From positions 62,001-126,000 of the forward strand of contig JAPJBO010000028.1 of assembly GCA_030068145.1 (NCBI GenBank): a stretch of 64,000 bases of DNA, in the 5' to 3' direction. Below are positions 1 to 64,000 of this stretch, one piece after another. The translations under genes were made by a program, and so were the position numbers. The notes under the pieces were generated by a model. It was given only the letters and a program-made list of their open reading frames with translations. It made no database searches and was not told where the DNA came from. This stretch comes from Diplonema papillatum (taxonomy: Eukaryota; Euglenozoa; Diplonemea; Diplonemida; Diplonemidae). The stretch's first letter is position 1. Every line of letters starts with the position of its first letter.

Positions 1-1497
1 CAGAGAGCCAAGGAATGAGCGGACGACAAGGTCATAGACCCTGAATTCCGCAGGCGAAAGCATCGCAGAAGTCGCATAACGACATGGCGTGATTGGCGGA
101 TGATCGCCCTGATCGACGCCATTTGTCGGAATGGAGATGCCATGTCTATGCTGCTGGAGAAGCGAGGACACAATGTATCCCCAGTCGGGGTGGTTTGCGT
201 GCTGATGCAACACAGGCTCAGCCCGGAAGGTGCTCGGGTACCGTGTACTTTCGGTCCGAGGATACGATATATACCCGGAGGTGTAGAGACCTTCTGCTAT
301 CTTCATAGCTTCCTGAGGAGACAATCCAAGCCCTGTACTTGCTGACTTCAGCATTTGCACTGTGTTAAGCGCAACAGGTGGCCACAGTGTACGCGACGAC
401 TCGTCGATGTTGCTGCATCGTATGGACCGCAGGGATCGGAGATGCTCGGATGTTTCAGCTGGCGTGGCTTTCCCATCTTTTCGCTTCCACTGCAGGCTGA
501 CCACGGTGCCACAAGGGATACACCGGATCTTGGGCTTCAGTTCTTCGAATCGCTCCGAGCGGAAGTCGAGTATCTGAAGATGCCGCTGCACGCAAAACCA
601 CAAACAAGGTGTCTGGCACGGACCGTAGGAGATGGTTTTCAAAGTTTGATCTTCCCACTTTTCCTGTGCAATGGATCGCACAGACCGAGTCAAAAAGCGC
701 GTGAAAGTTACACCAATCTTTAGATCGAGCTCCTGTCGAGCATCGACAGCCATCGACATGTTGGCATCTGGACGTTGCAAGGCGTTGAATGCTTGGTGGA
801 GGGAATCTGCTGTTAGAGCTGAAAAACGGGCACGAAATATCTGATTGTCAGAGGGAAAAGACCTGCGGGTTATCTCAATAACCTCAAACCCAATGTTCTC
901 ACCTTCCCGATCGCAGTCCAGCCACAGCACCAAGTGGGAGCAGCCTCTTGCCTCATACTCGAGTGTTTCAATGATGCGGCAAGCCATCGACGCTTCTGTT
1001 TGCTTCTTCATTATCTTCGCGTCGAACAATTCGACATCACGAAGGCTGTTGTCTTCGAAGTCGACACTAAAAATATGGCCTACGACAGATGTCACTCGAA
1101 AGTGGGCCTCGCGCCCCGTTGGTGGGAAGGTTCCAGAAAAGTCGTGAACTGCAACACCGCGTCCTGGTGTTTTACGTGTCCTCTTCCTACCCCCTGACAG
1201 AGCCCCTGCTATGGCAAGAGCCACAGACGGCTTTTCAGCTACCATCAAGATGCTGTCTCCCTCGTTAGCTCCTCCAAAGACAGCAGGCGGTGTGTGTCGA
1301 TTGGAGAACCTGTCACGATGCTCATGCCAACTCGAGTTCAGCGGTGCGGCATGCCCATCGCCAGCCCGAAATGCATTTGCTCCGGTTCCCCAACTCGAGT
1401 TGTAGCCATGTGTTGAGCTAGCTCCTGATTGTGCCCATGGAGTTTGATTGGTTCGCTGCTGAGGAGCCCTGCCGACTGATTGTTGGCTATTCCACAT
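1..1497 (-). CDS. TOP3B: DNA topoisomerase III (beta-type), 3'-truncated by window edge
   Basis: Type IA topoisomerase, which relaxes or decatenates DNA (and RNA, for the beta form) by single-strand passage. Reading from 1497, an in-frame stop lies just before the ATG. A Ser/Asn/Gly-rich extension of about 80 residues precedes the TOPRIM domain. TOPRIM shows the ILMVAEKPS motif with its catalytic Glu and the DCDREGEN acidic triad. Then come the DARQELDLKIG segment, SYGPCQTP, and the active-site tyrosine in GYISYPRTEST. The product reads uninterrupted to position 1, so the C-terminal zinc or RGG region lies outside the window. The family match is clear; beta over alpha is my judgement from the WLDCDREGEN and FGPCQTP-like contexts. 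The long N-terminal extension is not part of the usual core and could be a targeting or disordered segment. Confidence 0.93.
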   Translation of the reverse strand, partial: MWNSQQSVGRAPQQRTNQTPWAQSGASSTHGYNSSWGTGANAFRAGDGHAAPLNSSWHEHRDRFSNRHTPPAVFGGANEGDSILMVAEKPSVALAIAGALSGGRKRTRKTPGRGVAVHDFSGTFPPTGREAHFRVTSVVGHIFSVDFEDNSLRDVELFDAKIMKKQTEASMACRIIETLEYEARGCSHLVLWLDCDREGENIGFEVIEITRRSFPSDNQIFRARFSALTADSLHQAFNALQRPDANMSMAVDARQELDLKIGVTFTRFLTRSVRSIAQEKWEDQTLKTISYGPCQTPCLWFCVQRHLQILDFRSERFEELKPKIRCIPCGTVVSLQWKRKDGKATPAETSEHLRSLRSIRCSNIDESSRTLWPPVALNTVQMLKSASTGLGLSPQEAMKIAEGLYTSGYISYPRTESTRYPSTFRAEPVLHQHANHPDWGYIVSSLLQQHRHGISIPTNGVDQGDHPPITPCRYATSAMLSPAEFRVYDLVVRSFLGSL

Positions 1498-3139
1498 CTA
1501 CCCCTTGTTTCCTGTGTTTTCCTTTCAGACACCGAACCCCCCGTGAAAGTGTGATACCGTTGTGAAAATGTCTCCAATCGACCTCGCATGCGGCAGCTGA
1601 CTGGTTCGTTGACATTTGCGGACGGAAGGGATTGGCGAGCTCGTCATCGTGCGCCAATGACACTGAGAAACAAGTGCAAGAAGACATGCTGTTTATCGTT
1701 GACTACTTCTGTGACTCCTCATCGGAAGCAGTGGACAGACAAGAGGCAAATAAGAGACTGCTGCAATGAATCATCCTCATCGCATGCAGCAGCCTTCGAG
1801 CCCAGCAGCGATCTCAATCTGCCGGCTCTGGAGACCCGTTTTTAATTGCAGAGGTGTAGTTCTTTCGAACGACAAGAACATCTCGCACGTTCCATCAGCA
1901 GACGCTGTAAAGTTCAAGGCTGACTGCAACCTTGGCAAGACCTTTTGGTAGTGATGAACGCCGGACTTGCTAAGTCCGGCGTGTACGAAAGACAGTATGG
2001 CGTCCACTACCAGGAGAACAGATGAGAGAGAGAGAGAGAGACGAGTTAGAGTGCAGGGACCATCTCTCCGGGGAGTTTCCGGTCTCCTCACTTCTCTTCG
2101 CACTGCTACGGCGGGCGTAAGTCGCTCCGGAGGCGCGCTGCAGGTTGCGGCTCTGCTACAGTGAGTGGCGGCACCGGAGTTGGTGCTGCAGCGGGCGCTC
2201 TGGCCGGCGGGCGAGCTCGTCTCGCGGGGGATCGCCGCCTTGTAACGCTGCGGGCCCTCTTCTTCCTCGCGACCTACGGCGGCGGCTAACACCTTGATGG
2301 GAAACTTCAGCTTCCATTGAGCGAAGGCTACGTCCTGAGGGTACACGGGTTTGGCGTCATTCCAGCTGTCTTTGGAGCAAACTGCTACTATGCGATGATT
2401 GCAGGAATGCAGGCCTTCGCATAATAGTACAAGATCTTCAACAAAATTGCAACCAAGGCCGCGACACAAACAACGATGCGGAGGTTTTCATGTGGGCGTG
2501 GATAGTATAGGCATATCCTGGTTTCAACCCGACAGTGCACGGCCTTGTTCCAAGAAAAAGCTTGTGTCATCCCTGCATACATGGATGGAGACGACATCGT
2601 TTCGAATCATTATTTCTCCTTCCGAAAGCTCATTCGAACCGTTCGAAAGGTAGCTCCCTTGAACCGCAAAGCACGACTGTTCCAGATGACATGCTGGTGT
2701 CCGTGAAGGCTGTAAGCTAGCAGCGGACTAAGCTTTCTACCAAGGTCAGAGGCTGCAATTATCACAAGACATTGTTAGAAAGGGGGTCCATTGCTTTTCG
2801 GAGTGTCTCATGAACCGGGCAGTCGCGCACAGATATCCTCGGCCAAAGAAGAAAAAAAGGTTTTGTTGTACGCACGACAAGCCCCCCGGTCGTTCCAGAC
2901 AGTGTGAGGGGAGGTACTTTGTTGCCAGTCTCGGGCGAACGGAGTCGAACTCAGCATCAGGAAGGCTCGTGCAAACGCCGGACTGGGCAAAAGGTTTCGG
3001 GTTGTACAAACACCGGCCTGAGCAACACGTAGGATGTCCTAGCACCCAACTAGTCATTACGCAAACCGCAACAGGGTACAGGCAATTGTGCCTTCGGAGG
3101 TGCAATCATGCAAAAAAGGCGCAAATGTCCTGGTGGGAT
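1498..3139. other. Intergenic, no supported gene
   Basis: A minus-strand open frame (1777-2469) has no ATG start, no recognisable domain, and crosses a (GA)n microsatellite at about 2023-2042. A short minus-strand frame near 2400-2600 has one hydrophobic stretch but no other support. I call no gene. Confidence 0.5.
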
Positions 3140-4675
3140 TCAGACAACAATGTTCGCGGAGAACACGGCTAGATGGCTATGAGAAAGAACCGACAAACTC
3201 GGCTGTTGGCCACACCAGGACAAAGCATTCACTGCTTGTCTACGTCTGGCTAAATGCTGGACTTGCTCGGGGCGCGACGTTGTCCCAACGAATACATCAT
3301 CCTCTGCAACAGCCCAAGCAGTGTTCATTGGGTCTCCTGGAAAATCGTACAACGCAACATGGCACGGGGGCCTTTCAAGTGTATCACACAACCCGTCTAC
3401 ACTTCTTTCCCTAAAGACTGGCACACAGCCGACGAGTGCCGTTGCTGAAAGCGACCGCTTGAAAACGCACAGCTGATCAACACTTGTTCCCGACACCATC
3501 TTCATAGCGAAGCTGCCGGAGCTTACCGCTGCGATGCCGTTGTTCGCCGAGACTGTCATCAATATTTGCTCTAGGTTTTTGTCCGGACGGAGAAGATGTG
3601 GCGTCGAGCCAATCGTGCAGAAGACACTGCTGTCAGTCTGCGCAAGTAAGTGGCTGACTTCTCCTGGTGCTGACACCGAGTAAAGCATCTGACACTTTCG
3701 AGTGTCAAAGCATTGGATGCTACCACTTGCGGTGCCTACGAAGACACTGGTCTGATCGATACCCCACTCCAGTGCGGTGACGTGCGGCTGTTTATCAAGT
3801 TTGACGAAGCTAGTAGCAGCAGAGCTGATACGTGCATCCCACAAGAGCAGTTGCTGATCCGAATCGGACGCGTCACTATCACAAAGCAGCAGTGTGACGT
3901 ACGAATTGTTGACGCGAGCCAAGCGTGCCTTCGCGCTCAGTTCATCGCAAATGGAAAGCGTGCCTAAATTGATCCCGATAACCTTTGCAGCCGAGCCTCC
4001 ACACAGAACTGCGGAGAGACCATCGGCTGATACATGCAGTTTAGTGTATCCCCCATCTGGCAAAGACAAGCTTCCAGCTTTCGATAATTGCGGGATGATG
4101 TGCGACTCAACATCATAGGGTCTGTACCGCGCTGGATTGACCTTCAGCTTTGTACTCAATAGCGAAGCCTCTTGCGAGCGCAACATCTTGAGCCGCGCCT
4201 TTCCTTGCTGACACTGAGTAGTGACTGTCTCCTTCGTTTCTTCGATTGATGCTTCCATCTTTCTCAGGTCGTCGGCCAACTTCACATGCTGCTGAGACGG
4301 CATCAGTACCGCAGGATCCTCGATAAAGATCGTGCGGGCCTCAGTTCTGTGGAAGACGCTGTCACAAGCTGCGCACTTCCGCCGTTTCTGATCCACAAAG
4401 TGGCCCATCAGACAGGAACGACCGTAGTAATGTCCACAAGGCAGAACACTCGGGATGTGCATTCCACTCGCAGCTACTTCTAAATTGCACAATACGCACA
4501 AAGGAGTCTCTCGTACTGCACTGACCCTAGTGCTGTCTGCAATCTCATCCTTTTCAGCTCTCTCCAGCGTATCAGCCGACATGATTTCTACAAACTTCAC
4601 ATGTTTTACTCCTGCCATTAGCTCTCTTAGCGTGGTAGCACAGCACGGCGACAGCATCGGATTTGAACCCATCAT
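3140..4675 (-). CDS. RING finger / coiled-coil / WD40 E3 ubiquitin ligase, RFWD3-like
   Basis: Single exon, 511 residues. A RING finger starts at about residue 60: C-x2-C (CVLC), then LPCGHYYGRSC, then the closing RKCAAC pair followed by a DSVFHRTEARTIF strand, matching the RFWD3-type RING. A helical, charged coiled-coil segment follows (about residues 125-175). After that come WD40-like repeats with low sequence conservation (LLLWDARI, IQCFDTRK and similar blades) to the C-terminus. The order RING, coiled coil, WD40 is that of RFWD3/FANCW, an E3 ligase acting on RPA and RAD51 at stalled forks. Function here is inferred from architecture only. The ATG at 4675 is the first in frame; a later Met (residue 20 or 32) cannot be excluded. 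A 17-bp tandem repeat lies 45 bp upstream. Confidence 0.82.
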   Translation of the reverse strand: MMGSNPMLSPCCATTLRELMAGVKHVKFVEIMSADTLERAEKDEIADSTRVSAVRETPLCVLCNLEVAASGMHIPSVLPCGHYYGRSCLMGHFVDQKRRKCAACDSVFHRTEARTIFIEDPAVLMPSQQHVKLADDLRKMEASIEETKETVTTQCQQGKARLKMLRSQEASLLSTKLKVNPARYRPYDVESHIIPQLSKAGSLSLPDGGYTKLHVSADGLSAVLCGGSAAKVIGINLGTLSICDELSAKARLARVNNSYVTLLLCDSDASDSDQQLLLWDARISSAATSFVKLDKQPHVTALEWGIDQTSVFVGTASGSIQCFDTRKCQMLYSVSAPGEVSHLLAQTDSSVFCTIGSTPHLLRPDKNLEQILMTVSANNGIAAVSSGSFAMKMVSGTSVDQLCVFKRSLSATALVGCVPVFRERSVDGLCDTLERPPCHVALYDFPGDPMNTAWAVAEDDVFVGTTSRPEQVQHLARRRQAVNALSWCGQQPSLSVLSHSHLAVFSANIVV

Positions 4676-4719
4676 CGGATTTTGTCACTGAGCCCAAAGT
4701 TATCGGATTTAGTATCGGT

Positions 4720-4787
4720 TTCTCGGCTATTATGCATTCTCGGCTATTATGCATTATCGGCTATTAGGCATTCTCGGCTATTATGCA
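4720..4787. repeat. 17-bp tandem repeat, four units
   Basis: Four consecutive 17-bp units (TTCTCGGCTATTATGCA; unit three differs at two positions) at 4720, 4737, 4754 and 4771. Partial copies of the TATCGG core lie on both sides (4701, 4713, 4789). The array begins 45 bp upstream of the RFWD3-like start codon, so it sits in its 5' leader or processing region. Confidence 0.9.
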
Positions 4788-7413
4788 GTATCGGCCCATT
4801 TGTTTCAACCGATAATAGGCCGATGGCATGAACAGTAAGTCCTGACTCCAGATCTTTATGGATCGCCTTGTGTGCGTATTGCGTCACAGGTTCAAGACAG
4901 TTCCGGGAGGTACGAAAAAAGGACGCCCGTGACCACAGTTGGTGCGGTTTACTCCCATTTGCGTGGGAAGGCTGTTGCGACGTGCTGTTGGACTCACTCG
5001 AGGTAAGCTTCGCGCAATAAGAGAACTTAGAACCCCGGAGACGTTATGGTACCTTCTAATCCACAAATAACGCTAAGAAGGAATTCCGCTACGCAGGGGC
5101 GGGAATCCGGGTATTCTGGTGACCTCTGCTTGTCGCTTTGTCCCGAAAGACGCTCGAAAATACTGAAAATTGAAGTTGTCTAATACTTTGCAGAAATGAC
5201 CTTTGGACAACTAGACTCCATTCGTGAACCGATCCTTAACTCGGGTATACAGCCACTCATCGTAGGCACGCTGTGCGAATAAACGAATAGGAACATGAAG
5301 GAAGAATTACGGCAAAAACTTAGATTTGTCTACCGTTATGGGCATCAGCCCCGTGCGCCACGCATTTCTCCCCTCAGGGCAGACTATTTTTATTTTTTGA
5401 TCCGCATCCCAGGTACCAGGGAAAGCCTGCTACACGGGAGCCAAGCTTCACGTGTTCGGCGGTACAGCAGAGCCACGGGCCTACGGGTCAAGTGGCTACC
5501 TATTTTCCAAACTAAAGCATCAAGGCTTGGCGCACCTTGGGGCTTGGCGCTCGCGCTGAACACAAGCTCGTCGAGACGGTCAGCCGCAGGGCAGAGCGGA
5601 CGGGGTTGTGGCACTGTGCTGCCTCCGACTCAAGCTTTGCAATCTGTGGTTGACCGTCACGTTCCTGGACCAGGAGCGGCCTTTTTCTTTCTTTTCTTCT
5701 TGATCCGCGTCCCCCGACCCCTGAAAGTTTTCCGCGCGCGCGCGCGCAAAAAAAAAATAGTTAGGCAAGTCACCTGGCCTGTGGGTTCCTGTGTGGAGGG
5801 GGGTGGTCTTGGTGGCAAGCGGTCGGGGGGTGGGGGCCCGGAGGGGTACGCGCGCCTCACTTTGATTCTTCGGCGACTTCTTGCACTGGGAAATAACCGT
5901 CGTCTGCATGTGCTCAGGCTTTTTGTTGTACGGAGGGACTACGGGGTCGTGTATGAACCTGGAGAGTCTAAAGTCCTCAAAGTTCAACGTCATTGAACTT
6001 CGGGTTGGTACAGGTTGGTAAAGTCAGTGAACTTTGAGATTTGAACTCAGAATGGCATGGGCTAGAGTTCAAAGAACTTTGCCCAAGCCGTTCTGGTTCG
6101 AATCTCAGAGTTCAAAGAAGCCGTTGACATGACACCCTGGCTACTTCGAACTTGGTACTTTGAACCTTTAGAATCCAAAACGGCTTGGGCAAACATTCAA
6201 TGTCCGACTTTGAACCTTGGGGTCTTTAACTCCCGGCATCTTAGCAAATTGGGATTGTCAACAGGTCAAGGGCGTCCACCTCCGAGTTCTCCGCTGACTC
6301 ATCGTTTGCTACTTTTCCCTCGAGTTGGGAGTAGGCTGCTGAGCTCTCCAGGTTTGCTACTTCTAGTGGGTGGGTTTCTTGGTCGCGGTCTTCGTTTTTA
6401 GCAGATGGCTTGACGGCGGTTTGCATGTATGTTGGCACATCCATCCAGTCTTCGAACTCCAAATTTCTGGTCAGGCCTTCACAACACTTGAGGGTTCGGC
6501 TGTCGTGTCACTTTGTGCTTTTCTTCACTTTTCCTCTCACGAGATTTGGTTGCGCCGTGATATTTGTATTCAGAAGCTGACCTAACGTTCTCTTTGCTGT
6601 GGCACGGCTCCAACAGGCAGGTTTATGGACTCTCTTTATGCGACTCCAGTTTGCACGAGTGCCCTTCGTGACAGCATTGTTGACAAAGGCGACTTCATTG
6701 CATCTTAGCTCGTTCTCAGTCGCATAAGTGTTCCAATACTTCCACCACTCTTACCCCAACGATATTGTTCTCCACACTTTCCTTCTTGGACAAAATTCCG
6801 CTTCCCCTCCCCAGCTCAACGCGATCTTGTTCTTAAGCAAACGAATGAGAAAGAGCCTTTCCATATTAGCGCGTTCGGTCTCGTCGGGTTGAATACTAAC
6901 CAACGGCATCACATAACATTCATTTTCTTAACTCATGAACAAGTGCATCTTCACACGTGTTGCAAGAACCTTAAATGAGGCGTGTTGCGGATACGACCCC
7001 ATGAACGATAGCGTGATGGTAAAGAATAGGGTGAGCCTAGTAGTGCTTACACTGACGGAGTGCTTTTTCACCCGCAAGCGCAGCTCCTGCGGACGAGCAG
7101 GTGGCGCAAGAGGCAAATGCAATGCTCAGGAACAGGCGCGAAGAGTCGAGAGCCAGCAGGACCACTAGGAGCCGTAGCAGTAGCAGCTTACAAGCAGTGC
7201 GCAATATCTGCTCCAGCTATTGACAAGCAGAGGCGTCACCAAAAACCGCAGAGCGGTCGACTGTTCCGCCGTTAGAACGCTCGCCCATGTGTTGGATCGC
7301 CAGGTGGATATGCTTGTGGAGCGTTATCCTGTCGTATTTGATGTTCCTTTCAGTGGGCCAATCACAAAGACACAAGAGAAGTCTGAGAACATTGACAACA
7401 AAATAGAAGTAAG
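4788..7413. other. Intergenic with hairpin and dispersed-repeat fragments
   Basis: No protein-like frame is convincing. Open frames on both strands at 5295-5996 overlap and have simple-sequence composition (GCGCGC, poly-A, poly-T). A hairpin lies at 6050-6093, inside a cluster of AGTTCAAAG words (5975-6215). The stretch 6433-6530 is related to 51367-51462. Confidence 0.55.
6050..6093. repeat. Imperfect hairpin with AGTTC...GAACT apex
   Basis: GAATGGCATGGGC pairs with GCCCAAGCCGTTC across an AGTTCAAAGAACT centre, giving a stem of about 20 bp with a few mismatches. Further copies of GGCTTGGGCAAA and TTTGAAC words lie within 150 bp, suggesting decayed inverted-repeat DNA rather than a regulatory structure. 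Confidence 0.6.
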
Positions 7414-10400
7414 TCATACCTCAGACGACTCGGCATCTTCCCAATCGTCACTGTCGCCATCAAAAGTGTATTCGCCAGCTTGCATCGGTAAAAGGCTCTC
7501 ATGAGCAGGTTTCATGTACAGCAGTGTGAAGCCGATCACAAAGAAAGGGAGCATTACGATCCATTTGATGGAATTGAAGAAGTACATGTTGAAAGACAAG
7601 GAATATGAATCTTCGTAGTCGCGAGAATCACCGGTCAGCATGCTCAAGTAAACTGTCGCGTACATTCTAGTTGGCGGGCTCCTCACAATCTCTGTGTAGA
7701 CCTGTAAGGTTTAGACTGAATCAGGGTCGTGGCGACTACAATTCCAAATATAGAAGCAAAAGTCGGAACTTGTCCCCTCACTATTTTTCAGTACAAGTAC
7801 CTACATGCCTTTGCAATGCAGGATATAGATGCGAGGTCGCCCTGTGTCCCTCACGAACTTTGAATGGTATCATGCACTCGACAACGACGCCGAACAAAGC
7901 GGAGGACCCCGACCGGTGGCATAATGACCGGACGGCCGATCTTTCATGAGGAGAGCGGTTGCAGTCCGAAGTAAATGGTTTGCTCGCTTACTCGTTCCCG
8001 CTCGCAACGTCGTCGCTGTGATGAAACTGATGACGCAAAACAGTTGCAGAAAGGCCATGCAAGGACGTTCGTGTGTCCACCACCAACTTTGCGACGCCTC
8101 AGGACACTGGGGTTCAAAACAGGGGCAAGGATGAAGGAGGGTTTGGACAGAAACATTCAGGCCAACCACGAAGCTGCGCATGAGGGGTATGCGACCGAAG
8201 GTATTCTCGCGGTTGCACAATTTGATGGGCCGTGAAGATTCGTGCGAATGCTTCAAGAAGATCACGTGAAGATTAGTGCAACGTGAAGATCAGTGCGAAA
8301 GTTTCGAGAAGCACACACGCAGCGATGGTCCACATTCTGTGTGACGCGTGGACTCGCTGTCATCAAGTGTCGAAATCTCAACGACGCCGGAAGCAGAGTC
8401 CTCCCGGTACGAGAGAGCACCTCGAAGGCCGTTCAGTGTAATGTGGTCTTCGTACACTCATATGACAAGTACCTTACTTGTCCTTTGCATAATATAAAAG
8501 TACGTGCGCTCGGCTAAGGCCGGCGCGTGGCGAGACTGGAGGCAGCAGCTAAAGTTCGGGGAACAGCAAAGTTCGGGCGAAGCTAAGTTCGGGTGAAGCA
8601 AAGTTCGGGCGAAGCTAAGTTCTGGTGAAGCAAAGTTCGGGCGAAGCTAAGTTCGGGTGAAGCAAAGTTCTGGTGAAGCTAAGTTCGGGCGAAACAAAGT
8701 TCGGGCGAAGCAAAGTTCGGGCGAAGGTGAAGCTAAGTTCGGGCGAAACAAAGTCCGGGCGAAGCTAAGTTCTGGGTGAAGCAAAGTTCGGACGTTCTGG
8801 TGAAGCTAAGATCGGGCGAAAAAGTTCGGCGAAGCTAAGTTCGGGTGAAGCAAAGTTCGGGCGAAGCTAAGTTCTGGTGAAGCAAAGTTCGGGCGAAGCT
8901 AAGTTCGGGTGAAGCAAAGTTCTGGTGAAGCTAAGTTCGGGCGAAACAAAGTTCGGGCGAAACAAAGTTCGGGCGAAACAAAGTTCGGGCGAAGCAAAGT
9001 TCTGGGCGAAGCTAAGTTCGGATGAAGCAAAGTTCTGGTGAAGCAAAGTTCGGGCGAAACAAAGTTCTGGGGGAAGCAAAGTTCGGGCGAAGCAAAGTTC
9101 GGGCGAAGCTAAGTTCTGGTGAAGCAAAGTTCGGGCGAAGCAAAGTTCGGGTCAAGCTAAGTTCGGGCGAAACAAAGTGCGGGCGAAGCTAAGTTCTGGG
9201 GGAAGCAAAGTTCGGGTGAAGCAAAGTTCTGGTGAAGCTAAGATCGGGCGAAACAAAGTTCGGGCGAAGCTAAGTTCGGGTGAAGCTAAGTTCGGATGAA
9301 GCAAAGTTCTGGTGAAGCAAAGCTCGGGCGAAGCAAAGTTCGGGCGAAGTTCGGGTGAAGCAAAGTTCTGGTGAACATTGCATGTTCATAGGACCTCCAG
9401 TCTCGAAAAATTCTCAAAAACTTCAAACCGAAAAAAACACTTCGCGCGGGGATCGAACCGCGGACCTGTGGGTCCGGAGACCGCCGCACTGTTGAAGTGG
9501 ACCATACAGGCATGAAATCCGAAAAACGGAAAAAGCCAACCCCGCGCTATTATCCAGTTCAAAACAATACACTTTTTTAGTGTAGAGAAAAGTGGGGTTG
9601 GCTCGAATAGAGGCTATTCACATTGCATGTTCATAGGACCTCCAGTCTCGAAATATACGGTAATAATATTATGCACACGTATGACAAGTACGTGTTGTAC
9701 CCATAATAATCTTACTGCACCTTTAGCACAAGGATAGACCTTCATATCCATTCCAGGGCGGGCTGGTGACACTGTCCTTTATCGTCCAAAAGCCTCAGTC
9801 CTGTTGCCGCGCGCTGACTTCTGATAAACTTAGTGGTCTCTGGTCTGCCATCAGTTGTCTGACTTCCGGGTTGGCATATTAGTCTCTGGCCTGCCCCGGT
9901 TGTCCCACGCGCCAAGCGGCTAGCGAAGGGGAAAACAGTCATAGAGTTCAATCTTGCGGCGTTCTGGGGTGGCTGGGAGGCCGTGTTCCGCGGCCCCGGT
10001 CTGGGTGCCGTTTTTGAGGATCTCGAGCCGCTCGAGCGGTTCCGCCGGGAGGACGTGACTTCCATAATACTAGGACCAATATAAAGCAAACAAGCAAACA
10101 GGGCAAAAGAAATGCATACGCCTGGGACGTAAAACTGTCGGTTGAGAACGAGAATGCCCTTTCCAATGGTGGCTGTCACCACATAGCGCCGGTTCCTGTT
10201 TTTGATTCAATGTATTCAGATTGGTGCATGAAATGCGGGAACCACAAGAACCCAAGTGCAGAAAACTTGCACGCCCCCCGGCGCGGCTGCACTACTGGGA
10301 CGACGAGCCAGCAGTTATCGACTGGATTCTACCGAATCCGATGCGACCAAAAAGCCGAGGAAGACGTTGCTCTGGGACCCCGGGTTGGTTTCCCTCCACC

Positions 10401-13400
10401 CGCGGGGGGTGGGTTAATGGGAATATGGTTTGCGGACTTCACGAACCTTACTCTTTTCCCACTTGTAGAAAACAGATCGTACCTGATTGCTTTTCTCTCG
10501 TCGACAATTTCGAACATAATCTTAAAGTGATCGCCAACAACGTCACGGTGCGCTCTGCTCGCATGCAAGACGTAGATGCCAACATGCCCTTCTCTTGCCG
10601 TTGCGCCATTCAAGCCCTGCAGGTGCAAAGATTGACATTGCGTGAACTACAACTTTGAGTGCGTGAGCCCCTCCGAAAAAAGGTCCATCACACTTGCGCA
10701 GTTTCCGCGTACTTCTTGCGGGTACATTTTAAAAGTTTACCGCCAAGTTTCGGCGTCGTGCTACATGTCAAGTGGCTACCCATTCTCCCACAAACGGGTG
10801 GTGGTGAGAAGGCAACTCGTCAAGCTCCGCGCTTTTTGCGCGAAACAAGCGCGTAGAAACAGCCGAAAGGGGCGAAGGGCTCCAAATAAGAGCGGCCTGA
10901 CCAACAGTCGCAACCGCAACCCGTATCCAGGCTACAAACTGAAACAAGGTGGAAGACAACAAATAGTAGCGACAACTGCGGCGACTTTGTTCTCACTTCT
11001 TATTTCCATTTCCCCTTCGTTCAGTTCGGGAGTAGGGGAGGGCGGGCAAAGTAAAAAGCTCACTGAACCTCCCCACCACAACGTGAGACCGCAAAAACAA
11101 AGAACGAAACCGAACACGAAAACGAACAAACGCGTCAAGGATGGCGATGGGAACCACCTCACCTGTTCTCAAAGAACTGTCCTGAGACAGGTATCCACCG
11201 TACCGATAACCGATAACCGATAACCTTCCATATGCTAATCGCCAGTACCGATGTATCGTTGCCAGAAACGCCGGACCATGAGCCCCATAGAGTATAAAAA
11301 TGTAGCCCTTCCCGTAGTTCCTACGTAGTTTGTGTGTTTTTGCGACTTCGTATTCTGCTTCAGCCTCCAACAGGGCGTCCGGTTTTGTTCTTCGGGGTAC
11401 CACAGTGGTGTCACCTGATAGTGTAATCTCAGGGCCGCGTACATGACCAAGCCGTTTCGCGGCCGCCGGCTTATTCCGTGACACCGTATACCATAAATCA
11501 CAAAATTCAACTACTTTACAGTGGAAAGAGTAGTGTTGGTACTCTTTCGCCGGGAAGGGCACTCCAGTGCAGCTGGGTATGTTGCCGTTTCAGGTTTCGG
11601 TTTAGGGGGCATGGTTTCATAGATTCTGAGATCTCTCCTACTAACGATGAGCCAGCTTCGGTGACTCGCGAGCAATTCTCCTCTTCGTCCCACCTGATAG
11701 CATGAGTGAAACTCATATACCTGGACTGCAGATGGCCACGTTTTCAATGGATGAAAAGGGGTGGATGTCTGGAAGGCGTAGAGATTTCCGTTCATTGTGG
11801 ATACCAGTAAGTCCAAGTTTCCATTGTTGTCGAAGTCGTCGGCAATGACCTGAAGTGTTCAAGGTAGTACAGATGAGAGCAAGACCGCACCTTGGATCTG
11901 ACCCCGCCCAGACCTAAACCTACTGAAGTCCCGCGCGTGTCTTCAGAGCCACCGCTCCCGAAAGTTACGAATTCTTGGGGTTTGCCGACCTTCCTAGCTA
12001 CATGGTTCTGTCGCCAGAAACCTGTAGTGTAGGAGACCTATTGCGGCTGACGGTACGGCCTGATAAAGAGAGATCTCCCTGTTTCTTTCCTGAACACCCA
12101 CAAGACACCCTACCACACGAGGAAAGGGCAGTCTTTCAGGATAGCTCATCGTACCCACAAGGACCACCATACAACAAATGTTACCCAAGAATTTAAAGGT
12201 TACGTTTACGTAGGGGGCTTTTGAAGATTGAGAACCATAAATCCGTCAGACCTGTGCATAGACATGCTCGCCGACGTCAACTTTCTCGATGCAGTGAGAC
12301 TTGCCATCCACAATGTACAAATGGCCATCGTGCGAAGGAATGACAATGTGCAAGCCAGTAGCTTCTTTCTTGACAGCGCGTTCAGTGAGCGGCATTCCCA
12401 TGATACTCTCTGCTTGAGCGGTCTCGTTCAAGTTCACCAGCATTGCGGGGGAGTAGATACTTCCGTTGGTCTTGATCGGAAAACCAGGCAGGGGCTCGCC
12501 AGAGAGCCCGTTCACCGCCCAGATGTGGCCAGTGGATGTACCCACAACAAGATCCAGTATTCCATCGCCATCAATGTCGCCAATACGAGGGGCCTGTGCG
12601 CTGTACCCTGAGAGCAAGGTTTCCCACATCGGTCCGCCATTTCTGTTGTCGTTTTTACACAGTGAGAAAGTGAATTTTACAGCAACTACCTAGTGGAGAA
12701 CCGCGAATGTTCTGCGCAATTCAACCGCTCCGGGCGGCAAACTGGCCAAATGCAAGACGACACGACACAAAGTTCACACCTGTCAAAGCACGCAAGATTG
12801 CTTCTCATGTCCGCAGCACAAATTTCGAGTTTCCCGTCGAAATCAAGGTCTTCAACGACTGCCGAGCCTTGCAACTCTCCCATCATGATAGGAAAGCCAT
12901 GGCGTATCTTTCCGTTGGACTCGAAGACGTAAATGAAGCCCTGTGTGTGTCAAGTGAGATGGCGCAGTGCTTTGCCCCTTCTTTTCAAACTCGAGCTACC
13001 GATCCAGTCACTGGCAGAACTGAATACCCTTACCGCAACAGCTGCATCCTTTCGTCCTCTTCTGCACCAAGAGGCTACAACGAATGTCGTATGTGCAGTG
13101 AACGCAAAAGGAACGGTATATACAAACCTGGGATGTTGTAACAATAACTTCCAGCGCACTTTCGGGTGTCGGATCGAGATTTACAACTGTTGGCGACGAG
13201 TAAATGTAAGCCCGATTCTGCACCTGTGGAGTTTCGTCTTTCGATCTTAACTCATGATCATAATATTATTATAATGATACTCACTGACCAGGGATTTATA
13301 TAGGTCTGTAGTTGCGAGTGCAGTGGATGAAACTTGAGCAGTTGGAGTGTTGCTTTGTGGGCAGAAGTTTCCAACGCTTCTCGTCCCACGTTGGACACCG

Positions 13401-16400
13401 CTTTGTCATGCTCGCCCAGCCAGGTGCCAACTTGGCAGAGACTGGGTAGCCCAGTACAAAGAACGAGTCAGCAACAAACCACTCATCAGAATTGAAGAGT
13501 TCCAGGCTCAGAACGCACTGCGGCAAGAACATGGGGTAAAGGCGTTGGGGTAACAGGGTCTGTTTGTGTCCCAACCGACAACGTTAGCTCCGGTCTAGTT
13601 TCCTGGCCCTGCTTCGGTCGATACAAGACAAATAGGTGTCGAGGTGTACGTAATCTAGACTTCTCTACGATATTGGCTGAGGTTGCGCTTTCGACTTGAG
13701 CTGCTGACACTTCTCCTTCCTCCGCACTCGAGCATGCCCAGCAGGTTCGGCATTTGAAGCTAAAAAGCCAGCCAGTGTGCCTGTGATCGATCGAATTTCG
13801 CCCGCTTCTTCGGTGGCATGGTCCCCAGACTGACCTGGCCAACCCCCAAGAATGCCTGTGCAGAAAATTATCATTTTCGTTCTTTTTTCCATCCGCCCAA
13901 CTTTTTGTTCGGGTAAACAGCAAACTTGGGAAACGCCCAAGTTTGCTTTTCGCGTATAAGCCCCTGATACTCACGATGAACCAATTCACCTACCCCCCTG
14001 AAAGCGACTTGAGCTCGATTACACTCGATTACGCGTCGATTACACTCAAGGCGGAGCTGGAGGGCGCCGCGCCAGCGCCGAGACAGGCGAAGCGTGAGAA
14101 CGTGGTGTTCATTCTGCAGGAAGCAGCGGAAGGCGAGCGAGAGCCCGCAACATCAACACCGACGTCAGCAGCGAAGGTCGGGAAGACGGCACAACGCCAG
14201 CGAAGAAGCGGCAATCGGACTCCGCGGCGGAGCGGTACCTAAAAAGACGCAAGGGACGCGTCGATGTGCCACGACCATCGCCCGGGCGCCGAGAAGAAGC
14301 AGAAATCGACTGCGCAACCGATGAACCTCGACGAGCAATCGAAGAAGAAGCGAAGCACCAAACGCGCGCCTGAGCGCGACGATCAAGACGAGCTAAAGAG
14401 GCGAAAGCATGACACTTCGCGTGCGAATAGAGATAACGCGCGCCGATCGGCGATGCGAGGCTTATGGCCACAGATTCTTTTTGCATTCTAATCCAAACGA
14501 TTACACTCGATTACACTCGATTACGATCGATTACAATCGATCAACTTTTGGTGAATTGGGGGGGTACTGTAACAATTGATTAAACACACAGCACTCAGCC
14601 AATCCTGATTAGCTGCAACGTGATGCAACGTGTCTATTATCGAGCCTTCTTCTGGGGCTAAAGATGCTGATAGCACGATGCATCGAATATGGAAGCGAAT
14701 AATATATATATACCACTCCCACACTCACACTCTCCTTCTCCTTCTCCTTCTCCTTCTCCTTCTCCTTCTCCGCAAACCAGCCCTTCTTCGACCGATGAGT
14801 CGTCACTTTTTCGCAGCGCTGACACTGCCCAGACCCCCCCCCTTTCTTTTGCTTTAAATTTTGGTTAACCAACGATTTAAAAGCTACAGGTTCTCTAGTA
14901 CTTTATTGGTACTTTAACACATCCAACCAGCCTTCATGGCTAGTACATCCGTCTTCATGGCTAGGCCAGGTCCTCTTGAAGGAGCCTGCCGTTCTTTTAT
15001 TCAACATAGTTGCAAATGGGTGCCCCAACATGTTGCTTCTTGACTTTGCATTTTCATTGGCACATGACCATTCATTTTGCATTCCCTCCCATGTCTTTCG
15101 AGCACGTGGTATGTCATTCATACTCATTCTAATCGGCATCCCTCTTCTTGAATCGCGAACGATTCTTCCGTGGAATGTTAACACCGCCATTTGAGATTAT
15201 CGAGCATCGATGTCCTTCTTCAAGTGGTAGGGGTCCCAAAAAAAAAATCACCGGATCTCGAACAAAACGTTTATATTCGAATATGAAAAAAAGATGTAGC
15301 CAGGCAGTGCAGCAGGGGACGAGGAAGTTCGGACTGACTTGTGGAAGCAGGTTGTCGAGTGCATAGGGGCTCGGGTACCATTATCCCGTATTAGCAACCT
15401 TTGCAATTTAGCGCAGCTAATACTCGAGCTTTTTGGCATTCCCTGCGGGGCAGTTCCAGGCGATAGGGCTGTTCGACAAGCGCTTGGCAGTCACCCTGTC
15501 CTCGAAGATGTCAAGTTTCGGTTTGTGGGTTCGATCTCCCTGGCGATAACAAGGCGGTTGAAGACGGAGGCTAATCTCACCTTTAGGCACTGCAATGTCA
15601 CGCATGCCATTCTCAGACGCTACCGTCTGGCATTGCGCAATTCGTGCCATAGTCGTTGGGGGTATTGGCAAGGGGGTTCAGTGGACACTCATCTGTTGGC
15701 TCCTCGTTACTGCCCACGTAGGTTCCGGGAGGTCTGCTTGGCTGCACGCGGCTTGTGGTGTTGCTTCGTTCTTGAACTTTTTCTTCGGCTTCATGCGGTT
15801 CATCGTCCCGGCCTGCCCCTGGTACACGACTCGTCTCGTCTCCGTAGCTCGTCTATCCTGCTTCACTTCGTGCTTCCATCGAGCCTACTTGCGCTCACAT
15901 TCCGATGGGTAGTGCGTCTGCGGGAGGAACCTGCCGTTAGGGTGGCTGACACACCCTGTCCCTGCGGCCTTCATCGCTGTCTGCTCTCGTGCGGCCACTG
16001 TGGGGCATGATTCCGCCTCGGATCCTCGGTTGTGCTCCTTAGCTGGATCGCTAGCTCGATAAGAAGAGCTGGTGTGTGGGCACAAGCGAATGTGGTTGCG
16101 GTTGCGGGCCGGCCGGCGTGACTGCGAGCAGACAGGCTGCATGCGCGTGGGCCCAATCGCGCCATTCACGCGGTACTCCAAAGGCCTAATCGGGCCGGGC
16201 CGGCACATACAGATTGCGACCGGGGCCAGCGTCGCACCTCGGTCTCGTCCCTTACAGCCGGAGCTCGTGGCTCTCCCAAGCCTCTGGGAAGGTGGCGGAG
16301 CTGGGAAGACGCGAGAGAAAACCAAAGTAGCGGCGGCCGACCTCTGTCTGCAAGCACGTCTCTGGCAGGGCAGTCGGCACCAAACGGAGCACAGTACCTC

Positions 16401-19400
16401 TTCCAAAGCAGTCGGCTGAAGCGGAGCACAGTCAATGGGCATTCAGAGAGTGCAAAGCATGTCTCTTGTAGGGCAGTGGCAGCGGGCTTTGACTTGTTTT
16501 GATGTGCTCTCGGGAAAGGTCAGCGCGGTAGCGATGACCAGGAGAACACATACAGATGGGGGGGAGACCTGGGACTAAGGCGTGACTACCCCCGTCCCTG
16601 TCCCTCCCAGGGCGCCACCCCGAATCCAGCCTGGCTCCACCACGGTGAAGGCCCACACCTGCGGTTTCCGTCCCTCGTATGCTTGTGCTTGGCACTTCTT
16701 GGGCCAGACAGTGGTCAACATGGTCGCCCATGGGCCAGTCAGGGGTCCCCAGCGGTCGAACCCAAAATACTAGTGTCAATTTCGATCACACTCTACAACG
16801 CTCGACTACACTGTGTCACGACGCTGTGTCGAGCCGACGGAGGAAACCCTGGGCCACATTTGGTGGCAATGCCGGGCGTACGAACGGATCCGAGCGCAAC
16901 AACACCAGTATATGCCGAAATTGTTGGCGCGGATCGCTCGACTTGGCCCCCGTGCCTGCAAGAACACGGGATACTGCCGAAGGGAAGTCGAGTCAGCATC
17001 GAAGTGCTGCACACGTTCATGGCGGAGGTCATGCACGAGAGACGACGGCTGGAGAGGGAAGGAAGAGACCGGGCGGTCGGCCACCCCTGGAGACAACTGC
17101 ACCCCGACGACTGCCCCCCGCGCCGACTGAATTTCGAAGCGATCGCTGGACCGGGGACCTTCGCGGCGGTCGGAGGAGAGAGGTGGTTCCGGGCGCTGCA
17201 ACATTGGCTGGATGGGATGTGCTGGTCGGTAGCGGGTGACGTTTCGACAGCGGAGCTCGCCATCGACTTTGAAGTGTACACCGGGCTCGATCTGCCGGGC
17301 AGTGTCGTAGCAACGACGGACGGGACACCGTTGAGCATGCGTGCGAGGGTACTCGCGAGGCTTTTGAAAACCGTCGGGGATGCGCTGGAGCGAAACGGCG
17401 ACGAACCGCCTCTGCCGGGAAGGAAACTGGGGACGATAGGGTCGCTGAGAACGGTGGGAGCCCCGCCGTGCCTCACGGGGTACGAGATGAGGCCAATCTT
17501 CCGTGGTGGTACGGAGACGATGGAAGTGCTCGAGACGCAGCTGACGACGGCTCGGCACGAATTCAACGGCGAGGCGTGGGGGATGGATCTTTTCCCGACG
17601 TACGGAGGTGGAAGGGCGGAGCGTGCGGCGAGATGGGCGGTGTTCAACGACGCTACGGAGAAGAAGAAAGGCAAGAAGTCGGCAGTCGTCGGAGGGGATC
17701 CGTGGTACGTGCCGGAAGGGGTTCCCCAACACGAAAAGTGGGGTGAGCGGGTGTGCCACGAGCACCAAAAGGTGAAGTGCGACGTCTGCAAGCGCCGGGG
17801 CAAGTCGGTGGCGTGGTGCTGTAAGGCCCACCACAAGGAAGACGACGGCCTTGCGGTGAAGTTCTGCGCGCAGCACCGCCTGACGCAATGCGCGACGTGC
17901 AAGACGATCGCGGAGTGCTGCCGCAACGGACACCACCGGTGCCTTGATCATGGCATGCCGACGTGTGCGCACTGCAGCCGGCTCGCGGATTTGCGGAGTC
18001 GAAGGCCCAAACTGTGCTGTCGGAAGGGGCACCACCGGGCGGCCGTGGCGAGAGGTGAAGAATCAACAACGAAGAAGAGGAAGGCGGAGCCGGAGGGCCC
18101 CGCGCCAGCGCCGAGACAGGCGAAGCGAGAGAACGTGGTGCTCGTTCTGCCGGAAGCAGCGGAAGGCGAGCGAGAGCCCGCAACATCAACACCGACGTCA
18201 GCAGCGAAGGTCGGGAAGACGGCACCAACGCCAGCGAAGAAGCGGCAATCGGACTCCGCGGCGGAGCCGGTACCGAAAAGGCGCAAAGGACGCGTCGATG
18301 TGCCACGACCATCGCCCAGGCGCCGAGAAGAAGCAGATATCGATGCGCAACCGATGAACCTCGACGAGCAATCGAAGAAGAAGCGAAGCACCAAACGCGC
18401 GCCTGAGCGCGACGATCAAGACGAGCTAAAGAGGCGAAAGCATGACACTTCACGTGCGAAGAGATAACCGCGCCGTCGGCGATGCAGATTATCGCCACAG
18501 GTTCTTTGCATTCTAATCCAAACGACTACACTCTACTACACTCGATCAGGGGGTAGGTGAATGGGCTTGCACGACTTTACACGACAAAGCCATTCAGTTT
18601 CATACACTGAAAAACACTGAGCGGAAGAAGAGACGAAGCGGGTCATACATGATTCGTAGTGCGGTCTAGCTCAGCGGACCACAGTACTCGACTATCATTC
18701 AGCGAAACAACGAAGACCCCACCCGAGACATAGTTGTCGGGGTCAATGTCATCCGGCAGCGGCGTAGCATCTGGGCGACGATAGCTATCCTTGTCAAAGT
18801 AGTAGGAAACGGTGACAACGACCTCCAAACTGCCATCGAGGTCAAGATCGCAAACCTGTTCGTTGTTCAAGCGTTGTGCAAGCGCGACTTTTTCTCTGGC
18901 CACAATTCCTTCAGAAGCAAGTCATCTGGTTTGAGGACTCGACGGCAGTTACTTCCGGTGAATCTCGCGGAGAATCAACACAGTGTCGTGGTGCTGATAT
19001 GTGGGAGCCGCCCAAGCAGGCCTTCTACAAAGGAACATGTATGAATGTAGCACAGCGCGGTAGACACGAATGCGCTCACAGGTGTGCAACGTGTAGCATA
19101 CCACAGGCGTGTCCAGAATATGAGCGTCGACAAACACTTGCTTAGCGGTGTGTTCGTATAACGCGGCATTGTATCCTGGAGGCTTCAGAGGATCTTCTTC
19201 GAGAATCTGCATTCTGATTTGGAGTCAAAGTCTGCCAATACTACTGCTATCAAGCGCACTCAACAAGCTCCTCCGCACAGATATCAAACGGTGGAACCTT
19301 TGGAAGGGGGGAATGTGAGGACATGCTACTTCTTAGTTTCCGGAGGGAAAAGGGGTCGCTCTTGTCGCGCAAACTGGATTTCCGGAGTTCGGTTGCACTG

Positions 19401-21642
19401 ACGAACAAAACCATGCAGAATCAACTAATCAATGACGGTGACAAAAGATGAATCCGCGTGTACAGCGAATATGTCTGATTTTCTTCTGCAATCGCACTCT
19501 GTAGCTGGTCTCGTTTGAGTTTCTCGTGTGCAGCGGTGTTCTGGAAATACTCCGGAGTACAACAGTACGAGTATGAAAGTTGTGGATGGATACCGTCCTC
19601 TTTCTATCAGAAATAGGATGATAAATGAGCTTCATGGCCGCGACAGCTTCATCGCTGAGCCAGCCGTTGGTCGTTGCCGCTGTTTTAAACCCGCTGTCGT
19701 AGTCTGTGTTTTTAGAGTTGAAGTTCTTAATTATTATTGGGTTTCGTTGCTCTTTCATGGCTGTTAGACAAGCTCCTGAGCTGGTTCGAACAATCTTTTT
19801 TCGTGACAGACCTGCGTAGTCATCGTAATGGAAATAATCGGCGTCATTTTCGTGCTCAGTATCGTCGTCGGCTTCGAGCAGGCGACGCTGCGTGTTCATT
19901 GACTGTTGCTGGCCTTGCTGCTGAGAAGCTTGCTGCTGTTGGTATGCCTGCTGACCTTGCTGTTGATACGCCTGCTGCTGTTGGTACGCTTGCTGGCCTT
20001 GCTGCTGGTAGGCTTGTTGCTGCAGGGGCTGTTGGTCAGCTTGCTGATTTGTCTGCTGGGTCTGTTGAGCCTGTTGCTGCACGGGCTGCCCGTTGGCCTG
20101 CTGATTCGCCTGTTGAGTCTGCTGCTGCCAGGGCTGTCCGTTTGCCTGCTGATTCGCCTGTTGAGCCTGCTGAGCCTGCTGCTGCCAGGGCTGTCCGTTG
20201 GCCTGCTGGTTCGCCTGTTGAGCCTGTTGAGCCTGCTGAGCTTGCTGAGCCTGCTGCTGCCAGGGCTGTCCGTTTGCCTGCTGATTCGCCTGTTGAGCCT
20301 GCTGAGCCTGCTGCTGCCAGGGCTGTCCGTTGGCCTGCTGGTTCGCCTGTTGAGCCTGTTGAGCCTGCTGAGCTTGCTGAGCCTGCTGCTGCCAGGGCTG
20401 TCCGTTTGCCTGCTGGTTCGCCTGTTGAGCCTGCTGAGCCTGCTGCTGCCAGGGCTGTCCGTTGGCCTGCTGGTTCGCCTGTTGAGCCTGTTGAGCCTGC
20501 TGAGCTTGCTGAGCCTGCTGCTGCCAGGGCTGTCCGTTTGCCTGCTGATTCGCCTGTTGAGCCTGTTGAGCCTGTTGAGCCTGCTGAGCCTGCTGAGCCT
20601 GCTGAGCCTGCTGCTGCCAGGGCTGTCCGTTTGCCTGCTGATTCGCCTGTTGAGCCTGTTGAGCCTGCTGAGCTTGCTGAGCCTGCTGAGTCTGCTGAGC
20701 CTGCTGACCCTGCTGCTGCCAGGGCTGTCCGTTGGCCTGCTGATTCGCCTGTTGAGCTTGAAAAGCCTGTTGCAGCACGGGCTGTCCGTTGGCCTGCTGG
20801 TTCGCCTGTTGAGCCTGCTGCTGCACGGGCTGTCCGTTGGCCTGCTGTTGGGCCTGTTGAGCTTGAAGAAGCTGTGCCTGTTTCTGTAAGGCCTCGTGTT
20901 CTAGCCTTAGTCTTTGCTGCATTTTGCTTTCTTGTTGCAAGTTCTGCTGGTTTTGGTAGTTCCACAGGTGCCGTTTCTTCTCCAACTCTGCATGGCGGCG
21001 TCCTTCGATGTCCTCGTAGTCCTGCTGCGCAATCTTGTTGTTTTTCTCTGTATTGCCTCCAATTTTGTACCAGCTTCTTGCCATTGCCAGCGGCGGAATC
21101 TTGATGGTTCGATTCGATATGGGTTGGCCGTTCTCTTGGAAAAACATGAGCTCCCCTGTTGCAGTAGCGAGCATGATTTCATTGTTTCCGTCTTTATTCA
21201 TGTCGACGAGAACAGGGCTTGCATGTGATGTGAGGTCTTGATGGGTGTACGGCCAACCTTGAACGCTGTCGCCGGTAAGACCGTCAACAGTCTCAAGGTA
21301 CTGAACGAAGGTGGGAGCTATTATCTCCTTCTTCCCGTCGCTATACAAGTCGGTAACCAGAGGAGTCTGGTACACACTGGCCCCAAGCTCAGACACCCAC
21401 ATGACATCTTTCACCTTCGACGGGCACGCGCTCTGCGGAGCGAACGACGAGGCGTCACGGCCAAACAACACATCTTCGAGCTTTCTCGGTTCTTGGATGT
21501 TGAAGCGATTTCTCGTTTTCTGGCTCTCATGAGCAACAGCATGGACAGGTTTGCTGTCGTGTGCTGCCATGTACGCCGTGACAGCAGATAAACTCGTGCC
21601 AAGAATAAAGAGCCGCACAGCGTTCCACCGTGCGAACGACAT
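7414..21642 (-). CDS. DEX1-like FG-GAP (integrin-alpha-like) type I membrane protein, 11 exons
   Basis: Exons: 19812-21642, 19594-19679, 19102-19206, 18649-18855, 13128-13217, 12780-12940, 12252-12642, 11721-11849, 10483-10616, 10120-10195, 7414-7701. All junctions are GT-AG and the phases agree, giving about 1165 residues. A signal-peptide-like start (MSFARWNAVRLFILGTS) is followed by the first FG-GAP blades (VYQTPLVTDLYSDGKKEI; HASPVLVDMNKDGNNEIML). A Gln/Ala/Asn low-complexity block of about 330 residues interrupts the propeller. The blades then resume (VVCDLDLDGSLEVVV, YIYSSPTVVNLD, APRIGDIDGDGILDLVVG, DFDNNGNLDLLVSTMNGN). A beta-sandwich region follows (GIYVLHASRAHRD) and then one C-terminal membrane helix (IKWIVMLPFFVIGFTLLYM). 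Order and spacing match plant DEX1; kinetoplastids have comparable 'integrin alpha chain-like' proteins. Exon 2 is the least certain, because its flanking intron also reads open. The stop at 7414 directly follows a GAG|GTATGA donor-like site, so a further exon is possible. Confidence 0.85.
8545..9375. repeat. 16-bp minisatellite, about 50 units
   Basis: Variants of GAAGCAAAGTTCGGGC and GAAGCTAAGTTCTGGT alternate irregularly for about 830 bp. Monomers differ by A/T at one position and by CGG/CTG. Some units are shortened by a few bases. Minus-strand frames over it (ARTLLHQNFAS-type) are repeat artefacts. Confidence 0.95.
9375..9653. repeat. 34-bp direct repeats flanking the tRNA-like insert
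   Basis: The same 34 bases (beginning ACATTGCATGTTCATAGGAC, ending CTCGAAA) occur at 9375-9408 and 9620-9653. The 211 bp between them hold the tRNA-like sequence and a GCCAACCCC / GGGGTTGGC inverted pair. This could be an unusually long target duplication or a local duplication; the sequence does not decide. Confidence 0.8.
9442..9511 (-). ncRNA. tRNA-like / SINE-like Pol III element
   Basis: On the minus strand a perfect T-arm (CGCGG-TTCGATC-CCGCG) contains a B-box (GGTTCGATCCCC). It is followed by GAAGTG and a T7 run typical of Pol III termination. CACTTC upstream can pair with GAAGTG. The D-arm is not credible and the anticodon arm pairs poorly, so this is not a functional tRNA; a tRNA-derived SINE head or truncated tRNA pseudogene fits better. 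It sits between two 34-bp direct repeats. Confidence 0.6.
13285..13966 (-). mobile_element. Non-autonomous hAT-like element, copy B
   Basis: An 8-bp duplication ATACTCAC flanks it exactly (13277-13284 and 13967-13974). Ends are TGACCAGGGATTTATATAGG and, inverted, CAGGGGCTTATACGCG, so the inverted repeats start CAGGG as in many hAT elements. Inside, on the minus strand, are fragments of a short basic protein and an SVGTQTDP segment shared with copy A at 22482-23551. There is no intact transposase. It keeps an uninterrupted GGGTAAAC site (13911-13918) where copy A has an insertion. Confidence 0.82.
14048..14545 (+). pseudogene. 5'-truncated LINE-like 3' end, copy 1
   Basis: Near-duplicate of 18083-18540, starting abruptly within the coding region (GCGGAGCTGGAG against GCGGAGCCGGAG). 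Its reading frame is broken by small indels after about 55 codons. It ends in a tail of CGATTACACTC-like repeats (14508-14542) and is preceded by the same repeats (14015-14046). Truncation at the 5' end plus a repeated tail is the signature of target-primed reverse transcription. Confidence 0.7.
14731..14771. repeat. (TCTCCT)n microsatellite
   Basis: Uninterrupted hexamer run of about 41 bp within the composite element. Confidence 0.95.
16813..18545 (+). mobile_element. LINE-like retrotransposon 3' portion encoding a Cys/His-rich C-terminal region
   Basis: Frame 1 at 16813 encodes a zinc-knuckle segment typical of non-LTR retrotransposon polyproteins (RRCVEPTEETLGHIWWQC, then RAYERIR). After a frame change near 16930 the product continues in frame 3 with STWPPCLQEHGILP to a stop at 18467. 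The frame-3 part has a globular region, then three tandem modules C-x2-H-x4-C-x2-C-x(5-13)-CC-x(2-3)-HH (17751-18046), then a Lys/Arg-rich tail (KKRKAEPEG, SKKKRSTKRAPERD). The reverse transcriptase and endonuclease are missing, so the copy is 5'-truncated and probably dead. The 594-codon frame opening at 16683 is not a true start; its first 80 codons are chance reading. Confidence 0.65.
19900..20890 (-). repeat. Coding Gln/Ala/Asn minisatellite inside DEX1-like exon 1
   Basis: About 1 kb of tandem units encoding NQQANGQPWQQQ followed by variable numbers of AQQ triplets. Many blocks are near-identical at DNA level (repeated GCCTGCTG, and CAGGGCTGTCCG between blocks on the plus strand), which implies recent expansion. 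It opens long frames in every phase on both strands; only the Gln-rich minus frame continues into FG-GAP sequence on both sides. Confidence 0.9.
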
Positions 21643-22481
21643 TGTAATCGAGTCCCCCCTTCACCCGTCTCTACTGCAACCATATGTTTTGGTGATCCGA
21701 AGCAGGGTCAGTTAATGGTACCACGTTTGCGGCATTTTCAGTGTGCATATGCGGATCAGGGCATTAGCTTCCCATTCCAGATTCCGTCAGCTGACGGAAT
21801 TTGGAAATCCGGGCGGCTCAAAAAATAAATAAAGAAAAATGCAAAAAACGACCTTCGATGAAAAAAAGTCGTGGGGGTCCGGTGGAGGCGTGGGTTTGGC
21901 CGCTGTGCCAGGAAGCTGGCTGAAGATCAAGGGCTGGGCTGGCGGTCAGGGGCTGGGCATCGGTGGGTCGCCGCTGGGCATGGTGGGCTGGCTGGCAGAA
22001 GTGGGGCTGCCGCGGGAACTGAGCCGAGTGAGAGAGTCGAGGCTCAGAAGCAGCCCGGAGTTCTGACAGATTCTTTCCGAGTTGACACAAGTGCCTTGTT
22101 CCGTGTGATCTGGATCCGGTCTGCATTTACTCGTGCCAATGATTTACCAGCACACAGTATCTGAGGGGTGGATGAATTTGAAATGGGATGTTGGCTTCAG
22201 GAATGTGCACCCGGAGCGGAGCGAGGGTCACACAGGTGGCAAACAGTGCCACCAGTACGTTGGTCGTATGTTTGACGCGACAAACGGACTGAGAAGTGCA
22301 AACTCTTTCTCCACCTGAATGTACCGTAGGGGGGCGGAGCCCTCCGGACTCCCTTTTGGAAGGTTCGGGTGGCCTAAACAAAGGCTTCTCGGTTTCAGAG
22401 CTGGAAAAGCAAATTGGCTATCGAGACGGAATTTGGAAAACTGAGGCAAAATGAAGCTCATAGCCTGATGCAGATCTTGAT
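21643..22481. other. Intergenic, no gene seen
   Basis: The 5' side of the DEX1-like gene. Small palindromes (AATTCCGTCAGCTGACGGAATT near 21778-21800; GGTGGCAAACAGTGCCACC near 22234) are visible. Open frames are short and unsupported. Confidence 0.5.
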
Positions 22482-23551
22482 CAGGGGCTTATATATATAT
22501 GAATAGCAAACTTGGGCCGTCTCCCAAGTTTACTGTTTACCCCAGGGCTTACGCTCCGTTTTCGGTCTCAGAGAAAATACGTGTGGTCCACGTGTGGGCG
22601 CTTAAGGTTCGAGGGGAAAAAAACCTTTCCCCTCATGTGCGACGGCAAAAAAAAAATAGTGTCGCAACTGACTTGGCGACACCTGGCTGTGCGGCCTTGA
22701 CCGCTAGTGGGCCTAGACTCCCCTGCATGTGGACCAATAAATCAAAATCCACATGTGGTACCTGTGGATCCACACGTGGGGGAACAAAATCCGAAAAAAA
22801 TTAACGTGTGGAAATCCACACGTTCCACACGTGGAGCGTAAGCCCTGGTTTACCCGAAAAAACTTGGGCGGGCGGGAAAAAAAAAAAAATGATAACCTTC
22901 TGAACAGGCAGTTCTTTTTTTTGGGTGTTGGCCAGGGTCAGTCAGGGCACCATGCCACCGAAAAAGCGGGCGAGATTCGATGGCACGCTCGCTGGCTTTT
23001 TAGCTCCAAATGCAGAACCTGCTGGGCATGCTCGAGTGCGCCCAGGAAGGAGAAGTGTCAGCAGCTCAAGTCGAAAGCGCAACATCAGCCAATATTTGCG
23101 GGTTATCGCACCTACGACTGCCACTCTAGCTGACTTCATGAAACAACAACTCGCTCCCAGAGGATTCGCATACCAATCGACGCATGCAGGAACTATGTGC
23201 GGGAATTATGCAACATCGCAGAGAAGTCTAGATTACGTAGACCTCTGTCTCCGTGGTGTCTTGTATTGACCGGAGCAGGTGCTGGCGCCAGGAAACTAGT
23301 TCGGGGCTAACGTTCTCAGTTGGAACACAAACAGACCCTGTTGCCCTAACGCCCTTACCCGATCTTCTTGCCGCAGCGCGTTCTGACTGCCAAGTTGGCA
23401 CCTGGCTGGGCGAGCATGACGCAGCAGTGTCCAACGTGAGACTAGAAGCGTCGGAAACTTCTGCCCAATGGCACCATTCCAACTGCCCAAGTTTCACCCA
23501 CTGCACTCCCAACTTTCCCGCCAAATCTCTCAGACCCATATAAGTCCCTGA
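22482..23551 (+). mobile_element. Non-autonomous hAT-like element, copy A
   Basis: Begins CAGGGGCTTATATATATATG and ends CATATAAGTCCCTGA, the same terminal repeats as copy B in opposite orientation. ATCTTGAT occurs at 22474-22481 and 23552-23559, an 8-bp target duplication. A plus-strand frame encodes a short basic N-terminus (MPPKKRARFDGTLAGFLAP) and, further on, SVGTQTDP; copy B has matching fragments on the minus strand. It is interrupted by a 305-bp nested element. Confidence 0.83.
22543..22847. mobile_element. Nested 305-bp hAT-like MITE with perfect TSD
   Basis: Inverted ends CAGGGCTTACGCTCC (22543-22557) and GGAGCGTAAGCCCTG (22833-22847) match over 15 of 15 bases. The 8-bp duplication GTTTACCC lies on both sides (22535-22542, 22848-22855). 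Copy B of the host element carries one GTTTACCC (inverse, 13911-13918) with matching flanks, so it is the pre-insertion site. The interior is rich in CCACACGT/ACGTGTGG words and has no coding capacity. Confidence 0.92.
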
Positions 23552-23559
23552 ATCTTGAT

Positions 23560-26498
23560 TGAAAAAAAAAAAGAAAGCGGAATACATTTGAAGTGAAAGC
23601 TCGCTTGAAACTCCGAGATTTTTAAAGAGAGAATGTTTGTAAAGATAAAACGTTCGGGTTATCTGGACACCCCGCAAACCCGCAAACCCAAGGACTTTCT
23701 CACCCCTACCCCTTCTCCTGCACTTGTGTTCATGCACCGCAATAGGATTGCCCTTCCGGCTTCTTGAGGGGGGGGTGGCATCGTCAAACACGTCGGAAAC
23801 AAGGCTTGTGTTCTTCGACGTGCCACCTTGGCTTGGCGCACGGAGGGCGAGTCTGGGGCGAGTGAGGCGAGTCGAAAGGCGAGCTGGGCGAATCAAAGGC
23901 GAGTAAGGGGCTCGAGAGCCCTGGAACGAGTCTGGGGCGAGGCGCGACTCGCCCAGCTGCTTTGGGCAGTGTTGCTACTACGTTGAAGTCTACCTCGGAG
24001 GCTGGAGTTAAAGAGGATGTGCCCAAGTCACACCCGAAAAGCGGGGTGCCACCCGCTTTTTAACTCCAGCTTCTGAGCTGGACTCCACCGTGTTAACGGT
24101 AAACGTTTACCGTTTATGAACGTTCACATTTCCGTACTTCTGGAGCAAACGTTGAGGTCAACATTAACCTATGAAAAGGTCTCTCACCGCCTCGGTTGCG
24201 CTTGGCTGAACGTGCTGACTCCGTGAATCTTGCTCGTGTTGCCGTCTTCGCCGCAAGTGGAACCGTTATCTGCACTCCTTGCCGCAGCTGATCCTGTTAC
24301 TATCGGTCAAACTGCAACTCCTTCCTTCTACAAGCACAGGTGGGGCCGTCTATGCACTTTTGTGAGTGCACACGAAACATGTATCCTTGTGGTCGTTGCC
24401 CCTTCGGGCAAGTTGTAAGAGGCAGAGGCCACTCCAGGCAGTATCTTTCTTGGACCCCGACTGAACAGCGTCTCTTGAGCTCTGGAAAGGACACGGCTTG
24501 ATGAAGCGTTGTGCACGTTCCGTATCCATAGGACAAGCGCCGAACTTAGCATCAGGGATCCGCGAGGCGGGGCTCGCACAAGCGCCAGCCTGAGAGAAAC
24601 GTTTTTTACTCGCCTGCGGTAAGCTAGCCACAGCTACTGTGTTGCAAACGTGTAGTCAGGAGGCAGCGTTCCGCCAGCCATTGACTGTGCGTCTGGTTCC
24701 AACTGGTAACACCATCACAGAGCACTGCAAGAGCATACTTGGCCTCCTGGCGCCCTGACGGCGTGTATTGGCCATATCAGGCATCACCCGTTCGGGCGTT
24801 GCGGTCCCCGCGTGCCGACAGCTCGCACCGGACTGTGCTATCGTCACCAATGTACGGTCATTAGCCTTGTTGAACCCGATGGCTACTTCATGACAACTCC
24901 CTGAAGACCAAGCGGTGATTGCTCGAGTGAGGAATGTCAGATCAGCTGCGTGACGTTACCTTGTGTGTTGTGTTGTGCTTCTGCGGCCTCCAGTTTGACG
25001 CGCCTTTGGGTCCAGCCGGAAATGTCGAGAGTCATGCTGACCATGCAGAAGGCAGGGTTGCAGGAGGAGAACTGATGCTTGGCCGAGGATAAGATGGCGC
25101 AACAGATAGAGAGACCTTCTTCCGCCCGGTAGTCACGCCTTCACAGTCCCAGGGCCTAAACCCATTCGTCGCATGACCTTTCCCAAGAGAGACGAGTTGG
25201 AATGCGGTTACCATGTCTCCGGAGAGTTAAGTTACAAGCGTTTGCTTCCCGTACTTCTACGACTCCCACAAGGATCCCAGATAAGCGGACGTGACCGAAG
25301 TGTGATGCACTTTCAACCGGGTGTACGCTCTCAAAAACACTCCACGTACCCGTCAGGTCTACTCGGTGCAATCTGCACCTGAAAACACAGATGATGAGCT
25401 CGATCTACACGCAGCATCTGCACATGGCGCCCTTTCCTTGGCAACCCCTAATCTACGCATGGCGGAGGTCAGATCCACTGCACACGTTCTTAACTTTTTG
25501 CCCACTCTCGAACACATTCAACTTTTTTTCCCTCTCGATACACGAACACTTCCAGCCCATTTTCGACAAGTTTAGTCTCTTTTCGTTAGAGTGAAAGTTC
25601 GCTTGACGAACATCACCAATGCAGGACAACCAACTGGTTTTTGCAGCTTGTAGAATGGTCAGATGGTCCAATGGACTCGTCCAGCGATCCGGACCAGTCT
25701 GGACACCAGGCCATATATGCTGGTGCCCACACCGTACTCGCCAGTTTGTGGAGACTAGTACTCATTCGGCCACATCGGTCCACTTACTTTCAAAGTAGTT
25801 AGTTGCCTGTCAGTGTCCATCCTGACAAAAAGAAACAACTATGCTGCAACTGGCCAGGTAGACGCCGTCATCGTGGCACCATCACTGCTACAGACACTGG
25901 AGTCAGTGTGACTTGACGGGAGGTTGATGTGTTAATCCTATGCCACAGTGCGGTAGCCTGAGTAGGTCACGATCTCAAATTAAGACTCGAAAACCTTGTC
26001 CCGGACACAAGAGACGCGCGCAGCCTAGTTTTCTACAGAGGCCGTACAAAGGTTCCAACCCTCAATCGAGAGAGAAGCACAACCTGCAGTGCTAGAGTAC
26101 ATTCTGCCTTCCGGCAGACCCTCAGGACATAGACGGACCCTTTATGCACCGGTTTTGGTGCGTATGAGCCAAGGGGGGAGGCTGCTGATCAGATCGAAGA
26201 GATAAGCGAGCAATGGGTTTACCTCGCAACCTCAGGTTCGAAAATGTGGGAACAAAAGGCGCAAGTGAGCCGTCTATCCAACCGCCTTTTGGCGACCAGC
26301 GAAGACACCGAAAAGATGCTTTCTCGGAGTTCATGCCCGTTCTAGCATGCATAGAATGAACAAACTCGTTCGCTTCAGTGGTGCCTACACATTGCCTTGC
26401 TAGATTGCTAGAATCTAGAATATTTCGTAACATGCGTCAACCATCAGGCAATGCAACGGATATTCTTTGGTTTAAGCAGACGGGAAATGGGTACGAGT
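23560..26498. other. Gene-poor stretch, about 2.9 kb
   Basis: No supported gene on either strand. Visible: degenerate GGCGAGT repeats (23845-23960), a perfect short hairpin GAAAAGCGGG-CCCGCTTTT (24036-24060) inside a larger GGCTGGAGTTAAA inverted pair (24001-24075), and two weak copies (23586-23625, 25586-25610) of the motif found upstream of the next two genes. Confidence 0.5.
23845..23960. repeat. Degenerate GGCGAGT repeat tract
   Basis: Repeated words GGCGAGTC, GGGGCGAG and GGCGAG(C/T)TG, interrupted, over about 115 bp. It ends in the inverse form ACTCGCCC. Confidence 0.7.
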
Positions 26499-27533
26499 TT
26501 AACTGAGAATGAACGCGTCGCCTGAGCACAGGTCCACAAACTGGCAACCTACATCTCCAGATTCGACAAGTTCACCTGTCGATGCACCTTGTGACGAGTG
26601 CAAGAGGGCGTCATGCAGAGTGTATTGCGTACGGTTCAAAAACCAAGAGACCACCCCGCCTCCTTGTTTGACCTCATCGTGTGTCGGGAGCCAGTACTTT
26701 GCGTTGCAGACACGCGCTGCATTGATTCCATTCAAAGCACCCAAATTCAGCTGCTTCATGTAAGCCAATTGAATTTCATGCATGCCATGCAGAAGGGCTA
26801 AAGTACGGATGCCCGCCGATGGAAGTGCGGCAAGATCTACTCCGGAAATACCGTGCGGCGAGTACACCACTGCTTCAGACTTCGATCTAGACTGGATTGC
26901 ATCTTGGGTGACCATGGAAGACGATACATCGAACTCTAGTACAATGGCAGAGTGATAGTACAGTGCGTTGCCTTGAGATGCAATGCGAAAGACCCTGAGC
27001 CACGGCGGAATGTCTGAGCGGACAGGCACAAGTTCACTTTTATACATCGGGGGTGTAGAGACGGATGTAAAATGGTGCCAGCTCATAATCAGCGCGGCCG
27101 CCTTATCTGTCGCAATGACAGGCACGGACGCAGGCACCTGTTCTAGCGTTTGTTTGTGGCAATGGTCAGTGAACTCGTGCGCAACGACGACGAGGTCAAT
27201 GAAGCATTCCTCACTTTCTCCAGCACTACATCTTTCCCCTCGCACCTCGGATCCTCTCAACGCATCGTTGAGCTCAGATATTGTCTGGAACACCGGAGCG
27301 ACGACGTGCCACTGGATTGAGAACCAAGACGCAACGTCATATTGAGGCCCCGCTAGCCACGGGTCAAATAGTACATTGTATCGCGTGCGACCCTTGTGAA
27401 CGCACGGGATCTGCAAGAGCCACGTCGTGTCGGCGTTCACATGAACAAGCACCGGTCGTTGTGGACACGAGACAAGTGCTTTTTTCCACGCGGAAATTTC
27501 AGCAACATTAAATGAGCTCTGCGTTTCTTTCAT
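26499..27533 (-). CDS. Metallo-beta-lactamase-fold-like protein
   Basis: Single exon, 344 residues, from an ATG at 27533. The central VVVAHEFTDHCHKQTL follows a strand-rich N-terminus and resembles the metal-site loop of an MBL-like family seen in fungi and oomycetes, where a [S/A]HxFTDHxHxxTL motif replaces HxHxDH. Further on are YSPHGI (residues about 225-230) and a WLPTHDEVKQGGG segment, equivalent to the late His-bearing loops. The classical HxHxDH itself is absent, so hydrolase activity and metal ligands are uncertain. There is no signal peptide or membrane helix. A conserved 38-bp motif lies 55 bp upstream. Confidence 0.65.
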   Translation of the reverse strand: MKETQSSFNVAEISAWKKALVSCPQRPVLVHVNADTTWLLQIPCVHKGRTRYNVLFDPWLAGPQYDVASWFSIQWHVVAPVFQTISELNDALRGSEVRGERCSAGESEECFIDLVVVAHEFTDHCHKQTLEQVPASVPVIATDKAAALIMSWHHFTSVSTPPMYKSELVPVRSDIPPWLRVFRIASQGNALYYHSAIVLEFDVSSSMVTQDAIQSRSKSEAVVYSPHGISGVDLAALPSAGIRTLALLHGMHEIQLAYMKQLNLGALNGINAARVCNAKYWLPTHDEVKQGGGVVSWFLNRTQYTLHDALLHSSQGASTGELVESGDVGCQFVDLCSGDAFILS

Positions 27534-27587
27534 CGTCTTTGTTCTAACTGAATTGCAGAGATCTGTGCTTTAACTAGATGCGTGTTT

Positions 27588-27626
27588 GTTTTAGAGTTAA
27601 AGTTCGCTTAAGAATCCGGGATTTTC
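27588..27626 (-). promoter_or_regulatory. Conserved 5' motif, copy 1
   Basis: TTTTAGAGTTAAAGTTCGCT (plus strand) and the following 18 bases match 33778-33816 almost base for base. It lies 55 bp upstream of the MBL-like start codon. Role unknown: promoter, processing signal or repeat relic. Confidence 0.5.
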
Positions 27627-28433
27627 GTTGGCACGGTTTCGCTCTGTTTTGATTTGTAAGAGAAGCACTTCCCTGTCAAGGAATGAAATGATCGTGGGAA
27701 ACGAATGACAACAAAAATCAAATCACTGCTAGCTCAAGAAGTGATATTCATGACAAGGTAAGACGGGTCGTACTTGATAGAAGCGGCACGGTGTCAAGGT
27801 TAATAGTCTTGAAACTACTCTTCCTCACGGCAAGCATCTGAAACGTGCAAAGCTAGCGCGGCCATTGCAGAGCCGCCCGAGGAGAGTGAGGTGAAAATGA
27901 TGCAAAGCTTCGATGCACGCACAGGTGCTCAAAGCAAAACGTTGAGAATATAATCGGTATCGCCACACCGGTACCTCGAATGGCATGTAACAACCAAAAA
28001 GCTGCTATCTTATCGGGCAACGCAAGAGCCAACCAAGTTTTGTCCTGTCGCGGCATGATTCCTACACGTATCGACTTTGTATTGTCAGCGCTTCGTAACA
28101 TTCACTCAGACCCCGTTTCCGCTTCGTGCGACTTATCAAAGACGCAGCAACAAGCACCGGAATATTGCAAGACCGGAGTGGACCAAGTTGATTTTGGGTC
28201 AGGCACGCGTGCCAACACAAATCTGCTACCTACTTTCATGAATGAGCAGTAGCTTGCTTCGGTTTCTAGCTTGCTATTCGCAGCAAAGCGTCACCAAACA
28301 ATACTTTATCATCGGCCGCACTCGAGCGGCTTCGACAAACCAGACAAATCAGTCAACCAAACAGCCTAAGTAGCCTGCCGCTGCGATTAGCCGCGAACGC
28401 GCTTTCTCAAGCTAGTACGGCGTCCGGGTCCTC

Positions 28434-31400
28434 TCAACTCGTACCGAAGACAGTTTTGCCTCCCTTCGATCCTTTCTCTCCCTTCTTCTTCTCAGCCTCC
28501 AGGAAGTCTTCAATAATCTCCTCTAACATCTTGGCCCTGTGGATACAATCGATGTGTCGTTTGATAAATAACATCATTGAAAAACTGTTAGAGGACTTCT
28601 GGCACTCAAGATCAGCACCCGATACCCGTAGCGTTGCCTCGTGTCTCTGCACAAAGTCAGACTGGAGTCAGCCCAACAGGGTCTTCTCCGCTGACAGTTT
28701 CAAGTCCGTTTCCTTAATTGCTGTTTCGTCAGACAGTAGGTTGGGGCAAAAGGAATCTCATTGGTCCATTCATGCAGCCTTTTGTGCGGGCAGGCGGTCA
28801 GGTAGACTGCCACAGCACACAACCACCAACCGAATGCACCAATTAGGAAAGTCAAAAATATCACACCTTTCTGTAGTCTCCTCGTCAGGCAGTTCTTCAA
28901 CTACAACGATAGTCGAAGAGTGGCCAAGTGCAACGTCAACAACCTTCTTGTCTGAGAAGAACTCAGGCATCTGCTTCTGAAGATTCAAAACATTCGGTTG
29001 TGTCGGTTGCCACGATCGGAGATACGACTTGATGACCGCCAGAGTAGATGCTTCAGCATCGCGCGGCCGCGTGTCAGCAAGGCATTGTCCAAACAAGTTT
29101 GCGCCAGATAGGTACAAAAACCCGTCAGTCGTAATGAACGCTCGGTGGTCTACCCGCAGCCCGGAGCCAACAGCGACCTTCGCGATCTGTGTCCGTGTTT
29201 CCTAATAAGTTGACAGAAAAAGAACGAACGGCCACGACAGTGCTGCAATCTGCGGTTCCTTCTGCTACTACGTTCGCACGCGGATCACCCCTACCATGTA
29301 GAACACCTCGTCGAGCACCTTTTCTACAACTGCATTGGAGACGGCCGGCATACCTTTTGTTTCGCCCGGAGCCCGAACTCCTGCAGTGCGCGAGGGGACT
29401 TCGTTTCTTGGCCACCCCAGAAGTAAGGGGTGCCTGACTTGTTCAGTGCCAGTGCTGAGTGGCTCCCGAAAGCCAGCTGCGAGATGCCTTTCAAAACTTG
29501 CAAGTTATGAGGTGTGTTGATAGCCTCGAATCGCGCTGTTCGCAGACCTTGCTCTTCAACGCCGAAACCTTTGTGTGTGTGTATGAGTGTGTGTAAGTTC
29601 ACGGCTTGAAAGGGAAACGAAGCAACTTATAGCCCGCTTGTCACTTTTGCACACGCTGCTTTTTGGTCCTGTGACTCCTCGGCGAGTGGGGCGGGCTTCG
29701 AGCGACAAATGGAAGGTTGTCAGCTTCTCCATCGGCATTCGCTGAAGCTGGTATGCAAGAGTTCCTTCAGCACAGACCAGAACAGTCCCGATCTGCCACT
29801 GCCACTGCCTTTTTTTTTGACGTGACAAAAGGTTGTCTCGTAAAACGGGATTCGGGATCGCGTGTCGCGTGTACTCGCGCAAGAATCAACAAGGACAGGC
29901 ACAGGCGGACCAGCTTTCAATTGGCAGGCAAACCCTGAGTCGCGGAAATCACGTCAAGACGGTGACAAAGTCACGACACTTTTTTTTCTGCGTTTGCAAA
30001 ACAAAGCATACCCAACTGTCGGCTGGCATCCCTGCCGCTCACGTAAACCGCGCCTTCAGTCGTTAAGAACCCTGAGACACTCTCGCATGCATTGACCTCA
30101 GCCAGAGGAATCCGCGGCTGCAATTAAGTGTGAGTAGCTGATACACCGAAACTAAAAAATACCGACGTAGCTGCTTTGACTCCGAATGAAGGGAGGAAAT
30201 ATATAGGTAGAGGGGCAGAAATACAAACACAATCTGATTTGTTCTTCGCTGACCGTGTGTTGTTTTCTCACTCAGGATTTTGATCTGTTGTGTTTGTGTG
30301 TCTTGTCGTGTAGGGGTAGACCGGCATGACCTCATGTGGTTCGGTAGTTACAGCACTTGGGATCCCTTCGGTTCTTTGTCTGGCAGCTTTTGTCGAGCAT
30401 TTCCTTCCAAGCTGGCGCTTATGTAGAAAAAGACGATAATTCCAATCGACAAGCTGCGAGGACTCGTATTTATGGTAGTAGGAGGCATACCAACCCTGTC
30501 TTCTCATCAAGAAAGAACACCACCGGCGTAGGTCTACGGCGATCCTCGTTGTCTTCGAGTCCCAGTCGACCCCATTCACCGTAGCCCCAAGTCCATGCAC
30601 GACCCAACGAATCAAGCACGAGTGTGTGCATAGCCCCACACGATACCATAACTGCCTTCGGGTTCAACTGCTTCCCATTCTCGAACGGGTTTTCTGGCGA
30701 CTCGACTTCCATTCCACCTTCAGGTCCGAAGTCAAGCAAAGGGGACGCAAAAGGCTGATACTGGTATACAAGACCTTTTGATGCAGGCTGGCCCAACAAG
30801 TGTCCCTGGTTCCAGAAGTCCCGCCGACCACCAAATCCCCATGTGAAGACTCTTCCTTCGCTATCGACAGCAGCGCTGTGATACTTGCCAGCTGAAACGT
30901 CGACAATGTCGGTTAAAGGCGATCCTGATTGTTGTGGAACCGATGGAGGTGCAGCAATGGGACGAGCCTGAAGCAAAACTCCTTTCTAGCAACTTGTTTG
31001 AGCACCTTCGGTGCGTCTAGGGGGGTCAAGTGAGGACCTGAAGAGAGACAAGAGGTGTTGGGCGGCAAGCCCTGAGTGTTTGAAGTCCACTTGCTCCAGA
31101 AGCAAGGTTGGAAGGGGACGATTCGGAAACTTAAGGATTCGGAATTGGAAAAATAAAACAGGCAATTCCTCCCTCTTTCTTGTTCCCAGCCTCGCTCCCC
31201 TCGATCGATTTTGCGGTAATCGCCCCAAGAGTAAAGGTCCGAACGAGACAGTGGACGGAGTTGGTGTGTGCAACATCAAACAGAGATTATCTGATGAAGC
31301 TGAAGGCCATAAACCATCAAACAGAAAAGGTTCCGGGAATCGCATGAAGATATCTGCAAACACAAAAAGTTGGGGACGGCACACAAATCACTTACTATGC

Positions 31401-33644
31401 CCCAAGGACCCATCACGGGGATTTCTTGGGCCATGGTAGAAACAGCGGTGGTTCACGAGGCGCTCTCGGGTGGGTACGGTGTTTTTTCCTGTCACCTGTG
31501 TCAGGCTGTGTGGCTAAAAAATATTTCTTCGCCTAAAAAACATTTTTCCACGAAAATGGGGTTGGCTAAAAAACCTTTTTTCGCCACAGGGATTTTCATT
31601 GACAAAAATTGGGAAGCAGGCAGTGTTAACCCTCGGTAAGCTCGTCTATGTTCACTCGATCACGCAGACAAAAGATAGAGAGTCATCAGCTTGTTTGCTT
31701 CAGGCTGTACCCCAGATACTGTCTGAGGGGTATCGGGGGTGTTCAGAGCAGCAAAAGGTGTCGCGTCTAAGCTTCTTGCCCAGACCACCGCGTATTCTTG
31801 TTTTCTCGCAAAGAGATCTCTTTCACCCTGAACTCGGAAAACCCCGTCGCCAGCATTGTTCTCTCAACTGGATACTTGTACTTCCTCTGCTTGTGGCTTA
31901 GTTGTGGCATGCTTTCAATTCCATCGACACACAGTTCTACAGCAAGCCGGGAAGCCTACAACCTGCCGAGCCTCGTAGCAGCATGCAAAAAGATCGGTCG
32001 AGAGAAAGGTTTTTGACCTCTTTTTGTGAACCGTGAATTTGTTTAGCCAGCCAACTTCGTTTTGTTGGCTGAGCGGAAAACCCCTGGGTGGGTATCAAAA
32101 CCCGTACAGTAGGAGAAGGTTGAAAGGGAAACTAGAGTTTTCGTTGACCGCACTACTGAGCCCAAATCCTGGACGTGGTTTCAGGTGGCAAATTTACCCA
32201 ATTGTGCAACCTGGTTTGGTGCCTTCCATGAACGTTTTTTCACTTGACGCAAAATTGTGCATAGCCGTCTCAGAAACCGCCTGTTGGATGCAACAGTTGA
32301 CAGTTCCGTGCATCACTACTGGTAGTGGCCCACGAGAGATCAACGACGACCAAGTCGGGAGGATTCTGTGGATGTTCTTTCGGTTAAAGACAGGCGACGT
32401 GAACCACCGTTGTAACTTGTATGCTGACCCACCCCATCCCTCTGTGAACGCCAACCTCTTTGCATCTCCTTTTGCTCTCAGCGCACCAACGGCTAGATAA
32501 AACAAAATCTTCAAGATTTTGGATAAAGATAAGGATTATCCTTGCAAGGAGGCAATCCTGCTGAGGGCAGCGTGCTGCCTACATTGAATACCCTGCTGGA
32601 ATCGGGGGATCCTATAACATTATGTTCGGAATGGTGCTCTGCACCGTACTATCCGCACCACACTAGGTAAAGCGCGGAACCTGCAGTTTCTACAGACAGG
32701 ACTATTCGCATGAAAACCCGACATACCATCAGCCTTCCGCACAAGGACGGGAGCGTGTCGATCGGAGTTGTCTTCTCCACAGCCAAGCTGTTGTTTTGTT
32801 AAGGTAACAAGGGTTACCACCCGGTTGAGCTAAGGCGAGAATAGTGACTGAACTTCTTTTGTTTTGAGCGATGCCTAAATCAAACCAGTCAGCACAAGCT
32901 CACAAGCGCACAAAACAGTAAACATGAATCAGACCTGTCCGCTATTGTTGCTGCCCCATGCAAAAACGCGTCCGCACTCAGTCAGCAGAAAGTAATGCTT
33001 GTGGTAGCCTACAACTTTCTTGATTTGGAACTGTGTTAGTTTAATTCAGAATACAGAGACCAGATATAAACACGCTTCTGCAAAGGGTCAAGTTTTAAAC
33101 ATCGCGAGCCGGCTCGACAAGTATCAATCATCCGGAAGTACTTCACACTGTCGGTTGCACTTGCAAATGGAACAACATACATCGTCGAAGAAGCTGATGT
33201 GCGTGGGCTTTTGAGCGGTGAGAGGAAATGCTAACAGATCCGTCGTCCTAACGTTGATGCCAGTTCTGCCGTTCAAAATGCTGCCGAAGGAATACACTTT
33301 TCGTGCCCTCGGTGCCCGAGGCGCCTCGTCGGCAGGAAATGCTTCCTCGTGATCTTCAGGTTCCTGTTCATTGAGTGAGCCACTTTCCTATGCCGGAGAA
33401 CAATCGTACACGAATCGTACACAGGCTATTTCAACGCGGTATTTCCTTCAGGCTTTTTAGACACTGTGGGCGCTGTGGTACTGCCTGTTGTGGGCCACAC
33501 AATGCGAATAAACTCCACCTGGACACCTACAACAGCTCTCTTGAAAAATCATACATCATCAAGACTCAGGGGATCCCGAGCAAATCGTCGCTGCGCCCTG
33601 ATCGTGCTGCGAAGCCAAGCACGTCTGATGGTAGCAGCCGCCAT
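28434..33644 (-). CDS. RCC1-like beta-propeller protein, multi-exon, possibly mitochondrial
   Basis: Supported exons: 33555-33644, 33181-33387, 32935-33030, 30491-30967, 30012-30117, one starting at 29934 (3' end not resolved), 29354-29568, 28867-29186, and a last exon ending at 28434. The N-terminus is basic and Ser/Thr/Arg-rich (MAAATIRRAWLRSTIRAQRR), like a mitochondrial presequence. RCC1 blades are clear: KVYSFGSILNGRTG, GRVFAWGSNNSGQ, VSAGKYHSAAVDSEGRVFTW, VSCGAMHTLVLDSLGRAWTW, GFLTTEGAVYVSGRD, LAFGSHSALALNKSGTPYFW, VAVGSGLRVDHRAFITTDG. The C-terminus is Lys-rich (EAEKKKGEKGSKGG). Phases agree for the first five exons; 29570-29800 and the last acceptor are unresolved. Exact role unknown (candidates: RCC1L/WBSCR16-type mitochondrial factor or Ran-GEF-like protein). 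Confidence 0.75.
30968..32934 (-). other. RCC1-like intron of about 2 kb
   Basis: Donor GTCTGA, acceptor TTCAG, phase 0. No gene inside. AAAAAACATTTTTCC-type A/T-rich words at 31510-31590 suggest an old insertion. A small exon restoring the missing blade turn after SNNSGQ could be hidden here. Confidence 0.6.
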
Positions 33645-33777
33645 CGGAGTTAAAGGGCGGGGAGTGTAATATTTGATAACTGTGGTTTTATTCGTGTACA
33701 TTAGCCGTCCGTATAAACAACCATTCAACCCTTGCAATCGCCAAATAAACTGAGCACTGTCCAATCAGACTCTTGAC

Positions 33778-33816
33778 TTTTAGAGTTAAAGTTCGCTTGA
33801 AATTCCGGGGTTTTAG
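33778..33816 (-). promoter_or_regulatory. Conserved 5' motif, copy 2
   Basis: Nearly identical to 27588-27626 and in the same orientation. It lies about 135 bp upstream of the preferred RCC1-like start (33644). Confidence 0.5.
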
Positions 33817-34002
33817 GGTCTCCGTGTGACCGTTCATCAATGGGTTCTCTGAGAGCAAGAAAGGGCTATGTGGTTACGGGTTGTATATTTAGTGCACGCT
33901 TTCGTTATGGGTTATGGCTAGCCATGTCCGGGACTGTTTGTGACCGACACCAAGTACATTCCTTCGTGGAGTGTAGTCTTGGGCCCCCCACGTTCTACAA
34001 GT

Positions 34003-35022
34003 GCCCCATACCCTTCCTAAAACATCATTCTGCGTTCAAATACGCCCTCAGAAGCCTCCGGAGAGCCTTCTATGTTGTCCCAAATGCGATTTTGTGGGTT
34101 TTTAGGGGGTCCCCCCGCCTGTTGGCCGTAAACCGCCATAGAAGACACATATGCAACCTGATGCTGGGTCGCTTCTCTGTGCAAGATCCCAGCCCAAACA
34201 CACGTTTTCGGCGTTCTCTAGCACTCTCCAGGTGCATTCGACCCTCGGGCTTCGTGGTTTCTTTCGCTCACAGGTGTTCCGGGACGTGCAAAGATAAGGA
34301 GAAGGGCCTCCTGCATTGGGGACAGACCGAACTACGCCCTGCCTGTCTATACAGGCTTTGGGGTCAAATTGCACCTGCTTTGGCGCCGTATCCACCGTTT
34401 CGGGCTTCGTTTGTGCTGCTTTGGGGTCCACTAAGAACTCTGGTCCTGGCCCGAAGCCTCCGAGACCCGCTCACGGTGAAGTGGCGCCTACTGGGTCGCT
34501 TCCTCTCCAGCTTCGGCGCAAAGTCTTCACCACTGGATGCACTTTGAACGGTGAAAGTGGGCGCCAAAACCGAGCAAAGCGTCCCGCAAATCAGACCAGA
34601 GTTCTTAGTGGATCCCAAAGCAGCACAAACGAGACCAAAACGGTGCACATGGCGCCAAGGCGGCGCAATTCGACCCCAAAGCCTGTATAGACAGGCAGGG
34701 CGTGGTACGGTCTGTAGGTCCATTTGCCTTGTTTTTGCACACCCCGGAACACCTGTAAGCGAGATAATTTATGCAGTCCGAGGGTCGAATGCACCTGGAG
34801 AATGATAGAGAACGCCGAGTACGTGTGTTTAGGCCGGGATTTTGCTCCGAGGAGCGACCCAGCCTCAGGTTGCATATGTGTCTTCTATGGCGGTTTACGG
34901 CCAGCAGACGGGAGGACCCCCCAAAAACCAATAAAACCGCATTTGGGACATCATAGAAGGCTCTACGGAGGCTTCTGAGGGCATATTTGAACGTAGAATG
35001 ATGTTTTAGGAAGGGTATGGGG
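34003..35022. mobile_element. Foldback element: long inverted repeat, arms about 440 bp
   Basis: 34003-34446 is repeated in reverse complement at 34594-35022 with high identity. Matched landmarks: GCCCCATACCCTTCCTAAAA at the outer ends; GGCGGTTTACGGCC and CATATGTGTCTTCTATGG in the arms; GCCTGTATAGACAGGC within each arm; CCACTAAGAACTCTGGTC at the inner ends. The spacer is about 147 bp. No gene or target duplication seen. Open frames on both strands are mirror images and not genes. Confidence 0.9.
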
Positions 35023-35885
35023 CCTCAGTACCCGTCAGACCCTGGTGAGCTATGCGGGGATTCTTCCGCCCAAACCCCCCCCCCCCATCGACTCTATGTA
35101 TTTCTCGCAGTGTGGTGTTTGGGTTTCGCGGCACTTGCGGTGCTTCACGTGGTGCGGGCTGTTTCCGCCCTAAAATAAGGTTTTTTTTGGGTAGATTTGC
35201 AGGGTAAAACTGTTCGTTGCTCGCCACAGTTAAGGCACTCTGGGCACACTGGGAACCCGTGGTTTAGTGAGGTTATTCGTCTAATGGAGTCGTCGTTGCT
35301 GTGCGTCGTTTACAGTGCTTCTTTTTGCACCAGGGCTTATGGTGGCGTAGACTTTTGAAGAGTGGTTTCCCCACGGTTCGTCCGTCGCTGTGGCAGTAGG
35401 ACATCTCTCTCGTTTCTGCGTGGTGCTTCGCAGCGTTGTCTCTGCTTGTGACTTAGTTCTGGGTGGTTCCTTCTTGCAGTAACGTAGGTGCGTCCGTAAT
35501 CCTTGTTTTCCCTTCAGTTTGAGGCCGGTTGTTGTTGTGCGTGTGTGGCAGTGGGGACATCGTAAGTTAACTTCTGTTGGAGCTCTCGCCGCCAGCACTG
35601 ACAAACAGGAGTTCGAATTCGCGAGGACATGCAGACAGCATTGATTGCTTGACTATTGCAAGAGTTCGGATGTCTATGTTTGTTGATAAGGTACTCGACT
35701 GGAGAACGGGAACAGAATGGAAAGCACACAGCTTCAAGGCCTGTTCCAGTTCGGTGCTAGAAAGAGAAATGGGTATCGCAATTGGCTACCACAAATCCAT
35801 TGCATGTCGCATTACACTATTTTTGAGTCTCATGTTTAGACTGTGCATAAATCATGCAAGTTCAAGAACACATGCGTATCGTGAT
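35023..35885. other. Intergenic, no gene seen
   Basis: A C12-13 run near 35078-35090 and short unsupported frames only. Confidence 0.5.
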
Positions 35886-36749
35886 TTAGCCCAGCTCAAA
35901 TGAAGTGTTTCCAAAAACTCTCGATCTATCGAGTACTGGAACTGAGCCTTTGTACATTCGAACACATGCAAAGGATGGTTCGAGCGCAAACTTTCTCGCA
36001 AGCTGAACAGCCGCCTTGTTTTCTGCGGGGACATCGATGCTATAGGTACTCTCAGGCGGGATGTGTCGCAGTGCTGCAACAACAAGCTGCTCTGCGATAG
36101 CAGCATTATCGGCAAAGAGCGGCTGAAAGCGATATCCTACGTCAGCAGGGCGCAGCACACAGTACCCGACAAGCTCATCCGTCTGTAGAGACACAGCAGC
36201 TAGAGCTATTGCCTCCGGTTGCGCTACCCAGCATTTTAGAAATTGTTCGCGGCTCGCGAGAACAAGCTGAGAGTCGTAGCGCAGAACATTCGCAAAAGGT
36301 ACGCAGTCTATCCTCTTGATTGCATACATGTTTGCGCACGGGTTCTGTTCCTGCTCAGGAATGCACACCGAGCCGGAGTACCTGTCTGTGACAAAGCTCT
36401 CTACAAACCCGCTCTTTTGGTACGTGGGGACTTGCTCGCGAACTGCATCGAGTGCCAATGTCCTGCCCTGAACGCATTCCAACGCTTGTTTCCAAAGCTG
36501 CAGGCCAAACCCTTTGCCCCTGTGTTCGGGCAAGCAGATATAATACCCGATGAACGCGTGGTTTTCGCCGAACTTCACGGCCGACACACTGCACACGAGT
36601 TTTCCGTGAAGTTCGCCAACCAGAAACCCTGTCCGATCGGCTTCATAGAACTGCTTTGCATCGTGCTTGCCGGGGTTCCATCCTTCCTGACGCGCCCATT
36701 CGACGATTGTGCTCACCTCTGCTTCTGTCGCCGTCCGAACGACGAGCAT
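35886..36749 (-). CDS. GNAT N-acetyltransferase with C-terminal Acetyltransf_18-like domain
   Basis: 287 residues from the ATG at 36749 (MLVVRTATEAEV, the usual GNAT start); the frame is open upstream but without ATG. The N-terminal GNAT fold has the acetyl-CoA loop motif in LPEHRGKGFGLQLW (R-x-x-G-x-G/A) and a following YQKSGF, as in beta-6/alpha-4. The second half (VGYCVLRPADVGYRFQPLFADN... YSIDVPAENKAAVQLARKF) matches the second domain of the bacterial YitH-type two-domain acetyltransferases. Substrate unknown. The compact, intronless, bacterial-like architecture is compatible with old lateral transfer, which is not shown by base composition here. Confidence 0.8.
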   Translation of the reverse strand: MLVVRTATEAEVSTIVEWARQEGWNPGKHDAKQFYEADRTGFLVGELHGKLVCSVSAVKFGENHAFIGYYICLPEHRGKGFGLQLWKQALECVQGRTLALDAVREQVPTYQKSGFVESFVTDRYSGSVCIPEQEQNPCANMYAIKRIDCVPFANVLRYDSQLVLASREQFLKCWVAQPEAIALAAVSLQTDELVGYCVLRPADVGYRFQPLFADNAAIAEQLVVAALRHIPPESTYSIDVPAENKAAVQLARKFALEPSFACVRMYKGSVPVLDRSRVFGNTSFELG

Positions 36750-37168
36750 ATTTATCAGATATGTAAAGGCTAGGGTTGTCCAAACTGTGTTCAACAATTT
36801 TAGCCTTCTTGACTATAACGCGATGCTGATGGATGAAAACCTGCGTGAGCCAAAGGGAGAGTATTGGTGATCAAAGAATTGCGTAGTTTTAAGGTCACGT
36901 CCGGAGAAAGGGCTTCGCAACTACGTCTGTGAGCATGGCTTGAAAAAGCGACGCCGCAGTGGACTACTTGTTGCATAGGTGAGGGTACGTGTATGGAGAA
37001 GGTATGTTCTAGGCGTGTCACCGGGCGGTAAGCTGACACGCAAATTGCAAGAAGTTGCAAATGAGGCGTTCACATTATCCACGCTGGACGGTAAGTCATT
37101 TGGCTCCGTCTCAGCGATGAAAGCGCAGGCCGGCACGCGAGTGAATCGCGTTTTCAGCGGAATGGGCA

Positions 37169-39058
37169 TCACGTTGTCTGTGCTTCTCTGCTCGTGTTCA
37201 TTGCAGGCAGTATACACTCATGAGACGTGTACGTAGGTAGAGGTCTCGCTGCACCCGACGTGACAAGGTCGTTCCAGAATCTCTTCTTGTCGTTGGCGAC
37301 GTCTTCACGAGCGCTGCGCTTCCGCTCTCCGAGATTAATGAGGTTGCGGGCATTGACGTTGTGGATCCTCTGCGCCTCCAGTTTTTCGGCGCTCCTCGAC
37401 AGCTTTTCAGTACGGTGTTCCTGCTCAAAAGATAGCTTCAACATGCAGTCTACCGCGAAGGCATCGGTTGCTGCCAGAGCACGCGCCCAACCTTCTTTTC
37501 TTCGTAGCTCGCAAAACCTTCTCCGAGAGTCCTCTGCAACACGACGACAGTGCTCTTTCGCCCGTGTACGACCCCGTGCTGATTCACTTTTGGGCGGCGC
37601 CGTTAAAAACTCTCCGGTACTCGAGATCATGGGGGGAAGCCGTTTGGAAGTGCTCCACTCAGAGGGACTGTCCACCAAGCATTTCATCCTCGATTTCGGT
37701 TTCGGCCGACTCTGCTTCCCTTGCCGCGCCGTCCGCCGAAGCTGCTCGAAGGCCCGCCGGCACAACAGGCCTTCGCTCTTTTTCTGCAGACGCTGCGCTG
37801 AGTCATCCAAAGCAGACCGCCTTTGAGCCACAGCACAGAAGGCGAACCACCTCCAGAAGTACCGGTTGCCCAATCGCAGAAGCAGAGTTTTGCACATGTT
37901 GGCAGCGCGCCGGCAGCGGGAGCGACCCTTGCTGCCGTCACGTTCTTTCCAAGTCACACGCAGCATAAGCGTAAAAAATGTTGCCTTCGCCAGGTACCGG
38001 TCGCCGATGGCTCGAATGCACTGCAGCACCTCCCAGCGATAATCAGCATCCGCGACAATATCGACGCAATTCACAGCCCACAGCCGTCCTCGCAGCACCA
38101 GAAGCAGCTCTTCACGCAGTTCAGGAGACACAGGCCGCCTCCTGAGCTTGACGTCTCCGAGCATGCGGCCTGCTACACTGAGTCCCCTCACTTTGGATCC
38201 GAGCTGTGTTCTTAAAACGTACACTGCCAGCTTCAAGCTGGCGCTGCGTTGCTGTGCACAGTTTGGAATCGGATGCAGATATTCGTCGGCCATGCATATC
38301 ACCTTTCCGTCCAACAGCTTCAGCGTACTGAACCCGTGGTGGCGACGGATCACCTTGGCAAGCATGCCGGTCGCTCGTACTGGGTGCGTTATTCGAACGC
38401 GGTTGAACGTGACCCGGTTTCGCTGCGAGTGCCGCCGGTAGACTCGTTGAATAGTAACAGCCGCCGACCGGGCATCGGCAGCCATATTAGTGCCGCTCTC
38501 AGCTCTGCCCCTCTCTATCTGTTCTCGAACAAGGTGGGAAGTTCGCGGATCCAACTGCAAGGAAGGCAGGTACGCAGCCGCAAAGCTGAGAGCAAAACGG
38601 GCGGCCATCCCTTGCCCCACCCGTTGAAGCTTCCTCGCTGCCTCCCTGTGTTCCACTCGCATTCTACCTCCAGCAAGGCTCTCGTGTCCGGGCACCTTGT
38701 CACCAACTGAAGCCGCTGCTGCACGTGCTTCCATCAGCATCCGTGGACACTTGATACATGCGTGCCGCATGCTCTTCCAAATGTCAGTTCTCTCGAACAA
38801 CTCGCTGGTCGTCAAGGCGCTACGTTGCTGACGTTCAATACGAAAGAGCAAACTGTCACGCCCATGGGGAATCGCGTCGACGTCTTTTTTCGGAGCCTCG
38901 CGCACGTCGTCATTCGGCACGTGTAAAGGCTTCGTATTTTCAGCGTGTTTACGGTCGTTTCTGCAATTTTTTTGCTTTGCTGAAAAAGCACAACGCATTC
39001 TCCGATTTCCTATGATCATGTCAGCACACGTACGAAAGCGTAGGAGACTCCTTGCCAT
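37169..39058 (-). CDS. Unknown 629-residue basic protein with IQ-like motif
   Basis: Single exon from an ATG at 39058. Very Arg/Lys-rich and mostly helical. One calmodulin-binding-type IQ motif is visible (AAVTIQRVYRRHSQRNR, about residue 200). Other aromatic/basic helices (RYFWRWFAFCAV, LCRRAFEQLRRTA) resemble IQ or Sfi1/centrin-binding repeats. No catalytic domain recognised. Such proteins are common in flagellar and basal-body structures, but that is inference. The C-terminal 150 residues look coiled-coil (EQEHRTEKLSRSAEKLEAQR). Confidence 0.7.
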   Translation of the reverse strand: MARSLLRFRTCADMIIGNRRMRCAFSAKQKNCRNDRKHAENTKPLHVPNDDVREAPKKDVDAIPHGRDSLLFRIERQQRSALTTSELFERTDIWKSMRHACIKCPRMLMEARAAAASVGDKVPGHESLAGGRMRVEHREAARKLQRVGQGMAARFALSFAAAYLPSLQLDPRTSHLVREQIERGRAESGTNMAADARSAAVTIQRVYRRHSQRNRVTFNRVRITHPVRATGMLAKVIRRHHGFSTLKLLDGKVICMADEYLHPIPNCAQQRSASLKLAVYVLRTQLGSKVRGLSVAGRMLGDVKLRRRPVSPELREELLLVLRGRLWAVNCVDIVADADYRWEVLQCIRAIGDRYLAKATFFTLMLRVTWKERDGSKGRSRCRRAANMCKTLLLRLGNRYFWRWFAFCAVAQRRSALDDSAQRLQKKSEGLLCRRAFEQLRRTARQGKQSRPKPKSRMKCLVDSPSEWSTSKRLPPMISSTGEFLTAPPKSESARGRTRAKEHCRRVAEDSRRRFCELRRKEGWARALAATDAFAVDCMLKLSFEQEHRTEKLSRSAEKLEAQRIHNVNARNLINLGERKRSAREDVANDKKRFWNDLVTSGAARPLPTYTSHECILPAMNTSREAQTT

Positions 39059-39744
39059 CCTTCAGTCACTCGACGTCGGCGGCAAAAGGACACTTGGGAA
39101 CAGCACACATGCCGGCAGCTTGAGCCATGTGGCATGCGCTAACAGATAGGCAACCCTTGCTCTGGAAACATAGCTGCCAGCTCTGCACTAGGAACGCCTT
39201 AAGCGCATTTCCGACTTCGAAAAGACACAGCGTAGCGCACACCTCGTATCATTGCGCCGCAGAACTCCGTATGGGTTCCATGTTTTTGGTCTGGCCTTGG
39301 CACGGGCTGACATTCTATGGTTTCGCCGATCGAACCCCCGGGACGGTCCGCTGTCAATCTTTACGCGGCCTGTGAGTGGAGATTAATGAAATGACAAAGG
39401 GTGAGCGGACAGCAAAAAGCTGTAGTCTCAGACAGAAGTCAGACTTTTCACGATGTGCAAAGCAGAAGCCCCTGGAGGACTTGCTTCCCAGTCTTCGTAG
39501 GTGTACGCGAACAGCTACTTGATATTTGAACAAGAATTGGTTCAGCACATACTATTGTTGACGTTCTGCTCCAAACGGTGTTTCAGTGTTAAGAACCGCG
39601 CCGCGTTGACCACGTCGAGCGCCTCAATAAGCTCAGCCTGTGGAAGGTATTTATTTGCATGAGCCTACGACAAGATTCCGAGGAAGCTGCTTCGAGCCTT
39701 TTTACGAGGCAGACCACGACCACACAACTCGCACACGCACACAC

Positions 39745-40227
39745 CTTTTCTTGGCTTTGATACGAGTCCGCCGGCAGAGAATGCGTCTGCGGCGTTTTGT
39801 CTGCTTCTCTCAGAGCTTTTCGCTTGCAGAAGCGAATAGAGACTTTGTTGTCGCGCATCCGATTCAAGATTACGCGGAATTGTCGGAATTCGTACGACAC
39901 CAACTCCATTCGGTCGTCTTCTTCTGCGTGTGAGAGTGACAAGGCATCCATCACAAATCTCTTGTGGGCTCTCAGCAACTGCTCCTGAACACGTGTTGCA
40001 GCGAGAAGCATCTCCTCGTGATCTTTCTTCTCAACGGACAGACTGTGCTGTAGACGTTCGTACACCCGTTCTCGCTCTCTAACCTCGCTCTGCTCTACAT
40101 GGCCGCGCGCTACGTGCTGGGCTGAGCACAGAAGCACGCGCACTGCCTTCTGAAACTCGGCATACTTCTCGGCACTATGTTTTTCCCTTCGAAGAAAGTA
40201 TAAGTAATCGACGTACTTGTTTTCCAT
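39745..40227 (-). CDS. Coiled-coil protein, 5' exon(s) of an incomplete model
   Basis: From the ATG at 40227 (MENKYVDYLYFL) a charged helical product runs for about 161 codons to a donor GAAAAG|GTGTGTG. Beyond it the frame decays to Cys/Val-rich noise, so an intron is likely. The 3' exon(s), expected between 39100 and 39600, are not resolved. The frame is also open upstream to a CAG acceptor near 40270, so an upstream exon is possible. No domain recognised. Confidence 0.5.
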
Positions 40228-41247
40228 CTCAGTCAGCGGCTCATCTTCGCTCGTGTTTCTTTTTGATCTCCTGCAAATGGGCACCAATCAGAGATCACTT
40301 GTCAAGAAGCCCATTCTGGGAGTTGACGCTCGAGCCGAGCACGACCCTGACGGAAGTTGCTGTTCACCAAAGCTAATCACGACCCGATCCGATGGGTCCA
40401 GATACGGCACGGTCCGATTGAACAACCGAAGGTACGAGGGACGAGAAACGGGAGTTCCTTACCCCTTATTGCTGTTCGAATGCGCTACCCGATGGGCTCG
40501 CTGTTCCCCCTCCAGGGCCTCCACCGTTCCTCATTTAGACAATTCTGCTGTCTAAGCTAGGAAGAACCGGTATCAAGCGTGAACGCGTGGCGGCCGCAAG
40601 CCAGTTTCCCCGGCTATTGCATATGTTTGACGCATATGTTTGCGCTTCTCGGCTAGATGTAGTTTGTATGGAAAAACGGATGCTCGGAAGTTCAAAGCTT
40701 GGTTGTCGAACGGTTGGGCGAGATGCGATGACTGAGGAACATGAAAACAGTGAATGTGACGAGCTCTGGGGGACGAGGCCCGCGGCCAGCACACACAAGA
40801 CAACGCGTGGATGTAACCACGGGACGGATAGGAAACAGGAAATCCACGTTCCGCGGTTCGGAGTGCAAAGAAATGCACCGTCGAAAGGTGCTCTCCCGAG
40901 GACTCTCGTCAATGGCTAAACCACTGGAACAAAGTTGCGGGCAACTTGGAGAGCGAGAAGGAGAGGAAAGGTACACGAGAAAAATGGGCAAACGTGCTCT
41001 CGGACGAGCACCCAGCCCTTTGAGCCCAAAGCGCTGTTTCAACGTTGCTTCGTTTTCTTGGTTTGTTGACGGCTCCGAAAGCAAAAGTCCATTGCTGTGT
41101 ACTCGCAACTGGAATATGACACGGTATGTTGTGGTTTGCCCACCGTTGCACTTGCAATGTAGAACGAACGTTCATTCAGAAAATTTGCTTCTCGGTGGCT
41201 AGGGAGCTAGAGAGGAGAAGGAATAAGTATCGGGCTGCTGCTTTGAG

Positions 41248-41526
41248 GCTGGCACTACAAGTGTGTGGGCCTTTGAAGCATGGATGATGCCTCTCGCGCT
41301 GCTCCCCTTGAGGTTCCTGGCTCATGCCAAAGCGCCACCGCCCGGGTTAAGGGGTTGCGACATCAGGCGTGGGCCAGGGCCAGGGAGGCTGTTCGGAGGG
41401 GTCACCACCCACCGTTCGCGGGCTTTGTTACTTCACTGCACCCCGCTCTCCCCGGCCTTCGTCATTCCGGGGTTCCACGGCCATCCCCCCCGCGTGGGGA
41501 ATGGACGGCTGGCACTATAAGTGTGG
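41248..41526. repeat. GC-rich insert between 19-bp direct repeats
   Basis: GGCTGGCACTACAAGTGTG (41248-41266) recurs with one change at 41508-41526, around 241 bp of clearly more GC-rich DNA (CCCGGG, CCCCCCCGCG). The size and flanking repeats fit a retroposed fragment with target duplication. No intact coding sequence. Confidence 0.6.
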
Positions 41527-41567
41527 CTTGGACGACGGACGTAGCTGGGATGTACCGTGAAACGGCT

Positions 41568-43217
41568 CTATTCTCGGGGTTGCTGCGAAGAAGCGACTAG
41601 TTGAAGGAGCGCCGCATCGCTGCGGTGAATGTAGACGTCGGCTGAGCGACTCCTCTTTCGCTTGCGGTGCAGCGTGAGGCGCCTGTCCTTTGTATCAAGC
41701 ACAGACGACACCACCGCGGCAGCAATTTCGCCGGCCGGTGCTTCGCTTGAAGAAACCCCGCTTTCGTACGCTCCATCGTCGCTGTCCTGTGTTAGTATTT
41801 TCGTCAATCTTCGCCGAAACAGTTGGTGACGTTCTTTTTGAATCTCTTGTACGAGAACAACCAAAAGCATCCGCGTCAACAGTGTTAGTCCCTTATTTTG
41901 GAGGTGGTCACAAGGGAAGTCATGATTGCAATTCGGTACTGGCTTGTAAGATCCAAGGGTCTTCCAGCATGAGAGAAAAGCAAGGACTCCATACTTCTTC
42001 CTGCTGCGGGCAGTGCAGGATTTGCGCCTTCCAGAAGTCGGGGTCAAGATCTGCAGTCTGCCTGACGACTTCCTGTTGATGTTCGGTCGAGCTTGACAAC
42101 CTCAAAGCATGGTACGATGCGTACCGTCGTCACAGTTTCACTGAGGGAGATGCACGAGGAAAGTCGATTGGAGTTTGGGTTAATTAATGAATGCAAGAAT
42201 CTGTGGCGATAATCTGCATCGATAAGAGAACTTCACACAGCCGTCAAGTTTTACACCATGCCCACATCCCCCGGTTGCTGGCACTCGCAAGAAATGGCAT
42301 GTACTGTTGTTAACCTTGCTCGAACCGACGTTTTCGATTTTTTCGGCGTTCTAAAGTGCTGCAGTGTTCTCTGTTGAAAAGACCGTTTGCGCCCTGACAA
42401 CAGAGCCAACAACGTACGAAGACGGGGTTGCAGCTCAATCGACAGTTTCAGCAGAATCCACCTCCTTCACCCCAGCATTCAGAGCAGCAACACTTCTCCA
42501 CGGACATACATCATGGTAATAACCTTCCTCTGTTCCATGGAAATAATCTTCTATCTGACACAGAAAGTACATTTTTAACGCAACGTTGGCATACCCTCCG
42601 CCAATAATTGGGGTCTAAAGGTTGCGGGTCTTCCTGCTTCTTTCTCTTCCGACTTCGCGTCCGCTCGAAATCCTTGAAAAAAACTGTTTTCAGCATCGCG
42701 TCGTCGCTTTGTAGGAGTGCAACAACCTGTTTGACGTGTTTGTGCGAATTCACACCAAGCTCGCGGTCTAAATTACAACTCAGCTGTAAAATATTTGGCA
42801 GGGGCCGACACTCAAAGACCGTGAGAAAGAGCCTCAACAGAAAAGGTGTACCTCTTCAATGCACGTGTCGTTGTAGGAGTGCAGCCATATCCTCCATTGC
42901 TGTAGGCGCTTGCTGAAGTCACGCTTGGAGCCCGTTCGCCCAGGGTGGGGTGGCTGCATAGTTCCGTGCGGTGGCGGCTTGTTGACAGCAACATATGACA
43001 GGTAATTCGTATAAGCCGGAGACGACCAGCCCAACAACATTTGGCGAACGCCGTACTTGACACGGCTGGCGTTGCTTCCGTCCCCGACAGCGCACCATTC
43101 GTTCGTGATTTGTTCGCCTATGGATTGCCAAGGCTGCTGAACCCTGTTCGGTCTGGGCAGGCCATCTTCTGTTTCTTGCTCCCCAAGGTCCATCTGAAAT
43201 GTGTGAACATTTTGCAA
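41568..43217 (-). CDS. Unknown 4-exon gene, about 302 residues
   Basis: Exons 42852-43217, 42595-42783, 41995-42072, 41568-41843; all introns GT-AG and phase 0. The last acceptor (CAAGAG|ATT) is weak. A D-P-x-(Y/F)-W motif occurs at the end of exon 2 (LDPNYWRR) and again in exon 3 (LDPDFWKAQ). There is a basic stretch (ERTRSRKRKKQED) and a C-terminal HRKRKRSRS, suggesting nuclear location. No family recognised. The reading frame across the four exons shows continuous helical, charged sequence, which supports a real gene. Confidence 0.6.
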
Positions 43218-43761
43218 AACTGCAGAGGGCAGAACCGATGAGATTCGCTCTTCCGTATTTTGCGGGAGGATTCACTCTTTGAACGCACCGTTCTCACTCA
43301 AACTTGACTATTGTGGTACAAAGCTGTTCAGACGGGATTCGGGGGAGGTTCGTCAGGCGCGACAACTATTCCGTGAAAGAAATGAAGCAGGACTCTAAGG
43401 GTTAGGGGTAAATGTCAAAAACGAAGACAACGCGGGTTAAGAAAGCTAGAAAAGCGGTGGTTGTTTGTGATCTATAAATTAGCGGAAAATACATGCACTC
43501 TCTTATGATAGAAGGCGTTCTGCGGAAGCAGATGCCGCACAGAAGTGAGTACGTATTGAACCACGGGCAGTGTGAGTCTCATTCGATGAGACGGGCAGAA
43601 CTATTGATTCGTGCCATGCGTGTGGCTCGAACCTTTGAGCCTGTGTAGACATTTGATGAAATCATCCGTTGGTCGGAGATAGGGGGAAACATTGTAAGGC
43701 GGCTTTTTTTTTCATCGGCTTCGCTCGATACAGTGACAGCAAATTGCTATTCGACAGTCCA

Positions 43762-46082
43762 TCAAAAAGCTTTTCCGTCTTCTATTGTTGCAAGCTCCAG
43801 CTGCTTTTTGTAGTACTCGTACTTCGGGTCAGACGTGTTCCTCTTCAGCACATAAATAACCGGTCCGAGGCACAACTCAAAGTGTTTTCTGTTTATTCGG
43901 GCAGTCCGGACGTCTGTTTTGGCGCGCACATCGGCCACGCACGTGTGATTGTTCAGAAATTCCAACTCGCCGAAGTGGCCGCCTGCCTGGAACTCGCACA
44001 CAAGGCTCGGGTTGCCCGAAGAATCGCGGCCTATGACCTCGCACGTACCAGAAATCACCAGGAACATCCACTCGCCGGGGTCCCCGTGGCGAATGATGTA
44101 ATCGCCGGCCAGCCACTCGTCTGTTGACAAAGCATCCGCTAGCTGCATCGTTTCGTAAGGCGAAAGAGTTGAAAGAAATCCGACGTTGGCTAGATACCCT
44201 TCGTACTCACTCCGCCGCCTCACGTTACTCTGGATGACAATGTTCGTATAGGTGACCCTGTCGAGCGTCCACGTCACACAGTCTTCACTTTCCACCTCAA
44301 CTGTCGCCACACACGGGGTATCATACATTAATTCCAACTCACCGAAGACCGACTTCTCTGCTTTGCTGGCCACGTGCACACCTTTTTTCGACACGCTACA
44401 AACGCCGCTGGCAATAATGTACAGCTTGTCGCCATGCTCACCTTCCTGCAGGGGTTTCTCTCCCTTTTTCATCTTGCGTTGGACCATTGCTCCAACAAGA
44501 AGTTTCAGTGTATCTCTGTCAAAGTAGCTGAAAAGGACTATCTCCTTCAGTAAATCCCAAAGGAGATTCTCCTGTGTGTGTGTGTGTGTGTGTGTGGGTG
44601 CTTTGAAAAGTTCATAGCTTCTGGGTAGTGTGACGCGAAGTATTAGTCCACTTGTCACTTTCACCATTCGAATATGAGTTTCCACGCTGCGTTAGGGTTC
44701 TGTGACTCCTCTCCGAAGGGTGGGTGGGGCGGGATCCTTTGGGAACGGATAGGTCACTTCTTCATCCATTCAACATCTGTTTTCAATCTTGGCGGTATCT
44801 GCGCGGGGTTTCCGACCCCGTCGCAACACATTCCACCCGAGGATGTGGCAAGCTCTCTCTATGTGAGAGCTTGGTCTGACTAGCTGTTCCGAACTTTTGG
44901 TGGAGGCACCCATCATGGTTGGCAGTCGCGCGTGTGCACGAGCGCGTCAACTTCTGTCGGGTGAAGCAAGTGTCAAAATCCACATACATCTTCTGCAGTC
45001 TTCGGGTAGAAAGGCGGCTTGAAGGCTTTCGCGGTCTCAGCGTTCGTTGGAGCACCCAGGACCTGTTGCAGTGTTCAGGCAGTGAAGACCAGCCTACACG
45101 AGCCAAGTTTAAGTATGACTTCAGCTTTGTCTTTTTCTATCCTGGGACTAGGCAAGTCTTCATTGCATTTACGCCACATACCGTCTTTTTTCGAACACCG
45201 CCGCCGAAGCCGCCAAGATCGGGTACCTTCGCTTTAGGAGGAGCATATTTCACATGACCGAATCCTTCTTCGCCTTCGTCGGCGAATGCTTTCTCTTCGA
45301 ACGGATCGTCATTGTTGTGCTTTTCCCACGTGGCCTGTATGATGTTTGTTTTGACTTGTGACGACAAGGACGTAAAGCTGACCTAACACCGAAGCACCCA
45401 AGCAAGCAAATGGCTGTAGAATCTGTGATTTCGGTCGCTTCGTATGAGACCCCCACTGCGTTAATCATGCACCACACCTCTAAGTTCTTCTCGCACTGCT
45501 TCGCTATATGACGCACAAGGTCAGTATCAATCCGCGTATCTTCCAGCTGGATGTTGACGATCTGTTGTTCGGGTGGTGTCAGTTGCCGCGAGGGTAAATC
45601 AGCAGAACACGTTCTGGCGACACGTGGCACCAACAAGTGCACCTACTAGAGTCTTAGAGCCTGTTGTGTAAAAATAGAGAGAAACCCCGAACCTTCGGAT
45701 TCTTGTTCACCAGCCCAAGCAGCTTTCGGCCAGCAAAGTTGGACAACGGGTTGCTAGACAAGTCGAGCGCAGTGATGCATGGATGGCTCTCGCAGACTTC
45801 CACAACCCTGTCCACGACTTCGTTGCCTTTAATGCTATCCGGAGACAGATCCGAGTTGTAGATGTTCTGCTCGGCAAACGAAACTTTGCGGAAGTTCGGA
45901 GCTGCAGAAACGACGTCGAGCAGTGCCATTAGCCCGCGGTTGCCGACATACGTTGCGTCTAAGTCGACCTCTTCCAGGTCGTCCAAATTGTCTCTCTTCA
46001 GGATCTTTGCGATGGACGAGTTTGGCTTTTTCATTCCCCGATTACGACATGCGGTCGCAAACATGTCGGAAGCGGACGGCAT
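43762..46082 (-). CDS. LRR-fused PKA regulatory subunit (kinetoplastid-type PKAR)
   Basis: Five exons: 45693-46082, 45478-45642, 45182-45382, 44988-45062, 43762-44571; every junction is GT-AG and phase 0; 546 residues. Residues 1-185 are leucine-rich/tropomodulin-like repeats (LEEVDLDATYVGNRGLMALL; ITALDLSSNPLSNFAGRKLL; VNIQLEDTRIDTDLV). An acidic linker leads to RKKTV (about 249-253), placed like the R-x-x-S/T autoinhibitor site, then FYPKTAED. Two cyclic-nucleotide-binding domains follow. Cassette A is FGELELMYDTPCVATV (Glu355 kept, Cys364 where cAMP sensors have Arg); cassette B is FGELEFLNNHTCVADV (Glu479 kept, Cys488). There is no Met between exon 1 and the middle of exon 5, so the LRR and cNMP parts cannot be separate genes. 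Kinetoplastid PKAR shares the LRR fusion and loss of cAMP binding. The first donor (GTTCGG) is atypical. A (TG)n tract forms the last polypyrimidine region. Confidence 0.85.
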
Positions 46083-46414
46083 CGCGCTCCCCCCAGGTCA
46101 ACCACACCGGTCCCCCTTTCCCGTAACTATTTGTGCGATGTCTAAAACTCAGGTAGTCAGTCTGTGACCTCCAACTGACTTTCACACAGCTTCTACTTTG
46201 TTTTCACGAATAAGATCGTCTACAAGCGATGCACAGATACGTCTGTATTTGCAGCAGAAGGCAAACTGATAACAGGAAACAGCTATCAACAGCAAGCTTG
46301 TCTAAAAACAATCTAAAGTGCACAAGGAAGGCTAGGTGGCGGCGAATGCTGGCCAAATGACTAAGTGGCAATGTTGCCAGACTGCTTGAGTTGCAAAAAC
46401 ATTGTGCAGCAGCG

Positions 46415-49400
46415 CTAAGAGGTCTTGTTGTCGATCCGGGTTTTGAGCTTGTCAAGGACCGAAGCGACGGAAGCAGTCCCTTTGCGTATGTCTTCAAGCG
46501 TGGATTTGTTGGAAGACGATGAAGCGCTAGAGCCCCTGCGCATGGCACCGTTTGTCTGCGGTCTCATAAACGAGACACAACCAATGGAACGCGCTGATTC
46601 AAGTTCGTGCGACCCATGATGCGAGTGAGACGGGCGATGCGAGCCAAAAGCCATGGCTGCTTTGACAAGATCCGCAGAGCTAGCGCTCGGATAGTTGCCT
46701 AGCAGACCCATTGGAACCGTGGAAAACCCCCCCTGATTCGACATGGCCGAAGAAGCGGGGCTGACGGACTCGACAGGCGACCGAATATTGTTTCTGATAG
46801 AAAGAACTTCGCCGCCTGGCGTGCTCAATGGTTTTGACTCAGGGCTCGTGGCGTTGGCCCGTACCTGCACCATTCTGTCTGCAATGACTTCATCGAGTTG
46901 AACTGCTAGCGCACTGTCGCCCGCGAGGAGGGCGGCCTCCTTCTCCCGCTGCAAGTCGACGACCTCATTGGGGATGCTGGCCGCAATGCGCTCAATGTAT
47001 TCGAACTGCCGGGCCTTCGCAGCATCCCTCCGTCGTTCACGAGGCACGCCGTTGCATTCGCGCATGATTCTACGCAGGCGTTCGACCAGTATTCTCTTTG
47101 AGCCGTAAGCGTCGACGTCGTACTCGTCAGCGAGCTCGTGCAACCTGCTGATGGGCTGCGCCATTAGCGCTTCGAATTCAGGATCCTCCGGTTCCGACAA
47201 GTCTGTGGCAGGATGAACCGGGTCACGAGTGGCCCATCCTTTTTTAGAATTAGAGCTCGACGGTGTAGCTGGAGTACTGCCGTCGACGTCCCCATGAACT
47301 CGGAGCGAAGGCTCAACAGGGCTCGCAGACGGTGTGCACTGCGATTGCGAGTGCAATTGTAACGGCCGCTGCACCCGTGTGTCTGTCTCTGTTTCTCTAC
47401 AAGCAACTTCTTCTTCAATCTCTCGGTGACCTTCAGACGTCGGACCGCATATCTCTGACGGCTCGCTCTGCTGGAACTCTAAAACAACAGATTCAAACTC
47501 AGCCCTCATCGTATCGCCTCGAGCCTGGGTGTGTGGCACCGACGCGATGCTGTCATAACCTCGCGCGACGCCTCTATCGGGCAGCCGTTCCTGGTACTGC
47601 TGCAGCGGGGTTGTGTTTCGCTGTTCGGACCCGACAGCTTCAGATCTGAGCTGCCCTGTGCTGTCACCGCTGGCTGATATCTGCGCGTCACCCGAGGACG
47701 CACAAATGACGGGAACCGCGTCTGATGTCCAAGCTTGCGGAGGAAACAGCCGCGGTGTAGGTCGTTCGTCACCGTCCTCGCGAGACAAGGAAACGCACGA
47801 GGGGTTAGGCGTCTGATGACCGTCGGCGGTGTTAACTGCGATCGGGCACCTTCGTTGGTCCTCATTGTTGCTGAGAAGGTGTCGTGGACTGTGAAGATAG
47901 CTTTCCCGAGGTAGATCGTCAATTTGCACGGCGGGGAGCTGTGTGCTTGTGAAGTCATTGTCGCCGGGCGCGTCGGACGCGATGCGCTGACTTGAAAGCT
48001 CTTTGGACAGGTCAACGGTGACAAGTTTTGTTCCTGGGCTGTAATAATGCTTCTGCCCGGTTCGCAGGTCGCGGACGACAATCCATTCCCCGGCCCTCAA
48101 CACTTGCCGCACGGCGGGGTCTGTCTCATCGTCGTCGGACTCGTAGGTTTCTGCTTCCTGTTCCTCGACAGCGGAACATTCATACACGGCGTTCGGCCTC
48201 GAGACGGGGGAGTTTGAAGGAGAAATTGTGACCGTCGAAGGCTCTGACGTCCGCTCCGCAGCGCATGCTGCTAGAACAGCCGCATTCAGGTTTCTCACGA
48301 CGCGTTGCGTCGCTCGATGGTAGTAAAACACCTCCCCTCGTCGGTCTTCGCAGGCGCGCCAGTCTTCGTGTTCCCCTTGCAAAGTTTCCCACGAGACGCT
48401 GTGCTCGCCCTTCTTCTTCTCCGATGCATCGCCTTCGCTCTCGTCCTCCGCACAGCAACCGTCAATTTCTCGCAGCTCGGCCGCAGTCACGCGGCATAAC
48501 CTATCCAGCACCACAACTTCAATCTCACCGCTCCTAAACACCGCGACCACCAAACACGGTTTCCAAGTACCCCCCACAATGCACTCTGCCTGCTCTCCTG
48601 GAGTCCATGCACTTGCATCTTTAATACAAGGGAGTCGACCTTCGATCAATTCCTCGCGTGTCAGCTCCAAGCGCCGGCTATCCGCTTCCATTGCCCGCAT
48701 TTCGGATGCCGGCAAGAAAGTGCGCACCATGCCTCCAATAGCGTCGACAAGCAGCCGCACGGGCCGATCGGGGATTTGCTCCCAAAGGGACAAGGCGGCT
48801 GGCCCATCGTTTCTGGCGAAGATGAAGAGGCGGCCTTTCAGCGAGCTCAGCCCGCGGCCATCGCTGCAGGCGTTGACGCACTGGGAAGTATCGGACGAAA
48901 CGCTTGCAAAGGCGCCCGTCCTGAAATAGTCCTCCAGGTGGCTTTTCGTAATAGCATTGGCCATCCCTGACGTCGGTGTCGGGGCTGCTTCGTCCGACGA
49001 AGGCAGCGAAATGTCGCGGTAGTCTTCCCGCTTCACGAATATCTGTGACAGTTTGAAGATACGCCAGGGCGGACAAAGAGCAAACAAGCCCGTGCTTGCA
49101 GAATTGTCCGAACAGGATGCATGTAACAATTCTCGGCACTTCTGCATGTGAACTCGCAGTCCGCTGACACCTTCTGGATGAAGTAGACCAACTACGGTCT
49201 TCTGCGACTGCCTTGAGAAATGAAAGATGCATCAAACAATCTTGTGGCCAAGATGACGGAGAAACACACACCTCAGCCGTTTGGGAGTCGTAGTTGTCCT
49301 TTGCGAGCAGAGCGAACAGGTTGTAGAGTACAGAAACCGCGTATTGAGGCATGAGCTGAGCGTTGGTTGGAAGACTTAATTTCTTGAGTCTGAAAAAGCC

Positions 49401-50092
49401 CTGAGCGAGGACGGCGTTTCCTACCACCGAAAAATCGTCATAACTGAATGCCAAAAACGAGTGCTCAGCTTATTGTATTCATATTCGCTTTCCGCATTTG
49501 CGTGTTGTTAACAAGAAATACCCGTTGCCAAGCATACCTTCATGCGAAGATCGCGGAGGAGCTGAATGCATTCCGGAATAGTGTCCGGCACTGGGCACGA
49601 CCTATGCAGGATACACGTTGCAAGCAACCGCTCATCATCGTCAAGCGTGCAGAGTTCAATACAGTGATAGATGCAGTGTGTCGCGTCCTCGGCACGATGC
49701 ATCGCCAGAAAAGCAAGTGCCTTTCGAACGTGTGCCCGTGCGTAGTGAGGGCGGAGTTCGATCGCTTTCTGCGCATCTGTCATGGCCAGCGCATAGTTGC
49801 CTAGCGACAGATTTGCCGACGCCCGGTTTGTGAGAAAGATGTGCTGCAGGTGGGCGTCCTTTGCTGATACCTGTGCTTCTTTGACGCCGTCCGCAAACTT
49901 TCGTGCAGACGAAGCGAAACCGCCGCTTGCGTAGCACGTGTTCCCTTCCCCTCGCAGTCGCATGCCCTCGCTAAACGGCCCAAAACTGCAGCCGCTGTCG
50001 ACAGTCCTTTTCACTCCGCCCGTCACGCCGTCTCGCCATGCTGCTATGCCGGACCGTGCGCCTTCCTTGCCCGGCGTTACACACTCCTGCAT
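46415..50092 (-). CDS. TPR - Tudor-like - WW - SAP multidomain protein, 3 exons
   Basis: Exons 49538-50092, 49272-49463, 46415-49207; introns of 74 and 64 nt; all phase 0; about 1179 residues. Exon 1 has TPR repeats (FLTNRASANLSLGNYALAMT, then AQKAIELRPHYARAHVRKA). Exon 2 is helical (AVSVLYNLFALLAKDNYDS). Exon 3 has a Tudor/SH3-like segment (GEQAECIVGGTWKPCLVVAV, then EIEVVVLD), a WW domain (EDWRACEDRRGEVFYYHR), a second WW-like segment (GEWIVVRDLRTGQKHYYSPG), a long Ser/Pro/Glu-rich disordered region, and a SAP motif (ISRLHELADEYDVDAYGSKRI). This set points to RNA or chromatin work in the nucleus. The second intron acceptor has two in-frame choices (CAG at 49208 or 49202). The joining of exon 1 to exon 2 relies on a CTGAG acceptor. 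Confidence 0.7.
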
Positions 50093-50125
50093 GTTTGTGG
50101 TTGAATTTAGCTCAACATCCAGCAC

Positions 50126-51570
50126 TGGCTACGCTACTGTCCACACATAAAATGAAGCCCATGTAATTACGAACAACAAAGTAGCACCCGGTAAAACTTC
50201 GTCAAGACGATGTAATGATTCCTTCTCGAGCATGATTGAGCGCAAGCACCGATAAACAAGAGAGAAAGCACACACCGCGCCTGTACCACGGTTTGTGATT
50301 TCCGCCAAAGCGAAGGTAATCTCCCTGCCGGCGGCAACAGGTGCGGGAGTCGTAGCGTCGCTGTGCGCTACCGACGATTGCATCGGCGCGCCCAGATTAT
50401 TGGAAGCGAAGACCCAAACCGTTCCTACGTTGTGAATTCCAAAAACAAAGTAGCCACCTTAACCTCTTTACTGCAGTGCAGAAACCCTGCTGAATCCGAA
50501 TCCCAACAAAAAGCCAGTCGGAAAATCGATAGTGCGGACTCCGTCCTCGAGTTGGCCGGAGCTAAGTAATAGAGGAATAGAGGAAGCCGTTGTCTTCAGT
50601 GACAATTGATTGAAGGTTCATGCACAACTCTAAATTGGACTCCTCTTTGACTGACCTGTGGCGGGAAGTACATTGTACATCGCCTCAGCTGGTTGCTGGT
50701 AGCTTTGCGCTTGTGGCTCTTTTACTCTCACGTGCCACCTCAATCAGGCTTTACGACCGAACATGATATGAATGAAGAACAAATCCTCTGGGAGTGCGAG
50801 TAAGAGAGCGGATCCAGCGAACTAAAGGATGACGAAACGATCTTCGAAAGGGAAAAATAGTTTCGCTTGTGATACGACAGTTCTTTGCCGACTTCTCGCT
50901 GCTTTAATCTGTTGTTTTTCTCACGAGACAAATTGTTCGACTGCTGCGAAGCATCGTGTACATTTCTCCTCCGAGATAAGCAGCACTGGGCCATTTGGAA
51001 GGTCAACGCGAGAAGTGAACCGAATAATCCACCTTTGACGCCAGGCCAGCTTCCACGGTTCAGTCCCGTTCCTTTCGGGATCGGAACTGCGTGCCGGTCT
51101 TCGGAGGAACTCTTCCAGCGTATTCAGCAAGGATCTTGTTCCGCAGCTGTGTTGTAATATTGGTACTGCGGCTGGCAACGTCTCAGAAAATTGAATGCGA
51201 ACTGAATCCGACATATTTATACCTGTGAATCACAAATGGCGACGGTATCTGATTTGATGAGCCCAATAATGGATTCCCCCCCTGAGCTCCTTGGCCGGGA
51301 CCTTTGCCGCACTGGATTTAGTCTGCGTTCCATTTTATACAGTCTTGGTCTTGGTCACGCCCGGGTTGGCACATCCAGTCGGACTCCAGCTTTCTGGCCA
51401 GACCTTCATAACACTGAAGGATTCGGTTGTGCCCCACTTTCATTCTTGGGTTTCTTCAATTTTTTTTTTTTTTGCCAGCTGCGGTTTGCGGCTGATAAAA
51501 AACCGCCACCAAAAACACTATACCGGTAAGCTGATACTGTCAAAACTTCAAACAAAACAGAAAACTGTAC
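50126..51570. other. Intergenic or unresolved 3' exons of the WW-FF gene
   Basis: The WW-FF gene ends in a donor at 51570, so at least one more exon should lie here; none could be assigned. The stretch 51367-51462 is related to 6433-6530. A T14 run occurs near 51459-51472. Confidence 0.45.
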
Positions 51571-54500
51571 CATCTCGTCGTGAGCCATTTCGATATAGGC
51601 GTGGTTGGACCGCATCAAGAGATGCATGTCGTCGACAGTCTTGTTGACGAAAGTCACTTGTCGCTCGATTATCTGTTTCGTTTGATTTCATTTCCTGTAG
51701 GATGTACCCTAATGTGGCTGGAAGGGGTCTGCGTTTCTAAACGAGCCGCCTATGAAAAAGAAGATACTGTATCTGAAAAAAGAAGCCATTGTTGAAGATA
51801 CCTCGATTGCCTCCTGCAGAGAAGCAACTGCGTTCTCTTTTAAGTCATCCTTGAACTGTTCGAAGACGTCGTTTTTCTCGGCGAGAGTCAGGTCAGAGCC
51901 AACTTTGCGCGCGTTCTTAGCGGTCAAACGCCGCTCAACCTCTGGCCAGTCTGTTGTTGTGTGTGTAGTCGTGTGTGCTGGTGGCTGCTTGATGCTCCCT
52001 ACGAGCAAGAAAAAAATGCGCATACTGTGATCGATGACTTGCAGCTCCATTTGAACAATATTTCAAACCAGCATGTTGTAATCCAGATCTTTCTCCGCGT
52101 ACTTACAAAGTGGGAAAGATTCAGTGTGAAAACGGTTTCGTACCTGATGCGAAGTTGAGTGCAGGCTGCTGCGCGGCCAGCCATTCGGAGAATTCAGCTT
52201 TCTTCGAGGCGACCATTGTGTTCAAGTACTCGTTAAAGATTTCTTCACGCTCTTTGGTGGGCAAGCTGTCGGCGAGTCTTTCGTAAGCGGGATCGTTCTT
52301 GATCAACGCGCGACCCTCCTTGTACGGCAAGCTCTTGTGCACGTACTTCACGAGCAATGCCACGAATTCGTCTTGCTTACTAGCGGTTGTCGGCTCGACG
52401 AGTCGCTCTTTCAACATCGCGTTCTGTCTCAGCATGTGACGGGTGGCCCGCTCAGTTTCAATCTGTCGTTGCTTCAACGCCAAAGCTGCTCGTTCGGTCT
52501 TCGAGAGCGGCTTCTTTGACGCGTTCGCGTCTTGATCGTACCAGAAGTCGTAAAACCACTCCTTGTGCTCTTCCCAGTCAATGTCAAGCTCACGCTTCGG
52601 GTCGATCTGGGCGATGGCCCGCTTCCAGTTGCGTTCCAGGTTTTTTATGGCGCGGAGCATGCGCAAGAACGAAGCCTTTTTGGACGACTCGTTCTCTTTT
52701 GCCTTTTTCTTGAGTGCTTTCGCATGTGCTTCGAATAGCTCGCGCCGCTCTTTCGGACCGACGGTGTTGTAGCGCGGGTCGTGGCGGAACTTGGCTTGGA
52801 AGGCGTCGTAAGCAAGTTTGTCGTTGGTGACTCGTTCGTTCAGAAGATCGTGAATGGTGCCAAGGGAGGTAGCAGAAGGCACGGTCTTCGGCGCGGTTGT
52901 CGGTTTTTGAGCCGTGCGCGCCTTCATGAAGGCGTCAAACGCCGCCCTGCGAGACGGCATGTCTTTCAGGGTGTGGAACCGCTTGTCCGATATGATGAGG
53001 CGCAGGACGTACGACCACGAGGCGAAACGGGGGAGGTCGAGCTCTCCAAGCAGGGAATGGAACAGCGACTGGCGCTCTTCCTCCGAGAGCGACGAAAAGG
53101 CGTCGGGTTCGCCGTCTTTTCTTCTTTTCTTCTTGTCGGCGGTGGCGTCCGCGTCCCCTTCGCCGGCGTCCGCCTTCGGGCTGCCTTCGGCGGCGAGTTC
53201 CTTTGCGGTGTCGCCTTTGGTGGTGACGTCTTGAGTCTCTTCTTCTCGCTTTCGCTTCTTGTACACGGGAGCAGACAATTCTTTGCCTTCGGTCTCCGCC
53301 GGACGCGTCCACGCCGACTGCTTCGACTCGGAGTTGTACCAGAACTGCTTTCCCTGGTTGCTGATGAGCCGCCAAGCGCTTCCCTCGACTGTTTGGTAGC
53401 TGGATGATACCTTTTCCTCGGGTTCCGCCGGAGGAAGGCCAGGAGCCGCACCCTCAATGGGGCTCCCGTTCGGAGGCAGCTGCATGGGTGGCAATCCGAG
53501 CATTCCTTGCACAAACGGCAAAGGCGGAAGCATCGCATCGCCCATCATGCCCATGCCCGGCGCAAACGAAGGCATTGGAAGCGGAGCAGCGAGCCTCACC
53601 GTGACCTCGGCTGTGGGCTCCACCGGAGGCGGCGGCAGGACCCATACGGATTCTTTGGTGATGGCGTTGTAGTAGTATGGTCGCCCGGTCGGGTCTTGGC
53701 ACGAGTTGTACGCTGCGAACAGCGCACCGGCGCTTACTTTGATCTCGGGTACTGGCATATCCATCGGAGGTAGCCCGAAGAATGGCATCCCCTCCGGAGG
53801 GAAAGGAAACGGAGGCGGAAGACCACCCGACGGTCCTCCCACCATCGACGGCGGTTCTCCCGATGACAGAGGTAGCTGCCCGTGCATCGGTGGCAACTGT
53901 GGTTCGGGCACCCTCTCATGGTGCTGCGCTGGTGCCGCCGGTTGTGGTGGTAGAGGTGCGAGACCGGTGGCATAGCTCAGCGATGCCGTCGGCGGTTCCG
54001 GGGAAGACAGCTCGTCCTCGGGACGTTGATCCAGGCGCCTCTTTTTCTGTGCATCTTTCGGACCTTGGTCTAACCGCCTGCTTCTCTGCTCATCTGTAGG
54101 GTCTTGGACCAACCGCCTGCTTCTCTGTTCATCTGTGGGGTCTTGGACCAACCGCCTGCTTCTCTGTTCATCTGTGGGGCCTTGGTTCAACCGCCTGCTT
54201 CTCTGTTCATCTGTGGGGTCTTGGACCAACCGCCTGCTTCTCTGTTCATCTGTGGGGCCTTGGTCCAACCGTCTACTTCGTTGTTCATCTTTGGGTTTTT
54301 GTAACGATTGGCTGCTTCTTTGTTCACCTTCGGAGCCTTGCACCAACGGGCTGGTGCTCTGTCCATCTAACTGCTCACATCTCTGTTCGTCGTCAGGGCC
54401 TTGATCCAAGCGTTTCCTTCTCTGCTCACCATTGGTACCCTGAACCAACGGCGCACTGCTCTGTACATCCAAAAGCTCTCTTCCCTCCTCTTCTTCGGGT

Positions 54501-54685
54501 GGTTGATTCAACACCTCATTCCTCTGTTCATCTTCAGCGCCTTGAACTAATAGACCTTCATGCTGCTCAACTGCAGGGCCTTCATCCAACCGCCTCTTTC
54601 TCTCCTTTTTCTTCCCTTCGCCTACTGGTGGGGCGACCTCACACGGAGGATCTGCCGCCGGTTGCGGAACACCGTCTTCGCTCAT
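51571..54685 (-). CDS. WW-FF domain splicing/transcription factor (TCERG1/PRP40-like), 3' end unresolved
   Basis: Exons 52144-54685, 51802-51950, 51571-51672, joined in phase (1, then 0), ending at donor GATG|GTACAG. The start is the ATG at 54685 (MSEDGVPQPAADPP). The N-terminus has a 13-residue repeat (DEQRSRRLVQDPT type), then Pro-rich sequence. Two WW domains follow (DPTGRPYYYNAITKESVWVL; SAWRLISNQGKQFWYNSESK). After them come at least four FF-type modules (SLFHSLLGELDLPRFASWSY; AYDAFQAKFRHDPRYN; WEEHKEWFYDFWYDQDA; ALIKNDPAYERLADSLPTKE), and a further one in exon 2 (DWPEVERRLTAKNARKVG). WW plus FF is the layout of PRP40 (U1 snRNP, 5' splice site) and TCERG1. Which of the two is undecided. 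Confidence 0.83.
54050..54300 (-). repeat. 39-bp coding tandem repeat
   Basis: About six near-identical 39-bp units (plus strand: CAACCGCCTGCTTCTCTG followed by TTCATCTGTGGGG) encode the 13-residue DEQRSRRL(V/N/D)Q(D/G)PT repeat in the WW-FF protein N-terminus. Identity is highest in 54100-54260. Confidence 0.9.
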
Positions 54686-55209
54686 CTTCGTTTCATGTGT
54701 ACCTCTCCTTTTCCTCCTGCTTTCTGTGTTGATGGTTAAGGTTCGACAAGTAGCCAGCCGCCTTCTCTTAAGCATCAACACGTCACTGCCGACAATCTGG
54801 AAAATTCAGGTCAAGGTTTCGTTGCACGGCACAAACCTCAACCTTGATTTGCCCGCTACTTCATGTGCTGCAGTACAAAACTGAATGTGTCTACGGAAAC
54901 TATGGCTGAAGGCGGTGTTAGCGTCCTTCCATGGCTTCTCCTTTATTGAGCAAGAAACTGAGTTGGAAAACCAGTCCCTTGTCAAGACCGAGAAAGATTA
55001 AATAGCCAGATGCTAAGCACGAGTGCTTGCTCGCTCGGCAATGTGAGAGATAGAAAAAGAACAAACTCCTCGGACTGTTCTGTGCTAATGTCTCTACTAA
55101 TCTAGGAAGTCGATTGACCTGTAGGCCGCGTCTCTGCGGTGCCGAACACGACCCAGCATTCGCGGCGCAAACTGTCGCACGAAATGCGGTTTCCAACCCG
55201 CACGAACAC

Positions 55210-57582
55210 TCAAATTCTTTGGACACCCCGTACAGCAGGCCGCCAAGGGCCTGTGTGGGTGGCTCGTAGGGGCGAAAGAGGTCGGGGCCCTGCAGGGCGC
55301 GGTACGGGTGACGTGTCAATCACGCTTTTCACAGAGGCAAAGGACATGGATGAGACGGGCCCTACCGACGAGTCCAGCGAAAGCGCTGACACTTCGAGCA
55401 ATGGTGACAAGCTGTTGTTGTTGATACCATTCGGAATCCAAGGCACCTTCACGTCTTTGACCCCAGAAGTCTTGTCGCTTGCACTGAAGTCAGACGCTTG
55501 CCACAGGAGCCCTGCAGCTTTCACACGGCGCGTGATCTTTTTGCAAAGCGACGGCGTGGGCGACGACGCCGGAAAAAACCGGATGAAAACCTCAATATCA
55601 CCGCCTCCGGTGCCCGGCCGGTATCCCCTCAGCACCGTGATAGGCCCACCGCTTTGCAGCTGAGCCAACGCTGTTTCTAAGTCGTTTGCGTCGCGAATGA
55701 CCGCCTCGTTCACGTGCGTGATCACATCGCCAACCTCAAACTTCCGAGCACTCGGAACAACATCACCGCCGGCTTCTCCACCACCGTCGTCATCGTGTGT
55801 TAATGCAGCAGCTGCCAAAGGGCCGTTGGGGTCGATGCGTACTACTTTGACGCCGCCGTAGCCACGAGAACCGAGAAATCGACCGAAGCTGACACAGCTG
55901 GCCACAGCGACGCCGAGCCTCCTGTCGAAGGCTGGGTCCTCTTGGCCGTCTACAAAGGAACTGCCGCCGGGGTCGTACGCCACTAGTGGGATTTCGTTGT
56001 CTTCCGGTTGCTGCTGTTGCTGTTGTTGCGTCGCTTCGAACCGTGAGTGCTTCTGTTGGCGCCACTGTCCATCCGGTGTGCGGAGGAGATAGCGATTCAA
56101 AGCGGAAGCGTGGACCGTCGTCGGTATTGGACGTCCTGTTTCTGGCCGACCGCTGGGTGCTTCCACCTTATCCTTCTCGCCTGCGTTTGCATCGACGTCG
56201 TCGAGCCAGACGATTGCGGCAAGTTGCTCTTCGGTACGCGCTTGCATCGCGGAAGTGGCTTGCAGGTGCTGCGCATACATCGTTTCTGCATCGAACTCAT
56301 TGAGCTTGCGGAGCGTTAAAGGGGTCCGCGGCACGGTGAAGGCAGAGGCAATCAGGCACTTTGTGAAGGCCTTCAAACCGCCCTCCTGCGGCGACTTCGT
56401 CTCGCTCGCACCCACGTCGGTTTTAGGGGTAGCAGACGCCTCCGCCCACCTACGTTTCGAGTGCGTATCGAAAATTCGAACTAGCATACTCTTGATCCCG
56501 CTCCATTCGTATAAGTCCGCGAGATCTGCTGCAGTCTCTCCTTTGACAGACGTGGCTTCCAGCTCATCCATCAGCGCCCCCGATCTTTCGTAGTATTCGA
56601 GCAAATACTCGACACACCGAGCGTGCCCTCCCACCACTGCGTAGTGCAGAGGTGTATACCCCAAGGATGTGCGCATGAGGATTGTGTCCACGAACCTGGG
56701 CTCGCTCGGGGAGATTCGGCTCGGTTCCTTTTTTACTGGCCGCGCCTCCACCGTCGCGTCTGGAGAGGTATCGGAGGACGGCGCCGGCGAGTCCGGCAAC
56801 AGAAGAAGCGCAGGCTTGCTTTCTTTTGCGGGCGGGGCCGTCGCACAGCGCGGCAGGCAGGCGACCAGGCACTTGCCGAGGCCGTGCTTGCAGATGAGGT
56901 GGAGGGGCGTCCGTTGCTTGGCGTCGCGGAGGGCTTGGAGGGACTGGATGTGCCGCGCGCCGTGCCGGGCGAGCCTGTGGAAGGGGCGGCTGTCGCCGCG
57001 GCCGGCCGCCTGCCAAAGGCGGGCGACCTGCTCAGGCGCAAACGGCAGCGACTGATGCAAGCGGTCCCGTTCTTCGACTTCGACGCGGAGGAGGTCGAAC
57101 ACGAGCTTTCGCTGTTCGTCGCGCTTCGCGCTCTCGTTGACGGCCGACACATCCGCGGTGGTCGGCCTTCCTGCAATGACGCGAGCAGCCCAGTGCTGGG
57201 CACCGTGTGGGTACGCACTGCAGGCCTTTTTTCTCCGACCTTTCGAAGTTGGACTCGTCAATGGCGACTGGTTTGCGGGTGTCCGACTGCGGCCTTCCAG
57301 CAACCGCCGGACCTTGCGCGCAACCATCCGCACGGGCGACTCGTTGGACGGGTATTCGGTCGCGACAACGACGTCGGCGGCGCTTTGTCGTTCATTGTCT
57401 TCTTCCGACAAATTGTCGTCGGTGCCGACGGACACAGCCGTCACGTGGTCGCTTTTGTTGTTGTCTTCGTTCCTGCAAACGAGCAGTTTCACCTTCTCGC
57501 GTAGATCGATGACGTCCTGCACCGCGTCCTTTGACGGTGTGTTGAACCCATTCAGCGCAGTTTCGCCCGCGAGCACGAGCAT
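55210..57582 (-). CDS. Ankyrin-repeat and PDZ-domain protein
   Basis: Single exon; the first ATG is at 57582 (MLVLAGETALNG), about 790 residues. Ankyrin repeats: KQRTPLHLICKHGLGKCLVA and LGYTPLHYAVVGGHARCVEY, with a partial third (KGETAADLADLYEWSGIKSM). C-terminal PDZ: RLGVAVASCVSFGRFLGSRG, VKVVRIDPNGPLAAAAL, KFEVGDVITHVNEAVIRDAN, ETALAQLQSGGPITVL. A poly-Gln run (8) lies before the PDZ and an acidic insert (DDDGGGEAGGD) within it. The combination suggests a scaffold protein. No membrane segment and no catalytic motif seen. Partner and location unknown. Confidence 0.82.
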   Translation of the reverse strand: MLVLAGETALNGFNTPSKDAVQDVIDLREKVKLLVCRNEDNNKSDHVTAVSVGTDDNLSEEDNERQSAADVVVATEYPSNESPVRMVARKVRRLLEGRSRTPANQSPLTSPTSKGRRKKACSAYPHGAQHWAARVIAGRPTTADVSAVNESAKRDEQRKLVFDLLRVEVEERDRLHQSLPFAPEQVARLWQAAGRGDSRPFHRLARHGARHIQSLQALRDAKQRTPLHLICKHGLGKCLVACLPRCATAPPAKESKPALLLLPDSPAPSSDTSPDATVEARPVKKEPSRISPSEPRFVDTILMRTSLGYTPLHYAVVGGHARCVEYLLEYYERSGALMDELEATSVKGETAADLADLYEWSGIKSMLVRIFDTHSKRRWAEASATPKTDVGASETKSPQEGGLKAFTKCLIASAFTVPRTPLTLRKLNEFDAETMYAQHLQATSAMQARTEEQLAAIVWLDDVDANAGEKDKVEAPSGRPETGRPIPTTVHASALNRYLLRTPDGQWRQQKHSRFEATQQQQQQQPEDNEIPLVAYDPGGSSFVDGQEDPAFDRRLGVAVASCVSFGRFLGSRGYGGVKVVRIDPNGPLAAAALTHDDDGGGEAGGDVVPSARKFEVGDVITHVNEAVIRDANDLETALAQLQSGGPITVLRGYRPGTGGGDIEVFIRFFPASSPTPSLCKKITRRVKAAGLLWQASDFSASDKTSGVKDVKVPWIPNGINNNSLSPLLEVSALSLDSSVGPVSSMSFASVKSVIDTSPVPRPAGPRPLSPLRATHTGPWRPAVRGVQRI

Positions 57583-58238
57583 GACCACGACGAACCACCG
57601 GGAGCACCACCAATCATTTCATCCCCGTCGTCCACCAGCGCATGGAACTTGACCTATGCGGGGCTTGGACGACGAACCCTCTCTTCCTTTCGATGTAGCT
57701 GTTTGGGAAAGGAAAACATTGCGAGAGCATCAATTGATCGAGCGGGCTTCGTCCCATGTCGTTCGATTCTTTGGTTGACTTCGAACTGCCTGGGCCGATG
57801 AAGACAGTAAACACCACGCGGTTTGAGTGAAGCTGGGGAAGGAAAAGTCGGACTCGTCCGGATTTTTCGCTCGTGCAGAAGAATAGTCGCCCGCCGTCCT
57901 AAGCAGAAGCTGAGGCGGGCCGTGTAGAAACAGATTTGTAACGAGAGGAGTGGACCCACAACACAGCACTAGATGTGAACTTACGACCGACATGGCAAGT
58001 GCTGCAGGCGAATGCCAACAGACAGATTGAGAACGCATTCTCGACACACTAACGGTTTGCCGCATGAACAGCGGATGATCACCACAACAAAAAAACGCCT
58101 CATCCTTGAAGAGCCGGCCGAGACGGGTCACTTTGAAAGCGGACGCCGGCGCGTCGGCAAGAGAAGTCCTGCTTTAATGTGCACGGCTCGCTCTCTGATA
58201 GGCTCGTTCGCTGCTGTTCAAGATCGCGACATCGCTTG

Positions 58239-59209
58239 CTATTCTCCAACTGAAGTTGCTACCTCCGCTTCATGACACTTCGACGCTGGAGCAGAAGAGC
58301 TTACGTTCGAGTACGCGCCGAGTATGTTTCCAACTTTTTCTGTTCGGAAAACCCTGCGACCCCTATACTGATCATCGTAGCAGCCTGAGCTGAAGTAGGG
58401 GAGAATGCTAATGTTGGCATGGGTACACGAAGGTGAGAATTGCTCTGCGCCGCCTTTGGTGTGCGAATGCGGTGCACATAACGGGTCTTCAGCAGAAACG
58501 GGGGTGGGATCGGGTTGCAGGGGGCCGCGCAGCTCGCGCATCAATTCTGCCCAATCGATGTTGAAGCGCGTGTCAGTGGAGTCAGCGGCTGCCATCTTCT
58601 TCATGGTCTCGAACTCGCTGAGTGTCAGCCTCGACAGCAGCTCTCGTTGTCGCAGGCGCATGTTGGCAATCACTTCGCTAGCTTCTTTCTGCGATTGCTC
58701 TTCTTCGAGAAGCACCTCTTCCAGCGCAGCAACCTCCAAACGACGCTGCTCGCGGCGACGCTGCTTGTCTGCCTCGGCTTCCTTTTCCTTCTTCCCTGCG
58801 TCCACCACTACAGAGTCTGCGGCCGACCCATCTCGTCGCGCGGGCCTGTCGGAAAGAGAGAGAGATTCTATTTGTGTACGATGTGCAGCCGGTCAACTGC
58901 TCACGGCTCTCTAGTAGTACTGGACTCCTCAGACCTTTCGCGCTCCCCGAAAACCTTTTTGAGTTGACGCACCCACGCGGATATCCATGTGCAGCACCAT
59001 AAGCTGAGCCGGTGAAATGCTTCAGCGTGTGTTGGTTCGCTCAGGCTTCCAATGCGCTCGAACACCAAGATTTGGGAGGCTTTGCTCGATTCGTCCTGAT
59101 GCCTACAGGGGCTGTAGGCATTCAACACGCTGCAACGCTTATGCAGCGCATGAAAACGACAAAGCGCACCTGAAAGCTGCTGGCTGCTTGACTCTTTGCA
59201 TGCTAACAC
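58239..59209 (-). CDS. Coiled-coil protein, two exons, unknown function
   Basis: Exons 58905-59209 and 58239-58845, joined in phase 2 across a 59-nt intron (donor GTGAGC, acceptor CCGACAG). The junction reads REP|ARRDGSAADSVVVDAG. Exon 1 has a short hydrophobic/aromatic helix (LSLWCCTWISAWV). Exon 2 is a charged coiled coil (KEKEAEADKQRRREQRRLEV, EEVLLEEEQSQKEAS), then a Cys/Tyr-containing tail. The first 60 residues (59209-59030) may not be coding. No family recognised. Confidence 0.45.
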
Positions 59210-60689
59210 CAGATGCTCGACTTTGGCTTACCATCGTTCGAGACAAAGGAGGAAGTCGGCCTCTTTGCATGTTCTTACACGTGCTCAGAACTCCTGTCAT
59301 CGGTTTGGTTGAGGTTAGGTGGTGTGTTAATTCGAAGCAGGGGTTTGGACTTTCGCTTTGTGATACTTACGTTCAAGGCCAGCCTTCGAAGCCCAAGGTT
59401 GTTAGCTGGTTCGCCAGCCAAAATCAGCCCGCGCACAGGTGTCACGCTGAAGAGGGAGACCATCATGAAGACGGCAAAGGCTGCGTCTTGATGTCGTCTA
59501 CCGTGATAGGAACGAGAGATAGTACATCTGGCTTCGGTCTGTTCTCTTGTTGCCACCGCAGGCCGGTAGACAGGGCGGCCGGCTGCAAGGGCCGAACGTG
59601 TTCTGCGAGCATTCTAGAGATAAGCCATCTGGCAACACTTGGCATGTTTCTATTCTGATTTTGGTCAATCTGAACAAGTACTCTCTCCGACGGCCTTCCT
59701 GCCTTCCTGCACGATTCCTACGTTACTTCGGTAGAAGGTTGGGAAGCAGGTCTTGGATAGGCGGGTAGGGAAGGTACAGGGGGCATCTTCTTTCGTTTGT
59801 GGTAAAAGAAGTTCGTAGTTTAAAGAACTGGGTAAAAACATTCTGGGCAACCTTTCCAAATGACCTCGAATAGGACCAGAAGCGGCCACGCAAGAAGTCT
59901 ACTCGTCCTACTTTCTGTCGCATCGCGTAAAGCGCGGAACCCTACTGAAACCACTAGCGAGCCGGTGGCACTCACTGAGCTGAGGGAAAAGGCACGCACA
60001 CACACCTCGCTTCTCGAGCATATGCGGCTTCGGGGCCGTTGAATACGAAACGGACGCGCCAACGCGTGGAAAGTCGAAGGGCCGGATGATGACGTGCGGG
60101 GTCTCGACCACGGGCATAGCCCGTGGTACCAGTAGATGCGCATCTGGACGTATGCTGCTCACGTTAATTACCGGCGCCATATCAATCTCGAGATCATGTC
60201 CTCTTTCGTGCGCCCCCGTTCACACTTTCTCTCTTTTCCTTTTCCTGTGAAGGTTCCCTGATTCTACGGCGCCGTGCGCAGGCTACAAGTATAGAAATCT
60301 GAAGCGTGCGACCGCTTGTTCAGCGTCTTGTTTGCGAATTATTTCGTCACTTGAAGTTGCTGGCTACTCTGACGCTGCGGCAGGGGTGGAAGGTGAATAA
60401 CTTACCAACGGCTTCGCGGTTGGCTGAGAGAGGCCCAGCAGCAGAGAATGAGGCCAGAAACTGCGCAGATGAATTGGTAGAAGACGTGAAGGCTGACCGG
60501 CTGCCGAATGGACTCCGCAAGAAACCCTCACAATTTCCAAAAAAAGATGAAACTGTGGCAGATCGGGCCTTGTGTGACCGACCTCTGGTACCAGGACGAA
60601 ACATAACCCTGGCGCTGTCATCCGTAGATGACTGGTGCCGTGTTCACAGAAAAGATGCTGCGCGGTACAGGACAAGAGTCGGGTCACGG
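59210..60689. other. Intergenic, no supported gene
   Basis: Several overlapping frames on both strands (including plus 60306-60800) lack domains, and none shows a splice partner. Confidence 0.45.
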
Positions 60690-62246
60690 CTACGCACAAA
60701 TAGCGGTGTATTGCCGCCGGAGAATGAGGCTGCAGTCGACACCGGAGGAGCTGAAAGCACGCGCAACGCGCTCTATCGACTGTACGTCGCCAACCGTTAA
60801 CAAAAGACTAAACATGCGCTCGGCTAGTCGCAATGACGAGTGCTTCTTGCGGGATACGGCCACCTCAAACACATCAACTGCAAGACGAACCACCGAAGCA
60901 AAGCACGTTTCCTGCCTTTCTTCCTCTCGTTCCAGCAGCTTCTCACAAAGCGTGACCAGCATTGTGTAGGTGATCTCATCGCTGTCGTACTGGTACTTTT
61001 CCACCGCTAGCTGCATTGTGTTCAAAAAACCTGGCAGGTCGCAAGCCTCTTTGTAGGCGTTGAGGAGGATGCTAAAAGTCCGATCCGTAGGAGTGTGCCC
61101 GGCAGCTGAGAGTGTATTAAATGTTTTCCAACAGCTCGCAATATCGCCCTGTCTGCTGGAGATTGACATGACTGCATTGAATACGGTCGTGTTAAGGCAC
61201 TCAGGGAAAGCTGCGGCCACCAGCAGCGCGCTTCGAACGTCTTCGCTCACCGCCACCACCGTCGCTACGCCACCTGACGATATCTCGATTCCTGTTTGGG
61301 GAACTACATTCACTACGTAAAAACAAAAGCCCCCCCGTGTGACTACAGAGCCTTTGCGACGAAACCAACGAAAAAGAACCCGGACGTGCCCAACACGATT
61401 ACTCATATGCGCAGCACACTTCCGAACTGACCCGTACACATTATCACTACTACGCCGTGCAGTGATCTTCGAAAGGCGACATGAGATCACCCAGGACCAA
61501 TGAAAAGCCTGCCGTACGGCTCAGAGTAGCGCTCTCCGTGAAGGGGCTGTCGAATGCTCTGGGAATAGCACACCTTCGTCCTTCATGAGGCTCAGGACTT
61601 TCATCGCCGCGCTGGCGCTGCGCCATTTCGTGCACACTTGGAGGACAGCCGCATAAGTTTCGCGGTCGGGAGAGAAGCCGGCTCGCAGCATGTTGCTGTA
61701 GATACGCGCGACGCGCGACCAGTCTCGAGTAAACCCGACACGCCCCCGATCGGCTTCGAACTGGATCAGCCGGTTGAACAGCTGGCCTTCACCCCGAACG
61801 CGCCGTGCCTGCATCTCCGACAGTAAAGTATCGACGGCACGCCACCGTTTCAACCCGCCCAAGAATCGGATGAAAACAATATAAGAGTAGCTACCCACTG
61901 CCTCGTCGGGCAGCCCGTTCCACAGCGTTGTTACCGCTGCCATTGCGTTCATTCCTCGTGCGTAGTTGACGCAGCCCTTGGTGATGCGGTACTCCTCTAT
62001 CTTTCTGTTCAACTGGTGTGCAGACCACTTGTCCGCATCGGGCGTAATCGACGAGCCATCGCTGCCACTTTTAATCTTCTCTTCGCGCAGTGCGCAAAAG
62101 ATCGGTCTTCTTCTTTTGGGGGAGGTTGTTGCCGTGTTGTCGTGACGTTCGCGCGTCAGCGCTTCTACCTGGTGAGGTGAGTGAGCAGGATGAAGACTAC
62201 GACTGTCCTTGCGATGGAGTGGAGCGGTGCCTTTCTCCCCCATCAT
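60690..62246 (-). CDS. Pentatricopeptide repeat (PPR) protein, two exons
   Basis: Exons 61574-62246 and 60690-61311/61312, joined in phase 1 across a 261-nt intron (donor GTGTGC, acceptor TTTACGTAG); about 430 residues. PPR-type helical pairs are visible: SYIVFIRFLGGLKRWRAVDT, QLFNRLIQFEADRGRV, VARIYSNMLRAGFSPDRETY, then AAVLQVCTKWRSASAAMKVL in exon 1; VFNAVMSISSRQGDIASCWK, TFSILLNAYKEACDLPGFLN and EITYTMLVTLCEKLL in exon 2. PPR proteins bind organellar RNA, usually mitochondrial. No clear presequence at the start chosen here (62246), so an upstream exon may carry it. RNA target cannot be read. Confidence 0.82.
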
Positions 62247-64000
62247 CGACCATCAACGAGCTGCCTCTCCCACTGGGTATTCGACTCCGTGACGCTTTGG
62301 AACCCGATCAGTCTGCAATGGTGGCAAAAGACGCTCACGAGAACAAATCAGTCTTTCGTTCCTAAGGTGATGACTCACGGTTCACTCTGAAACGAGCAAT
62401 ATGGACAACACTCGCAGGTCTTTCCCCAGGGCTGAAACACGCAAGCCTATTCTTGACGCCGGACTTAATGTCGTAAAATGAGAACGGCCGTCCACACGAG
62501 CGGGAAAAAGAGTAGTTTCGTCAGTCGGTCTTCGGGCACGGCACCCCAACCATGCACAGGAGATGCTCAACTCACGGGTGCAAAGCGTTGGAAAGATCCA
62601 CAGAACGCACATTTCACAATGAGTGACGAGAAGGGGGACTAGAAGAAGCGGCAAGGACAACGGGCTGTCGCCAGCCGGATTCTCCCTTTAACTGCGGCGA
62701 GTAGAGCGGCACGTGCCAAAGATGCCCGAGCTAGTCAGACAAGGCCGGGGTGAGAAGCATTGACCAAGAACAGACAGGTTGTCCAGTAGTCTGCGACACT
62801 GTCCTGTTTCATGACTTCCAAAACTAGTTTGGCTTTTGCTTGTCGACGAGTCTTCGAGCAGCCACAGCCAGGCGATACGTCGCTTGTAAGCAGTGATGCC
62901 CCAAAAAGGGAGACGAGAACAGGCACAGAACCCCTCTTCGGAGAGAAATCTTCCGTTGAGATTCCGCTTTTTCGTTCAAACGAATTCTTTTTCCGCAGAC
63001 TGCCCTCGCCGTGCCTGTGGAAGGTCTACCGACTGCTCCCGTAAGCCCACCTCTATCACGCCCTAGTCATGGCCAAACCCTTTCAAGCCGGGGCGCTAAC
63101 TAGATGCTGACAAACCCGAGCATTCCCGGCTCCTCGGTTAAAAGGAACGGCAACGAGCGGGGTGGCGTGCCTGCACTAATTAACACCCTCGGGGCTCTGG
63201 AGCCTGTCCAGACCAGTGCGCGGGAGGCAAACTATAACGGGAGCATGGCGGCGACGATTTGCGCGATCGCGCGGACTGCTCATGAGGCATAACCCCGTGG
63301 AGGTCATTGTGAGCGACTGATGCTCGGACTGCATACTGGTCCCCATCTTGTTCTAACTCTTTAAGCGTCACTCTCTGAAAACCAGCAGTTGATGTGCGAT
63401 GAAGACGTCGCAAAAGTTTTGTTGGCAAGCCGGCGTGCCGGCGTGCTGCTTTCGAAACGGTGAACGAGAGGGGAGGGAGACAGACGAAAGCGACTCGATG
63501 CGACTCGAGGTCGTCTACACCATGCAGTAGCACTACACAGCAGGGATGGATATGCTGTTGATACTCGACACAGTGGTTGTGAGTACTCACACACCTCCTG
63601 TGCTAGTGCTTTACACAGCAGTGCCACCGTAGCACTGCATGTAGGTACGTAGTGGCAGGGAGTCAGTGCTCGGTCACGACGGGATATCTGCTGTGTAGTG
63701 TTCAGAACGGGCAGCCACGGTAGTGAGGCAGCGACTCCGGCCAACACCTCAGAGCGGGGCTTCATCGCCCCGCAACCTCTTTGTGACTCGGCCTCTGTGG
63801 GGGTCACTTCATAACTTCGGCCGACGATGTGTGTGAGCGAAAACTAACCCAACCGTGGGGCGAGACCCCCGGTCGGGGTACACCCAAAAAAAGGATATGC
63901 CATGATGACGGCCATAATTGCGGCTGCCGGAAGCCCGGACGCCGCGCGCGGCCTTTCAAACGCTCACCTTGACGAGAGAGTCGAAATCCTCTCGCTTTTT
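62247..64000. other. No supported gene to window end
   Basis: Short frames only. The minus-strand frame 63361-63807 is Ser/Ala/Cys/Arg-rich without domain, and a 7-bp AGCACTGC-type repeat region lies around 63600-63640. Confidence 0.45.

Follow-up and report, generated by a model that had tools for sequence, protein, structure and literature searches.

The locus at 43762-46082 in Diplonema papillatum raises the question of whether a diplonemid gene joins leucine-rich repeats (LRR) to a regulatory subunit of protein kinase A (PKAR), and which ligand such a subunit would bind when both arginines that hold the cAMP phosphate are replaced by cysteine. The window analysed, i.e. the whole stretch of 64,000 nt (C28:62001-126000), carries the gene on its minus strand (46082-43762). 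This gene, referred to as window PKAR, has five exons, all in phase 0, with lengths of 390, 84, 153, 75 and 810 nt, every one divisible by 3, and a product of 503 aa. It begins with an ATG at 46082 and ends with a TGA finishing at 43762, and its splice sites are GT donors and CAG acceptors. The order of domains is RNI-like LRR, RKKTV inhibitor motif, CNB-A, CNB-B and C-terminal lid helix, with the following parts.

45693..46082, minus strand: exon 1, residues 1-130, start codon and most of the RNI-like LRR
45562..45692, minus strand: intron 1, 131 nt, GTTCGG...AACAACAG
45478..45561, minus strand: exon 2, residues 131-158, in which the LRR part ends
45335..45477, minus strand: intron 2, 143 nt
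45182..45334, minus strand: exon 3, residues 159-209, acidic linker followed by the RKKT of the inhibitor motif
45182..45193, minus strand: RKKT of the substrate-like motif RKKTV, split by intron 3 between T209 and V210
45063..45181, minus strand: intron 3, 119 nt, GTATG...CAACAG
44988..45062, minus strand: exon 4, V210 to D234, linker before CNB-A
44572..44987, minus strand: intron 4, 416 nt, 3' end formed by a (CA)n run and CAG, in-frame ATG (exon 5 frame) at 44667
43762..44571, minus strand: exon 5, residues 235-503, CNB-A, CNB-B, alpha-D lid and stop
44305..44343, minus strand: ribose-binding cassette A, GELELMYDTPCVA; E314, C321 and V322 correspond to E311, T318 and V319 of T. brucei (Tb)
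43933..43971, minus strand: ribose-binding cassette B, GELEFLNNHTCVA; E438, C445 and V446 correspond to Tb E435, N442 and V443
43789..43827, minus strand: alpha-D lid segment, PKYEYYKKQLELA, with P483, cap Y485, Y487 and Y488 (role according to PMC10959531)

The initial annotation had proposed that five phase-0 exons link the LRR to two cNMP domains, and this is borne out by the exon lengths, the GT/CAG sites and homology over the junctions. Exons 3, 4 and 5 can be aligned to the PKARs of T. cruzi and T. brucei from residue 205 onwards, the sole gap lying inside exon 5. Exons 1, 2 and 3 align without gaps at both junctions to L019, a single-frame paralogue in the same genome (30% identity over 189 aa for the N-terminal part; blastp, 1e-22). 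Because a single frame of 552 codons runs through L019 from the LRR over the inhibitor motif to both CNBs, the fusion does not depend on predicted splicing alone. The four introns (131, 143, 119 and 416 nt) all have lengths of the form 3n+2, so that retention of any of them would shift the frame. The further claim that no start codon lies between the parts holds for the spliced product, since exons 2-4 contain no Met and thus provide no start between LRR and CNB-A, but not for intron 4: the exon 5 frame is open upstream into this intron and reaches the ATG at 44667. A CNB-only product from this ATG is conceivable and would be devoid of RKKTV. It is disfavoured as the main product because homology spans exons 3-5 (trypanosome chains) and exons 1-3 (L019). 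The (CA)n run (44572-44600) lies right at the acceptor of intron 4; its length may differ among strains and may affect splicing. An AlphaFold prediction of exon 5 alone reached a pLDDT of 35 and was discarded.

The introns resemble those of diplonemids as far as described in PMC12621601, with GTATG donors and A+C-rich tracts before CAG. There, GTATG donors are given for three species, CAG ends for four Diplonemidae and CA-rich motifs for five of six species, with assemblies of N50 ≤11.4 kb. In window PKAR, GTATG is found at two of the four donors. The mean of the A+C-rich tracts before its acceptors is reached by none of 20000 random sets of four minus-strand CAG sites (7/20000 if intron 4 is omitted). 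According to PMC7859406, introns are exceedingly rare in kinetoplastids.

The window contains 45 stop-to-stop frames with at least 180 aa. Of these, 43 were scanned, leaving out the minus-strand repeat frames 19896-20900 and 20036-21178. On the minus strand, Pfam matches (E≤0.001) occur in 9 of 25 frames, counting the PKAR in its spliced form; on the plus strand, none of the 18 frames has one. The matches of two minus-strand frames, 3140-4684 and 61521-62252, do not reach the curated cut-offs. Downstream of the PKAR gene, 42834-43271 (minus) encodes a histone RNA hairpin-binding (SLBP) domain (PF15247, 1e-7). The longest plus-strand frame (16503-18467, 654 codons) is without a Pfam match and has abundant Cys/His pairs towards its middle. 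A minus-strand frame of 743 codons (19429-21660) holds a long repeat of the QANGQPWQQQ type with variable unit order and tandem periods of up to 132 bases. At 60690-62252 (minus), two PPR-repeat frames adjoin with one stop between them and perhaps form one gene with an intron. A scan of the window for Rfam families (gathering score) and tRNAs found none.

Both CNB domains are recognised by Pfam (PF00027, 7.5e-31, two stretches). The same search with the whole protein returned no LRR family at E≤1 within the first 204 residues, and exon 1 alone matches LRR_6 at 14.7 bits, below the cut-off of 23.4. A phmmer search of the PDB with residues 1-202 yielded 23 chains at E≤10, headed by FAP101 (E=3e-4) and followed by GALA, ribonuclease inhibitor and other LRR chains. 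Weaker matches among the 23 include non-LRR chains, namely three PUM/PUF and one BrxR, and another chain labelled tubulin. The FAP101, DRC5 and Rab-family chains are LRR proteins. Judged by these matches, the N-terminus is a genuine LRR of RNI-like kind with a weak profile signal; the designation as tropomodulin-like found no support. A dimerisation/docking (D/D) family is absent among the Pfam matches of window PKAR at E≤1, and on sequence grounds the RNI-like LRR is assigned to the place of the D/D domain, as in PKAR1. The inhibitor motif RKKTV (residues 206-210) had been correctly spotted but described as pseudosubstrate-like. It is substrate-like because it has a phosphorylatable Thr, as does the T. 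brucei motif RRTTV (PMC6440977).

The pocket residues are numbered here according to T. brucei PKAR, with roles taken from PMC10959531. The consensus given in PMC10354285 for the phosphate-binding cassette of canonical subunits, F-G-E-[LIV]-A-L-[LIMV]-x(3)-[PV]-R-[ANQV]-A, is broken in both sites of window PKAR by Ala->Glu and Arg->Cys. As originally reported, Cys occupies both canonical Arg positions (C321 and C445). Both cassettes contain GELE, not GELA, with Val directly after the Cys. In the four canonical PDB chains, positions 311/318/319 are occupied by A, R, A, and so are 435/442/443. Fourteen of the 16 cassette, cap and lid positions are identical in window PKAR and both trypanosomes (E311, V319, A320, Y370, R413, H430, E435, N438, H440, V443, P480, Y482, Y484 and Y485). 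The exceptions are 318 and 442, which are V and T in T. cruzi, T and N in T. brucei, and C and C in window PKAR. Positions 311, 319, 430, 435, 440 and 443 are diagnostic, setting window PKAR and the trypanosomes apart from all four canonical chains. Less diagnostic are A320, present in all seven chains, and 370, 413, 438 and 485, which match some canonical chains; at 480-484 the canonical chains end or have a gap. The capping Tyr at both sites and the lid PKYEYY are kept. Together with GELE and the Val, they make up the nucleoside pocket described in PMC10959531. Pocket A is not identical to the trypanosome one, because window PKAR is without the trypanosome insertion carrying Cys278. Lys488, which contacts Val443 in T. 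brucei (PMC10959531), is replaced by Gln in window PKAR and by Val in T. cruzi.

These residues shift the emphasis of the initial annotation. The conserved Glu it had pointed out is indeed kept but is ordinary; the second Glu (GELE), the Val, the capping tyrosines and the lid had been missed. The weight placed on Arg->Cys as a ligand-changing substitution was not sustained, since this position is tolerant in T. brucei mutants and Glu311/435 are decisive (PMC10959531). In that study positions 318/442 are termed non-conserved, and wild-type T. brucei PKAR has an inosine EC50 of 18 nM, which becomes 28 nM if these positions are Val and 36 nM if they are Arg, but 28 uM upon Glu311/435 -> Ala, a 1556-fold loss (PMC10959531). 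As Val or Arg at 318/442 barely alters inosine activation, the choice of Cys probably has little effect. The loss of Arg probably helps to explain a loss of cAMP binding, and the gained Glu would explain the nucleoside.

The kinship of window PKAR points in the same direction as its pockets. In a phmmer search of the PDB, T. cruzi PKAR (302 bits), T. brucei PKAR (289) and an engineered T. brucei mutant (283) rank highest, followed by P. falciparum (132), mammalian RII-beta (130) and Euglena (111.5). Identity amounts to 49% and 48% with the two trypanosome PKARs and to 31-33% with the four canonical ones. The initial annotation had named a tree placing the protein with canonical subunits as grounds for rejection. 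In the seven-row ML tree (window PKAR, T. brucei, T. cruzi, and the four canonical chains RI-alpha, RII-beta, P. falciparum and T. gondii PKAR), it instead groups with the two trypanosomes apart from the canonical chains (100/100). A 16-row tree including paralogues retains window PKAR with the trypanosomes (91/89). An 18-row tree gives no settled order among window PKAR, trypanosomes and paralogues, so 'orthologue' is less sure than 'same kind'; the trees were built without Leishmania, Bodo or PKAR3 sequences. Window PKAR, T. brucei and T. cruzi have in common the C-terminal lid and an insertion of one residue in CNB-A, the insertion being absent in the four canonical chains. Together with the four introns, the 100/100 grouping upholds the suggestion that the kinetoplastid LRR-PKAR kind occurs in an intron-bearing relative. 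The likely ligand, as the initial annotation also proposed, is a nucleoside and not cAMP. The window gene is accordingly classified as a PKAR1-type subunit, predicted to be nucleoside-activated, outside the intron-poor kinetoplastids.

The genome (271,365,524 bases, 2910 contigs) contains at least 125 matches to PF00027, and 60 stretches (L009-L068) were read. Matches left out are on C584, C2637, C2160, C2722, C1248, C1186, C296, C247, C141, C597, C40 and C1100 and at C321:90382. Among those on C584 are 23 cNMP-binding matches in a row (33,709-48,113) in very long frames of up to 2450 codons. By tblastn (1e-5), 47 of the 60 stretches matched the seven reference PKARs. For thirteen of the 60 (L019, L021, L045, L051, L031, L054, L033, L064, L049, L065, L056, L020 and L055), the top-scoring reference was window PKAR or a trypanosome chain; for the other 34 matching stretches it was a canonical chain, mostly with weak scores, and of these L044 alone was examined as a PKAR. 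Cys is found at the site-A position in 4/6 copies with Glu311 and at the site-B position in 5/10 copies with Glu435, window PKAR included in both counts. As a residue choice, Cys is common among the copies of this genome and not special to the window gene.

Site B is the more uniform of the two sites, with the nucleoside Glu in 10/10 and Val443 in 9/10 of the aligned nucleoside-type copies. Site A ranges from nucleoside-type (window PKAR) through degenerate to cyclic-nucleotide-type (L019). A site-B tree separates five canonical from twelve nucleoside-type rows (100/100), although its bootstrap had not settled and four rows were long. The site-A tree is poorly resolved, with window PKAR, L054 and the trypanosomes together (88/77) and L019 unplaced. 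L021 (C1017:49800-55500) has three nucleoside-type double-CNB units in tandem, two apparently in one frame of 862 codons, and L031 has at least two site-B copies. Four PKAR1-like copies (L064, L049, L065 and L055) have degenerate site-B cassettes (GYIEF, GFLEF, GHREC). The Y-x-Y-Y lid is present in three of them, the match of L055 stopping before the lid, and they are possible ligand-free anchors. A canonical subunit is also found (L044/L069 on C662), with site A GELGLMYGTPRAATI, a site B starting with GELALL and the inhibitor motif RRQAV. It groups with RI, RII and apicomplexan PKARs (98/99). Its site B breaks off after GELALL at an apparent intron, and the remainder did not turn up in the 4.9 kb that follow.

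The paralogue L019 (C839, about 81,400-83,060; 3558-1903 of its stretch) encodes LRR, RRVS, CNB-A and CNB-B. Its site A, FGELALMYNTPRTATV (also given as GELALMYNTPRTA and GELALMYNTPRTATV), keeps Ala and Arg and is of cyclic-nucleotide type, and its site B, FGELEFLNNHKAVADV (also given as GELEFLNNHKAVA and GELEFLNNHKAVADV), is of nucleoside type with a YxYY lid. In the 16-row tree L019 joins window PKAR and the trypanosomes (84/89). A partial, altered copy of its CNB-B lies directly downstream (1748-1461). The same mixed pattern was engineered in TbPKAR mutant 6 (GELALMYQTPRAA in A, GELEFLNNHANVA in B), whose crystal structure contains cAMP at site A and inosine at site B (PMC10959531). L019 differs from this mutant in being natural and in having Thr after the Arg; window PKAR itself is not mixed. 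A Thr after the cassette Arg suggests cGMP, as is known from work on PKG. From its sequence, L019 looks like a mixed cyclic-nucleotide and nucleoside sensor. The copies are most simply read as a single conversion of site B, site A having converted at a later time or repeatedly, with a reversion of site A in L019 as the alternative. It is a tentative proposal, held at somewhat less than an even chance, that the switch of PKA to nucleosides predates kinetoplastids and spread in a large diplonemid family, site B first, and that L019 would then be a natural two-ligand PKA acting as an AND gate. If true, this gate in a living cell would require that site B be filled by a nucleoside and site A by a cyclic nucleotide.

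For window PKAR itself, it is considered likely that RKKTV blocks the kinase, that nucleosides in both CNB pockets release it and that the LRR localises the complex, as expected of a PKAR1-type subunit. Gene structure, kinship and residue pattern come from the sequence, while ligand, release and the role of the LRR are carried over from trypanosome biochemistry. In the resting state, RKKTV would sit in the cleft of the kinase's catalytic subunit. The ligands of both CNB pockets would be purine nucleosides and not cyclic nucleotides, with Glu314 and Glu438 gripping the ribose hydroxyls in the space that canonical subunits use for the Arg-bound phosphate. The base would be stacked by Tyr373 and Tyr485, and Tyr487/488 of the alpha-D lid would close off site B. 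Binding of nucleoside would set the active kinase free. The LRR, replacing the dimerisation/docking domain, would probably localise the complex, and Cys321 and Cys445 would occupy a tolerant position.

Other readings of the gene were weighed against this one. The LRR could tether the catalytic subunit to an anchor insensitive to nucleosides, like Leishmania PKAR3-PKAC3, with pockets that no longer gate the kinase. PKAR3 does bind nucleoside analogues, yet one of them failed to dissociate its complex (PMC11006142), and site A is degenerate in the sister genes L045, L051 and L031. This is nevertheless unlikely for window PKAR, which keeps both pockets, both caps, the lid and RKKTV, while PKAR3 has Ser for the conserved inhibitor Arg (PMC11006142). 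Nucleoside binding could also be gated by the paired pocket cysteines, acting as a switch of redox, metal or covalent nature, given that Cys recurs at the same position in several paralogues. The new Arg318 of T. brucei mutant 6 pushes Cys278 aside, so these positions are close (PMC10959531), and window PKAR is without Cys278 but has Cys at 318. However, Cys is dispensable, as relatives with otherwise similar sites have Thr, Val, Asn or Ala instead, and such a switch is regarded as quite improbable.

A response to cyclic nucleotides through unusual cassettes has a very slight probability. The fold can take a phosphate, as Arg at 318/442 on the Glu background (mutant 4) leads to a weak cIMP response in T. 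brucei (PMC10959531), but window PKAR has neither Arg, both blocking Glu are present and the trees place it away from canonical subunits. Hardly credible, too, is a wrong join of two adjoining genes, one with the LRR and one with the CNBs. The intron 4 ATG in frame with exon 5 would fit a separate gene, but homology crosses all four junctions, L019 unites LRR, RRVS and both CNBs, and this architecture is known from PKAR1 (PMC11006142). The nucleoside-activated PKAR1-type subunit is therefore retained as the preferred reading.

Nucleoside-regulated PKA has hitherto been described for trypanosomatid pathogens. The fusion to an LRR is a known feature of PKAR1 (PMC11006142; PMC6440977), whose origin was proposed to lie early in the evolution of Kinetoplastidae (PMC11006142). 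The free-living Bodo saltans has PKAR1, PKAR3 and a canonical PKAR (PMC11006142). In the PMC open literature, no paper on PKAR in diplonemids was found, nor, among the titles and abstract openings listed there, a report of PKAR1 outside kinetoplastids, only work on trypanosomes and Leishmania. Relatives in viral contig and genome contig collections were not confirmed. A four-intron PKAR1-type gene in a diplonemid would move the origin before the kinetoplastid split and further from parasitism. With canonical, mixed and fully nucleoside-type subunits in one genome, the order of the ligand switch becomes testable, and the copies form a natural series of sequences from which the residues that determine ligand choice in CNB domains can be read. 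Cyclic AMP effectors restricted to Euglenozoa have been linked to the absence of cAMP-dependent PKA, according to PMC10354285. This view is qualified by the canonical L044 and by the title of the Euglena structure 6RSX, which is called cAMP-dependent.

Among known systems, the trypanosomatid PKAR1 proteins TbPKAR and TcPKAR (PDB 6FLO, 6FTF, 6HYI) are closest, with the same LRR N-terminus as described in PMC6440977 and PMC11006142. They share with window PKAR the R-x-x-T-V motif, GELE...V in both cassettes, the capping Tyr and the P-x-Y-x-Y-Y lid. Window PKAR differs from them in its Cys for Thr/Val and Asn/Thr, the missing Cys278 insertion, its four spliceosomal introns and the further paralogues in its host. 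Leishmania PKAR3 is a regulatory subunit refractory to cyclic nucleotides that binds nucleoside analogues (PMC11006142), in line with what is predicted for window PKAR. As described in PMC11006142, PKAR3 is set apart by a long N-terminus without LRR and the absence of the inhibitor Arg, in contrast to the LRR and intact RKKTV of window PKAR. Canonical PKARs (RI-alpha, RII-beta, P. falciparum, T. gondii) also have two CNBs and an inhibitor segment, but GELA...RA cassettes and no such lid. Euglena 6RSX, by bit scores alone, sides with the canonical kind (180 against P. falciparum PKAR, to which T. brucei PKAR scores 117, and 111.5 against window PKAR). Compared with these systems, the window gene fits well into a known kind, now seen in a new lineage; the surprise for specialists lies in the rest of the genome, L019 above all.
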